From NCBI GenBank assembly GCA_022841885.1, contig JALHQP010000002.1, positions 1 through 64,000 on the forward strand: a DNA stretch of 64,000 nt, written 5' to 3'. The position numbers and the translations under genes are program-made. This DNA is from Aquincola sp. Its GTDB lineage: Bacteria > Pseudomonadota > Gammaproteobacteria > Burkholderiales > Burkholderiaceae_C. Of the stretch, positions 1 to 64,000 are shown one piece after another; the first letter of the stretch is position 1, and each line of letters opens with the position of its first letter. The notes below the pieces were generated by a model. It was not told where the DNA came from and ran no database searches. It was given only the letters and a program-made list of their open reading frames with translations.

Positions 1-692
1 CCCGGCGCCAGCGACACGCTCCACGCCGGCGACAAAGCGCAAGCCGGCGGCGCCAGCCAGCGCGCGCCGGCCGCGCCGATAACCCAGCACAGCCACGCCG
101 ACCACAGGGTGTGGCTCGGGAAGTGGGCGCCGCGCGCGAGCTGGGCCCAGCCGAACAGCGCACCGAAGGCGAGTACCGTGAAGAGCAGCGAGAGCGCCAG
201 GCGCGGCCGCGCGCCGCGCCACTGGAAGTACAGCGGAAGGAAGGCGAAGGCCGCGACCGCATGGCCCGACGGGAAGCAGTGTCCCGGCCCGCCGTCGAAC
301 ACGGTCAACAACCAGTGCGGCACATAGGCCGTGCTGCCACCGAAGTCGCTGAGGTCCCAGGGGCAACTGGTGCTGCTGAAGCGCTTGAGCAGCGGCACCA
401 GCACCAGACCCGCGAGCACGAGGCCGAACCAGGCCAGGCGCCGCGGCCGCTGCGCACGGGCGCCGCGCCAGGCGAGCAGCGCGCAGGCGGCCAACGCCAG
501 GCCGGACAACCAGCGTCCGCCGCCGTGCAACAACTCGCGCGTCCACCAGTTGTCGCGCAGGGCGAAACCCGCGGCGCCGCCGTACCAGCCCGCGACCATG
601 CGATCCAGGCCCGAAGCCTCCCACCACAGCAGTGCGGCCAGCAGCGCCAGCGTGATCACCAGGTCGCGCGGTGGCGGGTGCAGCTCGCTCAT
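1..692 (-). CDS. PAP2-family membrane phosphatase (partial, 3' end outside window)
   Basis: The reading frame is open from an ATG at 692 down to the window edge, so about 230 residues are visible and the C-terminus is missing. Seen: several hydrophobic segments and the three PAP2 phosphatase signatures in order, KRFSSTSCPWDL, then PSGHA, then a GWAQLARGAHFPSHT stretch holding the catalytic-type histidine. PAP2 enzymes remove or transfer phosphate from lipid substrates at the periplasmic face of the inner membrane. The gene starts 5 bp after the stop of the phosphoethanolamine transferase gene and is almost certainly co-transcribed with it. Inferred role: lipid A or undecaprenyl-pyrophosphate phosphate metabolism linked to envelope charge modification (LpxE/LpxT-like). 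The exact substrate cannot be told from sequence. Confidence 0.85.
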   Translation of the reverse strand, partial: MSELHPPPRDLVITLALLAALLWWEASGLDRMVAGWYGGAAGFALRDNWWTRELLHGGGRWLSGLALAACALLAWRGARAQRPRRLAWFGLVLAGLVLVPLLKRFSSTSCPWDLSDFGGSTAYVPHWLLTVFDGGPGHCFPSGHAVAAFAFLPLYFQWRGARPRLALSLLFTVLAFGALFGWAQLARGAHFPSHTLWSAWLCWVIGAAGARWLAPPACALSPAWSVSLAP

Positions 693-697
693 CGCGT

Positions 698-2371
698 TCA
701 GGGGGCGGTGGCTGCCGCGTCGCGGCAGTCCCTGGCGAGGTCGAACGCCGGGGCATAGAGCGAGGTGGTCACGTCGAGCAGGCCGAGCAGGGTGTGGAAC
801 AGGTGGTCATGCGCTGCAGGTTGCCGGGCGCGCGTGCGCAGGCAGTCCAGGCCGAGGTGGTCGGTGCGCGCGAAGCCGTCGCTGAACCACATCAGCATCG
901 GCACCTGGGTCTGCTCGCGCGGCGCGATCGCATAGGGCACGCCATGCAGGAACAGGTTCTTCTCGCCCAGCGATTCGCCGTGGTCGGACACGAACAGCAT
1001 CGCGCTGTCGACCTCCTTGGCATGGGCACCGAGCGTGCCGATCAGCGAGGCCAGCACATGGTCGGTGTAGCGCAGCGCGTTGTCGTAGGCGTTGACGATC
1101 TCCGCGTGCGTGCAGTGCGACAGGTCGTCATGCTGGCAGGCCGGCGTGAAGTGCTCGAAGGCCCTGGGGTAGCGGCGGAAGTACGAGGGCCCGTGGTTGC
1201 CGAGCATGTGCAGCACCAGCAGCTGCGTCGCGTGGCCGCCGGCCAGCGTGTGCAGCCGCTCGTCGAGGCCGCGCAGCAGGCCCTCGTCCCAGCAGCGACC
1301 GTCCTGGCAAAGGCCGGGCGCGACCGCGGCGTCGACACGGTCGTTCGACAGGCCGGCGCACACACCCTTGCAGCCACTCTGGTTGTCGCGCCAGTGCACC
1401 GCAACGCCGGCGCGCGCGGCCACGTGCAGCAGCGACTCGCTGCCGCGGATGCGCGCCTCGTCGTAGTCACGCCGGCCCACCGGCGCAAACATGCACGGCA
1501 CCGACACCTCGGTGCTGGTGCCGCAGGCGCCGAACTCGGTGAAGTTGATGACCGGCAGCTGCGCGAGCTGCGGCGTGGTCGGGCGTGCATAGCCCGACAG
1601 GCCCCAGTTCGCGGCGCGTGCCGTCTCGCCGACCACCAGCACCACCAGGCGCGGGCGCTGACGGGTGGCCCAGCCGGTGCCGGGCTTCGCGTCCAGCCCG
1701 ATCGGCTGGCGCGGCTGGGCGGCGCCGCGCGCGTCGGCCGCCAGCACGCTGCCGAGCGACCACAGGGTGTTGGCCGGCGTGATCAGGTAGCGCACCTCCT
1801 TGTGGTTGCGCGTCAACGCGGCCAGCGGCTGGAACTGCCATAGCAGCGCGAGCATGAGCGCGCCCAGCGCGCCCGTCAGCAGCAGCGCGCGTGCCTTCAG
1901 CGCCTCGCCCCAGGGGCGCGGTGCAATGCGTGCCGAGGCGAGCAGTCCGATCGGCAGCGCGGCGTAGAGCAGCAGGTCCAGCGCCAGGCCCCAGCCGAGC
2001 AGTTCGCGCGTCTCGGCCACGTCGGTGTGCAACGCGTTGCGCACCATCGACGGGTCGATCACCACGCCGTAGGCCTGCATGTAGTGCATCGCGAGTGCCC
2101 CAACCAGGGTCAGCAGCGCGAGCAGCGGCTTGAGGATCCGCCGCGTGCCGACCAGGCCGACCAGCAGCGCGTGCAGCGCGACCACGGCCACCCCGAGCGC
2201 CAGGGCGAGCTGCCAGCTCCCCGCCTCGCCCAGCGATTGGCCACGCAGCGCGGCCGCGAAGAAGGGCCGGTTGAGCGCCAGCGCCCAGAATGCGCTGGCC
2301 GTCAGCACCAACCCGTTGCTGGTCAGCGTGTAGCGCGGGAACGGCAGGGGCAGGGCGCGACGCGGCGGCAT
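698..2371 (-). CDS. eptA: Lipid A phosphoethanolamine transferase (EptA-like)
   Basis: 557 residues, the usual length for EptA/PmrC. Seen: about five N-terminal membrane helices (residues 15-180), then a periplasmic sulfatase-like domain with the nucleophile region VVLVVGETARAANWG, the cysteine-rich GACGTSTEVSVPCM segment, the metal-binding HMLGNHGPSY motif and FVSDHGESLGE near the end. The family transfers phosphoethanolamine from phosphatidylethanolamine to lipid A phosphates in the outer leaflet of the inner membrane, which lowers negative charge and gives polymyxin tolerance. The open frame extends further upstream, but that part is the antisense of the response regulator, so the ATG at 2371 is chosen. 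It is divergent from a PmrA-like regulator and followed by a PAP2 phosphatase. Confidence 0.93.
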   Translation of the reverse strand: MPPRRALPLPFPRYTLTSNGLVLTASAFWALALNRPFFAAALRGQSLGEAGSWQLALALGVAVVALHALLVGLVGTRRILKPLLALLTLVGALAMHYMQAYGVVIDPSMVRNALHTDVAETRELLGWGLALDLLLYAALPIGLLASARIAPRPWGEALKARALLLTGALGALMLALLWQFQPLAALTRNHKEVRYLITPANTLWSLGSVLAADARGAAQPRQPIGLDAKPGTGWATRQRPRLVVLVVGETARAANWGLSGYARPTTPQLAQLPVINFTEFGACGTSTEVSVPCMFAPVGRRDYDEARIRGSESLLHVAARAGVAVHWRDNQSGCKGVCAGLSNDRVDAAVAPGLCQDGRCWDEGLLRGLDERLHTLAGGHATQLLVLHMLGNHGPSYFRRYPRAFEHFTPACQHDDLSHCTHAEIVNAYDNALRYTDHVLASLIGTLGAHAKEVDSAMLFVSDHGESLGEKNLFLHGVPYAIAPREQTQVPMLMWFSDGFARTDHLGLDCLRTRARQPAAHDHLFHTLLGLLDVTTSLYAPAFDLARDCRDAAATAP

Positions 2372-2393
2372 CGCGCCAGTGGGCACGCGGCGT

Positions 2394-2410
2394 CTGAAGG
2401 GCGCCTGAAG
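2394..2410 (+). promoter_or_regulatory. PmrA-box-like direct repeat between eptA and the response regulator
   Basis: Seen: CTGAAG at 2394-2399 repeated as CTGAAG at 2405-2410, separated by 5 bp, an 11-bp period. OmpR/PmrA-class regulators bind tandem half-sites with this spacing (the enteric PmrA box is CTTAAG-N5-CTTAAG). The repeat lies 43 bp upstream of the regulator start and 23 bp upstream of eptA, so it could control both. Assignment to this regulator is inference. Confidence 0.5.
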
Positions 2411-2452
2411 ACGGCTCGCCGTGACACGGTGATACCGTTGTGCCCAGAGACC

Positions 2453-3118
2453 ATGCGCCTGCTGCTGATCGAAGACGACCCGACGCTGGGCGAAGGCCTG
2501 CGCGACTTTCTGCGTGCGGACGGCCACCGCGTCGACTGGTGCGCCTGCCTGGCCGACACCGAAGCCTTGCGCGGCGAGCCTTACGACGCCTGGCTGGTGG
2601 ACTGGCAGCTGCCCGACGGCTCGGGGCTGGACTGGGTGGCCACGCGGCGCATCCGCGGCGACAAGACGCCGGCGCTGATGCTGACCGCGCGCGACCGCCT
2701 GGCCGACCGCGTGCGCGGGCTCGACGCAGGCCTGGACGACTACCTGGTCAAGCCCTTCGCACCGGAAGAGCTGGCGGCGCGGCTGCGCGCCGTGAGCCGC
2801 CGCAGCGGGGCCGGTGCGGCGCAATCGCGCGCCGCCTTCGGCCCGGTGGAGGTGGACCTGGCCGCGCGCGCCGCCTTCGTCGAAGGCCGGCGCACGGAAC
2901 TCACCGCGCGCGAATGGGCCGTGCTCGAGGCGCTGGCGCTGCGCGCCGGGCGCATCGTGCCCAAGGCCGACCTGGAGAAGATCGTGCTCGGCTTCGAAAG
3001 CGAGTTGGCGAGCAATGCGCTCGAGGTCCATGTGTCGGCGCTGCGCCGCAAGCTCGGCCGCGAGCTGATCGAGACCGTGCGCGGCATGGGCTACCGCGTC
3101 GGCGGGGGTGCGCCGTGA
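2453..3118 (+). CDS. OmpR/PmrA-family response regulator
   Basis: 221 residues. Seen: a receiver domain with acidic pocket IEDDP near the N-terminus, phospho-acceptor Asp50 in LVDWQLPDGSG, conserved Thr in MLTARD and Lys in DYLVKPF, then a winged-helix DNA-binding domain ending VSALRRKLGRELIETVRGMGYRV. This is the PmrA/QseB/BasR type. The ATG at 2453 is chosen because the receiver domain begins there; the open frame upstream is antisense to eptA. The gene ends in a GTGA overlap with the sensor kinase. Given the divergent eptA and the direct repeat between them, it probably activates eptA and its own operon in response to cationic peptides, metals or pH (inference). Confidence 0.92.
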   Translation: MRLLLIEDDPTLGEGLRDFLRADGHRVDWCACLADTEALRGEPYDAWLVDWQLPDGSGLDWVATRRIRGDKTPALMLTARDRLADRVRGLDAGLDDYLVKPFAPEELAARLRAVSRRSGAGAAQSRAAFGPVEVDLAARAAFVEGRRTELTAREWAVLEALALRAGRIVPKADLEKIVLGFESELASNALEVHVSALRRKLGRELIETVRGMGYRVGGGAP

Positions 3119-4389
3119 CGGCCATCGACGCGAAAGCGCCTTCGATCCGCAACCGGCTGGCCCACGCGCTGCTGTGGTGGACGCTGGCCTGGGGCGTCGG
3201 CGTGTCGGTCGCGGTCGGTTGGGCCGCACAGTATGAGGTGGAGGAGCTGCTCGACGAATCCCTGCACGCCACGGCGCTGGTGTTGGCACGTGCGCTGGCC
3301 CTGGCCGGCGACGGCGCACTCGACGCCGCGCCACAACCGGTGGTCAACGAGGCGGACTTTGCCTGGCAGCTCGTGGCGCCGGACGGCGCCGTGCTGCGCC
3401 GCTCGTCGAACGCGCCAGCGCTCGCGCTGCAGAAGGTGTCGACGGCAGGATTCACCGAGGTTTCGGGCTGGCGGGTCTTTGGTGTTGCCACCGGCCGCGA
3501 AGGACGCATGCTCTATGCGGCGCATACGACGAAGGAGCGCGCGGAGGCCGGGACCGAAGTGGCCATGAGCGCGGTGCTTGCGGCGCTGTCGATCGGCCTG
3601 CTGGGGCATCTGTGGCTGCGCCTGCGCGTGCGGCGCGAACTGGAGCCCCTCGAAGGCTTGAGCGAGCGCCTGGCCACGCACGATCCACTCGATCTCGCGC
3701 GCGGCCTCGGCCCGGCTGAGCGCGAAGAACTGGTGCCCGTGCACCGCGCGATCGACGACTTGGGCCAGCGCCTGGCGCGCCGCGTGGCGCACGAGCGCGC
3801 TTTCGCCTCGCACGCCGCGCATGCGCTGCGCACGCCGCTGGCCGGCATGGAGGCACAACTTGCCGTCGCGCAGCGCGAGGTGCCGACCGAACTCCAGCCG
3901 CGGTTGCAGCGCGTGCGCGACGCCTCGGGCCGCCTGCAGCGCGTGGTGCGCTCGCTGCTCGACCTGTTCCGTGTCGGTGCCGAGGCAAGGCGCAGCGACG
4001 TGGACCTGAAGGCCCTGCTCGCGCATCTGCCGGTGGAAGGCTTGGACGTGCGTGCCGATGCAGCGACGCTGCACGCCGACCCCGATCTGCTCGCCGCCGC
4101 GCTGGCCAACCTGCTCGACAACGCGCAGCGCTACGGCGCGCGGCATGTCGAGGTCAGCCAGGCGGCGCGCGGCACGCTGCGCCTGCACGACGACGGCCGC
4201 GGCGCCACGCCCGAGCGCCTGGTGGACTTGCGCGCTGCGCTGGCGGCGCAGGACTACGAGGAGCACACCGGCCTCGGCCTGATGCTGGCCGACCTGGTGG
4301 CGCGCGCGCATGGCGGCGCGCTGACGCTGCCGGAGGTGGCGAAGGGCTTCGCGGTGGAGTTGCGTCTCGGGCCGCCGCCAACTGGTTGA
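3115..4389 (+). CDS. PmrB/QseC-like sensor histidine kinase
   Basis: 424 residues, starting at a GTG that overlaps the stop of the response regulator (GTGA), so the two are translationally coupled. Seen: an N-terminal membrane helix (about residues 18-40), a periplasmic sensor segment, a second helix (about 145-165), a HAMP-like linker, the dimerisation/phospho-acceptor helix with His236 in HALRTPLAG, N-box NLLDNAQRYG, and a G-box region DDGRG followed by TGLGLMLADLVARAHGG. Family role: phosphorylates the partner regulator in response to envelope stress signals. The ATPase domain is compact but has its key motifs. Signal specificity is unknown. Confidence 0.9.
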   Translation: MTAIDAKAPSIRNRLAHALLWWTLAWGVGVSVAVGWAAQYEVEELLDESLHATALVLARALALAGDGALDAAPQPVVNEADFAWQLVAPDGAVLRRSSNAPALALQKVSTAGFTEVSGWRVFGVATGREGRMLYAAHTTKERAEAGTEVAMSAVLAALSIGLLGHLWLRLRVRRELEPLEGLSERLATHDPLDLARGLGPAEREELVPVHRAIDDLGQRLARRVAHERAFASHAAHALRTPLAGMEAQLAVAQREVPTELQPRLQRVRDASGRLQRVVRSLLDLFRVGAEARRSDVDLKALLAHLPVEGLDVRADAATLHADPDLLAAALANLLDNAQRYGARHVEVSQAARGTLRLHDDGRGATPERLVDLRAALAAQDYEEHTGLGLMLADLVARAHGGALTLPEVAKGFAVELRLGPPPTG

Positions 4390-4393
4390 GGGG

Positions 4394-5254
4394 CTACCAG
4401 TGCGCGCGCAGCAGCCACGCGGGTTGTGCGGGGTCGTCGGCGTCCGTCACCAGGGCCAGACACAGCGATCCATCGCCAAGGCGTTGTGCCGCGATACCTT
4501 CGACCTTGGCATGGCCAGGCAGCCGGCGTTGCGCCAGCACGCGGCCGCGCGCATCGACGAGGCCCGCCACCGAGCCGCGGCAGGCGCCGTCGAGGTAGCT
4601 GTCGCGCGTGTCTTCGGCCGCCGCGGTGAAGAGCCAGCGGCCGGTGTCGAGCGCGGTGCCGTCGGTGAAGGCGAGTGCCACACCGTCGAGCGCACCAAGA
4701 GACACCTCGTGCAGCGAACTTGGAGGCACTGCGTCCAGGGCGCCTGCGATCACATGCTCGAGCACGTGCAGCGGCCAGCGCGCGACGGCGTTGGGCGCGC
4801 CAGCGGCCACGCCGCGCTGCAGCAGCACCCAGTGGTCGTCCTGCACGAAGGCGCCCTCGATGTTGATTGCGCCGAGGCGTTCGCGCAGCGGGCCATAGAC
4901 TGACCCGAGGTCGAACCGCCGCACGCCCGTTGGCATGACCCACACGCCCGTGTCGCGCTGCGGTCGCGAGCCCGAGCCCAGCGCGACGAGGCCGCCGCGC
5001 CAGGCGAACAGGCATTCGAAGTCCGGCTTGGCGGCTTTGCGCGCGGCAGCTTCGCGCGGCAGGCGGCCGGGCAGCAGGCGCTGCAGCGTGCCGGCGCTGG
5101 AGACGTCGCTGAAGCCGGCCAGGTGCAAGAGGTCGTCGGCGATGACCCAGGCGCGGCCGTCAGCGCACACCAGGCCGCTGGCGGCGCTGACATGGGCACC
5201 GCGCGCCAGCGTGAGCGGGCGCAGCGCTTCGACGGTCAGTGGCGCCGGGGCCAT
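4394..5254 (-). CDS. Conserved hypothetical protein, probable beta-propeller (DUF6929-like)
   Basis: 286 residues with no clear signal peptide or membrane helix. Seen: recurring short beta-strand-like blocks with a GxxxIEG element (LGAINIEGAF and VEGIAAQRL), a pattern reminiscent of SdiA-regulated and DUF6929-type propeller proteins that I recognise only loosely. It is transcribed towards the kinase gene and ends 4 bp past it, so it shares no operon with either neighbour and is divergent from the SDR gene at 5308. Start: the ATG at 5254 is the first after the divergent spacer. Function is not known. Confidence 0.7.
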   Translation of the reverse strand: MAPAPLTVEALRPLTLARGAHVSAASGLVCADGRAWVIADDLLHLAGFSDVSSAGTLQRLLPGRLPREAAARKAAKPDFECLFAWRGGLVALGSGSRPQRDTGVWVMPTGVRRFDLGSVYGPLRERLGAINIEGAFVQDDHWVLLQRGVAAGAPNAVARWPLHVLEHVIAGALDAVPPSSLHEVSLGALDGVALAFTDGTALDTGRWLFTAAAEDTRDSYLDGACRGSVAGLVDARGRVLAQRRLPGHAKVEGIAAQRLGDGSLCLALVTDADDPAQPAWLLRAHW

Positions 5255-5295
5255 GGCCCACAGGCTAGCAGCTGCGGCGGGTAAGCTCGCGCCAT

Positions 5296-5310
5296 GGAGG
5301 ATCGGCCTTG
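5296..5310 (+). promoter_or_regulatory. Ribosome binding site fixing a TTG start
   Basis: GGAGGA begins at 5296 and lies 6-7 bp before a TTG at 5308. The only nearby ATG (5294) runs into a stop after five codons, so the TTG is the credible start of the SDR gene. Confidence 0.6.
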
Positions 5311-6015
5311 ACTCGGCGCAGCGTGCTCGTCAGCGGTGGCACCAGCGGCATCGGTGCCGCGATTGCGCGGGCCTTCATGGGCGCGGGTGACCGCGTGCTC
5401 GTCACCGGGGCCACCGAGGCCGAGGCCCAGCGAGCGCGCGGCGAAGGCCTCGACGCGCGCGTACTCGATGTGCGCGACGCGGTGGCGGTCGACGCACTCG
5501 TCGCGGGGCTGGACTCGCTGCACGTGCTGGTCAACTGCGCCGGCGTGATCCGCCGCGGCGGCGCCGAGCTCGACCCGGCGGTGTTCGACGACGTGATCGA
5601 CATCAATCTCAATGGCACCATGCGCGTGTGCAGCGCAGCGCGGCCCAAGCTCGCGGCCACGCGCGGATGCATCGTCAACACCGCCTCGATGCTCAGTTTC
5701 TTCGGCGGTGGCGTGGTGCCGGGCTACAGCGCCAGCAAGGGCGGCATCGCGCAGCTCACCAAGAGCCTGTCGATCGCGTGGGCGCCCGAGGGCATCCGCG
5801 TCAACGCGGTCGCGCCGGGCTGGATCGCGACGCCGCTGACGCAGCCGCTGCAGGACGATGCCGCACGCTCGCAGGCCATCCTGGCGCGCACGCCGATGGG
5901 CCGCTGGGGCCAGCCCGAGGACGTGGCCGGGCCGGTGCTCTTTCTGGCCGGCCCGGCCGCGGCCTTCGTCACCGGCGTCGTGCTGCCGGTCGACGGTGGC
6001 TACCTGATCAGCTGA
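5308..6015 (+). CDS. SDR-family NAD(P)-dependent oxidoreductase
   Basis: 235 residues, a classical short-chain dehydrogenase. Seen: the Rossmann cofactor motif SGGTSGIG near the N-terminus, the NCAG structural motif (in VLVNCAGVI), catalytic Ser in NTASM, catalytic YSASKGG with Tyr and Lys, and the C-terminal VLPVDGGYL. Family reaction: reversible oxidation of a hydroxyl group with NAD(P)H. The TTG start is set by a strong GGAGGA site. It is followed after 16 bp by a cupin dioxygenase, so the two form a probable catabolic pair, perhaps on an aromatic ketone or alcohol (inference). Substrate unknown. Confidence 0.88.
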   Translation: MTRRSVLVSGGTSGIGAAIARAFMGAGDRVLVTGATEAEAQRARGEGLDARVLDVRDAVAVDALVAGLDSLHVLVNCAGVIRRGGAELDPAVFDDVIDINLNGTMRVCSAARPKLAATRGCIVNTASMLSFFGGGVVPGYSASKGGIAQLTKSLSIAWAPEGIRVNAVAPGWIATPLTQPLQDDAARSQAILARTPMGRWGQPEDVAGPVLFLAGPAAAFVTGVVLPVDGGYLIS

Positions 6016-6031
6016 AGGAAAAGAACTCGAG

Positions 6032-6538
6032 ATGAGCGCACCGGTCATCGTGCAGCACCCGGGCATCCAGCCCGAGATCGCGCAACAGGCGATCCCCGAC
6101 GACGAACGCGTGTGGGTGCCGCAGGCGCCGGACGTGTGGTTCCGGCCGCTGCTGCTCAACACGGTGACCGGCAGCTGGTGCAACCTGCTGCGCGTGCGCC
6201 GTGGCGGCGTGCTGTCGCGCCACATCCATCCATCTTGGGTGACGGGTTACGTGATCAAGGGCGCCTGGCGCTACCTCGAGCACGACTGGGTGGCGCGCGA
6301 GGGCGCCTTCGTCTACGAGCCGCCGGGCGAGATCCACACCCTGGTGGTCGACGAGGCGGTCGGCGGCGGCGTCACCGAGATGATCACCTTCTTCAACATC
6401 CACGGCGCGATGGTCTATGTCGACGCGGCCGGTGCCACGATCGGCTACGAGGACGTGTTCACCAAGATTTCGATGTGCCGCAGGCACTACGCCGCGGTGG
6501 GCCTGGGCGAGGGCTTCGTCGACCAGTTCGTGCGCTAG
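6032..6538 (+). CDS. Cupin protein, 2,4'-dihydroxyacetophenone dioxygenase-like
   Basis: 168 residues, a single cupin fold. Seen: a first metal-binding motif in SRHIHPSWVTGYVIKG with paired histidines and a following Glu-containing EPPGEIHTL segment, the arrangement of the Fe-dependent 2,4'-dihydroxyacetophenone dioxygenase family. That family cleaves a carbon-carbon bond of aromatic hydroxyketones with O2. It sits 16 bp after the SDR gene behind a GAAGGAAAAG-type ribosome binding site and overlaps the convergent antiporter gene by 4 bp. True substrate is not evident; many relatives are annotated by similarity only. Confidence 0.82.
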   Translation: MSAPVIVQHPGIQPEIAQQAIPDDERVWVPQAPDVWFRPLLLNTVTGSWCNLLRVRRGGVLSRHIHPSWVTGYVIKGAWRYLEHDWVAREGAFVYEPPGEIHTLVVDEAVGGGVTEMITFFNIHGAMVYVDAAGATIGYEDVFTKISMCRRHYAAVGLGEGFVDQFVR

Positions 6539-8256
6539 GTGTGCACGGGAACCTGTGGCAGCCCGCTCGCGGGCTGCGGCTGCATGCGGGCGTTCACGTG
6601 GCGCAGGATCGCGTCGGCCATCGCTTCCTTCGGGTGCACCACACCCACGGCGCCGCTGCCCGCCAGCAACTGGGCTTCCTCGGCATTGGGCGCGCGCACC
6701 ACGATCGGGATCGACGGGTTGAGCGTGCGTGCGGTCTCGATCATCGGCCGCGCGTCGGTGCTGTCGGAGGCGGCCACCACCAGCAGGCTGGCCTCGGCGA
6801 TGTGCGCCTGCACCAGCACCGCCGGGTCCCCGGCGTCGCCCGACACTGCGGGGATGCCCTGGGCGCGCAGCGCCTCGACACGCTCGCGGTTCTGCTCAAC
6901 GACGACGAAGGGAATGCCTGCTGCGCTCATCGACGCGGCGACGTGGCGGCCCACCGCACCGTAGCCCACCAGCACCACCTGGCGCGCAAGGAACTTCTGG
7001 TCGGTGGTCAGGGGCAGCTCGGCCAGCGGGTCGTCGCGCGCCTCGAGGCGCCGCGCCAGCGCCGAGCGGGCGAGGATCCAGCGCCGCGCCGGCTCGACGA
7101 GCGAGAACAGCAGCGGATTGAGCGCGATCGACAGCAGCGCGCCGGCGACGATCAGGCTCTGTCCTTCGACCGGCAGCACGCCCAGCGCGAGGCCCAGGCC
7201 GGCGAGGATGAACGAGAACTCCCCGATCTGCGCCAGGCTCGCGGACACGGTCAGTGCGGTGTTCAGCGGGTAGCGCAGCACCAGCACCAGCGCGGCGGCG
7301 GCTACCGATTTGCCCAGCATGATGATCGCGGTGACCGCAAGCACCTGCAGCGGCCGCTCGACCAGCACCATCGGGTCGAACAGCATGCCCACCGAGACGA
7401 AGAACAGCACCGCGAAGGCGTCGCGAAAGGGCAGCGACTCCTCGGCCGCGCGGTGCGCGAACTCGCTCTCGCGCAGCACCAGCCCGGCGAAGAAGGCGCC
7501 CAGCGCCACCGACACCCCGAACAGCACCGACGCGCCGTAGGCGATGCTGACCGCCACCGCCATCACGCACAGCGTGAACAGCTCGCGCGAACCCGTCTTG
7601 GAAATCTGCCACAGCAGCCAGGGCAGCACGCGCCGGCCGCCCAGGAGCATCAGTGCGACGAAGGTGGTGACGGCCAGCAGGGTCTGCGCCAGCGTGAGCC
7701 ACAGATCCACCGTCAGGCCCTGGCCCGAACCGGCCAGCCCGACCAGCGCCGGCAGCAGTACCAGCACCAGCACCATCGCCAAATCCTCGACCACCAGCCA
7801 GCCGACGGCTATGCGGCCGTTGTGCGACTCGAGCACGCCGCGCGACTCCAGCGCACGCAGCAGCACCACCGTGCTGGCCACCGACAGCGAGATGCCGAAC
7901 ACCAGCGCGCCGGCGAGCGGCCAGCCCCAGGCCAGCGCCAGGCCGGCCCCCATCGCAGTGGCCACCGCCATCTGCACCACGGCGCCCGGCAGCGCGATCT
8001 TGCGCACCGCGAGCAGGTCGCCGACCGAGAAGTGCAGCCCGACACCGAACATCAGCAGCATCACGCCGATCTCGGCCAGCTGCGTGGCCAGCGGCACGTC
8101 GGCCACGAAGCCCGGCGTGTGGGGGCCGATCAGCACGCCGGCGACCAGGTAGCCCACCAGCGCCGGCAGGCGCAGCCGGCTGGCGATGAAGCCGAACACG
8201 AGGGCAAAGCCCAACGCCGTGGCCAGGGTGACGATCAGCGGCATGGACGCGTGCAT
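6535..8256 (-). CDS. ybaL: YbaL/Kef-type monovalent cation:proton antiporter
   Basis: 573 residues from the ATG at 8256. Seen: about 12 membrane helices of the CPA2 exchanger fold (residues 1-390, with GVGLHFSVGDLL and QIGEFSFIL), then a TrkA-N/RCK Rossmann domain starting VVLVGYGAVGRHVA that would bind NAD or related nucleotides, with no TrkA-C domain visible. The family exports K+ or Na+ in exchange for protons and is gated by its cytosolic domain. Start: ATGs at 8268, 8256 and 8244 are all possible and none has a good ribosome site. I prefer 8256 because its product begins MHASMPLI, like the MHHATPLI start I recall for E. coli YbaL. It stands alone between convergent and divergent neighbours. 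Confidence 0.88.
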   Translation of the reverse strand: MHASMPLIVTLATALGFALVFGFIASRLRLPALVGYLVAGVLIGPHTPGFVADVPLATQLAEIGVMLLMFGVGLHFSVGDLLAVRKIALPGAVVQMAVATAMGAGLALAWGWPLAGALVFGISLSVASTVVLLRALESRGVLESHNGRIAVGWLVVEDLAMVLVLVLLPALVGLAGSGQGLTVDLWLTLAQTLLAVTTFVALMLLGGRRVLPWLLWQISKTGSRELFTLCVMAVAVSIAYGASVLFGVSVALGAFFAGLVLRESEFAHRAAEESLPFRDAFAVLFFVSVGMLFDPMVLVERPLQVLAVTAIIMLGKSVAAAALVLVLRYPLNTALTVSASLAQIGEFSFILAGLGLALGVLPVEGQSLIVAGALLSIALNPLLFSLVEPARRWILARSALARRLEARDDPLAELPLTTDQKFLARQVVLVGYGAVGRHVAASMSAAGIPFVVVEQNRERVEALRAQGIPAVSGDAGDPAVLVQAHIAEASLLVVAASDSTDARPMIETARTLNPSIPIVVRAPNAEEAQLLAGSGAVGVVHPKEAMADAILRHVNARMQPQPASGLPQVPVHT

Positions 8257-8378
8257 GGACCGGACCATACAACGGGCGCGGCCCCATCCGCCCGAGGGGT
8301 GGTGCCACCGTGCCTGCGGGGTTGATACGCCGCGGGCGGCCGCGTCACGATGCGTTCACCGACCTGGGGAGGGTGCGC

Positions 8379-8534
8379 ATGTCCACACCAACACCACCTG
8401 GCGCCATGCCGCCGCCGCGGACAATGTCGTTGGAAGAAAGCGCGCGACAGCTCGGCGAGCTGTCACGGCAGCTGCGCGAGCTGAACGCCAGGCTCGAGTA
8501 CCTGAGGCTGATGCTGAAGGTGGGCCTGCACTGA
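8379..8534 (+). CDS. Small coiled-coil protein (51 aa), unknown function
   Basis: A 51-residue frame with a good GGGGAGGG ribosome site 5-12 bp before the ATG at 8379. Seen: a proline-rich start followed by a strongly amphipathic, Leu/Arg/Glu-rich helix (SLEESARQLGELSRQL and onward) that should form a coiled coil. It is divergent from the antiporter gene and convergent with the FG-GAP gene. Codon use is like its neighbours. I do not recognise a family; it could be a small regulatory or oligomerising peptide. Confidence 0.55.
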   Translation: MSTPTPPGAMPPPRTMSLEESARQLGELSRQLRELNARLEYLRLMLKVGLH

Positions 8535-8558
8535 GGGGCACGACGCAGGCCGCGCGCC

Positions 8559-9824
8559 TCAGGGCAAGAACAGCCGCGGGGCGTGCCGCTCGAAGACCCG
8601 CACGCGCGCGTTCGACGGGGTGCTTTGCGATGACGGCGCGGTCACCAGCAGCAGATTGCCGCTGGCTGCGAGCGCTGAGCCGAACCTGGCGTTTGCCGTG
8701 GGCTGTGGGTCCTGCAGGACACCATTGGCCACGTAGCCCGGACCGGTGGTCGACGCGGTGAAGCGCAACACCCGTCCGGCGCTCGGCAAACGGCCGATCG
8801 AGGCGCTCGGGTCGCTGACAAAAAGGTCGGCCTCGACACCGCGCCAGGGGCTCGGCCGCAAGGACACGCCGGCCTTGGCCGGGCCCGAGGCCGGGCTCCC
8901 ATGCTGCCAGGTGGAAGTCCAGACGCCGGACTGCCGCTGAAACAGGTAGGTGGTGTTCTTGCCGCGCACGACGAGCCGGTCGCCACGCAGGTCGAGCCCC
9001 GCGCCGAAGTGGTCGGACAGCGCGCTGTCCGGGGCAACCAGGATCTGCTGCAGCACGAACTGCCCGTTGCTGCGGACGTAGACGTGTACCTCGCCGGCCA
9101 TGTAAGGCTGCTGCATTCCTCCGCCGCCGCTGCCGGCACCGCCCGCGCCGCCGCGCCCGATGGCCAGGGTGTTGCCTGACATCGCCAGAGCACCGCCAAA
9201 GGAGGTCTCCTGGACGTCCACCGCCGGCTTCAACTGCTGCGTCTGCACGAAGGTGCCTCCATTGCGCTCGAATACGAACACGCGCCCGGCCGTGTCCTGG
9301 AAGTGTCGAGCGCCAACGATCAGCGTGTCGCCCTGCAGCAGCAAGGTGTCGCCGAACATCAGCTCCGGGTAGAGCGGCGAGGGAATATCAAAGCCGCTCG
9401 GCACCAACTTCTCGACGAAGTTCCAGTTCGACCCCGTGCGCTCGTAAATGTCCACGTAGCCGTTGTTCAGCAGTTGCGGGTCACCCATCGGTGCACCGAT
9501 GGCCAGCACGTTTCCATCGATGGCCACGGCCGTGCCGAACAGTCCCACCGCGCCGGGTTGCGGCACGAACTGGCGGACGTGGATCCACAGGTGCGGCGGC
9601 AACGGCGTGTTGGGCGGTGGCTGGTGAAACAGGTTCGCGCGGCCGGTGGAGCCGACGAGGCCATAGCCCGCATCGGCAGCAAGGCTCTGCATGGTGCTCC
9701 CCGGCTGTGCTGGCACGGGCAGATGCGCGTCGTATTGCCACGCGGCGTCCGCGCCCAGAGCCGACAGGGTCGTGACCAGCAGCCCGGCTGCAACGGTGCG
9801 CCTGGGGGAACGGAACAGATGCAT
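8559..9824 (-). CDS. Secreted FG-GAP/beta-propeller-like protein
   Basis: 421 residues with a clear Sec signal peptide (RSPRR then a hydrophobic run ending LGADA|AW). Seen: repeated blocks of the type FGTAVAIDGNVLAIGAP, FGGALAMSGNTLAIG, FGAGLDLRGDRLVV and FGSALAASGNLLLVTAP spaced about 60-100 residues apart, the hallmark of FG-GAP-like propeller blades, plus a glycine-rich insertion around residue 220. Such proteins are extracellular or periplasmic; function is unknown. It is monocistronic with spacers on both sides. Confidence 0.8.
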   Translation of the reverse strand: MHLFRSPRRTVAAGLLVTTLSALGADAAWQYDAHLPVPAQPGSTMQSLAADAGYGLVGSTGRANLFHQPPPNTPLPPHLWIHVRQFVPQPGAVGLFGTAVAIDGNVLAIGAPMGDPQLLNNGYVDIYERTGSNWNFVEKLVPSGFDIPSPLYPELMFGDTLLLQGDTLIVGARHFQDTAGRVFVFERNGGTFVQTQQLKPAVDVQETSFGGALAMSGNTLAIGRGGAGGAGSGGGGMQQPYMAGEVHVYVRSNGQFVLQQILVAPDSALSDHFGAGLDLRGDRLVVRGKNTTYLFQRQSGVWTSTWQHGSPASGPAKAGVSLRPSPWRGVEADLFVSDPSASIGRLPSAGRVLRFTASTTGPGYVANGVLQDPQPTANARFGSALAASGNLLLVTAPSSQSTPSNARVRVFERHAPRLFLP

Positions 9825-9935
9825 GTTGACCTCCGCCGGCGGGCTTGCCGCATGGGCCGGAGGCTAAGCCGCCGCCGCGGGGCGGCCAAGGCTCAAACAG
9901 GGGACAGCATCTCCCGCAAATGAAGCTGTGCTCCG

Positions 9936-10856
9936 CTATCCGCCCGGCGCAAACGGCTTGCCCAGCGACGCCGGCATGTTGGCGCGGATCCAGGCCGCGT
10001 TGCTCGAGATCAGCACCAGCACGACGATCGTCGCCACGTAGGGCAGCATCACGAGGAACTGGCTCGGGATCTCGACGCCCTGGCCCTGCAGGTGGAACTG
10101 CAGCATCGTGACGCCGCCGAAGAGGTACGCACCGAGCAGCACACGGATCGGCCGCCAGGTCGCGAAGGTGGTCAACGCCAGGGCGATCCAGCCGCGGCCC
10201 GCGACCATGCCCTCGACCCAGAGCGGCGTGTAGACGGTGGACAGATACGCCCCCGCCACGCCGCACAGCGCGCCGCCGCCGACCACCGCCGCGAGACGGA
10301 TCCAGCGCACCGGGTAGCCGAGCGCGTGCGCCGACTCGGGCGACTCGCCGACCGCGCGCAGGATCAGGCCGCTGCGGCTCTTGGTCAGCCACCACATCAG
10401 GCCCACGGTGAGCGCGATCGCGACCCAGACCATCGGGTGCTGCTTGAACAGCGCGGGGCCGAAGAAGGGGATGTCCGACAGCAGCGGGATGTCGAACTGC
10501 GCGCGCTCGGACAGGCGCTCGCGCGTGTAGGGCTGGCCGATGAAGGCCGAGAAGCCGACGCCGAACAGGCTCAGCGCCAGGCCGGTCGCGTACTGATTGG
10601 TGTTGAGCCAGATCACGAGCAGGCCGAACACGGCCGCCAGCAGGCCGCCGGCCACGGCGCCGGCGCCGAAAGCCACGAGGTCGCTGCCGGTGTGCACCGC
10701 GGCCGCATAGCCGACCACCGCGGCGACCAGCATCATGCCTTCGGCACCGAGGTTGACGACGCCGGCGCGTTCGTTGATCAGCAGGCCGAGTGCGGCGATC
10801 GCGAGCACGGTGCCTGCGTTCAGCGTGGCGGCGACGAGCAGGGCGATCTCGTTCAT
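9936..10856 (-). CDS. ABC transporter permease, nucleobase/nucleoside type (second subunit)
   Basis: 306 residues, about eight to ten membrane helices, BPD_transp_2 fold. Seen: the family hallmark NERAGVVNLGAEGMML near residue 28 and AVGESPESAHALGYPV in the cytoplasmic coupling loop. This type pairs with a sister permease and an ATPase in the Bmp-type purine nucleoside importers. The ATG at 10856 overlaps the end of the upstream permease by 4 bp. It is the last gene of a guaD-ATPase-permease-permease run; a substrate-binding BMP lipoprotein gene does not follow, the next gene being the unrelated FG-GAP protein. Confidence 0.9.
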   Translation of the reverse strand: MNEIALLVAATLNAGTVLAIAALGLLINERAGVVNLGAEGMMLVAAVVGYAAAVHTGSDLVAFGAGAVAGGLLAAVFGLLVIWLNTNQYATGLALSLFGVGFSAFIGQPYTRERLSERAQFDIPLLSDIPFFGPALFKQHPMVWVAIALTVGLMWWLTKSRSGLILRAVGESPESAHALGYPVRWIRLAAVVGGGALCGVAGAYLSTVYTPLWVEGMVAGRGWIALALTTFATWRPIRVLLGAYLFGGVTMLQFHLQGQGVEIPSQFLVMLPYVATIVVLVLISSNAAWIRANMPASLGKPFAPGG

Positions 10857-11944
10857 GCGGTGGCTCCTGCGGGCTTGACGGCGGCGTGCGAGGACTTCCA
10901 GCGCAGCCGGTAGTGGATCAGCGTGTCCGAGGCCAGCAGCGAGAACAGCAGCAGGCCCTGGAACACACCGGTGATCGACTTGGGCAGCTGCATGCGCGAC
11001 TGCGCGAGCTCGCCGCCGATGTAGAACATGCTCATCAGCACGGCCGAGAACACGATGCCGATCGGGTTCAGGCGCCCGACGAAGGCCACGATGATCGCGG
11101 CGAAGCCGTAGCCCACCGGCACGTAGGGCGTGAGCTGGCCGAGCGGCCCGGTGGCCTCGAGTGCGCCGGCCAGACCGGCGAGTGCGCCGGAGGTCAGCAG
11201 TGCGGTCCACAGCGCGGCGCGTGACGAGAAGCCGGCGTAGCGCGCGGCCGCACCGGCCTGGCCGCCCACCAGCGCCTGGAAGCCGCGGAACAGGCGGAAC
11301 AGGAAGATCGCCATGCCCACCACCGCGAGCAGCGCGATCACCAGGCCGATGTTGATCCGCAGGCCGTCGAACAGACGCGGCACCTTGGTCGGCGCGGCGA
11401 AGGTGACGGTCTGCGGGAAGTTGTAGCCCGCCGGGTCCTTCCATGGCCCGTACACCAGGTACGACAGCACCATCTCGGCCACGTACACCAGCATCAGGCT
11501 GACCAGGATCTCGTTGGCGTTGAAGCGGTCGCGCAGCAGCGCGGTGATCGCGGCCCACGCCATGCCGCCGACGATGCCGGCCACCAGGATCACGAGCACG
11601 ATCGCGCGCGGCGAGTCGGGCGTGGCCTGCATCGCGATGCCGCCGGCGAAGATCGCGCCCAGGATGTACTGGCCCTCGGCGCCGATGTTCCAGACGTTGG
11701 CGCGGAAGCACAGCGCCAGGCCGAGCGCGATCAGGATCAGCGGCGTGGCCTTGATGCCGATCTCGCTCCAGGCGTAGCCGCTCTTGATCGGTTCCCAGAA
11801 GAACATGCGCAGGCCCAGCAGCGGGTCCTTGCCGAGCAGCAGGAACAGCAGCACGCCGACGATCACCGTGGCCGCGAGCGCGATCAGCGGCGAGGCCAGC
11901 ACGAAGGCGCGCGACGGCGCCGGACGGGTTTCAAGCCGCAGCAT
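10853..11944 (-). CDS. ABC transporter permease, nucleobase/nucleoside type (first subunit)
   Basis: 363 residues, multi-helix inner-membrane protein of the BPD_transp_2 family. Seen: FRANVWNIGAEGQYILGAIF, the counterpart of the NLGAEG motif in its partner, and a C-terminal YVPVGYGFAAIIVAFVGR helix. Start: ATG at 11944 has AAGGAGG 6 bp upstream; an in-frame TTG at 11950 would sit directly on that site and is rejected. The first 14 bp overlap the end of the ATPase gene, so its ribosome site lies inside that gene. Together with the ATPase and second permease it should import purines or nucleosides for the adjacent deaminase and xanthine dehydrogenase (inference from context). Confidence 0.9.
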   Translation of the reverse strand: MLRLETRPAPSRAFVLASPLIALAATVIVGVLLFLLLGKDPLLGLRMFFWEPIKSGYAWSEIGIKATPLILIALGLALCFRANVWNIGAEGQYILGAIFAGGIAMQATPDSPRAIVLVILVAGIVGGMAWAAITALLRDRFNANEILVSLMLVYVAEMVLSYLVYGPWKDPAGYNFPQTVTFAAPTKVPRLFDGLRINIGLVIALLAVVGMAIFLFRLFRGFQALVGGQAGAAARYAGFSSRAALWTALLTSGALAGLAGALEATGPLGQLTPYVPVGYGFAAIIVAFVGRLNPIGIVFSAVLMSMFYIGGELAQSRMQLPKSITGVFQGLLLFSLLASDTLIHYRLRWKSSHAAVKPAGATA

Positions 11945-13475
11945 GGGCAACCTCCTTGCCTTGCGGCAGGGTCTTGTCGTCGAACAGTCCGGCCATCCAC
12001 TGGCCGATGCGCTCGACCGTCGCGTCGCGCGTGGCGATCGACGGCGAGAGCTTGCCGCGCGCGATCACGACCAGCCGGTCGGACAACTCGAACAGCTCGT
12101 CGAGCTCCTCGCTGACGACCAGCACCGCGCAACCGGCGTCGCGCAGCGCCAGCAGCTCGCCGCGGATCTGCGCAGCGGCCCCCACGTCGACGCCCCAGGT
12201 CGGCTGGGCGACGATCAGCACCTTGGGCGACGCGTCGATCTCGCGCCCGACGATGAACTTCTGCAGGTTGCCGCCCGACAGGCTCTTGGCCGGCGCGTCC
12301 GGGCCGCCGGCCTTGACCTTGAAGCGCTCGATCAGCTTGGCCGCCAGCGCGCGCGTCGCGTTCACGTCGATCCAGCCCAGGGCCCTGACCGTCTCGCGCC
12401 GCGTCAGCAGCGTGTTCGACGCCAGCGACGCCATCGGCACCGCGCCGCGGCCCAGCCGCTCCTCGGGCACGAAGTTCAGGCCCAGCCTGCGGCGCTTGTG
12501 CGGACTGGCGCGCGCGATGTCGGTGCCGAACAGGGCGAGCATGCCCGGCGCGGCGCGCCGGTCCTCGCCCGACAGCACGGCGAGCAGCTCCTGCTGGCCG
12601 TTGCCCGACACGCCGGCGATGCCCAGCACCTCGCCCGCGCGCAGTTGCAGCGAGATCGCTGTCAGCGGCACGCCGTAGGCGCTGTCCGGCGCCACGCTCA
12701 GGTCCTTGAGCTCGAGCGCCACGTCGCCGAGTGTGGCCTCGCGGTGCACCAGCTGCGGCGGCTCGGCGCCGATCATCAGGCGCGACAGCGAGGCATTGCT
12801 TTCCTGGCGCGGGTCGACCACGCCGGTGACCTTGCCACCGCGCATCACGGTGCAGGCATGACAGAGCTCGCGGATCTCGTCGAGCTTGTGGCTGATGTAC
12901 AGGATCGAGCAACCCTCGTGCGCAAGCTGGCGCAAGGTCAGGAACAGGGTCTGCACCGCCTGCGGCGTGAGCACCGAGGTCGGCTCGTCGAGGATCAGGA
13001 TCTTCGGGTTGGCCAGCAGCGCGCGGATGATCTCGACGCGCTGGCGTTCGCCGACCGACAGGCTGTGCACCGGGCGCGTCGGGTCGATCGGCAGGCCGTA
13101 CTCGCCCGCCTTGGCGTTGATGCGCGCCGTGACCTGGGCCAGCGTCTCGCCGCTGTCCAGGCCCAGCCACACGTTCTCGGCCACCGTCAGGGTGTCGAAC
13201 AGGCTGAAGTGCTGGAACACCATCGCGATGCCCTGCGCCTTGGCCTCGTGCGGGTTGCGGATGGAGACGGTCTGGCCGTCGATCGTGATCGTGCCCTCGT
13301 CGGGCTGCACCGCGCCGAACACGATCTTCATCAGCGTCGACTTTCCCGCGCCGTTCTCGCCCAGGATGGCGTGGATCTCGCCCGGCAACACGGTCAGGCT
13401 GACGTCGTCGTTGGCCTTGACCGCCGGGTACTGCTTGCTGATGTGCTCGAGCTTGAGTCTCGGGGGCGCGCTCAT
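11931..13475 (-). CDS. ABC transporter ATPase with two nucleotide-binding domains (nucleoside/purine import)
   Basis: 514 residues, two fused ABC domains, as in Bmp-type and sugar importers. Seen: first domain with Walker A GENGAGKST, signature LSVGERQR and Walker B LILDEPT; second domain with a degenerate P-loop (GVSGNGQQE), signature LSGGNLQK and a Walker B reading LIVAQPTWG, where glutamine replaces the usual catalytic glutamate. One competent and one degenerate site is normal for this family. It starts in an ATGA overlap with the guanine deaminase stop and overlaps the first permease by 14 bp, so the four genes form one translationally coupled operon. Confidence 0.92.
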   Translation of the reverse strand: MSAPPRLKLEHISKQYPAVKANDDVSLTVLPGEIHAILGENGAGKSTLMKIVFGAVQPDEGTITIDGQTVSIRNPHEAKAQGIAMVFQHFSLFDTLTVAENVWLGLDSGETLAQVTARINAKAGEYGLPIDPTRPVHSLSVGERQRVEIIRALLANPKILILDEPTSVLTPQAVQTLFLTLRQLAHEGCSILYISHKLDEIRELCHACTVMRGGKVTGVVDPRQESNASLSRLMIGAEPPQLVHREATLGDVALELKDLSVAPDSAYGVPLTAISLQLRAGEVLGIAGVSGNGQQELLAVLSGEDRRAAPGMLALFGTDIARASPHKRRRLGLNFVPEERLGRGAVPMASLASNTLLTRRETVRALGWIDVNATRALAAKLIERFKVKAGGPDAPAKSLSGGNLQKFIVGREIDASPKVLIVAQPTWGVDVGAAAQIRGELLALRDAGCAVLVVSEELDELFELSDRLVVIARGKLSPSIATRDATVERIGQWMAGLFDDKTLPQGKEVAHAAA

Positions 13476-14779
13476 GTCGTGGTCTCCTTCGCGCGATGGC
13501 GCGCGCGGCCGGCCACCCAGGTGGCCTCGAGGTTGCGTTGATCGGCCAGGGTCATCCAGGCGAAGACGCGTTCATGCAAGCCGCGGGCCGCGGCGTCGCG
13601 CACCGTCGCCACCGGGCCTTCGGCCCAGCGCCACAGCGCCAGGTCGGCCAGGCAGCCGGCGTCGAACGAGCCGATCTCGTGTTCGAGGCCGAGCGCGCGC
13701 GCGGCACCTCGGGTGGCGGTGTAGAGCGCCTTCCAGGCCGGCAGCTTGACGTGCTGCATCGCCTGCACCTTGTAGGCGTCGGCCATCGTGCGTTGCATCG
13801 ACAGCGAGGTGCCGCCGCCCACGTCCGAGGCCAGGCTGACCGGCACGCCGGCGTCCTCGTGCGCGCGCCAGGGCATCAGGCCGGAGCCGAGGAAGAGGTT
13901 CGAACTCGGGCTGTGCGCCACCTGGGCACGCGCGTCGGCGAGCACGCGCCGGTCGGCCGCGTCGAGCCAGATGCCGTGCGCGAGCACCGAGCGCGCGCCG
14001 ATCAGCCCATGGCGCGCATAGACGTCGAGATAACTGCGGGCGCTCGGGAACAGCTGCGCCACCCAGTCGAGCTCGGCCCGGTTCTCGGCCACATGGGTCT
14101 GCATGTACAGGCCATCGTGGCGCCCGAGCAGGCGGCCGGCCATCGCGAGCTGCGCGTCGGTGGAGGTGGGTGCGAAGCGCACCGTCACCGCGTAGGCGAG
14201 GCGCTCGCGACCGTGCCAGCGCGCGATCAGCGCCTCGCTGTCGCGTTCGCTCTGGTCCACGGCCACCGTCAGGTCGGCCGGCGCGTGGCGGTCCATCAAG
14301 CATTGGCCGGCGATCACGCGCATGCCGCGTTGCTGGGCCGCGGCGAACAGGGCATCGGCCGAGGCCGCATGCACGGTCGGGAACACGACCGCGGAGGTGG
14401 TGCCATGCGCGAGCAGCGCGTCGAGGAAGGTGGCGGCACCGGCGGCGCAGACGGCGGGGTCGACCCAGCGCCGTTCGGCCGGGAAGGTGTAGGTGTTGAG
14501 CCAGTCGAGCAGCTCGGTGCCGTAGCTCGCGATCACCTCGAGCTGCGGCAGGTGCACATGGGTGTCGATGAATCCCGGCGTCAGCAGCGCCCCCTGGTGG
14601 TCGTGCCGCGTCCACGAGGCGTCGGGCGCCTCGCGCTGAGCGCCCACGATGCGGCCCCGCGCGTCGATCAGCAGCCAGTGGTCGGCGCGAAAGCGCACGC
14701 CCGGTGCATCGTCGGCCGCGCTCCAGCCCGGGTCGGCGCCGAAGTCGAGCAGGTCGGCCCGGATGGCCAAGCCACTCAT
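13472..14779 (-). CDS. guaD: Guanine deaminase
   Basis: 435 residues, amidohydrolase superfamily. Seen: metal-binding HxH in TPGFIDTHVHLPQ, a further Zn-ligand region YMQTHVAEN, the HSPSSNLFLGSG motif with catalytic His, and ASDVGGGTSLSM containing the conserved Asp. The enzyme hydrolyses guanine to xanthine and ammonia in the cytoplasm, feeding xanthine dehydrogenase encoded divergently nearby. Its ATG overlaps the LysR gene stop (ATGA), and its own stop overlaps the ABC ATPase start, so regulator, deaminase and transporter are one transcript. Confidence 0.94.
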   Translation of the reverse strand: MSGLAIRADLLDFGADPGWSAADDAPGVRFRADHWLLIDARGRIVGAQREAPDASWTRHDHQGALLTPGFIDTHVHLPQLEVIASYGTELLDWLNTYTFPAERRWVDPAVCAAGAATFLDALLAHGTTSAVVFPTVHAASADALFAAAQQRGMRVIAGQCLMDRHAPADLTVAVDQSERDSEALIARWHGRERLAYAVTVRFAPTSTDAQLAMAGRLLGRHDGLYMQTHVAENRAELDWVAQLFPSARSYLDVYARHGLIGARSVLAHGIWLDAADRRVLADARAQVAHSPSSNLFLGSGLMPWRAHEDAGVPVSLASDVGGGTSLSMQRTMADAYKVQAMQHVKLPAWKALYTATRGAARALGLEHEIGSFDAGCLADLALWRWAEGPVATVRDAAARGLHERVFAWMTLADQRNLEATWVAGRARHRAKETTT

Positions 14780-15759
14780 GACCCGTTCCCTTTGCGCGTG
14801 CGCGCCGGCAGCGCATGGCTGGCCAGCGTGCGTGCCACTTCGCGCACCTGGTCGCGCAGCCAGCGGCCGGCGGGGCTGGCATGCGTCACGTCGTGCCAGA
14901 GCTGGTAGTAGGTCAGCGGCGGGAAGGCGATCGGGCAGCGCAGGATCTTGACCGGCAGCGCATCGACATAGCGGGTGCAGAACAGGCGCCCCGTGGTCAG
15001 CACCAGGTGCGTCTGCGCCAGCATCAGCGGGATCAGGCCGAAGTGGGGGCTCCTCACCGCGACGCGGCGCGACAGGCCCAGGCCGGCCAGATGCTCGTCG
15101 ATCACGCCGCGCACGCCGGGCGCGAAGTGGCTCGGCGCCACATGCTCGGCGGCGAGGTAGCGTGCCTCGGTCCAGCCGCGCGGGTTGCGCACGGCCGGGT
15201 GGTCTTCGCCGACCAGGCAGACGATGTCGTCGGTGAACAGGCGCCCCAGGTGCAGTTCGCCCGGCGGCTCGAGCCAGTTGCCGATCACCAGATCAAGCTC
15301 GCCGCGCGCCAGGCTCTTGCGGTAGTCGAAGTCGGCCGACAGCGGGTGCAGGTCGATGCGCACACCCGGTGCCTCGCGCTGCAGGCGCGCCACCAGCTCA
15401 GGCAGGAACAGCGGGTCGAGGTAGTCGCTGGCGGCGATGCTGAAGGTCTGCTCGCTGCTCGTGGCGTCGAAGGCGCGGCTGGCGCGCTGCGCGCCGAAGA
15501 TGGCCTGCGCTTCGCGCAGCAGCGTGGCGGCCGGCTCCACCAGCGCCAGTGCGGTGCGGGTGGGCGCCATGCCGGTGCCCGAACGCACCAGCAAGGCGTC
15601 CCCGGTCAGCGCGCGCAAACGCTTCAACTGCGCGCTGACGGCCGGCTGGGTGCTGGCGAGCTTGAGTGCGGCGCGCGATACGCTGCCTTCGGTGACCACG
15701 GTGTGCAGGACCCTCACGAGATGGAGGTCGATCTTGCTGAAAGGCGCCCGCTCGGACAT
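14776..15759 (-). CDS. LysR-type regulator of the purine catabolic genes
   Basis: 327 residues. Seen: N-terminal winged helix-turn-helix with SVSRAALKLASTQPAVSAQLKRL, linker helix, and the periplasmic-binding-like effector domain. The ATG at 15759 has GGGAG 7 bp upstream; an in-frame ATG at 15777 is the alternative. It is the first gene of the guaD-transporter operon and diverges from xdhAB with 70 bp between starts, the classic layout in which a LysR protein controls the facing genes and itself. The likely effector is a purine such as xanthine or urate (inference). Confidence 0.9.
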   Translation of the reverse strand: MSERAPFSKIDLHLVRVLHTVVTEGSVSRAALKLASTQPAVSAQLKRLRALTGDALLVRSGTGMAPTRTALALVEPAATLLREAQAIFGAQRASRAFDATSSEQTFSIAASDYLDPLFLPELVARLQREAPGVRIDLHPLSADFDYRKSLARGELDLVIGNWLEPPGELHLGRLFTDDIVCLVGEDHPAVRNPRGWTEARYLAAEHVAPSHFAPGVRGVIDEHLAGLGLSRRVAVRSPHFGLIPLMLAQTHLVLTTGRLFCTRYVDALPVKILRCPIAFPPLTYYQLWHDVTHASPAGRWLRDQVREVARTLASHALPARTRKGNGS

Positions 15760-15769
15760 ACGCGCTCCC

Positions 15770-15821
15770 GCATACATGGCATCAGGGACATCGTATGCCG
15801 ACCGGGGCGCTCCGGCGTATG
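15770..15821. promoter_or_regulatory. Candidate LysR operator in the LysR-xdhA divergent region
   Basis: Seen: GCATAC (15770-15775) and GTATGC (15793-15798) form an inverted repeat with 17 bp between arms, and CGTATG is repeated 24 bp apart (15792-15797 and 15816-15821). The whole lies within the 70-bp spacer between the divergent starts. LysR proteins bind such interrupted dyads plus a neighbouring half-site. The assignment is inference from position. Confidence 0.4.
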
Positions 15822-15829
15822 GTTCGGGT

Positions 15830-17374
15830 ATGTCCCAGGGCCGTGTCACGTCTGACTTCGCCGGCTGCGTCGAGCGGCCGATCCGCTTCGTGCGCTGCGG
15901 CCCCGTGCCCCATGTGGTCGACGTGCAGGGCACCGACACCACGCGCACGCTGCTCGACTGGCTGCGAGAGGACGCGCGCTGCAGCGGTACCAAGGAAGGC
16001 TGCGCCGAGGGCGACTGCGGCGCCTGCACGGTGCGCGTGGGTGCGCTCGACGACAGCGGCGCCGTGCAATGGAAGACGGTCAACGCCTGCATCCAGCTGC
16101 TGCCGATGCTCGACGGCCGCGCCGTGCAGACGGTGGAGGACCTGAAGCCCGCCGCCCAGGCCTGTGGCCAGGCGCTGCACCCGGCGCAGCAGGCGATGGT
16201 CGACTGCCACGGCTCGCAGTGCGGCTTCTGCACCCCCGGCTTCGTGATGTCGATGGTGCAGGTCTACGAGCGCGAGCAGGTGGGCGGCACGCGGCCGACA
16301 CGCCAACAGCTGGCGGACGACCTGGCCGGAAATCTGTGCCGCTGCACTGGCTATAGGCCGATCCTCGACGCCGGCGAGCGGATGTTCGAGTTGCCAACTT
16401 GCCGGACGGACGATGCGGCGACGATCGACGCGCTGCGGCAGCTCGCTGCCGACGCGCCCCTGAGCTACACGGACGCAAAGGGCGCGCGCGCCTTCTCTCC
16501 GCGCACCGTGGAGCAACTGGCCGCGCTGCGCGAGGCGCTGCCCGAGGCGCGTGTGCTGGCCGGCGCCACCGACATCGGCCTGTGGGTCAACAAGCAGCAC
16601 AAGGCGTTGCCGGTGCTGATCTCGACCGGCCGCGTCGACGCGATGCAGCGCATCGCGCTGCTGCCTGACGGCGGCCTCGCGATCGGTGCCGCAGCGTCGC
16701 TCGAAGCCGCCTGGGGTGTGCTCGCCGGGCGCCACCCGGAACTGAAGGAGATGTGGCTGCGCTTCGCGTCGCCGCCGGTGCGTCACGCCGGCACGCTCGG
16801 CGGCAACATCGCCAACGGCTCGCCGATAGGAGATGGCCCGCCCGTGCTGATGGCGCTGGGCGCGCGGCTGGTGCTGCGGCGCGGCGCGCGCGAGCGCCGA
16901 ATCGCGCTCGAGGACTTCTACCTCGACTACATGAAGAACGCGCTCGAGCCGGGCGAGTTCGTGCAGTCGATCGAGGTGCCGGCACCGTCCTTCACGCACC
17001 TGCGCGCGTACAAGCTCAGCAAGCGCTTCGACAGCGACATCTCGGGCCTCGCGGCGGGCCTGGCGATCACGCTCGATGGCATGGGCATCGTGACCGACGC
17101 GCGCTTCGCCTTCGGCGGCATGGCCGCGGTGGTCAAGCGTGCGGCCCACGCCGAAGCGGCGGTCCGGCGCCAGCCCTGGAGCGAAGCGACGATGGAGGCT
17201 GCGGCGGCGGCGCTGGCGCGCGACTTCACGCCGATCACCGACCTGCGCGCGAGCGCCGGCTACCGGCAGCGCGCGGTGGCCAACCTGCTGCGCCGCTTCT
17301 GGCTCGAGACGCGAGCGGTCGAGCCGATCTCCGCCGCGCAGGCCAGCGTGTACGCCCGAGAGCTGAGCGCATGA
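15830..17374 (+). CDS. xdhA: Xanthine dehydrogenase small subunit (2Fe-2S and FAD)
   Basis: 514 residues. Seen: plant-type ferredoxin domain with CSGTKEGCAEGDCGAC and a downstream cysteine, the second 2Fe-2S domain with CGFCTPGFVMS and NLCRCTGYRPI, then the FAD-binding domain with LAGATDIGLWVNKQ and GNIANGSPIGDGPP, and the CO-dehydrogenase flavoprotein C-domain. The subunit passes electrons from the molybdenum centre to NAD via FAD. It ends in an ATGA overlap with xdhB. The ATG at 15830 lacks a strong ribosome site; later starts would cut into the first domain. Expression is probably controlled by the divergent LysR gene. Confidence 0.94.
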   Translation: MSQGRVTSDFAGCVERPIRFVRCGPVPHVVDVQGTDTTRTLLDWLREDARCSGTKEGCAEGDCGACTVRVGALDDSGAVQWKTVNACIQLLPMLDGRAVQTVEDLKPAAQACGQALHPAQQAMVDCHGSQCGFCTPGFVMSMVQVYEREQVGGTRPTRQQLADDLAGNLCRCTGYRPILDAGERMFELPTCRTDDAATIDALRQLAADAPLSYTDAKGARAFSPRTVEQLAALREALPEARVLAGATDIGLWVNKQHKALPVLISTGRVDAMQRIALLPDGGLAIGAAASLEAAWGVLAGRHPELKEMWLRFASPPVRHAGTLGGNIANGSPIGDGPPVLMALGARLVLRRGARERRIALEDFYLDYMKNALEPGEFVQSIEVPAPSFTHLRAYKLSKRFDSDISGLAAGLAITLDGMGIVTDARFAFGGMAAVVKRAAHAEAAVRRQPWSEATMEAAAAALARDFTPITDLRASAGYRQRAVANLLRRFWLETRAVEPISAAQASVYARELSA

Positions 17375-19656
17375 ACAAGCAGGCCGAGCCCTTCCTCGTG
17401 CAGCCTGCAGCGCAGGTCGGCATCGACCGGGCCCACGAGTCGGCCCACCTGCACGTCGCGGGCGAAGCGACCTACATCGACGACATCCGCGAGCTCGACG
17501 GCACGCTGCACGCCGCGCTCGGCCTGTCGCCGCTGGCGCATGGCCGTCTGCTCGCGATCGACGTCGCGCGCCTGCGCGCCGAGCCCGGTGTGGTCGCGGT
17601 GTTCACCGCCGCCGACATCCCCGGCCCCAACGACTGCGCGCCGATCGTCAAGGGCGACGACCCGATCCTCGCGCAAGGCGAGGTGCACTACCTGGGCCAG
17701 CCGATGTTTGCCGTGATCGCGGCCGACCGGCGCGTGGCGCGCCGTGTCGCCGCACGCGCCAAGGACTTCGTCGCGCTCGAGCCGCTGCCGGCCTTGCTGA
17801 CGGCGCGCGACGCGCATGCGGCGCAAAGCTACGTCGTGCCGCCGATGCATCTGGCGCGCGGCGACGCGAACAGCGCCATCGCGAAGTCGCCGCATCGCTT
17901 GAAGGACACGCTGTCGGTCAACGGCCAGGAGCAGTTCTATCTCGAAGGCCAGATCAGCTACGCGATCCCGCTCGAGGACGGACAGATGCTCGTCCACTGC
18001 TCGACGCAGCACCCGACCGAGATGCAGCACCTGGTGGCCCACGCGCTGCAACTCGACGCCAACCAGGTGCAGGTGCAATGCCGGCGCATGGGTGGCGGTT
18101 TCGGCGGCAAGGAATCGCAGTCAGCGCTGCCGGCCTGCGTGGCCGCGTTGGCGGCGCGTGCGCTCAGGCGCCCGGTCAAGCTGCGCCTGGACCGCGACGA
18201 CGACTTCATGGTCACCGGCCGACGCCATGGCTTCGAGTTCGACTTCGAGGTCGGCTACGACGATGCCGGCCGCGTGCTCGGCGTCGAGATCGATCTGATC
18301 GCCAACGCCGGCTTCAGCGCGGACCTGAGCCCGCCGGTGATGACGCGCGCGATCTGCCACTTCGACAACGCCTACTGGCTGCCGCACGTGGCCATGCACG
18401 GCTACTGCGCAAGGACCAACACGCAGAGCAACACCGCCTTCCGCGGCTTCGGCGGGCCGCAGGGCGCGATCGCGATCGAGTTCATCCTCGACAGCATCGC
18501 GCGCCGGCTCGGCAAGGATCCGCTCGACGTGCGCGTCGCCAACTACTACGGCGTCACGACGAATCACGTCACGCCCTACCTGCAGACGGTGGAGGACAAC
18601 ATCCTCGAGCCGCTGACGGCCCGGTTGGTCAAGACCAGCCGCTACCGCGAGCGCCGCGCCGAGATCGCGGCCTTCAATGCAACGAGCCCGGTGCTCAAGC
18701 GCGGGATCGCGTTCACGCCGGTCAAGTTCGGCATCTCGTTCAACGTCAACCACTTCAACCAGGCCGGCGCGCTGGTGCATGTGTACACCGACGGCTCGGT
18801 GCTGGTGAACCACGGCGGCACCGAGATGGGCCAGGGCGTCAACACCAAGGTGGCGCAGGTGGTGGCGCACGAACTGCGCATCCCCTTGGATCGTGTGCGC
18901 TGCACCGCCACCGACACCAGCAAGGTGGCCAACACCAGCGCCACCGCCGCCTCCACCGGCGCCGACCTCAACGGCAAGGCGGCGCAGGACGCGGCGCGCA
19001 AGATCCGCACGCGCCTGGATGCGTTCGCGGCCGAGAAGGGCCTGGCCGACGCGCCGTTCGCGGAGCTGGTCAATGCCGCCTACATGGCGCGGGTACAGCT
19101 CTGGAGCGACGGCTTCTACGCCACGCCGGGCCTGTCCTGGGACCGCGCGACGATGACCGGCAAGCCCTTCTTCTACTTCGCCTACGGTGCCGCGGTCAGC
19201 GAAGTGGTGGTCGACACGCTGACCGGCGAGCACAAGCTGCTGGCGGCCGACCTGCTGCACGACGTGGGCACGAGCCTGAACCCTGCGCTCGACATCGGCC
19301 AGGTCGAAGGGGCCTACATCCAGGGTTACGGCTGGCTGACGATGGAAGAGTTGGTCTGGCATCCGACGTCCGGCGCGCTGCTGACGCATGCGCCGTCGAC
19401 CTACAAGATCCCGACCGCCAACGACATCCCGTCGCAGCGCTTCCGCACCGAACTGTTCGATGCGCCGAACCCGGCCGACACGATCCACCGCAGCAAGGCG
19501 GTGGGCGAGCCGCCGCTGCTGCTGCCGTTCTCGGCGCTGCTCGCGATCCGCGACGCGGTCTCGGCGCTGGGCGGCCACCGCGTCGACCCGCCGCTGCGCG
19601 CACCGGCCACGCCGGAGGCGGTGCTCGACGCGATCGACGCGGTGCGCGCGGCCTAG
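17371..19656 (+). CDS. xdhB: Xanthine dehydrogenase large subunit (molybdopterin-binding)
   Basis: 761 residues. Seen: aldehyde oxidase/xanthine dehydrogenase a/b hammerhead domain at the N-terminus, then the molybdopterin domain with [32 protein letters not shown] and AVGEPPLLL, the last carrying the catalytic glutamate. It oxidises hypoxanthine and xanthine to urate in the cytoplasm. The start overlaps the xdhA stop (ATGA). The usual third gene, xdhC (Moco sulfuration/insertion chaperone), is not next: the following gene is paaY on the opposite strand, with a 4-bp stop-to-stop overlap. Confidence 0.95.
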
Positions 19657-20279
19657 GGCTTCGCGACTGCCGTCTTCGTCGCCACCAGTGGCTTGACGTC
19701 GGTGCCGCAGTCGGCCGCCGTGAGGCGCGGCCGGTTGCGATCCGCCGCCGTCAGCGGCGCCGCCTCGGTCAGCGAAGCGTGGCAACGACCGACCAGGTGC
19801 TGGTAGGTCAACGTGCCTTCGTGCTTCCAGGCGATCTCCTGCTCGGTCAGTTCGCGGATGACCTTGCCCGGCACGCCGGCCACCAGCATGCGCGGCGGCA
19901 CCTTGAGCCCGGCGCGCACGAACGCGCTCGCGGCCACGATGGCCTGCTCACCGATCTCGGCCTCGTCCATCACCACCGCGTTCATGCCCACCAGCGCGCC
20001 GCGCCGCACCACGCAGCCGTGCAGCACGGCGCCGTGGCCGATGTGGCCGTCGGCCTCGACCACGGTGTCGCTGCCGGGAAAGCCGTGCAGCGTGCAGTTG
20101 TCCTGCACGTTGGCGCCGGCTTCGATGACCAGGCGCCCGAAGTCGCCGCGCAGGCTGGCGCAGGGACCGACGTAGGCGCCGGGGCCGATCCACACGTCGC
20201 CGATCAGCACCGCCTGCGGGTGCACATGGGCGCTCGGGTCCACGACAGGCGTGAGGCCGTCGATCGCGTAGCAGGGCAT
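19653..20279 (-). CDS. paaY: PaaY-type hexapeptide thioesterase / gamma-carbonic-anhydrase fold
   Basis: 208 residues from the ATG at 20279. Seen: a left-handed beta-helix made of hexapeptide repeats ([42 protein letters not shown]) with the histidines that bind metal in the gamma-carbonic anhydrase fold. PaaY is known to hydrolyse dead-end CoA esters such as 2-hydroxycyclohepta-1,4,6-triene-1-formyl-CoA formed in phenylacetate catabolism. It diverges from paaG across a perfect 22-bp palindrome, so both probably share the PaaR operator. The C-terminal 30 residues after TAADRNRP look low-complexity. Confidence 0.88.
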
Positions 20280-20320
20280 GGGGTGGTTCCGGATGGGGGA
20301 GGCGGGCGCCGCATCGTATG

Positions 20321-20342
20321 ATTGACCGACCGGTCGGTCAAT
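20321..20342. promoter_or_regulatory. Probable PaaR (TetR) operator
   Basis: Seen: a perfect 22-bp palindrome whose inner 20 bp read TTGACCGACCGGTCGGTCAA, flanked by A and T. It lies 41 bp upstream of paaY and immediately upstream of paaG. TetR-family repressors bind such uninterrupted palindromes, and ACCGACCGGTCGGT-type sites are typical of TetR proteins, including PaaR of betaproteobacteria. The tetR gene at 27023 ends the same gene cluster. I saw no second copy in the window. Confidence 0.75.
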
Positions 20343-20354
20343 GAATGGATGCCC

Positions 20355-21161
20355 ATGACCCAGGACACCGAATCTCCCTCGCTGCGGGTGGACACGCAGG
20401 GCGCCGTGCGCGTGCTGATGCTCAACCGCCCGGCCGCGCTCAACAGCTTCACCGCCGAGATGCACGGCCGCCTGCGCAGCGCGCTCGACGCCGCCGCAGG
20501 CGACGCGGCGGTGCGCGCGGTGGTCGTCACCGGCGCGGGCCGGGCCTTCTGCGCCGGGCAGGACCTGAACGACCCGGCGATGGCCGCGGTGGGCGACGCG
20601 GCGCCCGACGTCGGTGCCGTGGTCGAACAGCTGTACAAGCCGCTCGCGCTGCGCGTGCGCACGATGCCGGTGCCAGTGATCGCCGCGGTCAACGGCGTCG
20701 CCGCCGGCGCCGGCGCCAACTTCGCCTTCGGCTGCGACTTCGTGATCGCCGCGCGCTCTGCCAGCTTCATCCAGGCCTTCTCGAAGATCGCGCTGATCCC
20801 CGACTGCGGCGGCACCTGGCTGCTGCCGCGCCTGGTCGGGCGCGCGCGCGCGCTCGGCCTGGCGATGAGCGGCGACAAGCTGCCGGCCGAGGAGGCGCAG
20901 CGCATCGGCTTGATCTGGCAATGCGTCGACGACGCGGCGCTGATGGACAGCGCACTCGCGCTCGCGACCCGCCTGGCCGCGCTGCCCAGCCGCGCGCTGG
21001 CCGAGACGCGCCACGCGATCGACGACGCGATCGGCCTGGACTACGCCGCCGCACTGTCGATGGAAGCGCAGCGCCAGGGCCAGCTCGGCCGCGCGCATGA
21101 CGCGCGCGAGGGCATCGCGGCCTTCAAGGACAAGCGCGCACCGCGTTTCACGGACCGATGA
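20355..21161 (+). CDS. paaG: Ring-1,2-epoxyphenylacetyl-CoA isomerase
   Basis: 268 residues, crotonase fold. Seen: the N-terminal [15 protein letters not shown] strand, the CoA-pocket segment [10 protein letters not shown] with [18 protein letters not shown] forming the oxyanion hole, and [14 protein letters not shown]. PaaG converts the ring-1,2-epoxide of phenylacetyl-CoA to oxepin-CoA. In-frame ATGs lie at 20349 and 20355; neither has a strong ribosome site and 20355 is taken for its closer GGA. The operator palindrome ends 12 bp before this start. It overlaps paaI by 4 bp (ATGA). Confidence 0.9.
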
Positions 21162-21619
21162 GCATGGACGCGCAGCGAATCGCCGAGGCCACACGCGACG
21201 CGATGTGGCGCAACGACCGGGCGTCGAAGGCGCTCGGCATGCAGGTGCTGGCGGTCGGCCCGGGCACGGCCACGCTGACGATGACGGTGCGCGAGGACAT
21301 GCTCAACGGCCACGACCTGTGCCACGGCGGCCTGGTCGCCACGCTGGCCGACAGCGCCTTCGCGTTCGCCTGCAACGCCTACAACGAGGTGACGGTGGCC
21401 TCGGGCTTCGACGTCAACCTGGTGGCCGGCGCCCGTGGCGGCGAGGTGCTGACGGCCAGCGCGCGCGAGGTCAACAAGTCCGGCCGCACGGGGGTCTACG
21501 ACATCACGGTGAGCAACCAGCGCGGCGAGACGGTGGCGGCCTTCCGCGGCCGTTCGTACACGATGAAGGGCAAGGCCGTGGTCGAGGGGCTGCCGGTGGG
21601 CAAACTGGCGCGGAGTTGA
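21158..21619 (+). CDS. paaI: Phenylacetyl-CoA pathway hotdog thioesterase
   Basis: 153 residues, hotdog fold. Seen: the PaaI motif [21 protein letters not shown], where the family's catalytic Asp and CoA-binding residues lie, and [14 protein letters not shown]. PaaI hydrolyses hydroxylated phenylacetyl-CoA side products and recycles CoA. The start overlaps the paaG stop (ATGA). A 324-bp spacer with strong hairpins separates it from paaK, so transcription may be attenuated here. Confidence 0.92.
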
Positions 21620-21943
21620 CGTGGTGGCGGTTCTCTCCTCCTTCGAAAGCTGCTGCGGCAGGGCGACGGCGGTACCTGCGTTCTCCGGCCCACCTCGCGG
21701 GCGGCCACCGAGGCACGCGGGGCGTGACCTCGTCAACAACGTCTTCATGATGCAAGCGCCTGGGCGACCGCGAATGGGGCCTGCGCCCGCAGGCACCGCC
21801 GCCGCCCTGCAACCACCGACAGTGGCACGCACGTTCGCATGCCGATCGGGTGGCAGGGCGGGGGGGGCGGGTTCGCGGGCCCGCGCCCCCTGCCGCGCTG
21901 AACACGCGCAGGCCGCACGCCGCACCACAGCGGAGTCACAGAC
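21620..21943 (+). other. 324-bp non-coding spacer with GC-rich hairpins (paaI-paaK)
   Basis: No convincing gene. Seen: a 7-bp stem GCCTGCG/CGCAGGC with 2-nt loop (21779-21794) and a larger hairpin from 21852 to 21894 with outer arms GGCAGGG/CCCTGCC around a run of eight G and the 12-bp palindrome CGCGGGCCCGCG (21874-21885). The frame at 21621-21953 is Arg/Ala/Pro-rich without a ribosome site and is not credible. The spacer may hold a terminator or attenuator and a separate paaK promoter. I saw no PaaR-like palindrome in it. Confidence 0.5.
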
Positions 21944-23251
21944 ATGCCAGTGAAGCAACCCGCCCCCGGCGACCTGGAGCCGATCGAGCGCGCGGGCCGC
22001 GACGAGTTGCAGGCCCTGCAGTTGCAGCGCCTGCAGTGGACGCTGAAGCACGCCTACGACAACGTGCCGCACTACCAGCGCGCATTCGATGCGCATGGCG
22101 TGCATCCGTCGGACTGCAAGTCGCTCGCCGACATCGCCAGATTCCCACTCACGGCCAAGGCCGACCTGCGTGCCCACTACCCGTTCGGCATGTTCGCGGT
22201 GCCGCTCGAGCAGGTGGTGCGCGTGCATGCCTCGTCGGGCACCACCGGCAAGCCCACGGTGGTGGGCTACACGAGGGGCGACATCGATCGCTGGGCGGAT
22301 CTCGTCGCGCGCTCGATCCGCGCCTCGGGCGGGCGGCCGGGCGACATCGTGCATGTCGCCTACGGCTACGGCCTGTTCACCGGTGGCCTGGGCGCGCACT
22401 ACGGCGCCGAGCGGCTGGGCTGCACCGTGGTGCCGATGTCCGGTGGTCAGACCGAGAAGCAGGTGCAGCTGATCCGCGACTTCGAGCCCGACATCATCAT
22501 GGTCACGCCGAGCTACATGCAGGTGATCATCGAGGAGTTCGAGCGCCAGGGCGTGGACCCGCGCACGATGAGCGTCAAGGTCGGCATCTTCGGCGCCGAA
22601 CCCTGGACCGAGGCGATGCGCCACGACATCGAGGTGCGCGCCGCCATCGACGCGGTGGACATCTACGGCCTGTCCGAGGTGATGGGGCCGGGCGTGGCCA
22701 ACGAGTGCATCGAGTCCAAGGACGGCCCGGTGATCTGGGAGGACCACTTCTACCCCGAGATCATCGACCCCGAAACCGGTGCGGTGCTGCCCGAGGGCAG
22801 CGAGGGCGAGCTGGTCTTCACCACGCTGACCAAGGAAGCGCTGCCGGTGGTGCGCTACCGCACGCGCGACCTGACGCGCCTGCTGCCGCCCACTGCGCGC
22901 TCGATGAGGCGCATGGGCAAGATCGTCGGCCGCAGCGACGACATGCTGATCATCCGCGGCGTCAACGTCTTTCCCACGCAAGTGGAGGAGCTGGTGATCC
23001 AGCATGGCCAGCTCTCGGGCCAGTACCAGCTGGTGATCACGCGCCAGGGGGCGCTCGACGAGCTGCAGGTGCTGTGCGAGCTGCTGCCCGCGCATGCCGG
23101 CGCCGACCGCGCCGCGGTGTCGACCGCGCTGCGCGAGCGCATCAAGACCCTGATCGGCGTCAGCGCCACGGTGAGCGTCGGCGCACCGGAATCGATCGAG
23201 CGCACCCTCGTGGGCAAGGCGCGCCGCGTCATCGACAAACGTCCGAAGTAA
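21944..23251 (+). CDS. paaK: Phenylacetate-CoA ligase
   Basis: 435 residues, ANL adenylate-forming family. Seen: phosphate-binding loop SSGTTGKPT near residue 98, [11 protein letters not shown], the [11 protein letters not shown] hinge-region Asp and the C-terminal [16 protein letters not shown] segment. The enzyme makes phenylacetyl-CoA from phenylacetate, ATP and CoA, the first step of the pathway. It is followed 10 bp later by paaA behind an AAGGAG site. The family's usual length is about 430-440, so this start fits. Confidence 0.95.
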
Positions 23252-23261
23252 GGAGCGCCGC

Positions 23262-24251
23262 ATGTACACGCAGGCAATGGATACCGCACCGAAGGAAGAG
23301 CGCTCGGCGCTCGAGGATGCCGCGTTGCAGCAGCGCTTCGACGCACGCATCGACGCCGGCGAGTTCATCGAGGCCAAGGACTGGATGCCCGAGCACTACC
23401 GCAAGACGCTGGTGCGTCAGATCAGCCAGCATGCGCACTCGGAGATCGTCGGCATGCTGCCCGAGGGCAACTGGATCACGCGCGCGCCGACCTTGAAGCG
23501 CAAGGCGATCCTGCTGGCCAAGGTGCAGGACGAGGGCGGACACGGGCTGTACCTCTACGCCGCGGCCGAAACGCTGGGCACGAGCCGCGACCAGATGATC
23601 GACGCGCTGCACAGCGGCAAGGCCAAGTACAGCTCGATCTTCAACTACCCGACGCTGACCTGGGCCGACGTCGGCGTGATCGGCTGGCTGGTCGACGGCG
23701 CGGCGATCATGAACCAGGTGCCGCTGTGCCGCTGCTCCTACGCACCCTATGCGCGCGCGATGGTGCGCGTGTGCCGCGAGGAGAGCTTCCACCAGCGCCA
23801 GGGCTATGACGCGCTGCTGACGATGATGACCCAGGGCACGGCCGCGCAGCGCGCGATGGTGCAGGACGCGGTGGACCGCTGGTGGTGGCCGAGCCTGATG
23901 ATGTTCGGCCCGCCCGACGCCGAGAGCCCGAACAGCGCGCAGTCGATGCGCTGGGGCATCAAGCGCATCAGCAACGACGAGCTGCGCCAGAAGTTCGTCG
24001 ATGCCTGCGTCGACCAGGCCAAGGTGCTCGGCGTCACGCTGCCCGACCCCGCGCTGAAGTGGAACGAGGCGCGCGGCAGCCACGACTTCGGCGCCATCGA
24101 CTGGGACGAGTTCTGGCGCGTCGTCGGCGGCGACGGCCCCTGCAACTGCGAGCGCCTGGCCGCGCGCGTGGCGGCCTGGGAAGACGGCGCCTGGGTGCGC
24201 GAGGCGGCGCTGGTGCATGAGCGCAAGCGGTCCCTCAAGGAGGCAGCATGA
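23262..24251 (+). CDS. paaA: Phenylacetyl-CoA 1,2-epoxidase catalytic subunit A
   Basis: 329 residues, ferritin-like di-iron oxygenase fold. Seen: carboxylate and histidine ligands in [17 protein letters not shown] and [12 protein letters not shown], and the conserved [24 protein letters not shown] segment. With PaaC it forms the epoxidase core that adds one oxygen atom to the ring of phenylacetyl-CoA. AAGGAG lies 8 bp before the ATG. It overlaps paaB (ATGA). Confidence 0.96.
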
Positions 24252-24541
24252 ACCGCACGAACACCGAGTGGCCGCTGTGGGAAGTCTTCGTCCGCAGCAA
24301 GGCGGGCCTGGACCACAAGCACTGCGGCAGCCTGCACGCCCCCGACGCCAAGGCCGCGATCCAGCTCGCGCGCGACGTGTACACGCGGCGCCAGGAAGGC
24401 ACCAGCCTGTGGGTCGTGCGCAGCGACCAGATCGTCGCCAGCGACCCGGGCGACAAGGACATGTACTTCGACCCGATGGCCGACAAGGTCTACCGCCATC
24501 CCACCTTCTACGAGTTGCCCGAGTCGGTCAATCACATGTAG
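24248..24541 (+). CDS. paaB: Phenylacetyl-CoA epoxidase subunit B
   Basis: 97 residues, the usual size. Seen: [24 protein letters not shown] and [23 protein letters not shown], both diagnostic of PaaB, the bridging subunit needed for electron transfer and stability of the PaaACB core. It overlaps paaA by 4 bp and ends 2 bp before the paaC ATG. Confidence 0.95.
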
Positions 24542-24543
24542 TC

Positions 24544-25347
24544 ATGACGGCCCCCACGCTCACTTCGTTCGCTGCCCCCCAAGGGGGCGCGCAAGGCCCT
24601 TCGGGCGGCCGGGCGGGCCTTGCGACCCGCGAGACCTACGTTCTACGCCTGGCCGACACCTGCCTGATCTGGTCGCACCGCCTGTCGGAGTGGTGCGGCC
24701 ACGCGCCGGTGCTGGAGGAGGACATCGCGCTGGCCAATCACGCGCTCGACCTGCTGGGTCAGGCGCGCGCGCTGCTCTCGCGGGTCGGCGACGAAGACCA
24801 GCTCGCTTACCTGCGCGACGAGCGCGAGTTCGTCAACGTCACACTGGCCGAGTTGCCCCGTGGAGACTTCGCCTTCACGGTGCTGCGCAACTTCCTGCTG
24901 TCGTCGTGGGCGCTGCTGATGTGGCAGCACCTGGCCGCGTCGCGCGACGCGGCGCTCGCGGCCGTGGCCGGCAAGGCGGTCAAGGAGGCGCGCTACCACC
25001 GCGAGCATGCCGCCGACTGGGTGGTGCGCCTGGGCGATGGCACCGAAGAGTCGTCGCAACGCATGCGGACCGCGCTCGAGCGCGCCTGGCCGTACACCAA
25101 CGAGCTGTTCGATGCGGACGAGGTGGACCGCATGGCCGCCGAGTCGGGCCTCGGCCCGGCCTGGAGTGCGCTGCGCGAAGCCTGGCTCGCCGATGTCGAG
25201 GCGGTGCTGGCCGAGGCCACGTTGGCGCTGCCGCCGAAGAGCGGATTCCGCAGCGACGGCAAGCGCGGCCGCCACAGCGAGCACATGGGCCGCCTGCTGG
25301 CCGAGATGCAGGTGCTGCAGCGCGCCTACCCCGGAGGCGTGTGGTGA
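24544..25347 (+). CDS. paaC: Phenylacetyl-CoA epoxidase structural subunit C, with repeat-encoded N-terminal extension
   Basis: 267 residues from the ATG at 24544. Seen: the PaaC core begins at ETYVLRLADTCLIWSHRLSEWCGHAP and runs to HMGRLLAEMQVLQRAYPG, matching the ferritin-like but non-catalytic partner of PaaA. The first 27 or so residues (APTLTSFAAPQGG and PSGGRAG) are encoded by a 75-bp hairpin repeat and are absent from the E. coli protein as I recall it, which starts directly with AYTLRLGDNCL. No alternative ATG, GTG or TTG lies in frame between the repeat and the core, so the repeat must be translated. It overlaps paaD by 4 bp. Confidence 0.92.
   Translation: MTAPTLTSFAAPQGGAQGPSGGRAGLATRETYVLRLADTCLIWSHRLSEWCGHAPVLEEDIALANHALDLLGQARALLSRVGDEDQLAYLRDEREFVNVTLAELPRGDFAFTVLRNFLLSSWALLMWQHLAASRDAALAAVAGKAVKEARYHREHAADWVVRLGDGTEESSQRMRTALERAWPYTNELFDADEVDRMAAESGLGPAWSALREAWLADVEAVLAEATLALPPKSGFRSDGKRGRHSEHMGRLLAEMQVLQRAYPGGVW
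24550..24624. repeat. 75-bp dispersed hairpin repeat, copy 1 (inside paaC 5' end)
   Basis: Seen: starts GCCCCCACGCTCACTTCGTT, then a GCCCCC/GGGGGC hairpin (24574-24588), then a second hairpin with 10-bp arms CGCAAGGCCC (24590-24599) and GGGCCTTGCG (24615-24624) around the 15-nt loop TTCGGGCGGCCGGGC. Copy 2 at 25840 has the identical loop but different, still complementary arms. This resembles the REP-like palindromic repeats scattered through Burkholderiales genomes. Confidence 0.85.
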
Positions 25348-25838
25348 GCGACCTGAGCACGCCGTCGCGCACCGGTGCCGCCTGGCGCGCGCTCGCGGCC
25401 GTGCCGGACCCCGAGCTGCCGGCGCTGTCGGTGCTCGACCTGGGCATCGTGCGCGCTGTGGCCGAGCTCGACGACGGCACGCTCGAGGTGACGCTGACGC
25501 CCACCTACAGCGGCTGCCCGGCCACCGAGGTGATCGAGGCCTCGGTGCTCGCGGCGCTGGCGCCGATCGGCCCGGCGCGCGCGCGCACGCAGCTCGCGCC
25601 GGCCTGGACCACCGACTGGATCAGCGACGAGGGACAGCGCAAGCTGCGCGCGTACGGCATCGCGCCGCCGGGCCGCTGTGCCGACGCGACCCCGATCCGC
25701 ATCGTGCGCCGCATCGCCTGTCCGCGCTGCGGCAGCATGCACACCGAGCGCCTGTCGGCTTTCGGTGCGACGGCCTGCAAGTCGCTGCATCGCTGCCTCG
25801 ACTGCCGCGAGCCTTTCGAGTACTTCAAACCGATATGA
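25344..25838 (+). CDS. paaD: Phenylacetyl-CoA epoxidase assembly protein D
   Basis: 164 residues from a GTG at 25344 that has GGAGG 6 bp upstream and overlaps the paaC stop (GTGA). Seen: an N-terminal MIP18/DUF59 domain (VPDPELPALSVLDLGIVR, then TPTYSGCPATEVIE) and a C-terminal zinc-ribbon-like tail with CPRCGS and a later CLDC pair. PaaD is thought to help mature the iron cofactor of PaaE or the epoxidase. It is followed by the second hairpin repeat, then paaE. Confidence 0.93.
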   Translation: MSDLSTPSRTGAAWRALAAVPDPELPALSVLDLGIVRAVAELDDGTLEVTLTPTYSGCPATEVIEASVLAALAPIGPARARTQLAPAWTTDWISDEGQRKLRAYGIAPPGRCADATPIRIVRRIACPRCGSMHTERLSAFGATACKSLHRCLDCREPFEYFKPI

Positions 25839-25839
25839 A

Positions 25840-25914
25840 GCCCCCACGCTCACTTCGCTCGCTGCCCCCCGAGGGGGCGCATGGCGCCCTTCGGGCGGCC
25901 GGGCGGGCGCCATG
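25840..25914. repeat. 75-bp dispersed hairpin repeat, copy 2 (paaD-paaE, includes the paaE start codon)
   Basis: Seen: same start, same first hairpin and same 15-nt loop TTCGGGCGGCCGGGC as copy 1, but with arms CATGGCGCCC (25880-25889) and GGGCGCCATG (25905-25914). The right arm contains the paaE ATG at 25912. Arms differ from copy 1 yet remain perfectly complementary, showing compensatory change or independent arm capture. Confidence 0.85.
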
Positions 25915-27012
25915 AGCGCTTCGACACTTTTCCACCCGCTGCGCGTGAGGGCCATCGAACCCGACACTGAGGAAGCGGTGATCGTGTCGTTCGACGTACC
26001 GCCGGATCTTCAGCACGTGTTCTCGTTCAACCAGGGTCAGTACCTGACGCTGCGCACCGAGGTCGACGGCGAGGACCTGCGGCGCTCGTACTCCATCTGT
26101 GCCGGCATCGACGACGGCGAGTTGCGCGTCGGCGTGCGCAAGGTGGCGGGCGGCCGCTTCTCCAACTGGATCAACCAGCGCCTGAAACCCGGCGACGCGG
26201 TGCAGGTGATGCCGCCGCAGGGCCGCTTCTTCGTGCCGCTGGACGCCACCTCGCGGCGCCACTACCTCGGCGTGGCCGGTGGCAGCGGCATCACGCCGAT
26301 CCTGTCGATCATGAAGACGGTGCTCGGCCGCGAGCCGCACGCACGCTTCACGCTGATCTACGCCAACCGTGCACCCAAGTCGACGATGTTCAAGGAGGAG
26401 ATCGAGGACCTGAAGAACCGCCACATGGCGCGCCTCTCGCTGCACCACGTGTTCAGCGGCGAGGCCACCGAGCTGCCGCTGCATGCCGGCGTGATGGACC
26501 GCGCCAAGCTCGGCGAGTTCATGGGCCGCCTGGTCGACCCCCAGGCGATCGACCACGCCTTCGTCTGCGGCCCCTACCAGATGAACGACGAGGCCGAGGC
26601 GGCGCTGCTGGCGGCCGGTGTGCCCGAAGAGCGCATCCACATCGAGCGTTTCGGCGTCGCACCGAGCGTGGCGGCCGCCGGTGACGCCGGCGGCGCGGTC
26701 GAACACGAGGTCAAGCCGGGCGACGCCGAGCGCGCGCGCATCGTCATCGTGCGCGACGGCCTGCGGCGCGAGTTCGACTTCAGCCAGAACGACCCCAGCA
26801 TCCTCGACGCGGCGTCCTCGGCCGGGCTGGAGGTGCCGTTCTCCTGCACCTCCGGCGTGTGCGGCACCTGCCGCGCCAAGCTGGTCGAAGGCCAGGTGCG
26901 CATGACGCGCAACTTCGCGCTCGACAAGGCCGACCTCGCGGCCGGCTTCGTGCTGACCTGCCAGTCGCATCCGCTCACGGAGCGCGTGGTCCTGTCATTC
27001 GACGACCGGTAG
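25912..27012 (+). CDS. paaE: Phenylacetyl-CoA epoxidase reductase
   Basis: 366 residues. Seen: FAD-binding barrel with RRSYSICAG, NAD-binding domain GVAGGSGITPILSIMK and VCGPYQM, and a C-terminal plant-type 2Fe-2S ferredoxin domain with CTSGVCGTCRAKLVEG and a final Cys in LTCQSHP. It passes electrons from NADPH to the PaaAC di-iron centre. The start is the ATG at the very end of the hairpin repeat; its only ribosome site is a weak GGCGGG inside the stem, so expression may depend on unfolding or on coupling to paaD. Confidence 0.94.
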   Translation: MSASTLFHPLRVRAIEPDTEEAVIVSFDVPPDLQHVFSFNQGQYLTLRTEVDGEDLRRSYSICAGIDDGELRVGVRKVAGGRFSNWINQRLKPGDAVQVMPPQGRFFVPLDATSRRHYLGVAGGSGITPILSIMKTVLGREPHARFTLIYANRAPKSTMFKEEIEDLKNRHMARLSLHHVFSGEATELPLHAGVMDRAKLGEFMGRLVDPQAIDHAFVCGPYQMNDEAEAALLAAGVPEERIHIERFGVAPSVAAAGDAGGAVEHEVKPGDAERARIVIVRDGLRREFDFSQNDPSILDAASSAGLEVPFSCTSGVCGTCRAKLVEGQVRMTRNFALDKADLAAGFVLTCQSHPLTERVVLSFDDR

Positions 27013-27022
27013 CCCCCCACGC

Positions 27023-27652
27023 ATGGCCCGTACCCGCGCCGCCACCTTCGACGACCAGCGCGCGCTGATCCTGGCGCGTGCGGCGGAGCTGTTCGCACGC
27101 CGCGGCTACTCGGCGGCCACGATGAACGACGTGGCGGCAGCCTGCGCCGTGAGCAAGGCCACGCTCTACCACTACTTCCGCGACAAGCCGGCGCTGCTGG
27201 CGCGCATCGCGCTCGCGCATGTCGAGCGCCTCGAGGCGGTGGTGGCCGAGGTGCGCGTGCGGCGTCTGGCGCCCGATGCCGAACTGCGCGCCCTGATCGA
27301 GGCCTTCATGACGGTCTACGCCGACGCGCAGCACGAGCACCGCGTGCTGACCGAGGACGTGAAGTTCCTCGCCGATGCCGAGCGCCAGGAGGTCGTGGCG
27401 GCCGAGAAGCGCGTCGTGGCCGCCTTTGCCGCCACCATCGCACGCGTGCGCCCCGAGCTCAAGCCACGCGCCACGCCGCTGGCGATGCTGCTGTTCGGCA
27501 TGATCAACTGGACCTTCACCTGGCTCAAGCCCGGTGGCGCGCTCACGCATGCCGACCTGGCGCCGATGGTGGTGCAGCTGTTCTTCGGGGGCCTGCCGGC
27601 GGTGCGCCACAGTGTGCCCCGGCGAAGCGCGCGCAACTCCGTACCCGCCTGA
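27023..27652 (+). CDS. paaR: TetR-family repressor of the phenylacetate genes
   Basis: 209 residues. Seen: N-terminal TetR helix-turn-helix ILARAAELFARRGYSAATMNDVAAACAVSKATLYHYF, followed by an all-alpha ligand domain. It starts 10 bp after paaE and is probably co-transcribed. In betaproteobacteria a TetR-type PaaR, not the GntR-like PaaX of enterics, controls phenylacetate genes with phenylacetyl-CoA as inducer. The perfect palindrome at 20321-20342 is its likely site; autoregulation would follow from the operon layout. Confidence 0.88.
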   Translation: MARTRAATFDDQRALILARAAELFARRGYSAATMNDVAAACAVSKATLYHYFRDKPALLARIALAHVERLEAVVAEVRVRRLAPDAELRALIEAFMTVYADAQHEHRVLTEDVKFLADAERQEVVAAEKRVVAAFAATIARVRPELKPRATPLAMLLFGMINWTFTWLKPGGALTHADLAPMVVQLFFGGLPAVRHSVPRRSARNSVPA

Positions 27653-27670
27653 CGGGCGCAACGCGCCGGC

Positions 27671-29950
27671 TCAGTCCTCGCCGTCGCGCGCCGTCGGATG
27701 ATCGGCGCCGGCGCGCGACACCCAGCTCGCGAGATCGGTCGTCAGGTAGCGCACGCGGTCGGCCAGATGCAGGGCGATGTTGCGCAGCAGCTTCGAGGCC
27801 AGCGCGGGGTGCGAGCGCATCAGGCGGTCGAGCGAATCGACCGGCAGGCGCAGCGCGCTGACCGCCGACTCGGCCACGGCGTCGGCCGAGCGCCGCTCGC
27901 GCCCCAGCACCGCCATCTCGCCGATCGTCACCCCGGGCGCGAACGACGCGAGGCGGCGGCTCGTGCCCGGCAGCCGCAGGCCGATGTCGCCCTTCAGGCT
28001 GATGTACAGCGCATCGCCCGGATCGCCGGCGCGGAACAGCCACTGACCCGGGACGAACTCGCAGGGACTCATCTCGGCCTGCAGCAGCGCCAGTTCGTCG
28101 GGCGTCAGCTCGCGGGCGATCATCGTGTCGGCCAGTGGCAGCGGGGCGTCGGTCGCGCGCTCGACCTGCAGGCGCTGCAGCAGATCGTCTTCGGCCTGCT
28201 CGAGCGCCAGGTCGGTGTTGGCCGCGAAGTGCAGCGTCTGCAAGTCCGGCATGCCGGCGATCGACTCCATCAGCGCGCGGCGTGCGTCGCCGCGGGCCCA
28301 CTCGGCGAACACGAGCCGCTTGCCCTGGCGATGCCAGTCCTCGGCGACCTCGCACAGGATGCGCGCGCCGGTCACGTCGATCTCGCCGACCTGGTGCATG
28401 TCCAGGATCGCCGTGTCCACCTCCGACGACAACGCGTGCAGGCGCTCGCGCAGCGCGTCGGCGGTGCCGAAGAACAGCGCACCTTGCAACTCCAGCACGG
28501 CAATGCCGTGCCCCGCATGGCTCAGGCTGGCGGTCTGGTTCGGCGGCCGGCTCTTCAGCGAGTGCCGCGTGTTGCCGCGCCAGACCCGGCGCACGACGTC
28601 GCGCATGTTCGCGCGCACGAACAGCAGCACCGAGACCGTGGCCCCGATCAGCACCGCATGGCCGAGGCCGAACAGCAGCGCGCTCAAGGCCACCGCGACG
28701 GTCACGACCCAGTTCCAGGCCAGGTGGTGGCGCCGGCGCGGCCCGGCGTGCGTGTCGCGACGATGGCGTGCGCGCCACGCCTGCAACGGCAGCTGCCACA
28801 GCGTCGGCGACATCATCGACAAGCCCAGATAGACCAGCACGCCACCGACCGCGGCGATGGGCAGTGCCTCGAACACGGCCGGAGCGAGCAGCAACAGGGT
28901 CAGCAGCGCGGCGGCGTACGCGAGCACGATGTGCCGGTCGCCGGGTCGCTGCCGTATCAGGCCCACCGAGGCCGGCACCGACGGTGACGCCGGCAGGCCG
29001 CCCACCATCGCCGAGGCCAGGTTGGCCAGCCCCTGCGCCACCAGCTCGCGGTTGGCGTTGCGCGAGCGGCGCAGCCGGCCGTCGACGATCGACGCCGCCA
29101 GCAGGGCGTCGAGCGTCACGATCAGCGAGGCCGTCAGGGCGAACACGCCCAGCAGGGTCCACACCGCGGGCTGGGCCAGCAGCTGGGGCAGCCGGGCAGC
29201 GGCGTCGATGCCGCCGAACCAATGCTCCGGCAGCGCGGGGACCCCCACCGCGGGGCCCAGCCTGTGGCCCAGGCCCAGCTGCTGCAGCACCAGCTGCAGC
29301 AGCGTGGCCGCCGCCAGGCCGAGCAGCAGGCTCGGCAGCCGCGACGGACGGTGGGCGGCCCACCAGGTCAGGCCGAGCGCGGTCAGTCCCACCAGCACGG
29401 CGCCCGGGCGCAGCGCGCCGCCGACGGACCCGAAGCTGCCGCCGAGCAGCGCCGGCACGGCACCGACCACCAGCAGCAGGCCGATGCCGGTCGACAGCCC
29501 GACGTGCACCGGGTAGGGCGTGAACTTGACGATCGCGCCGAGGTGCAGCAGGCCGCTCAGCATCACCAGCACGCCCGTGGCCGCGACACCCAGCGCCACC
29601 AGCATCAGCACCTGCCAGCCGGCCTCGGTGCCGCTGCCTTGCACATGCGGCAGCAAGGCGGCCACCAGACCCGCGGTCAGCAGCGCGAGCGCGGCGCCGG
29701 CATCGTCCGCGAGCCGCCCGGCGCCGACCAACGAGGCTGCAATGCTGCCGACGGCCGCGCCGAGCAGCGCCAGCCCCATCGCCACAGGCCCGAACGCGCT
29801 GCCCAGCGCAGCGAACGCGATCAGGCCATAGGCCGCGTTCTCGGGGGCATGGGTGGCCGCGCTGGCGATCGCCGCGGCGGCGGTCGAACCTGCCTGGCGC
29901 AGGCGGTTCGCTCCGGTGCTCGTCGGTACGGCTTGGGTCGCGCGGGGCAT
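27671..29950 (-). CDS. SulP-family anion transporter with STAS and cyclic-nucleotide-binding domains
   Basis: 759 residues. Seen: about 10-12 membrane helices of the SLC26/SulP fold (residues 20-440), a STAS domain (ILDMHQVGEIDVTGARIL), and a C-terminal cyclic-nucleotide-binding domain (PGQWLFRAGDPGDALYISLKGDIGLRL and ITIGEMAVLGRE-like VTIGEMAVLGRERRSADAVAES). SulP proteins move sulfate, bicarbonate or related anions. The cNMP-like module at the C-terminus suggests gating by a nucleotide, perhaps cAMP or c-di-GMP, though the phosphate-binding cassette residues would need checking. It is convergent with paaR, 18 bp apart. Confidence 0.87.
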   Translation of the reverse strand: MPRATQAVPTSTGANRLRQAGSTAAAAIASAATHAPENAAYGLIAFAALGSAFGPVAMGLALLGAAVGSIAASLVGAGRLADDAGAALALLTAGLVAALLPHVQGSGTEAGWQVLMLVALGVAATGVLVMLSGLLHLGAIVKFTPYPVHVGLSTGIGLLLVVGAVPALLGGSFGSVGGALRPGAVLVGLTALGLTWWAAHRPSRLPSLLLGLAAATLLQLVLQQLGLGHRLGPAVGVPALPEHWFGGIDAAARLPQLLAQPAVWTLLGVFALTASLIVTLDALLAASIVDGRLRRSRNANRELVAQGLANLASAMVGGLPASPSVPASVGLIRQRPGDRHIVLAYAAALLTLLLLAPAVFEALPIAAVGGVLVYLGLSMMSPTLWQLPLQAWRARHRRDTHAGPRRRHHLAWNWVVTVAVALSALLFGLGHAVLIGATVSVLLFVRANMRDVVRRVWRGNTRHSLKSRPPNQTASLSHAGHGIAVLELQGALFFGTADALRERLHALSSEVDTAILDMHQVGEIDVTGARILCEVAEDWHRQGKRLVFAEWARGDARRALMESIAGMPDLQTLHFAANTDLALEQAEDDLLQRLQVERATDAPLPLADTMIARELTPDELALLQAEMSPCEFVPGQWLFRAGDPGDALYISLKGDIGLRLPGTSRRLASFAPGVTIGEMAVLGRERRSADAVAESAVSALRLPVDSLDRLMRSHPALASKLLRNIALHLADRVRYLTTDLASWVSRAGADHPTARDGED

Positions 29951-30108
29951 GCCTTCGGCAGGGTCGTGCCCGACGCTGTCGGGTTGCCGCCGATCATAGT
30001 GGCCATGCCGCGCGGACGCGGTCGGTGGCGTTCACGCCAGCGCCTGCCACTCGGGCACGCGTCGGCGCCAGCGCCGGGGCACCATCGACGCCGCGCCCGC
30101 GTCGGTGT

Positions 30109-30336
30109 TCAGCCCGACTTCGTGGTGAACCAGGCGTCGCTCGCCTGGCGCTGCCACTCGGCGAGCTGCTTCTCGGCGTCTTCCTTGGCGATGCCGTAGC
30201 GCTCCTGGAGCTTGCCGGCGAGCTGGTCGCGGCGACCGGCGACGACATCGATGTCGTCGTCGGTCAGCTTGCCCCATTGCGCCTTGGCCCTGCCGGAGAC
30301 CTGCTTCCAGTGGCCTTCAATGCGGTCCCAGTTCAT
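30109..30336 (-). CDS. CsbD-family stress protein
   Basis: 75 residues. Seen: the CsbD signature MNWDRIEGHWKQVSGRAKAQWGKLTDDD and DQLAGKLQERYGIAKEDAE. CsbD-like proteins are small, abundant general-stress proteins of unknown mechanism. It overlaps the end of the BON-domain gene by 4 bp and is the second gene of that pair. Confidence 0.93.
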   Translation of the reverse strand: MNWDRIEGHWKQVSGRAKAQWGKLTDDDIDVVAGRRDQLAGKLQERYGIAKEDAEKQLAEWQRQASDAWFTTKSG

Positions 30337-30647
30337 GAGCGCACCGCGATCTCGTTCTTGACCGCCTTGACGCCTTGCACCTTCCAGGTCAGGGACTCGG
30401 CAGTGCTGCGTTCGGTGCTGTTCTTCGCGAAGCCCGAGAGCATCACGGTGCCGTTGAGCGTCTCGACCTTGATGCTGAGGGCGTCGACTTCCTTGTTCTC
30501 GACGAAACGGGCCTTGACGGCCGTGGTGATCGCCGCGTCGTCGACGTAGGCGCCGACGGTTTCCTGGCCGCGCGTGACGGCGCAGCCCGCGGAAACGAGC
30601 AGGATGCAGGCGGTGGCGGCAGCGGCCAGGGTGGTGCGGGTGTTCAT
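30333..30647 (-). CDS. BON-domain lipoprotein
   Basis: 104 residues. Seen: signal peptide with lipobox VSAGC, then one BON domain (ITTAVKARFVENKEVDALSIKV, TVMLSGFAKN) as in OsmY/DolP-like envelope proteins that bind phospholipids and protect the outer membrane. Translationally coupled to the csbD-like gene (ATGA overlap). Confidence 0.92.
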   Translation of the reverse strand: MNTRTTLAAAATACILLVSAGCAVTRGQETVGAYVDDAAITTAVKARFVENKEVDALSIKVETLNGTVMLSGFAKNSTERSTAESLTWKVQGVKAVKNEIAVRS

Positions 30648-30708
30648 GTGGAGTCTCCAGTGCAGTGGTGGGTGGGGGGGGAAGGTGGTACCGAGGCCCG
30701 TGGGGGCC

Positions 30709-31284
30709 TCAGTCCGCGGCGAGCCAGTCCTTCAGCTCGTCAGCGTGCTGTTGCTCGTCGGCGAGGATGTCCTCGAGCAGGCGCCGGGTGGTCGAGTCCT
30801 TGTCGCCGATCAGCGTGATGAGCTGGCTGTAGGCCTCGATGGCCACGCGTTCGGCAATCAGGTTGGCCTTGATCATCGACTTCAGGTCGGCCGAGTCGTC
30901 GTAGGCCGCATGGCTGCGCGTGGTCAGCGAGTCGGGGCCGAAGTCGGGTTCGCCGCCCAGCTGCACGATGCGTCTTGCCAGGCGGTCGGCGTGGCCGGCT
31001 TCCTCGGTGGCATGCACCAGGAACTCCTCGGCGATCTTGGGCGACGACAGGCCCTCGGCGGTGAAGTGGTGGCGCTTGTAGCGCAGCACGCACACCAGCT
31101 CGGTGGCCAGCGAGTCGTTGAGCAGCTGGATGATGTCCTTGCGCCACGGGCCCGAGTGCGGCGTCACGGCGCCGAGATTCAGGTTGCGCCGCGCCGCGTC
31201 GATGGCAGCCTCGTCGAGCGCCAGGCGCTCGCCCTCGGCGGGCTTGACGGTCTTGATGTGGGGAACGGGTGCAGCGGTGGCCAT
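30709..31284 (-). CDS. Ferritin-like / bacterioferritin-type protein
   Basis: 191 residues from the ATG at 31284. Seen: a four-helix ferritin-like domain with di-iron ligand motifs LATELVCVLRYKRHHF, HATEEAGHADRLARRI, ERVAIEAYSQLI and ADEQQHADELKDWL, i.e. Glu, ExxH, Glu, ExxH in the right order. Such proteins store or detoxify iron and peroxide in the cytoplasm. The open frame extends 53 codons upstream but that part is Arg-rich and lacks domain similarity. It is separate from the BON pair by about 60 bp including a run of eight G. Confidence 0.88.
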   Translation of the reverse strand: MATAAPVPHIKTVKPAEGERLALDEAAIDAARRNLNLGAVTPHSGPWRKDIIQLLNDSLATELVCVLRYKRHHFTAEGLSSPKIAEEFLVHATEEAGHADRLARRIVQLGGEPDFGPDSLTTRSHAAYDDSADLKSMIKANLIAERVAIEAYSQLITLIGDKDSTTRRLLEDILADEQQHADELKDWLAAD

Positions 31285-31363
31285 GGAGGGGTCCTGGGAG
31301 AAGAAGGGACGTCGGTTGCGGCGGGTGCGGCACCGATTGAGTCCAATGTAGGCAGGGCCGCCC

Positions 31364-34300
31364 TCAGGGGCCATCGGCACGCAGCGCGTGCGCGTGTAGG
31401 ACAGCACCGCCCGTCGCCTTCGGCGCCGCCTCGGCTGGTGCATGGGCCGGGTTCGGCAAGGCCATCACGAAGCAGCTGTGCGGCGCCAGGTCGGCCCACG
31501 GCAGCGTTTCGCCCGGCGCCAGCAGCCGCGCGGACCACTCGCGCGTCGCCGCCCGTGCGGCGTCGGGTGTCGTGCGCATGAAGACGAAGCGCATCGTGCG
31601 CCCGTCGCGCGCAAGCTTCAGTTCGGCCCACGGCCAGTGCGAGGGCAGGCAGGGGGTGAAGCTGAGCGTGCGTGCTTCCAGCCGCAGGCCGAAGATCGAC
31701 TCGATGGCGGCACGGTGCAACCAGGCCGCGGCCCCGGTGTACCAGCTCCAGCCGCCGCGGCCGACATAGGGCGACTGGCTGTAGACGTCGCCGGCCACCG
31801 CATAGGGCTCGATGTCGTAGGCCGCGCGCTGCTGCGGGTCGCGTGAGCGGTGGGCCGGGCTCAGGCAGGTGAAGTAGCGCCACGCGAGGTCGGCAGCCTC
31901 GGCAGTCTTCGCATGCCGCGTGGCGTGCTCGGCTTGTGCCATCAGTGCCCACACGCCGGCGTGCGAGTACTGGCCGCCGTTTTCGCGCACGCCCGGTGGG
32001 TAGGCCTGGATGTAGCCGGCGCTCGGCGTGGCATGCACCAGCGGCGGGTGCAGCAACCGGATCAGGCCGGCCTCGGCGTCGACCAGGTGAGTCTGCACCG
32101 CGGCCAGCGCCATGCGCTGCAGGGCGGGTGACGCCTGATGCGACAGCACGGACCAGGCCTGCGCCACGAGGTCGATGCGGCCTTCCGGGTTGGCGAGCGA
32201 CCCCAGCGGCTGCCCATCGTCGAAGAAGGCACGCTTGAACCATTGCCCGTCCCAGGCCGGACCGAGCAGCGCGGTTTTCCAGCCGCGCGCCGCCTGTTCC
32301 CAGCGCTGTGCCCGTGCGGACTCGCCGCGCGCACGCGCCAGCGGCGCGAAGTCGGCCACCAGCGCGCACAGGAACCAGCCGAGCCACACCGACTCGCCGC
32401 GCCCTTCGTGGCCGACGCGGTTCATGCCGTCGTTCCAGTCGCCGCTGCCCATCAGCGGCAGCCCATGGGCGCCCACGCGCAGGCTGCGGTCGATCGCGCG
32501 GGCCGCGTGCTCGAACAGCGTGGCGCTCTGGTCGCTGACCGCGGGCGTGTAGTACGCGTCCTCGGCGCCCTCGGCGATCGGCGGGCCTTCGATGAACGGC
32601 ACCTTCTCGTCCAGCAGCGCGGCGTCGTCGGTGCACTGCAGGTAGCGCACGCAGGCGTAGGGCAACCACAGCAGGTCGTCCGAGAAATGGGTGCGCACGC
32701 CGGCGCCGGTGGGCACATGCCACCAGTGCTGCACGTCGCCCTCGGGGAACTGGCGCGACGCGGCGAGCACGATCTGATCGCGCAGCAGCTTTGGCTCGGC
32801 CCAGGCGAGCGCCATCGCGTCCTGCAGCTGGTCGCGAAAGCCGATCGCCCCACCGGCCTGGTAGAAGCCGGCCTTGGCCCACAGGCGGCACGACACGGCC
32901 TGGTACAGCAGCCAGCGGTTGACCATGGCGTCGAACAGCGGGTCGGGCGTCGTCACCTGGGTCGCACCGAGCAGGGCGTCCCAGCGCCGGCGCGCTTGCT
33001 CAAGACGTTGCTGCGGCGGCAGCGCGGCGGCCACGGCCGCGAGCTGGCGCGCCGCCGCACTGTCCTGCGCGTGGCCGATCAGAAACACGCGCTCGATCGT
33101 CTCGCCGGGCGCGATGTCGACCTCGGTCGCGAGGGCCGCGCAGGGGTCGAGCCCGCTGCCGCTGCGCTGACCGAAGTGGTCGGGCAGCACGCGCCGTCCG
33201 CGTGCGTCGAAGCACTCGCGGCGGTCGCAGGTCCAGTCCTCTGCTCCGTCCGCCGCGCCCGCCAGCGCGAGGAACGCGGTGCCGTCGCCGAAGCCTCCGG
33301 AGCGGTCGCGCTGGGTGCACAGCAGCGCACTCAGCTTGCCGGCCGGCAGGCGCTGCCGATGCAGCGAGGTGTGCACGGTATTGCGGTCGCTGCGCGTCGC
33401 GCCCATCAGCCACTCGGCCACGCCGACCACGCGCAGCGCCTGCGTGCGCGTGCCGCGGTTGGCCAGGCGCAGCGCCACCTGCTTGACGGCGGTCTGGGCA
33501 TCGATGCACCAGGTCGCCGTCACCTCGAGATCGCCGCGGCGATGGCTGATGACGCTGTAGCCCTGGCCGTGGGCGATGCGATAGCCCGGCGGCGCGGCCG
33601 GGCCATCGCCCCAGGCCGAAGGCGCGGCGCCCCAGACCTCGCGCGTGCGCCGGTCTTGCAGCAGGAACCATTCGGACGGCGGGTCGGACACCGCGTCGTT
33701 GGACCACGCGGTGAGCTGGTTCATGCGGCTGTTGACGGCCCAGGTGTAACCACCGCCGGATTCGGTGAGCTGCGCGCCGAAGCCCGGGTTGGACATCACG
33801 TTGACCCAGGGTCGGCGCGGCCGCTGCGCAGCACTGACATCGAAGCGGAACTCGCCTGAGGGCTCGGCAAACTCGCCCTGCGGCGGCGCACCGGAGGCCG
33901 GGTCCTGCGCGGCGTGCCGGTCGGCGTCGACGAGGCCGGTCGACGTGGCGTGGCGCTCCTCGAACGCCTGCTCGTGCAGCTCGCTCCAGGCCTGCACATG
34001 GTGCAACAGCGGCCGGCCGTCGGCGTGCAGGCGCACGCGCGCCAGGCTCTGCAGCGTGCTCAGTTCGTCGGCCGACAGCTCGGCGGCGCGCAGCAGGTGC
34101 AGGCTGGTGGCGTGGTGGGTCGCCGCCGTGTCGGCGAGATGGCGCTCGCGCAGCAGCGTGAGCTCGTGCTGCAGCGCCATCTGGTAGGACGCTGGCTCGG
34201 CGTTCACCACCACCAGGTCGCAGGCGACGCCACCCCAGGACCACAGGCGCAGCGCCTGGGCCAGCGAGCGCAGCAGCCCAAGGCCCTGCATCACGCCGGC

Positions 34301-37300
34301 CGACACCAGGATCAGCGGCCGGTCGCCCGAGATGCCGAAGCGCCACAGCAGCCGCCGGTCGCACACCTCGCCGACCACACCAGCCGACGGCCGCGTCAGG
34401 CTCTGTACCAGCGCACTCGTCAGCTTCTGGACCCCTGCGAAGGTCTCGGGGCTGATGCCGAGCGCGCGCAGGCGGATGCCGCTCAGCGTGGCCGACATCA
34501 GCGACGCGCGCTGCACGTGGCTGGGCTGGCGGTACTTGTCGATCACCGCGCGCAGCACGGCGCCGTCGTCGGACGCCGCCGTGGCGAACACCAGACGGGC
34601 CTGGGCCTGCGGTGCCAGGTGCAACTGCACGGCCAGCGCGCACACGGGATCCAGGCCGGTGTCGAGTGCGACAGTGGCACCGGCGCCGCCGTCCGCGGGG
34701 TGCGGCGGCAGGTCGTGCAGCGCGCCGCACGGCTGCGTCGCGTCGCGGTTGCGACCGAGCCAGCGCTGGCGGTCGGTCTGCACACGCACGCCCACCACCT
34801 GCGGATCGCTCTCGGCGAGGAAGTGCGTGGCCTGCAGCCCGCGCTCGGTGGCCAGGCGCGGCGTGCGCTCGAACAGCAGCGCCTGGTGCTCGGCCAGCCA
34901 GGCCGCGCGCACGAACAGGTTGCTGAACGCGGGGTGCGCTTCGTCGGCGCGCGGGTCGGCCAGCGTGACGTCGAAAGCCGAGACCAGTTCGATGTCGAGC
35001 ACTTCGTCGCCCTGGTTGTGCAGCTCGACGACGCGAAACTCGATGTCGTCCTCGGGACTGACCCAGACCGTGGTGTGGGCCTGCAGGCCGGGCCAGGTGG
35101 CGTCGAAGCAGACGCGGTCGGCGTGGTAGATGCTCTTGTACTCCGCCCGCGGGTCGGGTGCCGGGTGCTGGCTGATCGAGAACAGCGGCGCCACGGGTGC
35201 GCCCGGTGCCGCGCCGTGCGCGGCCTCGCGCCAGCGCAGGTAGAAGAAGCTGCCTTGTGCATCACGCAGCGCGTCGTCGCGCCAGCGCGTGATGCCGCTG
35301 GCACCCCAGCGGCTCCAGCCGGCCCCGTTGGCACGCAGCGCGACGCTGTAGCGTCCGTTGCCCAGCACGTGGGTGGGTTCGAGCGCCGTCGTGCCGGGCA
35401 GCACCTCGCGCCGCAGGCCCGGCGCGCGGCGTTGCAGCGACAAGGGCATCGCGATGGCCGGCGGCGTGCGCAGCGGCGGCACCTCGCGCGGCGCGCGCTC
35501 GTGCAGCAGCGAGGCCACGGCCTCGATGTGCGGGTTGGCCATGCCCCAGCGCTGCACCGCGCCGTCGCGCAGCGCATTGGTCAGCGCCACCAGGCTCATG
35601 CCCTGGTGGTGGGCCATGAAGGTGGCCACCGGCGTGCAGTGCGCGCTGTCGCTCTGTCGCGAAGGCGTGAAGTCCAGCGCATCGATGAAGCCCCAGGCGC
35701 CGCGCGCTCCCAGCGCTTCGAGGCGCGCGAAGTTGAGGCTGGCGCGATGCGGTGCCACCTGGGCCGCGAGTGCCGTCGCGTAGGGGGCGATCACCACCTC
35801 GTCGGGCGGCGTGCGGCGCAGCGCAAGGCGCGGCACCCCTTGCGGCGCGTACTGGTAGGCCAGCGTGTGGTCGCTCGCGGCATAGGCCGATTCCGAGATG
35901 CCCCAGGGCACGCCGTGCGCGTGGGCGAATCCCATCTGTTCGCGCAGCGCCGCGCAGCCGGCCTCGCGCAGCACGCTGCCGTGCGGTTCGTCGAGCACCA
36001 GGCTGGGCATCAGGTACTCGAACATCGAGCCCGACCACGAACGCAGGCCGACCTGGGTGCCGACCGCGTAGAACGGACGCCCGAGCGAGGCCCAGTGGCT
36101 GACAGGCACCTCGCCCTTGGCGATCGCCAGCAGGCTGGTCAGGCGCGACTCCGAAGCCAGCAGGTCGTAGAAGCCGGCGTCGAGTTGCTGCTCTGCGACG
36201 CGGTAGCCGATATGGAACAGGTGGCGCTTGCGGTGGTAGAGGAAGCCGAACTCCGCCGACCAGGCCAGGGCCTCGCAGGCCGGCGCCAGCGCCTGCAGGC
36301 GTGCGTGCAAGGGCGGGTCGGCCGTCTCGCGCGCGGCTTCGAGGCAGGCCTGCGCCACGGCCAGCAGGTGGCCGCTGAAGTTGCCGCTGTCGACGGTCGA
36401 CACGTACATCGGCAGCAGTGGCGCACAGCTTTGCGTGTCGTACCAGTTCAGGAAGTGGCCGCGGTGGCGCTGCAGGGTGGCCAGCGTCGCCAGCGTGGCC
36501 TGCAGGCGCTCGGCCATCTGGGCCGTGTCGATCCAGCCGAAGCGGCGCGCGCAGGCCACCGACAGCAGGTACAGCCCGATGTTGGTCGGCGAGGTGCGGT
36601 GCGCCACCATCTCGTGCGGCGTGGTCTGCAGGTTGTCCGGCGGCAGGTGGTGGTCGTCCGGCCCGACGCAGCGCTCGAAGAAGCGCCAGGTGTCGTGCGC
36701 AATCCCTTCGAGGTGATGCCGGTCGGCGGCCGACAGCGCCGCATCGACGCGCGCCGGCCGGCGCCGGCTGACCCACCAGGTGGCCAGCGGAGCCGCGGCC
36801 CACAGCGCGCACAGCACGGCGGCCAGCACCGGCCACGGTGTGCCGGCTGCCCACAGCGCGGCCCACAGCGCGAGGGCTACCACCGGCTCGCTCCAATGCT
36901 TGCGCAAGACCGCGCCGAGCTGGTCCTTGGCCTGCGCATGCGTGGTGGCGGTCGTCGTCCACTGCATCAGGTGGCGGCGGCTGACGAGCATGCGGTAGAG
37001 CGCGCGCACGATCGCGTCGGTGGCCATCAGCGCGTGCTGCAGCAACTGCACCAGGTGCCACAGGCCGCCCCCGAGCGCGCGCGCCAGCTCGTTGCCCGCC
37101 TGGCGGAAGAAGTAGGCCTGGGCCAGGTCGTCGCGGCTGGGCGAGAAGCCGGCCAGCGCGCCCATCAGCGGCCCGGCCGAAAAGGCGGCCAGCACCAGCG
37201 CGAGCGCCGACCACGGCGCCACGACGCCGGTGGCCAGGGCGAGCAGCACGAGGGCCAGCGACATCGGCGACACCAGGGAGCGGCGCAGGTTGTCGAGCAT

Positions 37301-39760
37301 CTTCCAGCGGTTGATCGCGGCGAGCGGGTAGCGCCCTGGGTTGAGCAGGATCGGCAACAACTGCCAGTCGCCGCGCATCCAGCGGTGCACGCGTGCCGCG
37401 GCCACGTCGGCATGGAACGGCGCGTCCTCGATCAAGGTGATCTCGGACGCGGCGGCGCAGCGCACGATCGAGCCCTCGACCAGGTCGTGGCTCAGCACCA
37501 GGCCCTCGGGCAGCCGGCCCGCGAGCGCCGCGTGCATCGCCTGCACCTGCAGCAAGCCCTTGCCGGTGTAGCTGCCCTCGCCGAACAGATCCTGGTAGAC
37601 CTCGGAACTGGCGGCGCTGTACGGGTCGACGCCGCACTGGCCGGCGAAGAGGCGGTGGAAGTGCGTGACTTCGCGCGGCGCCGGCAGCGGCGTCACGACG
37701 CGCGGCTGCACGATGCCGTAGCCGGCCACCACGCGCTGCCCTTCGGCGTCCAGGCGCGGCTGGTTGTGCGGGTGCGCGGCCACGCCGACGAGTTCGCGCA
37801 GGCGCCCGGGTGGCAGCTCGGTGTCGCTGTCGAGTGTCAGGACATGGCGCGTGTCGGCGGCGACACGCGAGGCCTCACCGAGGTCGAGGAAGTCTCCTTG
37901 GGCTCCCGTGGCCAGGAGTGCGATCAACTGCTCGAGCTTGCCGCGTTTGCGCTCCCAGCCGATCCAGCGCTGCTCGGTGCTGCTGAAGCGGCGTTCGCGA
38001 TGCAGCAGGATGAAGCGCGGTGCCGCCGCGGCATCGATCGGCTCGTCGGCGGCGGTGGTCAGAGGGTGGTCCGCATTGAGCGCGCGGATCCGCTGCACCG
38101 CATCGGCCAGCAGCACCGCGTCGGACGTGGCATGGGCCGCGTCGGCATCGGCCCAGTCCGACAGCAGCGCGAACTGCGTGTGCGGCTCCGGGTTCGCGAG
38201 GTGGTGCAGCCGCAGGCGGTGCACCAGCGTGGCCGTCGACGCCGCGTCGGTCAGCATGGCCGGGATCACCACCATCACGCGCTGCGAGAGCGGGATGCCG
38301 CTGGCCAGCGCCAGGCGCGGCAGCGATCGCGGACGCGCCGACTCGCTGACCAGCCGGTGCACGATGGCGACCACCGCTTCGGAGGCCGGGAAGCTCATCA
38401 GCACCGCAGCCAGCAGCGTCAGGCCCAGCGTCGGGCCCGGGTTCGCCGGCACGCCACCGGGGTGCAGCAGCATCCAGGCGACCACGCCCGCCGTGCCCAG
38501 CAGCAGCGATGTCAGGTAGGCCGGCAGCGCCAGCGGCCGCAGGGTGTCGAGCCAGTGCGTCGCCATGCGCTCGTGCAGGCCGAGCGCGTGCGCGAGGCGG
38601 GCGCGTCCTGCGCCTTCGAGCCAATGGCTGGCCACGGTGCGGGCGTCGTCGCTGTCACCCGAGCGCATCTGGTCGAGCAGCGCCTGTGCCACCACCCGTT
38701 CGCTGCAGCCACTGCGCCGCGCCAGGCGTTCGATGCCGTGCAGGGTCTGGTCGCGCGTGCGCACGTGCTCGGCCTCGAACACCGGCGAGGTCAGCATCAG
38801 TCGCATCAGCGCGCTCGCGCGGGCGACGATGTCGGGCCAGTCGGCGTCGCCGATCGCGCGCAGCGAGGTCACGGCGTTGCTGACGCTCAGGTTGTCGGCC
38901 GCCTGCTCGGCGCGTTGCTGCACGAGCAGCGCCAGCGCGTCGGGCTGGCGGCGCTGCAGCCAGTCGTGCAGGTGGGCCTGGTCGGCGGCGTCGCCCGTGG
39001 TGCGCCGGTCCTGCAGGCGCTGCGCCATCTGGGCCATGAAGACAGGGCCCACGCCGCGCTGCTCGAGCAGGGTCAGCAGTTCGTCGAGCACCGGGGTGGG
39101 GCAGTCCTCGAGCCGGTCGCAGCAGCGGTTGGCCACCTCGCGCGCCGCCTTGTTGGTGGCCACGCGCTCGGCCAGCCGGCGCAGGTTCTCGATCAGCAGC
39201 ACGCGCAGCGTGGTGGGCAGGGCCCACACCTCCGCCAGCGTGAGTTCGCGCGTCTCCTGGTAGGCGCACAGGAACTGCACCAGCAGCGCCTCGTCGAACG
39301 CGCCGTCGGTGTGGGCGACGAAGGCCCAGGCCACGCCGTAGACCCGCGGCAGGCCGGCCAGCGGTTCGTCCACCAGCACCGGCAGGGCGCGGAAGTAGCT
39401 GCGCGGCAGGCCCTTGCGCACCTCGTCGAGCTGGGCCTCGATCAGGTAGAAGTTGTCGAGCAACCACTCGGCCGCCGGACTGATGTCGTAGCCGGTCGCG
39501 GCTTGCACGCCGATGTAGTGATGCGCCTCGCGCAGCACCCGGATGTTGTGGCGCAGGCGCGGGAAGAAGACGGCGTCGCGCAGCTTCGCCTTGGCCGCGC
39601 GGTGCGTCTCACCGAGGCTGCGGCCGTGCTGCGCGAAGCGCTGCAGACCGAAGATCTCGGAGCGGATCGGCGGCTGCACCGGACCGCGCTTGCCTTCCAG
39701 GATCTCGCAGAGCGCCGGGGGCGCCTGCGGGACCAGGCGCAGCAGCTCGGACCCCGCCAT
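31364..39760 (-). CDS. ndvB: Cyclic beta-1,2-glucan synthase
   Basis: 2798 residues, the typical length of NdvB/ChvB-like enzymes. Seen: a long N-terminal cytosolic region, membrane segments near residues 405-470, a GT84 glycosyltransferase with metal-binding LTLDSDTELPPG near 640, more helices near 835-875, a glycoamylase-like block around 1050 (PTNIGLYLLSVACARR), and a C-terminal GH94 glycoside-phosphorylase region with the acid residue in GSGDWNDGMNRVG near 2440. It makes, elongates and cyclises periplasmic beta-1,2-glucans from UDP-glucose, used in osmoadaptation and host interaction. No ndvA-like exporter lies next to it. A tiny membrane-protein gene ends 3 bp before its start. Confidence 0.95.
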   Translation of the reverse strand: MAGSELLRLVPQAPPALCEILEGKRGPVQPPIRSEIFGLQRFAQHGRSLGETHRAAKAKLRDAVFFPRLRHNIRVLREAHHYIGVQAATGYDISPAAEWLLDNFYLIEAQLDEVRKGLPRSYFRALPVLVDEPLAGLPRVYGVAWAFVAHTDGAFDEALLVQFLCAYQETRELTLAEVWALPTTLRVLLIENLRRLAERVATNKAAREVANRCCDRLEDCPTPVLDELLTLLEQRGVGPVFMAQMAQRLQDRRTTGDAADQAHLHDWLQRRQPDALALLVQQRAEQAADNLSVSNAVTSLRAIGDADWPDIVARASALMRLMLTSPVFEAEHVRTRDQTLHGIERLARRSGCSERVVAQALLDQMRSGDSDDARTVASHWLEGAGRARLAHALGLHERMATHWLDTLRPLALPAYLTSLLLGTAGVVAWMLLHPGGVPANPGPTLGLTLLAAVLMSFPASEAVVAIVHRLVSESARPRSLPRLALASGIPLSQRVMVVIPAMLTDAASTATLVHRLRLHHLANPEPHTQFALLSDWADADAAHATSDAVLLADAVQRIRALNADHPLTTAADEPIDAAAAPRFILLHRERRFSSTEQRWIGWERKRGKLEQLIALLATGAQGDFLDLGEASRVAADTRHVLTLDSDTELPPGRLRELVGVAAHPHNQPRLDAEGQRVVAGYGIVQPRVVTPLPAPREVTHFHRLFAGQCGVDPYSAASSEVYQDLFGEGSYTGKGLLQVQAMHAALAGRLPEGLVLSHDLVEGSIVRCAAASEITLIEDAPFHADVAAARVHRWMRGDWQLLPILLNPGRYPLAAINRWKMLDNLRRSLVSPMSLALVLLALATGVVAPWSALALVLAAFSAGPLMGALAGFSPSRDDLAQAYFFRQAGNELARALGGGLWHLVQLLQHALMATDAIVRALYRMLVSRRHLMQWTTTATTHAQAKDQLGAVLRKHWSEPVVALALWAALWAAGTPWPVLAAVLCALWAAAPLATWWVSRRRPARVDAALSAADRHHLEGIAHDTWRFFERCVGPDDHHLPPDNLQTTPHEMVAHRTSPTNIGLYLLSVACARRFGWIDTAQMAERLQATLATLATLQRHRGHFLNWYDTQSCAPLLPMYVSTVDSGNFSGHLLAVAQACLEAARETADPPLHARLQALAPACEALAWSAEFGFLYHRKRHLFHIGYRVAEQQLDAGFYDLLASESRLTSLLAIAKGEVPVSHWASLGRPFYAVGTQVGLRSWSGSMFEYLMPSLVLDEPHGSVLREAGCAALREQMGFAHAHGVPWGISESAYAASDHTLAYQYAPQGVPRLALRRTPPDEVVIAPYATALAAQVAPHRASLNFARLEALGARGAWGFIDALDFTPSRQSDSAHCTPVATFMAHHQGMSLVALTNALRDGAVQRWGMANPHIEAVASLLHERAPREVPPLRTPPAIAMPLSLQRRAPGLRREVLPGTTALEPTHVLGNGRYSVALRANGAGWSRWGASGITRWRDDALRDAQGSFFYLRWREAAHGAAPGAPVAPLFSISQHPAPDPRAEYKSIYHADRVCFDATWPGLQAHTTVWVSPEDDIEFRVVELHNQGDEVLDIELVSAFDVTLADPRADEAHPAFSNLFVRAAWLAEHQALLFERTPRLATERGLQATHFLAESDPQVVGVRVQTDRQRWLGRNRDATQPCGALHDLPPHPADGGAGATVALDTGLDPVCALAVQLHLAPQAQARLVFATAASDDGAVLRAVIDKYRQPSHVQRASLMSATLSGIRLRALGISPETFAGVQKLTSALVQSLTRPSAGVVGEVCDRRLLWRFGISGDRPLILVSAGVMQGLGLLRSLAQALRLWSWGGVACDLVVVNAEPASYQMALQHELTLLRERHLADTAATHHATSLHLLRAAELSADELSTLQSLARVRLHADGRPLLHHVQAWSELHEQAFEERHATSTGLVDADRHAAQDPASGAPPQGEFAEPSGEFRFDVSAAQRPRRPWVNVMSNPGFGAQLTESGGGYTWAVNSRMNQLTAWSNDAVSDPPSEWFLLQDRRTREVWGAAPSAWGDGPAAPPGYRIAHGQGYSVISHRRGDLEVTATWCIDAQTAVKQVALRLANRGTRTQALRVVGVAEWLMGATRSDRNTVHTSLHRQRLPAGKLSALLCTQRDRSGGFGDGTAFLALAGAADGAEDWTCDRRECFDARGRRVLPDHFGQRSGSGLDPCAALATEVDIAPGETIERVFLIGHAQDSAAARQLAAVAAALPPQQRLEQARRRWDALLGATQVTTPDPLFDAMVNRWLLYQAVSCRLWAKAGFYQAGGAIGFRDQLQDAMALAWAEPKLLRDQIVLAASRQFPEGDVQHWWHVPTGAGVRTHFSDDLLWLPYACVRYLQCTDDAALLDEKVPFIEGPPIAEGAEDAYYTPAVSDQSATLFEHAARAIDRSLRVGAHGLPLMGSGDWNDGMNRVGHEGRGESVWLGWFLCALVADFAPLARARGESARAQRWEQAARGWKTALLGPAWDGQWFKRAFFDDGQPLGSLANPEGRIDLVAQAWSVLSHQASPALQRMALAAVQTHLVDAEAGLIRLLHPPLVHATPSAGYIQAYPPGVRENGGQYSHAGVWALMAQAEHATRHAKTAEAADLAWRYFTCLSPAHRSRDPQQRAAYDIEPYAVAGDVYSQSPYVGRGGWSWYTGAAAWLHRAAIESIFGLRLEARTLSFTPCLPSHWPWAELKLARDGRTMRFVFMRTTPDAARAATREWSARLLAPGETLPWADLAPHSCFVMALPNPAHAPAEAAPKATGGAVLHAHALRADGP

Positions 39761-39763
39761 GGG

Positions 39764-40006
39764 CTACACGACCGACAGGCTGACGGCGATCAGCGCCGCG
39801 CTCAGCAGCGCGGTGGTCACGAAGCGCGACGCGACGAAGCGGTACGCCGCATCGGCCCAGCAGCGCAGGGCGAACAGGCGTCCGGTGAGGGCGCGGCAAT
39901 GGTCGAGATGTTCGCCCAGCACCGACAGCTCCGTCGGCAGGCTGTCGGCGGCGAACGGAATCGACGCTGTACTCCAGCGCGCGTCGGCGGCGACATCGGT
40001 CTTCAT
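39764..40006 (-). CDS. Small protein with C-terminal membrane helix, upstream of ndvB
   Basis: 80 residues from the ATG at 40006, which has GGAG 6 bp upstream. Seen: a polar first half and one hydrophobic segment at the C-terminus (VTTALLSAALIAVSLSVV). It ends 3 bp before the synthase ATG, so the two are one operon and translationally close. No family recognised. A helper or anchor of the synthase is possible (inference). Confidence 0.65.
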   Translation of the reverse strand: MKTDVAADARWSTASIPFAADSLPTELSVLGEHLDHCRALTGRLFALRCWADAAYRFVASRFVTTALLSAALIAVSLSVV

Positions 40007-40162
40007 GCTGTGCTCCGCGCGCACGGCAGCGGGTGCCGTACGACGAGATGGAAAGGGCAGTTCGTGCGCTCGCCCGGGGCGACTGGTGGATCGCGAGGCG
40101 GGGAAGCGGTGACTTCAGGGTAGCCAGCCGTGACGATGACGTCTGTCGGACGGCGCACTGAT

Positions 40163-40177
40163 CCCTGTAGGACAGGG
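40163..40177. terminator. Small hairpin between the glycine-zipper gene and the ndvB operon
   Basis: CCCTGT/ACAGGG, 6-bp stem with AGG loop, 27 bp beyond the stop of the 40204 gene. No T run follows, so a terminator role is weak. It also contains the GTAGGAC heptamer seen elsewhere in the island. Confidence 0.3.
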
Positions 40178-40203
40178 CCTGGGTCGGCGCGCGCCGCGGC
40201 AGC

Positions 40204-40425
40204 CTACTTCTTGTCGGGGTCCACCTTGTTGCCGATGACGCCACCGACCACGGCACCGCCCACGGTGCCGGCGGTGCTGCCGCCGGTCAGCACGGCACCG
40301 GCGACGCCGCCGATGGCGGCGCCGGTGGCCGTGTTCTTGTCGCGCGTGGACATCCCGCTGCAGGCGGCCAGGATCAGGGCCAGCACGGCGATCGGGATCT
40401 GGGGATTGATGAGACGGGTGTTCAT
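40204..40425 (-). CDS. Glycine-zipper lipoprotein (OsmB-like)
   Basis: 73 residues. Seen: signal peptide with lipobox ILAAC, then a glycine-zipper membrane segment ATGAAIGGVAGAVLTGG and a second GTVGGAVVGGVIGNKV, the pattern of small stress-induced outer-membrane or inner-membrane lipoproteins such as OsmB. It faces a divergent spacer with a Crp-like half-site pair at 40566-40603. Confidence 0.88.
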   Translation of the reverse strand: MNTRLINPQIPIAVLALILAACSGMSTRDKNTATGAAIGGVAGAVLTGGSTAGTVGGAVVGGVIGNKVDPDKK

Positions 40426-40565
40426 GATGGGGCCTTGAGGTGGATGACGTGGGGATCGAGCGCCACGACGAATGCAGACTTCAATGCGCATTCGACTTGC
40501 CTCGCTTCTACGTCCACGCCATGCCCGCGTCTGTGCGACAGGCCACGCAACGCCGGTCCGGCCTG

Positions 40566-40581
40566 TGTGCGCTGCCGCACG
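40566..40581 (+). promoter_or_regulatory. Crp-like site F
   Basis: TGTGCGCTGCCGCACG, centred 102 bp upstream of the lipoprotein start at 40676. A second, inverted half-match (reverse complement TGTGCGCCAGGGCACG) lies at 40588-40603 and faces the glycine-zipper gene on the other strand. Part of the repeated 16-bp motif described in the findings. Confidence 0.5.
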
Positions 40582-40675
40582 GTGTGACGTGCCCTGGCGC
40601 ACAGACGATCGAACCCGCACTGCCTACCTTCGCCACTTGCTCGCGCCGTCGCGCCGGGCCGATGGGGGATCGCCG

Positions 40676-40882
40676 ATGGATCGCTGGACCGCGTTGTCCG
40701 TGCTGCCCGCCTTGCTCGGCGTGCTGGCCTGTGACGTGCCCGACGCGCCGCCCGCGCCGGCGCAGCTGGACGCAGCGGCGGCAACGATGCGGCCGGCCTC
40801 CGTCAGAGGCGGCGTCGGCGCAGTGCCTACGGCGGCCGCGTCAGCACCCCCGCGCTCGATCTACTCGATCGTCCCCGACTGA
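40676..40882 (+). CDS. Small putative lipoprotein (68 aa)
   Basis: 68 residues from the ATG at 40676, preceded by GGGGG at suitable distance. Seen: short hydrophobic signal with a possible lipobox GVLAC, then an Ala/Pro-rich, otherwise featureless tail ending IYSIVPD. It ends 12 bp before the GGDEF gene and probably leads that operon. An in-frame start at 40472 would add an Arg-rich stretch and cover the Crp-like site, so it is rejected. No family recognised. Confidence 0.5.
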   Translation: MDRWTALSVLPALLGVLACDVPDAPPAPAQLDAAAATMRPASVRGGVGAVPTAAASAPPRSIYSIVPD

Positions 40883-40894
40883 GAGGAGCACGCC

Positions 40895-41926
40895 ATGAGC
40901 CGCTCTATCGAAGGAGTCCCCATGACTGTGAATGCCGAGAGTTTCGATGCCTGGTCGCAGCCCCAGGCGATGGGCCGCGGGGCCGACGTCGTCGACCTGT
41001 TCACGGCCCGCCCGCGTGAGGCGGCCGATCCCTTCGGCTTCGACGACACGGTCCCGCTGTCGCGAGCCGTCCCGCAAGCCCAAGACATCGCGATCGATGA
41101 CTGGAACGTCCTGTGCACCGCCGTCGAGGCGCGCCTCGGCCTGATCGTCGGCGCCCAGCGCATGGAACCCGCTGCCGGTACGGCCGCGGGGCTGCTGCGC
41201 GGCATCCGCGCCGACGTGCTGGAGTGCGTGAAGGCCCTGGCGCAACTGCGCATGGCGCTGACGCCTGAACGTGTGCGCGTGCGGACCCTCGAGCGGGCAC
41301 TGTCGGAGGCCGAGGCCACGCTGGTGACGCTTCGCGCCGAGCTCGCGGGCACCCGCGCGGCCGAGCGCCAGGCCTCGCATCGGGCCTTGCACGACAGCCT
41401 GACCTCGCTGCCGAACCGGGCCTGCTTCTGCGCCCGCCTGGAGCAGGCGATCGGCCAAGCCGATCCCACGGACCAGTCGCTGGCGGTGATGTACATCGAC
41501 CTCGACGGCTTCAAGCGCATCAACGACACCCACGGCCATGCGATCGGCGACGAGATGCTGCGCATCGTCGCCGCGCGACTGACGCGCGCGATGCGCGCCG
41601 ACGACCTGGTGGGCAGGCTCGGTGGCGACGAGTTCGTCGCCCTGCTGCCCGTCGTGCCGCCCGGCTTGGGACGCCTGGAACGCCTGGCCCGTGAACTGTC
41701 CGAGATCGTGTCCGAGCCCTTCCAGCTCGGCACGCTGAGTCTGACCGTGCGGCCCAGCATCGGCATCGCCGTCTGGCCCGACGACGGCGCGACGGGCGAG
41801 GTGCTGCTGCGCCATGCCGACGCGGCGATGTACCGCGCCAAGCGCGCGCGCAGCGGACATGCCTTCTTCGATGGCCATGACGGCACCGTCATGGGCCAGG
41901 CCTCTTCGCCGCCGGTGCCGGCATGA
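40895..41926 (+). CDS. Diguanylate cyclase with intact GGDEF and inhibitory site
   Basis: 343 residues, soluble. Seen: an N-terminal helical region with DWNVLCTAVEARLGLIVGAQRM, a coiled-coil linker, then a GGDEF domain (HDSLTSLPNR, MYIDLDGFKRINDTHGH, RLGGDEFVALL near residues 243-247) with an RxxD inhibitory site (RADD) five residues before GGDEF. It should make c-di-GMP and be product-inhibited. AGGAG precedes the ATG at 40895. A paralogue with degenerate active site is at 53425. It overlaps the next small membrane protein gene by 4 bp. Confidence 0.9.
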   Translation: MSRSIEGVPMTVNAESFDAWSQPQAMGRGADVVDLFTARPREAADPFGFDDTVPLSRAVPQAQDIAIDDWNVLCTAVEARLGLIVGAQRMEPAAGTAAGLLRGIRADVLECVKALAQLRMALTPERVRVRTLERALSEAEATLVTLRAELAGTRAAERQASHRALHDSLTSLPNRACFCARLEQAIGQADPTDQSLAVMYIDLDGFKRINDTHGHAIGDEMLRIVAARLTRAMRADDLVGRLGGDEFVALLPVVPPGLGRLERLARELSEIVSEPFQLGTLSLTVRPSIGIAVWPDDGATGEVLLRHADAAMYRAKRARSGHAFFDGHDGTVMGQASSPPVPA

Positions 41927-42141
41927 GCCTGCTGGCCTTGTCCCTGTCCGTGCTCGCGGTGGCCGCCTCGCTGGCGGTGGCCCTGTGGGCGTGGCACGCG
42001 ATGACGCGGCTGGACGACGACCTGCGGACCTATGCCAGCTTCGAGCTGATGCGCCTGGACATCGCTCCGGGTGCGAATGCCCGACCCGCGCCCTCCAGGC
42101 GCTTCAACGACCCTTCCGACCCACCACAAGGACTCACATGA
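41923..42141 (+). CDS. Small membrane protein coupled to the diguanylate cyclase
   Basis: 72 residues. Seen: one strong N-terminal membrane helix (SLLALSLSVLAVAASLAVAL) and a short polar tail. It overlaps the cyclase stop (ATGA) and the next gene start by 4 bp, so it is genuinely inside the operon. It could anchor or sense for the cyclase (inference). No family recognised. Confidence 0.65.
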   Translation: MSLLALSLSVLAVAASLAVALWAWHAMTRLDDDLRTYASFELMRLDIAPGANARPAPSRRFNDPSDPPQGLT

Positions 42142-42692
42142 ACAAGATCAACACCTTTCACGCCTCGCTCGTCGTCGTCGCCGCGCTGCTGGCCTGGCCG
42201 TTGGCGCAAGCCCAGTCGATGAGCAAGGCCGACTACCAGGCCGGCAAGACCCGCATCGGCGCCGATCTCAAGGCCGACAAGGCGGGCTGCGCGTCGCGCA
42301 GCGACAACGCCAAGGACGTCTGCCTGGCCGAAGCGGCCGGCAAGAAGCGGGTCGCGCTGGCGCAACTGGAGTACGGCTACACCGCCAAGGCGGGCGACCG
42401 GAACAAGCTTCAGACCGCCCGGGCCGAGTCGGCCTACGCGGTGGCCAAGGAGAAGTGCGACGACCAGTCCGGCAACGCCAAGGACGTGTGCGTCAAGGAG
42501 GCCAAGGCCGTCGAGGTCAAGGCCCTGGCCGACGCCAGGATGGGCAAGGAGATCGGCGAGGCCCGCACGGAAGCCGCCAAGGACAAGCGCGACGCCGACT
42601 ACCAGGTGACCATCGAGAAGTGCGGCGCACTGGCGGGCGACGCCAAGGGCAGCTGCATCGACGCGGCCAAGGTCCGCTTCGGCAGGACCTGA
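42138..42692 (+). CDS. Periplasmic cysteine-repeat protein
   Basis: 184 residues with Sec signal peptide (LLAWPLAQAQS). Seen: three internal repeats each with two cysteines about ten residues apart (GCASRSDNAKDVC, KCDDQSGNAKDVC, KCGALAGDAKGSC), Lys/Ala-rich helical spacers between them. I recognise it as a conserved hypothetical of betaproteobacteria without known function; paired cysteines suggest disulfides or metal/redox sensing in the periplasm. A related Cys-pair protein lies at 59578. Confidence 0.8.
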   Translation: MNKINTFHASLVVVAALLAWPLAQAQSMSKADYQAGKTRIGADLKADKAGCASRSDNAKDVCLAEAAGKKRVALAQLEYGYTAKAGDRNKLQTARAESAYAVAKEKCDDQSGNAKDVCVKEAKAVEVKALADARMGKEIGEARTEAAKDKRDADYQVTIEKCGALAGDAKGSCIDAAKVRFGRT

Positions 42693-42714
42693 CGCGGCGG
42701 CGAAGGAGATCACG

Positions 42715-43194
42715 ATGATCGTCGCTGAAATCGAACGGGCTGGGGCGCGCGCGTCACAGCCGCAAGTCCGTGCGATCGCCACTGCGTCGCCGCCCCCCGA
42801 ACCTGGCGTGATGCGACTGACCGCCGTGCGGGACAGGTCAGGGGGCATCGTCGACTTCGTCTGGGTGTCCTGCAACGCGGCCGCAGCACGGCTGATGTAC
42901 TGCGCAGCGAGCGACCTGCCCGGCAGGCACCTGCGCGACGGGGTGGCGGGGCCGCTCGGACACCCGGTGCTGGTCGAGCGCTACCGGCGTGTCATCGAGC
43001 ACGGCAACCCGCAGTCGTTTGCGCAGGTGCACCTGCTGGACGGGACGCAAGACATCGTCGACCACCGCGTGGTGCGCCTTGGCGACGGCGTCATCGTCAC
43101 GCTGACCAACGTCAGCGCGCAGCGGCGTGCGCAAGAGCGCCGCTTGCACAGCCAGGCGGCCACCCGGCGGGTCGCAGGCTGGGCGGCCGCCTGA
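42715..43194 (+). CDS. PAS-domain protein
   Basis: 159 residues, soluble. Seen: one PAS-like fold (DRSGGIVDFVWVSCNAAAARLM, DLPGRHL, ending GVIVTLTNVSAQRRAQERR) with no attached output domain. AAGGAGA precedes the ATG. Last gene of the 40676-43194 run. A lone PAS domain may act as a sensor or adaptor for the diguanylate cyclase or a kinase (inference). Confidence 0.75.
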   Translation: MIVAEIERAGARASQPQVRAIATASPPPEPGVMRLTAVRDRSGGIVDFVWVSCNAAAARLMYCAASDLPGRHLRDGVAGPLGHPVLVERYRRVIEHGNPQSFAQVHLLDGTQDIVDHRVVRLGDGVIVTLTNVSAQRRAQERRLHSQAATRRVAGWAAA

Positions 43195-43239
43195 GTCGCC
43201 CTTGAGGCCAGGCCGGCGGCGGCTGCGGTCGCGACCCGG

Positions 43240-43575
43240 TCAGTCGCCGTGCGCGGTGTCGCCGAGACGCTCCCAGGCGTCGCGCGCGGCCAGGCGGGCG
43301 CGCTCCCAGTCCAGGGTCGACGTGCCCTTGGCCGCGGGCCAGCCGCGCGACAGGTGCGGCTCGATGTCGTCGAACAAGTGGCCTGGGTTCTTGCCATAGG
43401 CCTCGGCCGCATGCAGGTAGGCCGGCTCGTACTGTTCGAAGCGCGACCCGTCGCCCGCGTAGGGGCGCTCCTTGAAGTGCTGGCGCCAGTACGCCAGCTC
43501 GGCGACCGTGTCGACGCCTTGGCCGAGCGGTTCGCCCGCGTAGCCGCCGACGATGGCGCCGATGGTCGCGCCCAT
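43240..43575 (-). CDS. Hypothetical protein with glycine-zipper-like N-terminus
   Basis: 111 residues from an ATG that overlaps the glsB stop by one base (TGATG). Seen: a short MGATIGAIVGGYAGEPLG start, then an acidic, aromatic-rich soluble part (YWRQHFKERPYAGDGSRFEQYEPAY) shared by conserved hypothetical proteins of stress islands in this order. Probably produced by reinitiation after glsB. Function unknown. Confidence 0.75.
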   Translation of the reverse strand: MGATIGAIVGGYAGEPLGQGVDTVAELAYWRQHFKERPYAGDGSRFEQYEPAYLHAAEAYGKNPGHLFDDIEPHLSRGWPAAKGTSTLDWERARLAARDAWERLGDTAHGD

Positions 43576-43844
43576 CAGCGCAGGCTGCCGCGACGCAGCA
43601 GGTTGACCACGGCGAGCAGGAGCGAGGCGCCGAGGAACGAGACGACCAGTCCACCCAGGCTGATGTTGCCCTGGTTGATCGTGGCCACACCCACCAGCGG
43701 CGAGATGAACCAGCCCGCGATCGTCGCGCCGACGATGCCGACCACGACGTTCAGGATGAGGCCCTGCTGCCCGTCGGTGTTCATGAGCAGGCTGGCGAGC
43801 CAGCCGAGGAAGCCGCCGACGACGAGCCAGATGATGATGTTCAT
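43575..43844 (-). CDS. GlsB/YeaQ/YmgE-family membrane stress protein
   Basis: 89 residues. Seen: transglycosylase-associated (Tagg) family pattern NIIIWLVVGGFLGWLASLLM, NVVVGIVGATIAGWFISP and a third helix. GGGAG lies 7 bp before the ATG at 43844. These small inner-membrane proteins rise in general stress. Divergent from the first Crp gene. Confidence 0.92.
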   Translation of the reverse strand: MNIIIWLVVGGFLGWLASLLMNTDGQQGLILNVVVGIVGATIAGWFISPLVGVATINQGNISLGGLVVSFLGASLLLAVVNLLRRGSLR

Positions 43845-44021
43845 GCTTTCTCCCAAGAGATCGACTGTCAGCGGCAGGGATTCGAGGCAGGTTGCGCCGC
43901 TGGAACAACGCACGGTTCAGCCTAAGCACCGCGACGCGGCCGCACCACTCCCGGGCGGCCCGCCCTCGGGCACGACAAGGCGCCATGCGCACGTGGGACA
44001 GCGCCTACGCCGCAAGGTATT

Positions 44022-44037
44022 TGTTCGATAGCGCACA
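44022..44037 (-). promoter_or_regulatory. Crp-like site A
   Basis: Reverse complement reads TGTGCGCTATCGAACA, the best match to the island consensus. Centre is 82 bp upstream of the first Crp gene and 186 bp upstream of glsB on the other strand. Confidence 0.55.
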
Positions 44038-44070
44038 GTGGCCCTTGCGCCCGCTGTCCAAAGGGCCCAG

Positions 44071-44086
44071 CATCGAAGCTTCGATG
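44071..44086. promoter_or_regulatory. 16-bp perfect palindrome upstream of the first Crp gene
   Basis: CATCGAAGCTTCGATG, uninterrupted and fully symmetric, 26 bp before the GTG start used here. Its last three bases are an ATG that is one frame away from the Crp frame. Could be an operator for a different regulator or chance. Confidence 0.35.
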
Positions 44087-44111
44087 ACTGCCTGTCCCGC
44101 GACCGAACCCT

Positions 44112-44849
44112 GTGAGTCCACTGACCTCCGCACCGCCCCCCCCCCCCGCGCGAACGAACCATCTGCTCGCGGCCCTGCCGGAGCCCGAGTGGCAGCGCTG
44201 GAGCACCGAGCTGGAGCCGGTCGTGCTGCCGCTCGGCCAGGTGCTGTACGAGTCCGGCGCCAAGATGGCGTACGTCACCTTCCCGACCACGGCCATCGTC
44301 TCGCTGCTGTACGTGATGGAGGACGGCGGCTCGGCCGAGATCGCCGTCGTCGGCAATGAGGGCATCGTCGGCATCTCGCTGTTCATGGGCGGCGAGTCGA
44401 CGCCCAGCCGCGCGGTGGTGCAGAGCGCCGGCCACGGCTACCGCATGAAGGCGCGCAACATGCTGGACGAGTTCAACCGCGGCGGCCCGGCCATGCACCT
44501 GCTGCTGCGCTACACCCAGGCCCTGATCACGCAGATGGCGCAGACTGCGGTGTGCAACCGCCATCACTCGCTCGACCAGCAGCTGTGCCGCTGGCTGCTG
44601 CTGAGCCTGGACCGCCTGCAGGGCAACGAACTCGTGATGACGCAGGAGCTGATCGCCAACATGCTCGGCGTGCGCCGCGAGGGCGTGACCGAGGGCGCGC
44701 TCAAGCTGCAGAAGGCCGGCCTGATCCGCTACTCGCGCGGCCGCATCTCGGTGCTCGACCGCCCCGGGCTCGAGCAGCGCACCTGCGAGTGCTACGGGGT
44801 GGTCAAGAAGGAATACGACCGCTTGCTGCCCGACAAGCCGGCGACCTGA
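44112..44849 (+). CDS. Crp/Fnr-family transcription regulator 1, with poly-C tract
   Basis: 245 residues from a GTG at 44112 with no clear ribosome site. Seen: a proline run encoded by 12 C, the conserved start NHLLAALPEPEWQRW, a cyclic-nucleotide-like beta-barrel (VLYESGAKMAYVTFPTTAIVSLL), dimer helix, and a Crp-type HTH with MTQELIANMLGVRREGVTEGALKLQKAG. No Cys cluster for an Fe-S centre is visible. The recognition helix (RREGVT) is nearly the same as in the second Crp protein (RRVGVT), so both may bind the same sites. See the poly-C entry for the start problem. Confidence 0.87.
   Translation: MSPLTSAPPPPPARTNHLLAALPEPEWQRWSTELEPVVLPLGQVLYESGAKMAYVTFPTTAIVSLLYVMEDGGSAEIAVVGNEGIVGISLFMGGESTPSRAVVQSAGHGYRMKARNMLDEFNRGGPAMHLLLRYTQALITQMAQTAVCNRHHSLDQQLCRWLLLSLDRLQGNELVMTQELIANMLGVRREGVTEGALKLQKAGLIRYSRGRISVLDRPGLEQRTCECYGVVKKEYDRLLPDKPAT
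44136..44147 (+). repeat. C12 homopolymer in the 5' coding end of Crp gene 1
   Basis: Twelve consecutive C directly after the first eight codons. With one C fewer, the ATG at 44084 would come into frame with the Crp coding region. Homopolymers of this length can slip during replication. Confidence 0.7.
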
Positions 44850-44875
44850 CCGCGCGGTCGATGCGCCGCGCAGTG

Positions 44876-44891
44876 TGTGCGCTGGCACACC
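44876..44891 (+). promoter_or_regulatory. Crp-like site G
   Basis: TGTGCGCTGGCACACC, overlapping the shorter symmetric GTGTGC-GCTG-GCACAC. Centred 52 bp upstream of the second Crp gene. Confidence 0.5.
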
Positions 44892-44935
44892 GACGCGCCG
44901 CAGCGCGGCATCCACAGTGCGGCGCAGACCACCCC

Positions 44936-45628
44936 ATGGCCAGCCCGCAGAACCACCTCATCGAGCGCCTGCCGCGCAAGGACCGCGCGCGCCTGCTCGC
45001 GCTGGCACAACAGGTGCCGCTGGTGATGGGCGAGGTGCTCTGCCGCCCCGGCGAGCCCACGCGCCACGTCTACTTTCCGCTCGACGGCTTCATCTCGCTG
45101 ATCGCGCCGATCGACGCCAAGCCGTCGATCGAGGTCGGCATGGTGGGCTGCGAGGGCATGCTCGGTGTGCAACTGGCGCTCGGCGTGGGAAGGATCCCGC
45201 TGCACGCGCTGGTGCAAGGCCCCGGCAGCGCCTGGCGCATCGGCACCAGCGCCTTCCGCGGCGAGCTGGCCGCCGGCGCGGCCCTGCGCCGGACGCTCGA
45301 CCAGTACGTCTACGTGCTGATGTCCCAGCTCGCGGGCGCGGCGGCCTGCCTGCGCTTCCACGAGATCGGGCCGCGCCTGGCGCGCTGGCTGCTGATGAGC
45401 CAGGACCGCGCGCACGCCGACCGCTTCCACGTCACGCACGAGTTCCTGGCCTACATGCTGGGGGTGCGCCGCGTCGGTGTCACGGCGGCCGCGGGGGCAC
45501 TGCACCGCCTGGGACTCATCGACTACCGCCGCGGCGAACTGACCGTGCTCGACCGCTGCGGCCTCGAAGCCGCCGCCTGTGACTGCTATGCCGACGACCG
45601 CAAGGTCTACGCGGACTTGCTCGGCTGA
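44936..45628 (+). CDS. Crp/Fnr-family transcription regulator 2
   Basis: 230 residues from the ATG at 44936. Seen: beta-barrel sensor domain (CRPGEPTRHVYFPLDGFISLI), dimer helix and HTH with VTHEFLAYMLGVRRVGVTAAAGALHRLG. A sister of the preceding gene, 86 bp downstream of it, with its own Crp-like site in the spacer. No Fe-S cysteine cluster. The sensor pocket departs from true CRP, so the signal may not be cAMP (inference). Confidence 0.9.
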   Translation: MASPQNHLIERLPRKDRARLLALAQQVPLVMGEVLCRPGEPTRHVYFPLDGFISLIAPIDAKPSIEVGMVGCEGMLGVQLALGVGRIPLHALVQGPGSAWRIGTSAFRGELAAGAALRRTLDQYVYVLMSQLAGAAACLRFHEIGPRLARWLLMSQDRAHADRFHVTHEFLAYMLGVRRVGVTAAAGALHRLGLIDYRRGELTVLDRCGLEAAACDCYADDRKVYADLLG

Positions 45629-45667
45629 GCCGGCGGGCGCCGGCGACGCGCGCGTTCGAAGCGGCCC

Positions 45668-47092
45668 ATGACCCGCACCCGCAAGCTCGTGATCTTTGGC
45701 CTGGCGGCACTGGCCGCCGTGGTGGGGCTCGTCGCGGTCGGGCTCGGCCTGCTGCTCGACACCGACGCCCACAAGGCCCGGCTGCAGGCGACAACGTCGC
45801 AGGCGCTGGGCCTGGAAGTCGACATCGCCGGCAGTCTGGCCCTGGATTTCTTTCCCGGACTGACCGTGACGCTGAACGACGTGCGCGTGCGCCGCCGCGA
45901 GGTGGATGTGGTGGTCGCCAGGCAGGCACGCGTCGCCGTCGACATGATGTCGCTGCTGCGCCAGCAGCCGCGCATCGGCAGGATCGAGCTGTCGCAGGCG
46001 ACCATCGTCATCGCGCGCGACCGCAGCGGCCGTTTCAGTTTCGACGACGCCCAGGCCGATGGCCAGGCCCTGCCGGCGCGGGACTGGCCCAGCGTGACGC
46101 TGACCGATGCGGCGATCACCTACGCGGATGAGCGCTTCGGCAGCCGCATCGAGGCCCGCGACTGCCGGGTCGACGTGCAAGGCCTGCGCCACGCGGGCGG
46201 CCCACGCACGGCCCTGGCCAGCGGACTGACGTTCACCGCCGCGCTGGCATGCGGGCAGGTACGCAAGGACCGGTTCAGCGCCGCCGACCTGAAGTTCACG
46301 GCCCATGCCAAGGGCGGCCTCATCGAGCTGAAGCCGTTCACGGCCAGCGTCTTCGGCACGGCGGGCAGCGGGCAGATGCGGGTGGACTTCTCGAAGCCCG
46401 TGCCGGCCTACCGGATCGTCTACACGATGCCGCAGTTCCCTGTCGAGGCGTTCTTCGCGTCGATGGCGATGAAGCCGATGGCCACGGGCCGCATGGACTT
46501 TGCGGCCGACCTGTCCACGCGAGGCAAGAGTCCGAAGGACCTGCGGCAGGGCCTCACGGGCAGACTGTCGTTGCGCGCCAAGGGGCTCATGTTCAACGGC
46601 GGCGACCTGGACCGCGAGTTCAGGCGTTTCGAATCGAGCCAGACCTTCGACCTGGTCGACATCGGTGCCGTGTTCTTTGCCGGGCCGGTCGGCCTGCTCG
46701 TGACCAAGGGCTACGACTTCGCGCGGCTGGGTCGCGGCGCGCCGGGCCGCAGCGAGATCCGCACCCTGGTGTCCGACTGGAAGGTCGAGCAGGGCGTGGC
46801 CCGGGCGCAGGACGTGGCCCTGTCGACCCAGGAGAATCGCCTCGCGCTGCAGGGTGGGCTCGACCTGGTCAACGAGCGCTTCGACGATCTGAGCATTGCG
46901 CTGATCGACGCCAAGGGCTGCGCCAAGGTGCGGCAGCAGATGCGCGGGAGCTTCCAGGCACCGGCGGTCGACAAGCCCAGCGTGCTGGCAGCCCTGACCG
47001 GGCCGGCCCTGCGCCTGCTGAAGAAGGGCAGCGACGCGCTGCGCGGCGAGCCCTGCGAGGTGTTCTACGTGGGATCGGTGGCGGCACTCTGA
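45668..47092 (+). CDS. AsmA-family protein
   Basis: 474 residues. Seen: N-terminal membrane anchor (VIFGLAALAAVVGLVAVGLGLLL), then the AsmA pattern TSQALGLEVDIAGSLALDFFPGLTVTLNDV and RIGRIELSQATIVIARDRSGRFSFDD. Members are periplasmic, beta-rich, inner-membrane-anchored proteins linked to phospholipid transport to the outer membrane. It starts 39 bp after the second Crp gene. Confidence 0.88.
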   Translation: MTRTRKLVIFGLAALAAVVGLVAVGLGLLLDTDAHKARLQATTSQALGLEVDIAGSLALDFFPGLTVTLNDVRVRRREVDVVVARQARVAVDMMSLLRQQPRIGRIELSQATIVIARDRSGRFSFDDAQADGQALPARDWPSVTLTDAAITYADERFGSRIEARDCRVDVQGLRHAGGPRTALASGLTFTAALACGQVRKDRFSAADLKFTAHAKGGLIELKPFTASVFGTAGSGQMRVDFSKPVPAYRIVYTMPQFPVEAFFASMAMKPMATGRMDFAADLSTRGKSPKDLRQGLTGRLSLRAKGLMFNGGDLDREFRRFESSQTFDLVDIGAVFFAGPVGLLVTKGYDFARLGRGAPGRSEIRTLVSDWKVEQGVARAQDVALSTQENRLALQGGLDLVNERFDDLSIALIDAKGCAKVRQQMRGSFQAPAVDKPSVLAALTGPALRLLKKGSDALRGEPCEVFYVGSVAAL

Positions 47093-47117
47093 CGAGGCGG
47101 CGACCGCGGCCGCCTTG

Positions 47118-47133
47118 TGTGCGGCAGCGAACC
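47118..47133 (+). promoter_or_regulatory. Crp-like site H
   Basis: TGTGCGGCAGCGAACC, left and right arms match the consensus except the last base. Centred 78 bp upstream of the CHRD gene. Confidence 0.5.
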
Positions 47134-47203
47134 GACCGCAGACGCAGCCCTGCACAGACTGGGCACCCGTCCCGCAACCCACCGGCACCCCGTGTCCACC
47201 GCC

Positions 47204-47704
47204 ATGATCCGCACCCACTTCGTCTCTCTCGGCGCGCCGCTCGTGGCGCTTCTGGTCCTGGGCGCGTGCGGCATGGCGCCCACGAAGACCGCGGAGCCGA
47301 TGCCGCCCATGGCACCGATGCAGCCAATGGCGATGATGTCCGTGACCAAGTCCGCCACGGCCGCGCTGTCCGGCGCGAGCGAGGTGCCGGCCGTCGTGGG
47401 CAGCGCGAGCGGCGCGGTCGATGCGAAGGTCGACCTGCAGACCCGCGTGCTGACATGGACCATCACCTACTCGGGCCTCACGGGCCCGGCCACGGGGGGC
47501 CACTTCCACGGCCCGGCCATCGCCGGCCAGAACGCCGGGGTGGTGCTGCCGCTGTCGGGCAGCCTGGCCAGCCCGATCACCGGCTCCGCCACGCTGACGG
47601 CCACGCAGATGGCCGACATGCGGGCCGGGAAGTGGTACCTCAACCTGCACACCGCCGCCCACCCCGGCGGCGAGATCCGCGGCCAGCTGTCGGTGCAGCC
47701 GTGA
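47204..47704 (+). CDS. CHRD-domain lipoprotein
   Basis: 166 residues. Seen: signal peptide with lipobox VLGAC, a Met/Pro-rich linker, then a CHRD domain (SGASEVPAVVGSASGAVDAKVD, TGGHFHGPA, HPGGEIRGQL). CHRD domains are extracytoplasmic and of unknown biochemical role in bacteria. An in-frame GTG at 47192 is an alternative start. It leads a probable pair with dodecin 58 bp downstream. Confidence 0.87.
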   Translation: MIRTHFVSLGAPLVALLVLGACGMAPTKTAEPMPPMAPMQPMAMMSVTKSATAALSGASEVPAVVGSASGAVDAKVDLQTRVLTWTITYSGLTGPATGGHFHGPAIAGQNAGVVLPLSGSLASPITGSATLTATQMADMRAGKWYLNLHTAAHPGGEIRGQLSVQP

Positions 47705-47762
47705 CCGTGCGCCCCAACCAACGTCCGCGCCCTGCCGGGCGCCCACACCTCAGGAGCACCTC

Positions 47763-47966
47763 ATGACCGTCGCACGCATCACCGAGATCAGCAGCGTCAG
47801 CAGCGTCAGTTTCCAGGACGCCATCGTCGAGGGCGTGGCGCGCGCCAACAAGACGTTGAAGAACGTCAAGGGCGCCTGGGTCAAGGACCAGGAAGTGACG
47901 ATCGACAACGGCAAGGTGACGGGCTACAAGGTGGTGCTCAAGGTCACCTTCATCCTGCAGGAGTAG
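47763..47966 (+). CDS. Dodecin
   Basis: 67 residues, the whole family length. Seen: VARITEISSVSSVSFQDAIVEGVARANKTLKNVKGAWVKDQ and a closing YKVVLKVTFILQE strand. Dodecins form dodecameric shells that store flavin or CoA. CAGGAG precedes the ATG. Confidence 0.95.
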   Translation: MTVARITEISSVSSVSFQDAIVEGVARANKTLKNVKGAWVKDQEVTIDNGKVTGYKVVLKVTFILQE

Positions 47967-47982
47967 GCCCAGGCCTGCGGTC

Positions 47983-47998
47983 TGTTCGCAGGCGAACA
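47983..47998. promoter_or_regulatory. Crp-like site B
   Basis: TGTTCGCAGGCGAACA, arms TGTTCGC/GCGAACA perfect with a 2-bp centre. It lies 17 bp after the dodecin stop and centred 159 bp before the next gene, so it could be a promoter site or, less likely, a terminator stem without T run. Confidence 0.45.
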
Positions 47999-48072
47999 CC
48001 GTGGCCATGCCGCGCCCGCTTGTAGGCGTCGTCTGTCCTGCGCACGCGGCCCTGGCCGGCAGTGGATGGTGT

Positions 48073-48088
48073 TGTGCGCTGGCAGTCC
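48073..48088 (+). promoter_or_regulatory. Crp-like site C
   Basis: TGTGCGCTGGCAGTCC: left half perfect, right half degenerate. Centred 69 bp upstream of the small gene at 48150. Confidence 0.4.
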
Positions 48089-48149
48089 AAGCCGGGCTTG
48101 GCGCCTAGACTCAAACGAGCACACCCGTGTTGTGTTCCTGGAGTCCATC

Positions 48150-48374
48150 ATGGACGTCACCTTTGCCACCGCGTCGCCGTCGTTCGAGGTCCGGTTCGAT
48201 TCGCTCTATCAGCCCGGCCACGCGCTGGCGTTTCCCTGCGATGCCGAAGGCCACGTCGACCTGGACGCCTTGAGCGAGCGGGCCCGGACCAACTACCTGT
48301 TTGCCCGCGCGATGGTCGGGCGCGAGAACTCGCTGCCCCATGTCATGACGCATGCTGCGGAGTCGATGGTCTAG
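48150..48374 (+). CDS. Small conserved hypothetical protein (74 aa)
   Basis: 74 residues from an ATG with GGAG 6 bp upstream. Seen: a compact acidic protein with FEVRFDSLYQPGHALAFPCD and LDALSERARTNYLFARAMVGRE, no signal or membrane helix. The pattern looks like a conserved small protein of this order but I know no function. It ends 26 bp before fumC. Confidence 0.7.
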   Translation: MDVTFATASPSFEVRFDSLYQPGHALAFPCDAEGHVDLDALSERARTNYLFARAMVGRENSLPHVMTHAAESMV

Positions 48375-48400
48375 CGCCGCGGCGCGCCACGCCCTGCGCC

Positions 48401-49801
48401 ATGGCCTCGCTGCGTACCGAGTCCGACAGCTTCGGCCCGATCGACGTGCCCGCCGAGGCCCTCTGGGGCGCCCAGACGGCACGCAGCCTGCGCTTCTTCG
48501 CGATCGGCGAGCAGCGCATGCCGCTGCCGCTGATTCACGCCATCGCCTGGGTCAAGTGGGCCGCCGCCGGCGTCAACCACGATTTGGGCCTGCTCGACGC
48601 GGCGAAGGCCGACGCGATCTCCGACGCGGCCGAACGGGTGGCCTCAGGCGAGTTCGACGGCGAGTTCCCGCTCTCGGTATGGCAGACCGGTTCGGGCACG
48701 CAGAGCCACATGAACGTCAACGAGGTGCTGGCGCGCCTGGCGGCGCGCACGCTCGGCGCGCCCGTGCATCCGCACGACGACGTGAACCTGGGCCAGTCGT
48801 CCAACGACGTGTTTCCGACCGCGATGCACCTGGCGCTCGCACTGCAGGCCCGGCAGCGCCTGCTGCCGGCGCTGGCCGAACTGCATGCGGCGCTGGTGGA
48901 CAAGGCCGGTGCGTTCGCGGGCGTGGTGAAGATCGGCCGCACCCATCTGCAGGACGCGACGCCGGTGACGCTGGGCCAGGAGTTCGGCGGCTACGCGGCC
49001 CAGCTCGCGCAGTGCCGCAGCCACATCGACCATGCGCTCGAAGCACTGCACCGGCTGGCCCTCGGTGGCACGGCGGTGGGCACCGGCCTGAACACGCACC
49101 CCGAGTTCGGTGTGCGCGTGGCCGCCGCGCTGGCGCGCCGGCTCGAGTTGCCGCTGGCGCAGGCAGGCAACCTGTTCGCCGCGATGGCCGGGCACGAAGC
49201 CCTGGTCGCGTTTCACGGCAGCCTGAAGGGGCTGGCCATCGCGCTGACCAAGATCGCCAACGACATCCGGCTGATGGCCAGCGGGCCGCGGGCCGGCCTG
49301 GGCGAGCTGCAGTTGCCGCAGAACGAGCCCGGCAGTTCGATCATGCCCGGCAAGGTGAACCCGACCCAGGTCGAGGCGCTGACCATGGTCTGTGCCCAGG
49401 TGATGGGCCATGACGTCGCGATCGGCTTCGCCGCCAGCCAGGGTCAGCTCGAACTCAACGTCTACCAGCCGCTGATGGCGCTCGACAGCCTGGACAGCCT
49501 GCGCCTGCTGGCCGATGCGATGTCGGGCTTCGCACGCCATTGCGTGGTCGGCATCGCGGTCGATGCCGCGCGCGTCGAGGCGTTGCTGCGAGGTTCGCTG
49601 ATGCTCGTCACGGCGCTGGCGCCGCACATTGGCTACGACCGCGCGGCGCAGGTGGCGCGGCACGCCCATGCGCACGGCGTCTCGCTGCGCGAGGCCGCGC
49701 TGGCGCTGGGCGCCGTGAGCGCAGAACAGTTCGACGCCTGGGTCGATGCGCGCGCGATGCTGGGCCCGGTGTCGTCCTACGGCGATCTCGGCGCCCCCTG
49801 A
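48401..49801 (+). CDS. fumC: Class II fumarate hydratase
   Basis: 466 residues, the usual FumC length. Seen: SVWQTGSGTQSHMNVNEVLA, the HPHDDVNLGQSSNDVFPTAMH block, KIGRTHLQDATPVTLGQEF and the signature GSSIMPGKVNP near residue 311. It interconverts fumarate and malate without an oxygen-sensitive Fe-S cluster, so it is the stress-tolerant isoenzyme, fitting this stress island. No good ribosome site precedes the ATG at 48401; translation may be coupled to the small gene upstream. Confidence 0.94.
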   Translation: MASLRTESDSFGPIDVPAEALWGAQTARSLRFFAIGEQRMPLPLIHAIAWVKWAAAGVNHDLGLLDAAKADAISDAAERVASGEFDGEFPLSVWQTGSGTQSHMNVNEVLARLAARTLGAPVHPHDDVNLGQSSNDVFPTAMHLALALQARQRLLPALAELHAALVDKAGAFAGVVKIGRTHLQDATPVTLGQEFGGYAAQLAQCRSHIDHALEALHRLALGGTAVGTGLNTHPEFGVRVAAALARRLELPLAQAGNLFAAMAGHEALVAFHGSLKGLAIALTKIANDIRLMASGPRAGLGELQLPQNEPGSSIMPGKVNPTQVEALTMVCAQVMGHDVAIGFAASQGQLELNVYQPLMALDSLDSLRLLADAMSGFARHCVVGIAVDAARVEALLRGSLMLVTALAPHIGYDRAAQVARHAHAHGVSLREAALALGAVSAEQFDAWVDARAMLGPVSSYGDLGAP

Positions 49802-49853
49802 CAGACCGGCGCGGGCCGCAAGCCCACAGTGACGGCACACCCGCGCTGCTGCC

Positions 49854-50285
49854 GTGTTCCACGCCCACCCCACCGCCCGCCACCCACTGCTGCCTGCCTT
49901 GTGCCGCTGCGTCGGGGTGCTGTCGATGCTGGCAGGCGCAGGCCCGGTGGTGGCCGATGAGGACCCGGGAGCGGCGCCGTTCGAGATCGCCACGGTTCAC
50001 GACCGCTTGCCGAGTCGGCCCGGCGCCCCGGGCACGACGACCGACCCGGGCTGGCGCCTGACCGGCCAGCGGCTGCCGCGCGCCCACGCGACGCCTGTGC
50101 ACGGACCGGGCACCGACGCGGCCGCTGCCGAGGTCGCGACCCGTGTCGGCCTGGAGTGGATGTCCGCCAAGCCGCGCCTGGGGCTGCAGCACGGCAGCGT
50201 CGGCTTGCAGCTCGACTCGGGCTACCGGATGTCGCTGCGCACGCGCCATGGCGGCTTGGCGCTGTACCTGCGCGGCAAATTCTGA
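49854..50285 (+). CDS. Putative exported protein, unknown
   Basis: 143 residues from a GTG. Seen: a hydrophobic N-terminus that could be a signal peptide (VGVLSMLAGAGPVVADED), a disordered Pro/Gly middle, and a conserved-looking C-terminal strand region VGLEWMSAKPRLGLQHGSVG and YRMSLRTRHGGLALYLRGKF. No family recognised. The start is uncertain; ribosome site is weak. Confidence 0.55.
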   Translation: MFHAHPTARHPLLPALCRCVGVLSMLAGAGPVVADEDPGAAPFEIATVHDRLPSRPGAPGTTTDPGWRLTGQRLPRAHATPVHGPGTDAAAAEVATRVGLEWMSAKPRLGLQHGSVGLQLDSGYRMSLRTRHGGLALYLRGKF

Positions 50286-50321
50286 GCCCCGCTGCGAGCG
50301 ACCCGACGATGCCCAGCACTG

Positions 50322-50337
50322 TGTTCGCCAGCGCACC
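50322..50337 (-). promoter_or_regulatory. Crp-like site D
   Basis: Reverse complement GGTGCGCTGGCGAACA. Centred 101 bp upstream of the original start (50431) of the PLD gene. Confidence 0.5.
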
Positions 50338-50430
50338 GACCGCGAGCGCAGCTCCTGTCTACGCTGGCTGCACTCGATGTGCGGCCCGCCCGGGCGCACC
50401 GCTTTCAGTCACCCACATAAAGGATCGGCC

Positions 50431-50478
50431 ATGAACCGCTCATTGGTCCTGCCGCAGCCCGGACACCAGCATCTTTGA
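50431..50478 (+). pseudogene. Frameshifted 5' end of the cardiolipin synthase gene
   Basis: An ATG at 50431 with a good AAAGGA site opens a frame that stops at 50478 after MNRSLVLPQPGHQHL. One frame over, the sequence continues DTSIFDRHLALEEAIVGSPL directly into the synthase. Removing one base in CCCGG near 50459-50462 would join them. Either a real frameshift or a sequencing error. Confidence 0.6.
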
Positions 50479-50536
50479 CCGCCACCTGGCGCTCGAGGAA
50501 GCGATCGTCGGCAGCCCGCTGACCACCGGCAACCGC

Positions 50537-51652
50537 GTGCGCCTGCTGCAGGACGGGCCGGCCACCTACGAGGCGATGTTCGCGGCCATCGCCGCAGCGC
50601 AGGACCACATCAACCTCGAGACCTACATCCTGGACGACGACGAGGTGGGCCAGCGCTTCGCGCAGGTGCTGATCGACAAGCAGAACCAGGGCGTGCAGGT
50701 GCACCTGATCCGCGACAGCGTCGGCACGCTCGGCACGCCGACGGCCTTCTTCGAGCGCCTGGCGGCCAGCGGCATCCGCGTGCTCGAGTTCAACCCCGTC
50801 AACCCGTTGACGGCCGGTCCCGATTGGGCGCTGAACCAGCGCGACCATCGCAAGCTGCTGATCGTCGACGGCCGCACGGCCATCCTCGGCGGCATCAACA
50901 TCAGCAGCGTGTACTCCGGCGGTTCGCGCCAGCTCGCCACGCGAGAGCGTCCCGACGGCCGCGTGGCCTGGCGCGACACCGACCTGCAGCTGCAGGGGCC
51001 GGTGGTGGCCGAACTGCAGAAACTGTTCATCGCCGCGTGGACCGCTCAGAAAGGCCCAACGCTGGCGTCGAAGGACTTCTTCCCACCGCCCGAGCGCGTC
51101 GGCAACGAGGTGGTGCGCGCGATCGGCAGCTCGCCCGAGGAGCCGTTCAGCCTGATCTACGCCACGCTGCTGTCGGCGATCGGCAGCGCCGAGACCAGCG
51201 TGCACCTGACCAACGCCTACTTCGTGCCCGACCCGCAGCTGCTGGCGGCGCTGGAGGCGGCCGCGGCGCGGGGCGTCGACGTCAGGCTGATCCTGCCCAG
51301 CCAGACCGACTCGTGGCTGGTGTTCCACGCCGGGCGCGACCACTACGACCGCCTGCTGCGCGCCGGTGTCAAGATCTTCGAGCGCCGTGGCGTGATCCTG
51401 CACTCCAAGACGGCGTTGATCGACGGCGTGTGGGCGACGGTGGGCTCCACCAACCTCGACTGGCGCAGCTTCCTGCACAACCACGAGCTCAACGCGGTGG
51501 TGCTGGGAACGGACTTCGGCGCCCAGCTGCAGGCCATGTTCGCACGCGACCTGGCGGCGTCCGAAGCGATCACGCTCGAGCGCTGGCGGCGGCGTGGCCC
51601 CGGCCCGCGCCTGAAGGAAGCGTTCGCGCGCGCCTGGGCCTATTGGCTGTGA
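50537..51652 (+). CDS. PLD-superfamily cardiolipin synthase (ClsB-like), 5' end apparently frameshifted
   Basis: 371 residues from the first possible GTG. Seen: two HKD catalytic motifs, HRKLLIVD near residue 104 and HSKTALID near 288, with GGINISSVYSGG and STNLDWRSFLHNHE following each. No membrane helices, as in ClsB. The family joins phosphatidyl groups to form cardiolipin. The GTG has no ribosome site; conserved N-terminal residues (FDRHLALEEAIVGSPLTTGN) lie upstream in frame but without a start, and the natural ATG at 50431 is one base out of frame. Catalytic parts are intact, so activity depends on whether the frameshift is real. Confidence 0.85.
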   Translation: MRLLQDGPATYEAMFAAIAAAQDHINLETYILDDDEVGQRFAQVLIDKQNQGVQVHLIRDSVGTLGTPTAFFERLAASGIRVLEFNPVNPLTAGPDWALNQRDHRKLLIVDGRTAILGGINISSVYSGGSRQLATRERPDGRVAWRDTDLQLQGPVVAELQKLFIAAWTAQKGPTLASKDFFPPPERVGNEVVRAIGSSPEEPFSLIYATLLSAIGSAETSVHLTNAYFVPDPQLLAALEAAAARGVDVRLILPSQTDSWLVFHAGRDHYDRLLRAGVKIFERRGVILHSKTALIDGVWATVGSTNLDWRSFLHNHELNAVVLGTDFGAQLQAMFARDLAASEAITLERWRRRGPGPRLKEAFARAWAYWL

Positions 51653-51837
51653 CGGCTGGCTGTGACGGCTCCGAGCCGGGCCCGGAGCCCGGCCTGCGCG
51701 TAGGTGCGGGACTACGGCCACCGGGGACGCGAACCGACGCCCAAGCCGGCCCTGCGCCGATGGCGAGGGCCGTCGCGTGCGTCGACAGTGGAGGTCCGGC
51801 ACTCGCACCGATTGCCACACCTATCAGAGAGCACCCC

Positions 51838-52293
51838 ATGTCCATCCGCCACCTCGCAGTTGTCTGTTCCGTCTCGGCGCTCGCGCTGGCGACGGCCTGT
51901 TCTTCCAGCCCGCCGCGCAACGAGCGCCACCTCGACGGCAGCGGCGTCGTGAGCAGCGCGACGCAGTACGGCAATGTCAGCCACATCGACATCGTGTCCG
52001 AGTCGGCGCGCACGTCCGGCGGCGGTGCGGTGATCGGTGCGGTGCTCGGCGCCGTGATCGGCAACCAGGTCGGCAGTGGCAGCGGCCGCAGCGCCGCGAC
52101 GGGTGTGGGCATGATCGGCGGCGCGGTCATCGGCAACAGCATCGAGCGGCGCAACAAGCGCGACGGCGAGGTCTATCGCGTCAGCGTGCGTCTGGACAGC
52201 GGGCGCACCGGCCAGTTCGACTACGACAGCATCGACGACCTGCGCGTCGGCGACCGCGTCAAGGTCGAAGACGGCCAGCTGCACCGCGTGTGA
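51838..52293 (+). CDS. Glycine-zipper outer-membrane lipoprotein (SlyB/17-kDa antigen-like)
   Basis: 151 residues. Seen: signal peptide with lipobox ATAC, then a glycine-zipper 2TM segment GGGAVIGAVLGAVIGNQVGSGSG, then a small beta domain YRVSVRLDSGRTGQFDYDSIDDLRVGDRVKV. The family is PhoPQ- or stress-regulated in other bacteria. It ends 2 bp before the esterase-like gene. Confidence 0.88.
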   Translation: MSIRHLAVVCSVSALALATACSSSPPRNERHLDGSGVVSSATQYGNVSHIDIVSESARTSGGGAVIGAVLGAVIGNQVGSGSGRSAATGVGMIGGAVIGNSIERRNKRDGEVYRVSVRLDSGRTGQFDYDSIDDLRVGDRVKVEDGQLHRV

Positions 52294-52295
52294 GC

Positions 52296-53267
52296 ATGCT
52301 GACAGCCCGCGCGGCCCTCGCGAACTTCCAGGGCCTCGAAGGCGGCCGGCCCGGCACATCGCTCGGCCGGTTCGCGGCCTGGGTGCGTGCTGCCCTGCAA
52401 CCCACGCCCATGGTCGTGTTGCGCCAGAAGCTGTACCGCCCGCCAGGTGCCCGCGACCAGGCACGCCCGCTGGTCGTGATGCTGCACGGCTGCAGCCAGG
52501 GGGCGATCGACTTCGCGGCCGCCACGGCCATGAACCAGCGCGCCCGCGAGCAGGGCTACTTCGTGCTCTATCCGGAACAGTCCCGCAACGCCAATGCCTT
52601 GCGCAGCTGGCGCTGGTACGAGCGAGCGCACCAGCAGCGGGGCCGCGGCGAACCGGCGGCCATCGCCGCCATGACGCAGGCCGTGATCCGCAGCCAGGGC
52701 ATCGACGCCAGCCGGGTCTACATCGCCGGCATGGCGGAGGGCGGCGCGATGGCGGCGATCGTGGCGGCGGCCTATCCCGAGATCTTCGCCGCGGTGGGCG
52801 TGCACTCGGGCGTGGCAGGCGGGGCCGCCACCAATGCCGCCGACGCGCGCGGCGTGATGCGCGGCCACATCGCCGCAGCCGCGCGGCCGTCGCTGCCGCC
52901 GGGCGTGCCGACCATCGTGTTCCACGGCGACCAGGACCTGTCGGTGCACCCGCGCCATGGGCGGGCGCTGATCGACGCGTCGCTGGGACAGCCATCCGAC
53001 GACCAGGGGCTGCCGACAGCCGATCTGCCGGCCCGGTTCGTGCGCGTGGTGCAGGGCATCGGCGAGCACGGCCGCCACTTCACGCGCGCCATCCACGAGG
53101 ACGACGCAGGCCATGTGCTGGCCGAGCACTGGCTGGTGCATGGCGCAGGCCACGCCTGGTCGGGCGGGCAAGCCAGGGGATCGTTCGCGGACACCCAGGG
53201 GCCCGATGCCAGCCGCGAGATGCTGCGTTTCTTTTCCGGGCAGCGCCGTTCCGGTGCGGGCCGCTAA
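52296..53267 (+). CDS. PHB-depolymerase-family alpha/beta hydrolase lacking the catalytic serine
   Basis: 323 residues, no signal peptide. Seen: VVMLHGCSQGAIDFA (oxyanion region), the nucleophile elbow as IAGMAEGGAMAA, VFHGDQDLSVHPRH with the acid Asp and HGAGHAWSGG with the catalytic His. Family members read G-[LM]-S-A-G-G at the elbow; here alanine stands at the serine position (Ala147, codon GCG at 52734-52736) and Glu follows. Asp and His are kept. So it is probably not a normal esterase; binding or scaffold function, or an alternative nucleophile, is possible. Confidence 0.85.
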   Translation: MLTARAALANFQGLEGGRPGTSLGRFAAWVRAALQPTPMVVLRQKLYRPPGARDQARPLVVMLHGCSQGAIDFAAATAMNQRAREQGYFVLYPEQSRNANALRSWRWYERAHQQRGRGEPAAIAAMTQAVIRSQGIDASRVYIAGMAEGGAMAAIVAAAYPEIFAAVGVHSGVAGGAATNAADARGVMRGHIAAAARPSLPPGVPTIVFHGDQDLSVHPRHGRALIDASLGQPSDDQGLPTADLPARFVRVVQGIGEHGRHFTRAIHEDDAGHVLAEHWLVHGAGHAWSGGQARGSFADTQGPDASREMLRFFSGQRRSGAGR

Positions 53268-53278
53268 GCGACGTGGTC

Positions 53279-53294
53279 TGTGCGCTGTCGTACA
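53279..53294 (+). promoter_or_regulatory. Crp-like site E
   Basis: TGTGCGCTGTCGTACA, within the longer dyad TCTGTGCG-CTGT-CGTACAGA (53277-53296). Centred 138 bp upstream of the degenerate GGDEF gene. Confidence 0.5.
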
Positions 53295-53424
53295 GACCCA
53301 GCCGCCAGACCGGACTACAAGGGTCAGATGAGAGTTCCGACGTGACCCGATTCGCGCTGTCCCCCGATCCGAGGGCGAGGGCCCGGATGCGGCGCGGCCG
53401 CTGACGGGGCGCGCAACCGCCCCC

Positions 53425-54240
53425 ATGGCCGATCGATCGACGCCCGGTCAGCGCGACGCGCTCGCTCGTGTGACGCAGGAGCTGGCCGACATCCGGCGCC
53501 GCTTCGACGAGGACGACCGCCTTCGCGACGCCGAGTGGGCGTCGACGCATGCGGCTCCCGTGATGGCTGTGGCCGACTGGGAACACCTGCTCAATGCGGT
53601 GAAGTCGAAGCTGTGGCAGGTGGCCGACACCTTGACGGCGGCCGGCAGCGCCTCGCGCCTCAACGGCCAGACCGAGGGTGTGTCGTCCGACCTGCTGGAG
53701 GCCGTGACCGCGCTGGACCGCGTGCATGTCATGCTGGCGCACGAACTCGCGCGCAACAGCTGCCTGGCGGCGCTCGACGATCGGATCGCGCAGGCACCGG
53801 CTGCCGTCGACACGGGGTCATCGCCAGCCGCGCTCGCGCTGCTGCATGTCGACCTGGACGACTTCCGGTCGATCGACGGGGGCCGTGGCCGTGCCGCGGG
53901 CGACGAGGTGCTCGCGATCATTGCCGTCAGACTCAGAGGCGTCATGCGCGTGCAGGACACGGTCCGCCACCTCGGGGGCGATGCACTGGCCTGCGTGCTC
54001 GACGACGGGAGCGACCGCGAACAGCTGTTGCGGCTCGTCAGCAAGCTGGCCGACGCGGTGTCGGCCCCAGTGACCGTGGGGGCGGTTGAAGTGACGGTGC
54101 GGCCGACGATCGGCATCGCCACCAGCCTCGCCGACGGGGCCTCGGCCGAGATCCTGCTGCGACGCGCCGATGCCGCGATGGCGCGAGCCAAGCGGCAGCA
54201 GACCAGCTACGCGTTCTTCGACGCGCGCACCGACGCTTGA
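53425..54240 (+). CDS. Degenerate GGDEF-domain protein with intact inhibitory site
   Basis: 271 residues, soluble. Seen: N-terminal helical part with DWEHLLNAVKSKLWQVADTL, like the active cyclase at 40895, then a GGDEF fold (LHVDLDDFRSIDGG) whose active-site loop reads GGDAL at residues 184-188. The RxxD inhibitory site is kept as RVQD five residues before. Cyclase activity is unlikely; binding of c-di-GMP at the I-site remains possible, making it a candidate receptor (inference). It overlaps the convergent gene by 34 bp. Confidence 0.82.
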   Translation: MADRSTPGQRDALARVTQELADIRRRFDEDDRLRDAEWASTHAAPVMAVADWEHLLNAVKSKLWQVADTLTAAGSASRLNGQTEGVSSDLLEAVTALDRVHVMLAHELARNSCLAALDDRIAQAPAAVDTGSSPAALALLHVDLDDFRSIDGGRGRAAGDEVLAIIAVRLRGVMRVQDTVRHLGGDALACVLDDGSDREQLLRLVSKLADAVSAPVTVGAVEVTVRPTIGIATSLADGASAEILLRRADAAMARAKRQQTSYAFFDARTDA

Positions 54241-54710
54241 GGCCGGATCGTGTCGCCGGCCCCTGCGTCCGTGTCGCTGCGTCGCCGCCAGTGCGACAGC
54301 GACGTCGCCAGCAGTTGCGGCAGCAGCCCGGCGAACAGCGCCGAACTGAAGCCCCAGCGCCAGGGGCGGCTGCGGACCAGAAGACCACCGACGACCAACG
54401 CGCCGGCCACCAGCAGCAACGGATGTCGCTGGGCCAGCGGCGCGACCGCTGCCTTGGCAGCCTCGGCTGCCAGCAGCCCGGTGGCGCGCAGGGGATGCCG
54501 GCCCCACCACAGGCCGATCGCCTCGATCACCAGCCTGGCCCCAGGCAACGACAACCAGTCGTCGAACCCAGCCTTGCGCGCGGGAGGACCCGTGCGAGCT
54601 TCGGCGCCCGGGTCGGCGCCGTCGAACCTCGAGGCAACCGGTTCGGGCAGCAGTGCCACGCGCAAGTGCTCACGCGAGATGGCCAGGCGCTCGGCGGGCG
54701 AGGCGTTCAT
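54207..54710 (-). CDS. Hypothetical membrane protein, third gene of the YqjD-like operon
   Basis: 167 residues. Seen: polar N-terminus beginning NASPAERLAISREHLRVAL, then two membrane helices (LLLVAGALVVGGLLV and FSSALFAGLLPQLLA). It overlaps the holin-like gene by 4 bp. Its place third after YqjD- and holin-like genes recalls the enteric yqjDEK set, though sequence likeness to YqjK is not clear to me. Confidence 0.75.
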   Translation of the reverse strand: MNASPAERLAISREHLRVALLPEPVASRFDGADPGAEARTGPPARKAGFDDWLSLPGARLVIEAIGLWWGRHPLRATGLLAAEAAKAAVAPLAQRHPLLLVAGALVVGGLLVRSRPWRWGFSSALFAGLLPQLLATSLSHWRRRSDTDAGAGDTIRPQASVRASKNA

Positions 54711-55087
54711 CGGCCGGTCGCCTGGCGCAGCAGCACCAGGTCGGCGTCGATCTGCTGCCGTATGACGTCGAACGCACTGTGCTCGGCAGGCCGTGGCGTG
54801 GCGAGCAGGCACGCCAGCGCGACGGCCAGTGGCAGCATGGGCACGCCGACCAGCGCCCAGGCGGCCTGTGCCGGCACGGCAGGCAGCACCGACCACAGCA
54901 TCAGCGCCACACCGGCAAGCACGACGGCGACGAGGGTGTTGCCGGCGGCCAGCGAGCGCAGCAACGCGCGCCGCTGCCAGAGCGCCGACCAGCGGCCCAA
55001 CTCGCTGCCCACCAGCGCCGCGTACGCCTCGGCGTGCTCGGTCAGCAGTTGGGGCCGGTTCACGACCAGGTTCAGCAATGCAGGCAT
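54707..55087 (-). CDS. Holin-like/YqjE-like membrane protein
   Basis: 126 residues. Seen: polar N-terminal helix then two membrane helices (NTLVAVVLAGVALMLWSVL and GVPMLPLAVALACLL), pattern of the phage_holin_3_6/YqjE family. Despite the family name nothing phage-like is nearby; in this context it is an inner-membrane stress protein partnered with the YqjD-like protein. Confidence 0.75.
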   Translation of the reverse strand: MPALLNLVVNRPQLLTEHAEAYAALVGSELGRWSALWQRRALLRSLAAGNTLVAVVLAGVALMLWSVLPAVPAQAAWALVGVPMLPLAVALACLLATPRPAEHSAFDVIRQQIDADLVLLRQATGR

Positions 55088-55109
55088 GGTGCGCGCGCCT
55101 GTGCCGGCC

Positions 55110-55478
55110 TCAACCGTGGTGCCGCGAGCGGCTGACCAGGCTGAGCAGGGCCATCAGGGCCGCGCCGGTGGCTGCGGCGATCAGCACCGCCTTGACGGGC
55201 TCGTCCTTGATGTAGGCCACCGTGCGGTCGGATGCGTCCAGGGCCGTGTCGCGCAGCTGGCGCGAACCGCTGCGCACCGCCTCGATGCCGCGTTGCGCCA
55301 TGTCGCCAGCACGCGCCGTCGCGCGCTCGAGTGCCGGTACCGCGTCGTGCTGCATCTCGCGCACCGCGGTGGACAGCGTGTCGAACGCATGGTCGGCCTG
55401 GCTCGGACTGGCCGCGGACGTGGGTGCAGATGCCGTGGCGCCGTTGCCCTGTTGTTCGAAGGATTGGGTGGGAGTCAT
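55110..55478 (-). CDS. YqjD/ElaB (DUF883)-like membrane protein
   Basis: 122 residues. Seen: long helical cytoplasmic part and a C-terminal membrane anchor (AVLIAAATGAALMALLSLV) preceded by TVAYIKDEPVKA, the DUF883 hallmark. Such proteins bind ribosomes at the inner membrane in stationary phase in enterics. First gene of a three-gene operon. Confidence 0.85.
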   Translation of the reverse strand: MTPTQSFEQQGNGATASAPTSAASPSQADHAFDTLSTAVREMQHDAVPALERATARAGDMAQRGIEAVRSGSRQLRDTALDASDRTVAYIKDEPVKAVLIAAATGAALMALLSLVSRSRHHG

Positions 55479-55643
55479 GAGAAGGCCTCGTGGTTTGGGC
55501 AGGAAGGGCGGGGGCGGGAACGCGTCCCGGTCCGCAGCGATGACCCAGTGTCGCGGCCGGCTTGCGCCCAGACGATCGGCCGGGGTCCCGTGGCGCTGTC
55601 GGGGTGGCGGCCGCGCCAGCGTAGGACGCAGCCCACAGCGGGC

Positions 55644-56987
55644 TTACAGGGCCTGCGGCAGTGTCACCTGCACACGCGTGCCCTTGCCGGGCGCCGAGAC
55701 GATGTGCAGGCGGCCGCGCTCGGCCTCGACGCGAAAGCGCATGCCGACCAGGCCGTAGGCCGAGCGCGGCTGCAGCGTGGGGTCGAAACCGACCCCGTCG
55801 TCCTCGACGCAGAGCTCGACCATGCCGTCGTGGGCGGCCATCGTGACCCGCACCAGCGTGGCGGCGGCGTACTTGCTGATATTGGTGATGGCCTCCTGTG
55901 CGAGACGGTAGAGCACCAGCTCGGCACTGGCCGACAGCTTGACCGGTGCCAGCTCGCAGTGCGTGAGCACGCCCGAGCGCTCGCTGAATTCGCGCACCAG
56001 GATCTCCAGCGCGGCCGCCAGGCCCAGGTGGTCGAGCGTCGAGGGCCTCAGGTCCTCGATGATGCTGCGCCCGAGCGCGATGCTCGCGTCCAGGCTCGAC
56101 ACGAGGTGCACCAGGCGCTCCTGCGCCTCGGGCGCGGAGGCGCCCAGGCGCGAGCGGATGCGCGCCGCGTCGAGCTTGGCCGAGGTCAGCAGTGCCCCCA
56201 GTTCGTCGTGCAGGTTGCGCGCCAGGCGGCTGCGCTCCTCCTCGCGCGTGGTGTGCAGGTGGCCGGTCAGCTCGGTCAGCACCTCGGTGCGCTTGGCGAC
56301 GACGACCTCCAGCTGGTCGCGCTCGGCCTGCAAGATGCGCCCGAGCTCGCGCTGCCGGGCGTCGGCCGCCGCGGCGTGCCGCAGGTACAGCAGCAGGGCG
56401 ATGAGGCAGATCGCCGTCAGCGCCATGACGCCGACGCGCCCCAGCAGCAGCGTGGCATCGACCGCCTCGCGGCTGCTCGCGACGCTGCGCGTGCCCAGCG
56501 CGAGCAACTGGTCGCCGAGCTGCGTGACGGCCTCGGCCTGGGCCCGGTCGAACGCGCTGGGCATCTGGTCGGGCCGCTGCGGCTCCTGGCCGCTGCGCTT
56601 GCGCTGCACCGCGTCCGCCACCAGGGCCAATCGTGTGTCCACGCGCGCGCGCAGCGCGGCAATCAGGTCGGCCGCCTGCGCATTGCCGCGGTATTGCTGT
56701 TCGAGCTTGCCGAACAGGATGCCGGTCGACGCGACGGCCTGGCTGTAGGCCTCGAGGTCGTCGTCGTGTCCCGTCGCCAGGTAGCTGCGCTGCCAGGTCT
56801 GCACATCGAGCTGGCTCTGCTTCAGGTCGAGGATGGTCGTGCGCGCCACGGTCAGCGCGGCCAGTTCGTCCTGCGCTGTCTGCGCCTGCCAGTACGAGCC
56901 TTCGCTGACCAGCAGCATCGCCAGCGCCGCCAGCACGGCCAACGGAAAGGCCCAACCTCGGCGCCAGATCCAATTCAGGGCCTTCAT
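55644..56987 (-). CDS. NarX/DegS-type sensor histidine kinase
   Basis: 447 residues. Seen: N-terminal membrane helix (FPLAVLAALAMLLVSEG), a helical CHASE3-like periplasmic domain, second helix (VGVMALTAICLIALLLYL), a HisKA_3 domain with His260 in ERSRLARNLHDELGALLTS, and an ATPase domain with VEDDGVGFDP. The ATG at 56987 has GAGGGG upstream; an earlier start overlaps the divergent regulator's promoter. It should phosphorylate the NarL-type regulator encoded divergently 65 bp away. Confidence 0.9.
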   Translation of the reverse strand: MKALNWIWRRGWAFPLAVLAALAMLLVSEGSYWQAQTAQDELAALTVARTTILDLKQSQLDVQTWQRSYLATGHDDDLEAYSQAVASTGILFGKLEQQYRGNAQAADLIAALRARVDTRLALVADAVQRKRSGQEPQRPDQMPSAFDRAQAEAVTQLGDQLLALGTRSVASSREAVDATLLLGRVGVMALTAICLIALLLYLRHAAAADARQRELGRILQAERDQLEVVVAKRTEVLTELTGHLHTTREEERSRLARNLHDELGALLTSAKLDAARIRSRLGASAPEAQERLVHLVSSLDASIALGRSIIEDLRPSTLDHLGLAAALEILVREFSERSGVLTHCELAPVKLSASAELVLYRLAQEAITNISKYAAATLVRVTMAAHDGMVELCVEDDGVGFDPTLQPRSAYGLVGMRFRVEAERGRLHIVSAPGKGTRVQVTLPQAL

Positions 56988-57052
56988 GCCCAGCCCCTCG
57001 CGAAAGGTGGGATCATGCAGCGGCACGGCCTTTCGTGCACGGTCCACGCCCC

Positions 57053-57685
57053 ATGATTCGCATTGCCATCGTCGACGACCACGCCACCGTGCGTGCCGGG
57101 CTGCGCCAGTTCTTCGCCGAACAGGGCGATTTCTCGATCGCGGGCGAAGCCGCGACCGGCCGCGAAGCGCTGGACATCGTGCGCGAGGCCCAGGTGGACG
57201 TGGTCGTGATGGACATCGCGATGCCGGACCAGAGCGGGGTCGACGTGCTGGCCGCGATCAAGGCGCGCGCGCCCGAGCTGCCGGTGCTGATCCTGAGCAG
57301 CTATGCCGAGGAGCACTACGCCACGACATTGCTGCGCCAGGGCGCGAGCGGCTACCTGAACAAGGATTGCGACCCCGACGAGATCGTCAAGGCGGTGCGC
57401 ACGCTGTACCGGGGTCGCAAGTACATCAGCGCCGGCACCGCGGAGCGCCTGGCCGAGGAGGTCACGAGCGCCGGCGACGTGCCGCTGCACGAGCAGCTGT
57501 CGGGCCGCGAGCTGCAGGTGTTCCTGCGCCTGGCGCGCGGCGAGACGGTCGGGCACATGGCCGAGGGCATGTCGCTGAGCGTCAAGACCATCAGCACCTA
57601 CCGCACGCGCGTGATGGAGAAGATGCACCTGGCGTCCAACAGCGACCTGACCTACTACGCGCTGAAGAACGGATTGATCCAGTAG
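57053..57685 (+). CDS. NarL/FixJ-family response regulator
   Basis: 210 residues. Seen: receiver with VDDHATVRAGL, phospho-acceptor Asp54 in VVMDIAMPDQSG, Lys in YLNKD, and LuxR-type HTH LSGRELQVFLRLARGETVGHMAEGMSLSVKTISTYRTRVMEKM. Pairs with the divergent kinase. A lone receiver gene follows on the other strand 14 bp beyond its stop. Confidence 0.93.
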   Translation: MIRIAIVDDHATVRAGLRQFFAEQGDFSIAGEAATGREALDIVREAQVDVVVMDIAMPDQSGVDVLAAIKARAPELPVLILSSYAEEHYATTLLRQGASGYLNKDCDPDEIVKAVRTLYRGRKYISAGTAERLAEEVTSAGDVPLHEQLSGRELQVFLRLARGETVGHMAEGMSLSVKTISTYRTRVMEKMHLASNSDLTYYALKNGLIQ

Positions 57686-57699
57686 GCGTCGCCGCCGGT

Positions 57700-58113
57700 T
57701 CATGCCTGCGGTGCGGGCATGGCGTCGACCGGCAACTCTCCGGCGAGGCCTCGGCAATACAGCATCAGGGCGTCGATGTCCTTGGACTTGTCGAACACAG
57801 CGTCGGCGCCGAGCTCCAGGCAGCGGCGTCGCATGTCCGGGGTGGCGAAGTTGCTCAGCACGACCAGCCGGGTGCGTGGGGCCCGGCGCGAGCCCATTGC
57901 ACGCAGCACACCGAGGCCGGAACCTGCGCGCAGGAAGATGTCCACGATGACCAGATCGGCCGCATGGTGCGCGTCGCTCAGCCATTGCAAGGCACTCGGC
58001 TCGTCCGCGGCGCTGCCGACGACCGTCACCGAGGTCAACTCTTCCAGCGCGGCGATCAGGTCCTCGCGGATCACGGCGCTGTCTTCGACGATGTAGGTCT
58101 TCAGGAGGCGCAT
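57700..58113 (-). CDS. Stand-alone receiver-domain response regulator
   Basis: 137 residues, receiver only. Seen: IVEDSAVIREDL, phospho-acceptor Asp58 in LVIVDIFLRAGSG, Ser/Thr and Lys positions in VVLSNF and VFDKSKD. No output domain, so it may act as a phosphate sink, connector or protein-binding regulator for the neighbouring kinase (inference). AGGAGG-like site overlaps codon region; start ATG at 58113. Confidence 0.88.
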   Translation of the reverse strand: MRLLKTYIVEDSAVIREDLIAALEELTSVTVVGSAADEPSALQWLSDAHHAADLVIVDIFLRAGSGLGVLRAMGSRRAPRTRLVVLSNFATPDMRRRCLELGADAVFDKSKDIDALMLYCRGLAGELPVDAMPAPQA

Positions 58114-58234
58114 GGGCCGTGGCGATCGTGGCGGTGTCGCAGGCCCGGGGACACCGGCCAACGTGAGACACGTGAGCGTGCCCGCGTCGGGCCGCGCCCG
58201 CCATCGGCAGACACGGCGAGTCGCTGTCGGACAT

Positions 58235-58282
58235 GTCCTACGCATCCCCGCCTGCGCCGATCCCGCCGTGCGCGCGTAGGAC
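58235..58282. promoter_or_regulatory. Inverted repeat in the receiver-crystallin divergent region
   Basis: GTCCTACGC (58235-58243) and GCGTAGGAC (58274-58282), 9-bp perfect arms 30 bp apart. The same GTCCTACG octamer occurs near 55621 and 60524 in other spacers of the island. Confidence 0.35.
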
Positions 58283-58365
58283 CGCGACTACCTGCACGGT
58301 GGCCGTTGTCCGCTGGTGGCGAGCTGCGGCCACCCTCACAGTGCAGGCACACAACGGAGACCGCC

Positions 58366-59484
58366 ATGCATGCCCTGTCGAGAATTTCATTGGCCGCTGC
58401 CGGCCTGTTGATGGCCGCGCAGGTGGCCGCCCAGGTCACGTTCTACGAACACGAGCGCTTCGAAGGGCGCTCGTTCACCACGCACAAGCAGGTCAACAAC
58501 CTCAGGCGCGCAGGCTTCAACGATCGCGCCTCGTCCGTCATCGTGCGCGGCGAGCGCGGTGAGCGATGGGAGGTCTGCGAGGATGTCCGCCTGCGCGGCC
58601 GCTGTGTCGTGCTGCGCCGGGGGCAGTACGTGTCGCTGGCCGCGATGGGGTTGAACGACCGCGTGTCGTCGGTGCGGTCGCTCGCACACGATGCGCGCAT
58701 CGGCGACGATCGTTATGCGCCCGCGCCGACACCGATCAGCCAAGTCACCTTCTACGAACACGAAGGCTTCCAGGGACGCGCCTTCACCACCGAGGCGGCC
58801 GTCGCCGCCTTCGCGCGCACCGGCTTCAACGACCGCGCGTCGTCCGCGGTGGTGCGCGGCGAGCGCTGGGAAGTCTGTGACGACAACGCCTACCGTGGCC
58901 GCTGTGTGGTGCTCAAGCGCGGTCAGTACCCGTCGCTGGCCGCGATGGGGCTGAACGATCGCATCTCGTCGGTTCGCACCGTGAGCAGCGGCGCGGACAT
59001 CGACGACCGTCGCTATGCGCCCCCGCCGATGGTCGAGGTCGACTACGGCCGGCGCAAGCACGAGCGCCTGTACCAGGCCGAGGTGACCTCGGTGCGCGCC
59101 GTGCTCGGCACGCCGGAGCAGCGCTGCTGGGTCGAACGCGAGCAGGTGAGCCAGGAGCGCAGCGGAGCGAACGTGCCCGGCGCGATCATCGGCGCCGTGA
59201 TCGGCGGCATCCTCGGCCACCAGGTCGGGGGTGGCAGCGGCAAGGACGTGGCCACGGCGATCGGTGTCGTGGGCGGGGCCGCCGTCGGCGCCAACGTGAA
59301 CCGGGGCGACGCCCGGCAGGTCGCGACGCAGAACGTGCAACGCTGCACCTCGGCACCGGACGCGGCGCGCCCCGACTACTGGGACGTGACCTACGAGTTT
59401 CGCGGTCAGCAGCACCGGGTCCAGATGACCCAGGCGCCCGGCAGGTCCGTGACCGTCAACGAGCAGGGCGAGCCGCGGGCTTGA
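58366..59484 (+). CDS. Secreted protein with two beta-gamma-crystallin domains and a glycine zipper
   Basis: 372 residues. Seen: Sec signal peptide ending VAAQ, two crystallin-like domains (VTFYEHERFEGRSF with GLNDRVSSVRS, then VTFYEHEGFQGRAF with GLNDRISSVRT), a linker, then a glycine-zipper 2TM segment (PGAIIGAVIGGILGHQVGGG) and a short SlyB-like tail with DVTYEFRGQQHRVQM. The crystallin units are about 70% alike by eye and arose by duplication. Domain mix suggests an envelope-bound structural or Ca-binding stress protein. GGAGA precedes the ATG. Confidence 0.88.
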   Translation: MHALSRISLAAAGLLMAAQVAAQVTFYEHERFEGRSFTTHKQVNNLRRAGFNDRASSVIVRGERGERWEVCEDVRLRGRCVVLRRGQYVSLAAMGLNDRVSSVRSLAHDARIGDDRYAPAPTPISQVTFYEHEGFQGRAFTTEAAVAAFARTGFNDRASSAVVRGERWEVCDDNAYRGRCVVLKRGQYPSLAAMGLNDRISSVRTVSSGADIDDRRYAPPPMVEVDYGRRKHERLYQAEVTSVRAVLGTPEQRCWVEREQVSQERSGANVPGAIIGAVIGGILGHQVGGGSGKDVATAIGVVGGAAVGANVNRGDARQVATQNVQRCTSAPDAARPDYWDVTYEFRGQQHRVQMTQAPGRSVTVNEQGEPRA

Positions 59485-59512
59485 TGGCTGTCGACGAAAG
59501 GCCCACCAAGCA

Positions 59513-59534
59513 CAACGGCCCCTCGGGGCCGTTG
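59513..59534. terminator. Bidirectional terminator-like hairpin
   Basis: CAACGGCCCC/GGGGCCGTTG, 10-bp perfect stem with a TC loop, between the convergent crystallin gene and the Cys-pair gene. The strong stem in a convergent spacer fits a terminator, though only a short T-poor tail follows. Confidence 0.7.
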
Positions 59535-59577
59535 TCGCGTTGTGCGCCGGCAGACGTGCTGGCGCGGGTGGCGCTGT

Positions 59578-60015
59578 CTACTTCGGCGGCGGGGCTGGCT
59601 CGGCCGGGGTCGGCACGGCCGTCTCGGTCTCGCGTGTCACGAGTTCGCGATAGATGCCGCCGCCGGCCACGCTGCCGGTGGTCGTGCCCTGGCCCTGCAT
59701 GCGCGCGATGCAGTCGCGGCGGTCGGACTCGGGCAGCGACTCGCAGCGCTTGAGGGCGTTGCGCGCATAACGTCCCGGGTCCGGGTCGAACGGCGAGGGC
59801 AGGGCCATCGAGCGCGCCGTGCTGGCTTCGCTCATGCACTCGTTGCGGTCGCCCTTGTACCTGGCGCTCATGCACAGCGCGCTGTCACGCTGGTAGCGTG
59901 CCTGGATGTCGGCTGGCTTGGTCGGGGGGGCGGCCAGTGCCGTGGTGCCGGCGAGCGCCGCGGCGAGCAGGCACAGGGTCCAGGCGGCGCGTGCGGTGTG
60001 TGAATGGGTTCTCAT
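59578..60015 (-). CDS. Exported cysteine-pair protein
   Basis: 145 residues. Seen: signal peptide ending ALAAPP, two Cys pairs each about ten residues apart (LCMSARYKGDRNEC and RCESLPESDRRDC), and a Pro-rich tail. The Cys spacing resembles the repeats of the protein at 42138. Unknown function. Confidence 0.78.
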   Translation of the reverse strand: MRTHSHTARAAWTLCLLAAALAGTTALAAPPTKPADIQARYQRDSALCMSARYKGDRNECMSEASTARSMALPSPFDPDPGRYARNALKRCESLPESDRRDCIARMQGQGTTTGSVAGGGIYRELVTRETETAVPTPAEPAPPPK

Positions 60016-60061
60016 CGTCGACTCCTTGGTGGATGGTCTGAAACGGGTTGCGGGCGTGCGT

Positions 60062-60424
60062 TCACCGACGAAGCGTTTCGTCGGGCCGCGCTTGCGCGCC
60101 GACGGCGCCTTCGGCGGCCACGGTGGTCAGCAGGGCACGGCAGCTGTCACGCCGTGCCCGCTGGCTGATGACACTGCAGCGCCACTGCTCGTTGGCATGG
60201 GTGGCCACGGCGATGCGCCTCAAGTCACCCTGCCGCATGCCCTCGCGCACGACGTGCTCGAAGGCCAGCAGCAGACTGGACAGGGCCAGCAGCGCGAGGC
60301 CCAGGCGCCAGTGCGTCGCGCAGCGAGCGAGCAGGGCGCGGTACGGGAGCACGGGTGCGGCGTCGTGCCGCGCCGTCGATCCGTTCGTCGCGGGCGCCAG
60401 CCACGGGTGGGCCGAGGTGTTCAT
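60062..60424 (-). CDS. Hypothetical protein with one membrane helix
   Basis: 120 residues from the ATG at 60424. Seen: a polar start, one membrane helix (LGLALLALSSLLLAFEHVV) and a basic C-terminal half with EQWRCSVISQRARRDSCRALL, which again has a Cys pair 11 residues apart. 46 bp upstream of the preceding exported Cys-pair gene on the same strand, likely co-transcribed. Confidence 0.65.
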   Translation of the reverse strand: MNTSAHPWLAPATNGSTARHDAAPVLPYRALLARCATHWRLGLALLALSSLLLAFEHVVREGMRQGDLRRIAVATHANEQWRCSVISQRARRDSCRALLTTVAAEGAVGAQARPDETLRR

Positions 60425-60561
60425 GGTGCGGGGTCCGATCCTGCCCGCGGGAGGCGGGCGCTGCAGGCACCGATGCTGACGGTGGCGCCGCCTGCTCGCC
60501 ATCGGATGCCGGCGCCAGGCGACGTAGGACGGCGCGCCGGCAGTCGCCCGTCGCGCGGGAC

Positions 60562-61455
60562 TCAGGGCAGTTCGACGGCCCTGGCCAGGTGGCCCGCCAC
60601 GGTGGCGATGCGTCTCAGGTGTCGGGACTCGGGGTGGGTCAGCAACCAGAGCTGCGTCTCGCACTCGGGCAGCGGCGGCGTCAGCGGCACGAGGTGCTCG
60701 CAGGTGCGCGCCAGGAACACCGGCACGATGCCGACGCCGAGGCCCAGGCGCACCGCGTCGAACACCGACAGGATGCTGTTGACGCGCCACTGCGGCTGCA
60801 CGCGCGGCAAGTGGCGACGGCGCCACAGCACCGACAGGTGGTCGGGCAGCGCCTCGTCGGGCGCCACCCAGGCACATTCGGCCAGGTCGGGCGGCGCAGG
60901 CGGGCGCCGGCCCGGTGCCAGGCCGGCCGGTCGCGCCGCGTAGACCGCGGCGCGGATCGTGCCGAGCTCGCGGCCGACCAGGTGCGGCGGCGGGCGGCGC
61001 GTCGCACGCAAGGCGATGTCGGCTTCGCGCCGCGTCAGGTTCACCGGCTCGTTGCCGGCGTGCAGCTCGAACTGCAGGCGCGGGTGCGCATGCGCGAGCC
61101 GCTGCAGCGCCGGCAGTACCAGGCCCTGCAGCAGGGTGTCGGTGGTCGACAGGCGCACCAGGCCCGTGACCTGGGCGTCGCGCGCCTGGGTCGCTGCGCG
61201 TGCGGCTTCGAGTTCGGCCTCGATGCGCTCGGCATGCGCCGCCAGGCCCTGCGCCAGTTCGGTCGGCCGGTAGCCGGCGCGGCTGCGTTCGAACAGGCGC
61301 TGGCCCAGGCGCTTCTCGATGCGCTGTGCCTTGCGGAACACGGTCGACGCATCGACGCCGAGCGCGGCGGCCGCACGCGCCAGCGTGCCACCGCGCACCA
61401 GCGCGAGCAGCAGGGTCAGGTCCGTGGGCTCGATCGGGCGGTTCGGTGATTGCAT
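60562..61455 (-). CDS. LysR-type regulator
   Basis: 297 residues from the ATG at 61455. Seen: HTH GGTLARAAAALGVDASTVFRKAQRIEKRLG and a LysR substrate domain. GTG 61476 and ATG 61467 are in-frame alternatives lying on the operator-like repeat. Divergent from doxX-GST, which it probably controls. Confidence 0.88.
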   Translation of the reverse strand: MQSPNRPIEPTDLTLLLALVRGGTLARAAAALGVDASTVFRKAQRIEKRLGQRLFERSRAGYRPTELAQGLAAHAERIEAELEAARAATQARDAQVTGLVRLSTTDTLLQGLVLPALQRLAHAHPRLQFELHAGNEPVNLTRREADIALRATRRPPPHLVGRELGTIRAAVYAARPAGLAPGRRPPAPPDLAECAWVAPDEALPDHLSVLWRRRHLPRVQPQWRVNSILSVFDAVRLGLGVGIVPVFLARTCEHLVPLTPPLPECETQLWLLTHPESRHLRRIATVAGHLARAVELP

Positions 61456-61467
61456 GTTTGCAATCAT
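61448..61467. promoter_or_regulatory. LysR-type operator candidate overlapping the regulator start
   Basis: TGATTGCA/TGCAATCA, 8-bp perfect arms with TGTT between, containing a T-N11-A core. It covers the regulator's first codon and lies 78 bp upstream of doxX. Confidence 0.55.
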
Positions 61468-61544
61468 CCATTGCACGGTGGACTATTTCAATGGCACCGA
61501 TGCCTACCTAATCTTGCGCCCTCCAGAACACCACGGAGGCTGCC

Positions 61545-62000
61545 ATGCCCACCCTGACCCTGTCCGATACCTCGTCCCCCGCCTCGGCCGCGACGCCGGC
61601 CGCGCTCGGCGCCACGCTGCTGCGCGTGGCGCTGGGCTGCATGTGGATCGCCCATGCGCTGCTCAAGCTGCTGGTCTTCACGCTGCCCGGCACCGCGCAA
61701 TTCTTCGTCTCGGTCGGCTACCCCGGCGTGCTTGCCTACCCGGTGTTCGCCGCCGAACTGCTGGGCGGCATGGCCCTGGTGGCCGGCGTCTACGCACGCC
61801 AGGTGGCGCTGCTGCTGGTACCGGTGATGCTGGCCGCCGCCAGGGTGCATCTGCCCAACGGCTGGGTCTTCACCGCCCCGGGCGGCGGCTGGGAGTACCC
61901 GCTGTTCCTGGCCGTGGCCTCGGTCGTGCAATGGCTCGTCGGCGACGGCGCGTTCGCGCTGCGCCGCAGCGCCTGGCTGGTCCCGGGGGTCGCGCGATGA
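61545..62000 (+). CDS. DoxX-family membrane protein
   Basis: 151 residues. Seen: four membrane helices of the DoxX/MauE fold (LLRVALGCMWIAHALLKLL, VFAAELLGGMALVAGV and two more). GGAGG precedes the ATG. Overlaps the GST gene by 4 bp (ATGA). DoxX proteins are tied to redox balance and thiol stress; exact role unknown. Confidence 0.9.
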   Translation: MPTLTLSDTSSPASAATPAALGATLLRVALGCMWIAHALLKLLVFTLPGTAQFFVSVGYPGVLAYPVFAAELLGGMALVAGVYARQVALLLVPVMLAAARVHLPNGWVFTAPGGGWEYPLFLAVASVVQWLVGDGAFALRRSAWLVPGVAR

Positions 62001-62677
62001 GCGGCGCGCCGCTGGTGCTGGTCAGCCATGCGCTGTGCCCCTACGTGCAGCGTGCGGCCATCGTGCTGGCCGAAAAGGGCCTGCCCTTCGAACGCCGCGT
62101 CGTCGACCTGGCCAACAAGCCGGACTGGTTCCTCGCGCTGTCGCCGCTGGGCAAGACACCGCTGCTGCTGGTCGACGGCGAGCACCCGATCTTCGAGTCG
62201 GCCGTGATCTGCGACTACCTCGACGAGGTGCATGCGCCGCGTTTGCACCCCGAGGCGGCGCTGGAGCGCGCACGCCACCGCGCGTGGGTCGAGTTCGGCT
62301 CGGCCCTGCTCGACCGCATTGCCGCCTTCTACAACGCACCCGACGAAGCGGCGCTCGAAACCGCGCGGCGCGTCTTGCGCCAGCGCCTGGTGCAGCTGGA
62401 GGGGGTGCTCGGACTGCGGCCGGACGAGGGCCCGTTCTTCGCCGGCGCACCGTTCTCGATCGTCGATGCGGCCTTTGCCCCGGCGCTGCGCTACTTCGAC
62501 ACCTTCGATGCGCTGGGCGACTGGGGCTTCTTCGACGGCCTGCCGCGCGTGCAAGCCTGGCGCCAGGCGCTGGCCGAACGCGCGTCGGTGCGCGATGCGG
62601 TGGCGCCGGACTATGCGGCCAGGCTCAGGGACTTCATCGCGCGGCGGGGCTCGGCGCTGGCGGCACGCGTGGCGTGA
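61997..62677 (+). CDS. Glutathione S-transferase family protein
   Basis: 226 residues. Seen: thioredoxin-like N-domain with SHALCPYVQRAAIVLAEKGLPFE, cis-Pro in KTPLLL, ESAVICDYLDE, then the helical C-domain. The Cys in the active loop is typical of Omega/Beta-like or SspA-like forms. Coupled to doxX. Confidence 0.9.
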   Translation: MSGAPLVLVSHALCPYVQRAAIVLAEKGLPFERRVVDLANKPDWFLALSPLGKTPLLLVDGEHPIFESAVICDYLDEVHAPRLHPEAALERARHRAWVEFGSALLDRIAAFYNAPDEAALETARRVLRQRLVQLEGVLGLRPDEGPFFAGAPFSIVDAAFAPALRYFDTFDALGDWGFFDGLPRVQAWRQALAERASVRDAVAPDYAARLRDFIARRGSALAARVA

Positions 62678-62728
62678 TGCGACACAGTCGCGGGCCCCGC
62701 CAGAGGACATGGCGCACAATCCTTGTCC

Positions 62729-63163
62729 ATGCCCAACATCGCCTCTGTCCTGAAAGAAGAGATCGCTCGCATCGCCCGCAGGGAAATGCGCCGCGAGACG
62801 GCCAGCCTGAAGAAGGCGGCCACCACCCATCGCAGTGACATCGCCGCCCTGAAGCGGCGAACGCAGGCACTCGAGAAGGCGCTGCGTCGTGCGCTGGAGG
62901 GGCGCCCGCGCGAAGCGGCCGCGTCCGGCGGCGACGGCGACGACCGCGCGCTGCGCTTCCGGCCCAAGGGCCTGGCCTCGCTGCGCGAGCGCCTGGGCCT
63001 GTCGGCGCGCGAGTGCGGCTTGTTGCTCGGCGTGTCGGGCCAGTCGATCTACCTCTGGGAGTCGGGCCGTGCGCGGCCGAGCGGCAAGCACCTGGAGGGC
63101 GTCGCGGCACTGCGCAAGCTCGGCAAGCGCGAGGTCGCGGCGCGGCTCGAAGCGCTGGGCTGA
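62729..63163 (+). CDS. HTH (XRE-like) domain protein
   Basis: 144 residues. Seen: basic helical N-terminus (LKEEIARIARREMRRETASLKKA) and a C-terminal HTH FRPKGLASLRERLGLSARECGLLLGVSGQSIYLWESGRARPSGKHLEGVA-like pattern of Cro/C1 proteins. An in-frame TTG at 62723 is an alternative start. Target unknown. Confidence 0.82.
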   Translation: MPNIASVLKEEIARIARREMRRETASLKKAATTHRSDIAALKRRTQALEKALRRALEGRPREAAASGGDGDDRALRFRPKGLASLRERLGLSARECGLLLGVSGQSIYLWESGRARPSGKHLEGVAALRKLGKREVAARLEALG

Positions 63164-63184
63164 GAGACCGCACCCAGTTCGGCT

Positions 63185-64000
63185 TCAGGCCGCCGGGTAC
63201 AGGCCGCGCCCACGCGCGAACAGCCGCGTCAGCCCGAGCAGGGCGTCGACGTTCGGGGTCGCGACGCCGACCCGTTGTGCGATCTCGTGCACCGCGCCGA
63301 CGATCGCGTCGAGCTCGATCGCACGGCCGGCGTCCACGTCCTGCAGCATCGAGGTCCTGAAGGCGCCCAGCCGCGAGCTGACCACATGCCGCTCCTCGGG
63401 GTTCTGCGCGATCGGGCAGCCGATGCGCGCGCCGACGGCCGCGGCCTCGATCATGACGGCCGAGCAGAAGGCGCGCACCAGCGGGTCGCCGAGCACGCGG
63501 TCCACCGTGGCGCCGGTGAGCGCGCTCACCGGGTTCATCGTAAGGTTGCCCCAGAGCTTGAACCAGATGTCGTGGCGCACGTCGGCCGCCTTTGTCGGCT
63601 CGAAGCCGGCCCGTGCGAGCAGGTCCGCGACGCGCTGCACACGCTCGCTGCGGCCCCGGCCCGGATCAGGCTCGCCGACGATCAGGCCCTGGCCGACGCG
63701 GTGCAGTGCCAGGCCCGGCTCGGGCGTGGACGCGCTCACGTGCACCACGCAGCCCAGCACGCGCTCGAAGGCAATGGCGCGCGCAATCGCGCCGCCCGGG
63801 TCCACGCTCTGCAGCGGCGTGTCGAAACCGGGCCGGCCCTGGCAGAACCACCAGGGCACGCCGTTCATGGCCGGCAGCACGACGCTGTGCGCGCCGATCA
63901 GCGGGGCCAGGCTGGGCGCCAGCGCGCTGAGCGCGGGGGCCTTGACCGCGATCACCACCAGGTCGTGCACGCCGAGTTCACCAGCTTGATCGCTCGCCCG
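63185..64000 (-). CDS. 2-dehydropantoate 2-reductase family protein (partial, 5' end outside window)
   Basis: The frame is open to the window end, 271 residues visible. Seen: the middle and C-terminal parts of a PanE/ApbA-type reductase (VHDLVVIAVKAPALSALA, LPAMNGVPWWF, DIWFKLWGNLTMNPVSALTGA with the catalytic Lys, and EIAQRVGV); the N-terminal Rossmann loop is off the edge. Could be true PanE or a related hydroxy-acid dehydrogenase; no pantothenate genes are near. Confidence 0.88.
   Translation of the reverse strand, partial: RASDQAGELGVHDLVVIAVKAPALSALAPSLAPLIGAHSVVLPAMNGVPWWFCQGRPGFDTPLQSVDPGGAIARAIAFERVLGCVVHVSASTPEPGLALHRVGQGLIVGEPDPGRGRSERVQRVADLLARAGFEPTKAADVRHDIWFKLWGNLTMNPVSALTGATVDRVLGDPLVRAFCSAVMIEAAAVGARIGCPIAQNPEERHVVSSRLGAFRTSMLQDVDAGRAIELDAIVGAVHEIAQRVGVATPNVDALLGLTRLFARGRGLYPAA

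Follow-up and report, generated by a model that had tools for sequence, protein, structure and literature searches.

Seven of eight 16-bp palindromes located in a 64,000-nucleotide stretch of Aquincola sp. DNA (hereafter the window) are, as judged by sequence comparison, conserved DNA sites, placed as a Crp-family activator would need. They probably represent operators of Crp1, which carries the recognition helix GVRREGVT and belongs to an uncharacterised CRP/FNR subfamily. Crp1 would activate its own gene, a second regulator gene (crp2) and envelope or stress genes. According to the proposed mechanism, a Crp1 dimer would bind the 22-bp sequence GTCTGTDCGNTANCGHACAGAC centred at -41.5 and contact RNA polymerase, thereby activating transcription (class II). 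Activation of its own gene would constitute a positive feedback and activation of crp2 a second tier, while small envelope or stress-type genes would also be switched on by Crp1.

Palindromic sites in the window

The first-pass annotation had aligned the eight palindromes by eye, and all eight sequences are present in the window at the positions and on the strands it gave. Compared with TGTKCGNNNNCGMACA, the sites at 44022 and 47983 are exact, those at 40566, 47118, 50322 and 53279 contain 1 mismatch and 44876 contains 2, while 48073 is absent from the window list of matches with up to 3 mismatches. At this loose threshold, matches to TGTKCGNNNNCGMACA in the window are not clearly more frequent than in shuffled sequence (190 vs a mean of 172, with 9 of 100 shuffles as high), and a trained matrix was therefore used instead. 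Allowing no more than 1 mismatch leaves 9 sites in the window, of which 6 are intergenic according to our own gene caller.

A held-out 22-bp matrix was trained on 78 sites taken from 89 regions upstream of crp1, all from other species. It places seven of the eight palindromes at ranks 1-7 of all window positions (27.1 to 15.2 bits), followed by an additional site at 40588 and a next position of 8.4 bits (Table 1). Positions of at least 15 bits occur on average 0.11 times in 100 first-order random windows (maximum 1), compared to 7 in the real window. As a symmetric site, 48073 did not hold up, and it is a doubtful site that resembles the asymmetric variant found before crp2 (see below). No position of at least 8.4 bits was identified with this matrix in front of the other stress-type window genes at 30109, 55110 and 58366, which we take to be CsbD-like, DUF883-like and glycine-zipper genes, respectively.

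Table 1. Putative operators and associated genes in the window (ranks and scores from the held-out matrix unless specified)
Feature	Position	Strand	Evidence
Operator TGTGCGCTGCCGCACG	40566..40581	+	rank 6, 16.1 bits
Additional operator CGTGCCCTGGCGCACA	40588..40603	+	rank 8, 11.2 bits; 22 bp from 40566
Operator TGTTCGATAGCGCACA before crp1	44022..44037	+	rank 2, 23.3 bits
crp1, CRP/FNR-family regulator, helix GVRREGVT	44112..44849	+	HTH_Crp_2 2.6e-14; predicted CRP/FNR fold
Operator TGTGCGCTGGCACACC before crp2	44876..44891	+	rank 5, 18.2 bits
crp2, second CRP/FNR regulator, helix GVRRVGVT	44936..45628	+	HTH_Crp_2 6.4e-14 (scored on 44954-45628)
Operator TGTGCGGCAGCGAACC before CHRD gene	47118..47133	+	rank 4, 20.7 bits
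CHRD-domain protein, predicted target	47204..47704	+	PF07452 4.2e-28
Operator TGTTCGCAGGCGAACA before small protein/fumC genes	47983..47998	+	rank 7, 15.2 bits
Doubtful site TGTGCGCTGGCAGTCC	48073..48088	+	symmetric matrix rank 40, 0.2 bits; crp2-type matrix rank 7, 16.4 bits
Operator TGTTCGCCAGCGCACC before PLD-domain gene	50322..50337	+	rank 3, 21.6 bits
PLD-domain gene, predicted target	50537..51652	+	PF13091 7.2e-45
Operator TGTGCGCTGTCGTACA	53279..53294	+	rank 1, 27.1 bits
GGDEF-domain gene, predicted target	53425..54240	+	PF00990 2.3e-22

The top-ranked site at 53279 lies inside a full 22-bp match (53276-53297), the sole 22-mer with 0 mismatches in its own genome. The 40566 operator is flanked by a glycine-zipper gene (minus strand) on one side and lipoprotein/GGDEF genes (plus strand) on the other, and the operator at 44022 by a divergent gene (43575-43844, minus strand) on the side facing away from crp1. 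The ORF following the CHRD gene (47763-47966) is presumably dodecin-like. The annotated intergenic location of all sites holds for 44876 if crp2 starts at ATG 44936, but with the earlier start of the caller this site falls inside the gene. The distances proposed between sites and gene starts are roughly right, with two exceptions. The start called for the PLD gene lies 207 bp away from the site centre, and 40566 is 348 bp away from the called GGDEF start unless an intervening short lipoprotein ORF is taken into account. Gene-calling errors, including residual shadow ORFs, blur every intergenic count reported here.

Conservation of the operator and its probable link to Crp1

A genome-wide scan, suggested earlier as a refuting test, gave a mixed outcome: exact 16-mers are as frequent as the control in the own genome (4 vs 4), whereas matches with up to 1 mismatch (106 vs 59 for a reversed-pattern control) and matches to the refined 22-bp operator GTCTGTDCGNTANCGHACAGAC at 3 mismatches (29 vs 11) exceed it. 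Across the loci around crp1, sites of at least 13 bits are located in intergenic DNA in 346 cases and in coding DNA in 29 (training sites included); away from crp genes the counts are 219 and 15, a 48-fold difference by density. Twelve column-permuted matrices yielded 0-2 intergenic hits on 40 loci, compared to 141 for the real matrix. Two duplicate loci (L138 and L147) were excluded from the half-site, target, -10, matrix, helix and permutation analyses.

As the first-pass annotation had implied for the window, sites precede crp1, crp2 and small stress-type genes, and this arrangement is kept in many species. The palindrome is present with up to 1 mismatch in 66 of 90 distinct crp1 upstream regions (identical ones counted once, 5 short ones excluded), while 17 contain only a site with 2-3 mismatches and 7 none within 3 mismatches. 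When sampled across the phylum, 18 of 32 upstream stretches score at least 10 bits (one gene counted twice), including 11 of the 21 loci from outside the order of the window. Among paralogues that resemble Crp1 (57-68% identity) and mostly share its helix, 17 of 21 upstream regions contain no site or one with 3 mismatches. Palindromes arising by chance or base composition in GC-rich intergenic DNA would be compatible with the lack of clear enrichment in loose window matching and with the equal numbers of exact 16-mers in the own genome, yet the held-out ranking, the random windows, the permuted matrices, the conservation before crp1 and the preferred distance to a -10 element (see below) all contradict this explanation, leaving it a negligible chance of being correct.

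Of the co-occurrence with the Crp pair proposed for testing, an association with Crp1 is seen as a trend with exceptions. Genomes with a Crp1 match contain more sites (87 in 42 genomes, control 26) than those without (42 in 58 genomes, control 25; 37 and 25 if genome G050 is left out), with a one-sided Mann-Whitney p of 1.1e-6, or 1.0e-4 after control subtraction, both uncorrected for phylogeny. Exceptions occur in both directions, with sites despite the absence of a Crp1 match (G032, 5 vs 0; G074, 3 vs 0) and Crp1 matches in genomes lacking sites (e.g. G046, G063, G085 and G089). G050, with 30 exact hits, was considered as a large regulon without Crp1 and rejected, as 28 of the 30 hits are separated by multiples of 60 bp within a 4-kb stretch. 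The spacing of this repeat array is CRISPR-like.

Crp1 has the architecture of the CRP/FNR superfamily, a cNMP-type sensor domain ahead of a Crp-type HTH. It matches HTH_Crp_2 with 53.4 bits (cut-off 27) and cNMP_binding with 26.2 bits, just below the cut-off of 27.5, and structures of CRP and FNR resemble its predicted fold. Its only invariant cysteines among 40 sequences are C148, C159, C225 and C227; the stop-containing crp1 range of locus L170 was excluded from this alignment. The two Crps had been noted for their near-identical recognition helices. However, the helix survey identified RRE in Crp1 and mostly RRV in Crp2, a change aligned with the specificity residue Glu181 of E. coli CRP, so that attribution of the sites to both proteins is unsupported and Crp1 appears to be the better candidate as their reader. 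Furthermore, sites are still present in genomes with a single Crp1-like match (G031, 6 vs 0; G033, 3 vs 0), and Crp2 is thus apparently dispensable for them. The sites could instead be read by a different member of the CRP family (Crp2, one of the paralogues or several such proteins), with crp1 just one of the targets, as the own genome encodes 9 HTH_Crp_2 proteins above the Pfam cut-off and some genomes without a Crp1 match contain sites. We regard this as unlikely, since site numbers follow the presence of Crp1, sites persist in the genomes with a single Crp1-like match, and the target met most often (62 of 83 loci) is the Crp cluster, which groups crp1 with its close paralogues and possibly crp2.

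Promoter geometry and predicted targets

A putative -10 element (YANNNT) occurs at a single offset from the operator in 92 of 257 aligned site-to-gene windows, compared to 16 at the next offset and a median of 4, and is missing from this offset in the other 165. The stricter TANNNT is found there in 58 of 257 site-to-gene windows vs 1 of 531 decoys, and in the opposite direction in 28 of 257. A -10 element at this distance would place the operator centre at -41.5, the predicted geometry of a class II activator. No gene start was called within 350 bp downstream of 63 of 270 intergenic sites. Among the 10 sites examined in the window, YANNNT occurs precisely at this offset in only 3, namely 40588 (TACCTT, 40625-40630), 44876 (CACAGT, 44913-44918) and 47118 (CAGACT, 47155-47160). 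For 50322, TACGCT (50360-50365) misses the offset by one base, and for 53279 the -10 place is taken by an imperfect TACAAG. No YANNNT was found near the offset for 47983 or for the crp1 site at 44022, or within one base of it in either direction for 40566. For the lipoprotein/GGDEF genes, 40588, with its -10 at the fixed offset, is better placed than the originally noted 40566.

The same operator and protein could also act in repression, with Crp1 covering the -35 region and derepression turning the genes on. The site overlaps the -35 region, and the better conserved downstream flank GAC would fit -35 bases three to five. Yet a repressor needs no fixed phase and one offset clearly dominates (92 vs 16), and the first two -35 bases would be C and A rather than TT, as at activator-dependent promoters, which makes repression as improbable as a different reader. 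Activation by Crp1 is the probable reading.

The predicted targets are rich in BON (17), CsbD (6) and OmpA-type (6) proteins among 117 scanned, whereas these families are absent from the first 25 among 117 control genes (at most 1 each). The scanned proteins derive from the 150 listed of 215 targets taken as non-Crp by a name filter, after 33 were dropped by hand (long proteins, suspected shadow ORFs, very short proteins, near-duplicates and one missed Crp gene); some shadow ORFs were kept, e.g. L111:9835-10506 (minus strand) opposite crp1. Controls were drawn at random from genes that lack a site and have 60 bp or more upstream, and 5 of 117 matched HTH_Crp_2. This predicted target set suggests a role in envelope or osmotic stress, and would tie BON, CsbD, CHRD and glycine-zipper proteins, small envelope proteins whose use is unclear, to one regulator.

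An asymmetric site, TGTGNGNNNNCAGACN, is located near a crp2 start in 26 of 38 cases. Some of the other 12 directly follow crp1, either where no crp2 was recognised in the locus (L124, L158) or where the contig ends (L108, L131), which leaves the tie of the asymmetric site to Crp2 loose. The crp2-type matrix ranks 44876 first in the window, a site that belongs to its own training set. No TGTCTG/TGTCTG pair was found among the 40 commonest half-site pairs listed. A more far-reaching and rather doubtful hypothesis is that this undescribed subfamily acts as a self-activating master switch of envelope stress in Burkholderiales and other Pseudomonadota, firing a Crp2 with a changed specificity residue via the conserved asymmetric operator TGTGCGCTGGCAGACA, which a Crp1-Crp2 heterodimer might recognise. 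How the Glu-to-Val change in the recognition helix affects operator choice could readily be tested on this conserved asymmetric promoter of crp2.

Comparison with known CRP/FNR systems

E. coli CRP binds class II promoters centred at -41.5 and recognises the half-site TGTGA, with a Glu and an Arg in the sensor pocket contacting cAMP, whereas FNR recognises TTGAT and carries N-terminal cysteines for its Fe-S centre. The Crp1 system shares with E. coli CRP the predicted CRP/FNR fold and the 22-bp TGT...ACA dyad frame of its putative operator, which would likewise be centred at -41.5 relative to the inferred start. In agreement with the earlier claim of a half-site of its own type, matrix and half-site pairs gave TGTDCG within the CRP frame, unlike both TGTGA and TTGAT. 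The Crp1 residue aligned with Arg185 of E. coli CRP is mostly Glu. When Crp1 is aligned by profile with the CRP relative GlxR, a weak alignment, the GEL-motif Glu of GlxR that serves cyclic-nucleotide binding faces a gap, and Arg100 is invariant but out of register. The predicted Crp1 fold resembles that of FNR from A. fischeri (VIA-align Z 20.0, rmsd 3.1, 217 aligned), with CRP-type chains within 1 Z, but unlike FNR, Crp1 has no invariant cysteine before residue 148 among the 40 sequences.

As far as the literature was searched, Crp1 is best read as an undescribed CRP/FNR subfamily, and the present analysis equips this common, nameless group with a concrete operator, a promoter layout and a list of predicted targets. 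Matsui et al. 2013 reportedly computed motifs of CRP/FNR groups, which could already contain the Crp1 motif. A description of a GTCTGTDCGNTANCGHACAGAC-type operator was not met in a search partly blind to the slash spelling 'Crp/Fnr', and the available portions of PMC5343134 and PMC8510549 contain nothing on such a motif. RedB of Rhodobacter capsulatus likewise belongs to a widespread, formerly unstudied CRP/FNR subgroup; going by the part of its description considered here, its 12-bp, AT-rich, non-palindromic motif and energy-metabolism targets differ from those of Crp1 (PMC9603854). Bcam1349 of Burkholderia cenocepacia, for which the portion of its description compared here gives no operator sequence, is a CRP/FNR-family regulator tied to c-di-GMP (PMC3584217), and shares with Crp1 its affiliation with Burkholderiales, GGDEF genes being among the predicted Crp1 targets.

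Conservation and placement of the predicted operators

All eight 16-bp palindromes (TGT-N10-ACA) reported by the first-pass annotation were found at their places in the window, which is positions 1-64000 of contig C2 in an assembly (G000) of 240 contigs and 4.08 Mb. Matching with up to three mismatches gives no clear excess of palindromes in the window. At one mismatch the genome has 106 (control 59), of which 9 fall in the window, which makes up 1.6% of the genome length; conservation was therefore examined. A palindromic 22-bp matrix (22.5 bits) was built from 78 training sites in 89 crp1 upstream regions, excluding the window. In the window it ranked seven of the eight sites 1-7, followed by 40588, and seven positions reached 15 bits versus a mean of 0.11 in random windows.

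At a threshold of 1e-20, 21 of 60 relatives have a Crp1 match, and at 1e-40 so do 42 of 100 genomes; the named loci from the species collection (n=80) are the best 80 of a longer list. In approximately 250 nt upstream of crp1 genes of at least 70% identity (90 distinct regions), the best palindrome was exact in 25 regions and carried one, two or three mismatches in 41, 14 and 3, with none in 7. A phylum-wide sample of 299 genomes contains 26 with a Crp1 match at 1e-60; of 32 upstream stretches from this sample (one gene counted twice), 18 score at least 10 bits, including those of 11 of the 21 loci outside the window's order.

Across 99 loci, palindromes with the half-sites TGTGCG, TGTTCG and TGTACG are mainly intergenic (146, 76 and 44, versus 20, 9 and 6 genic, respectively). 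Sites of at least 13 bits number 346 in intergenic versus 29 in coding sequence with training sites counted in, and 219 versus 15 away from crp genes, a 48-fold density ratio. Column-permuted matrices yielded 0-2 intergenic hits in 40 loci, compared with 141 for the real matrix.

Predicted promoter geometry and the putative crp2 operator

When 257 site-to-gene windows were superimposed by the centre of the site, a second element emerged downstream (T +29.5, A +30.5, T +34.5). Taken as -12 to -7, this element places the start at +41.5 and thus the site at -41.5, which, together with the preferred -10 distance, is a predicted class II arrangement. TANNNT occurs at the preferred offset in 58 of the 257 windows (next offset 6; decoys 1 of 531) and in the opposite direction in 28, perhaps reflecting divergent orientation of some sites. 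YANNNT is present at the preferred offset in 92 windows (next offset 16) and absent there from 165. Within the window, the -10 hexamer lies exactly at the offset for 40588, 44876 and 47118, is one base off at 50322 and imperfect at 53279, and is missing at the offset from the remaining examined sites.

The putative crp2-type operator, TGTGCGCTGGCAGACA, differs from the symmetric site in its promoter-proximal half. An asymmetric matrix with this consensus exceeds 7 bits in 49 of 60 crp2 upstream regions, the lowest-scoring of these sites being symmetric or poor. In the 49 regions the site is followed by GTC, and a CAGACT-like -10 occupies the offset seen for the symmetric sites (C 76%, A 86%, T 80%); crp2 thus probably shares the activation mode predicted for the symmetric-site promoters. 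TGTGCGCTGGCAGACA-GTC with this -10 is conserved before crp2 in many species (for example loci L058, L111 and L125; 44876 in the window). A further site in the window, TGTGCGCCGGCAGACG (59541-59556), lies 64 bp past the end of 58366-59484, with no called gene downstream of it on its own strand; the crp2-type matrix gives it 21.8 bits.

Proposed attribution to Crp1

Allowing two mismatches, the 42 genomes that have a Crp1 match together contain 87 copies of the 22-mer (control pattern 26), and the 58 genomes lacking one contain 42 (control 25), a difference with p 1.1e-6, or 1.0e-4 with controls subtracted, counting genomes as independent. Exceptions are G032 and G074, which have sites yet no Crp1 match, and G046, G063 and other genomes with a match yet no sites.

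Both regulators had been credited with near-identical recognition helices, but these differ at a putative specificity residue. In the helix survey, Crp1 has a nearly invariant GVRREGVT and Crp2 mostly GVRRVG(V/I)T, and the changed residue aligns with E. coli CRP Glu181, described in PMC12531629 as one of three residues contacting bases. The AlphaFold model of Crp1 (mean pLDDT 83) matches CRP and FNR structures over most of its length at 10-20% identity (among the 50 matches listed), and no NCBIfam model matched Crp1 at E 0.01.

One relative, G010, shows an unusual expansion, with seven Crp1-like matches (1e-20) in a genome of 2.6 Mb. Another genome carries 28 copies of TGTTCGCTGCCGCACA at multiples of 60 bp (G050:C1:473954-477929), CRISPR-like in spacing and probably a CRISPR array.

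Predicted regulon and described regulators

Families among 117 scanned predicted targets include BON (17), CsbD (6), OmpA (6), GGDEF (4), HATPase (4), PRC (3) and glycine zipper (3); BON, CsbD and OmpA are absent from the control's first 25 families. The suggested link of these target families to stress rests on the roles of such families in other bacteria. In the window's own genome, the 22-mer has 29 hits versus 11 for the control at three mismatches, and 36 versus 14 when combined with the -10 at two mismatches on both strands.

Strong predicted operator sites elsewhere in the window's own genome
Contig (locus)	Positions (ascending)	Scores (bits, descending)
C90 (L261, G000:C90:1-8000)	1875, 4445, 5065	23.0, 21.3, 19.8
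C1	138177	22.5
C113 (L262, G000:C113:1-8000)	5941, 5979	15.3, 13.5

L261 represents a second three-site cluster of this genome. The L262 sites are flanked by an 81-aa ORF and a 206-aa ORF, the latter presumably resembling an alternative oxidase.

The literature searched, in which the slash spelling of Crp/Fnr was partly missed, held no match to the motif or to such a regulon. Among the nearest described regulators met were Bcam1349, for which the passages concerned give no motif, and RedB, whose reported motif differs from the predicted operator presented here.
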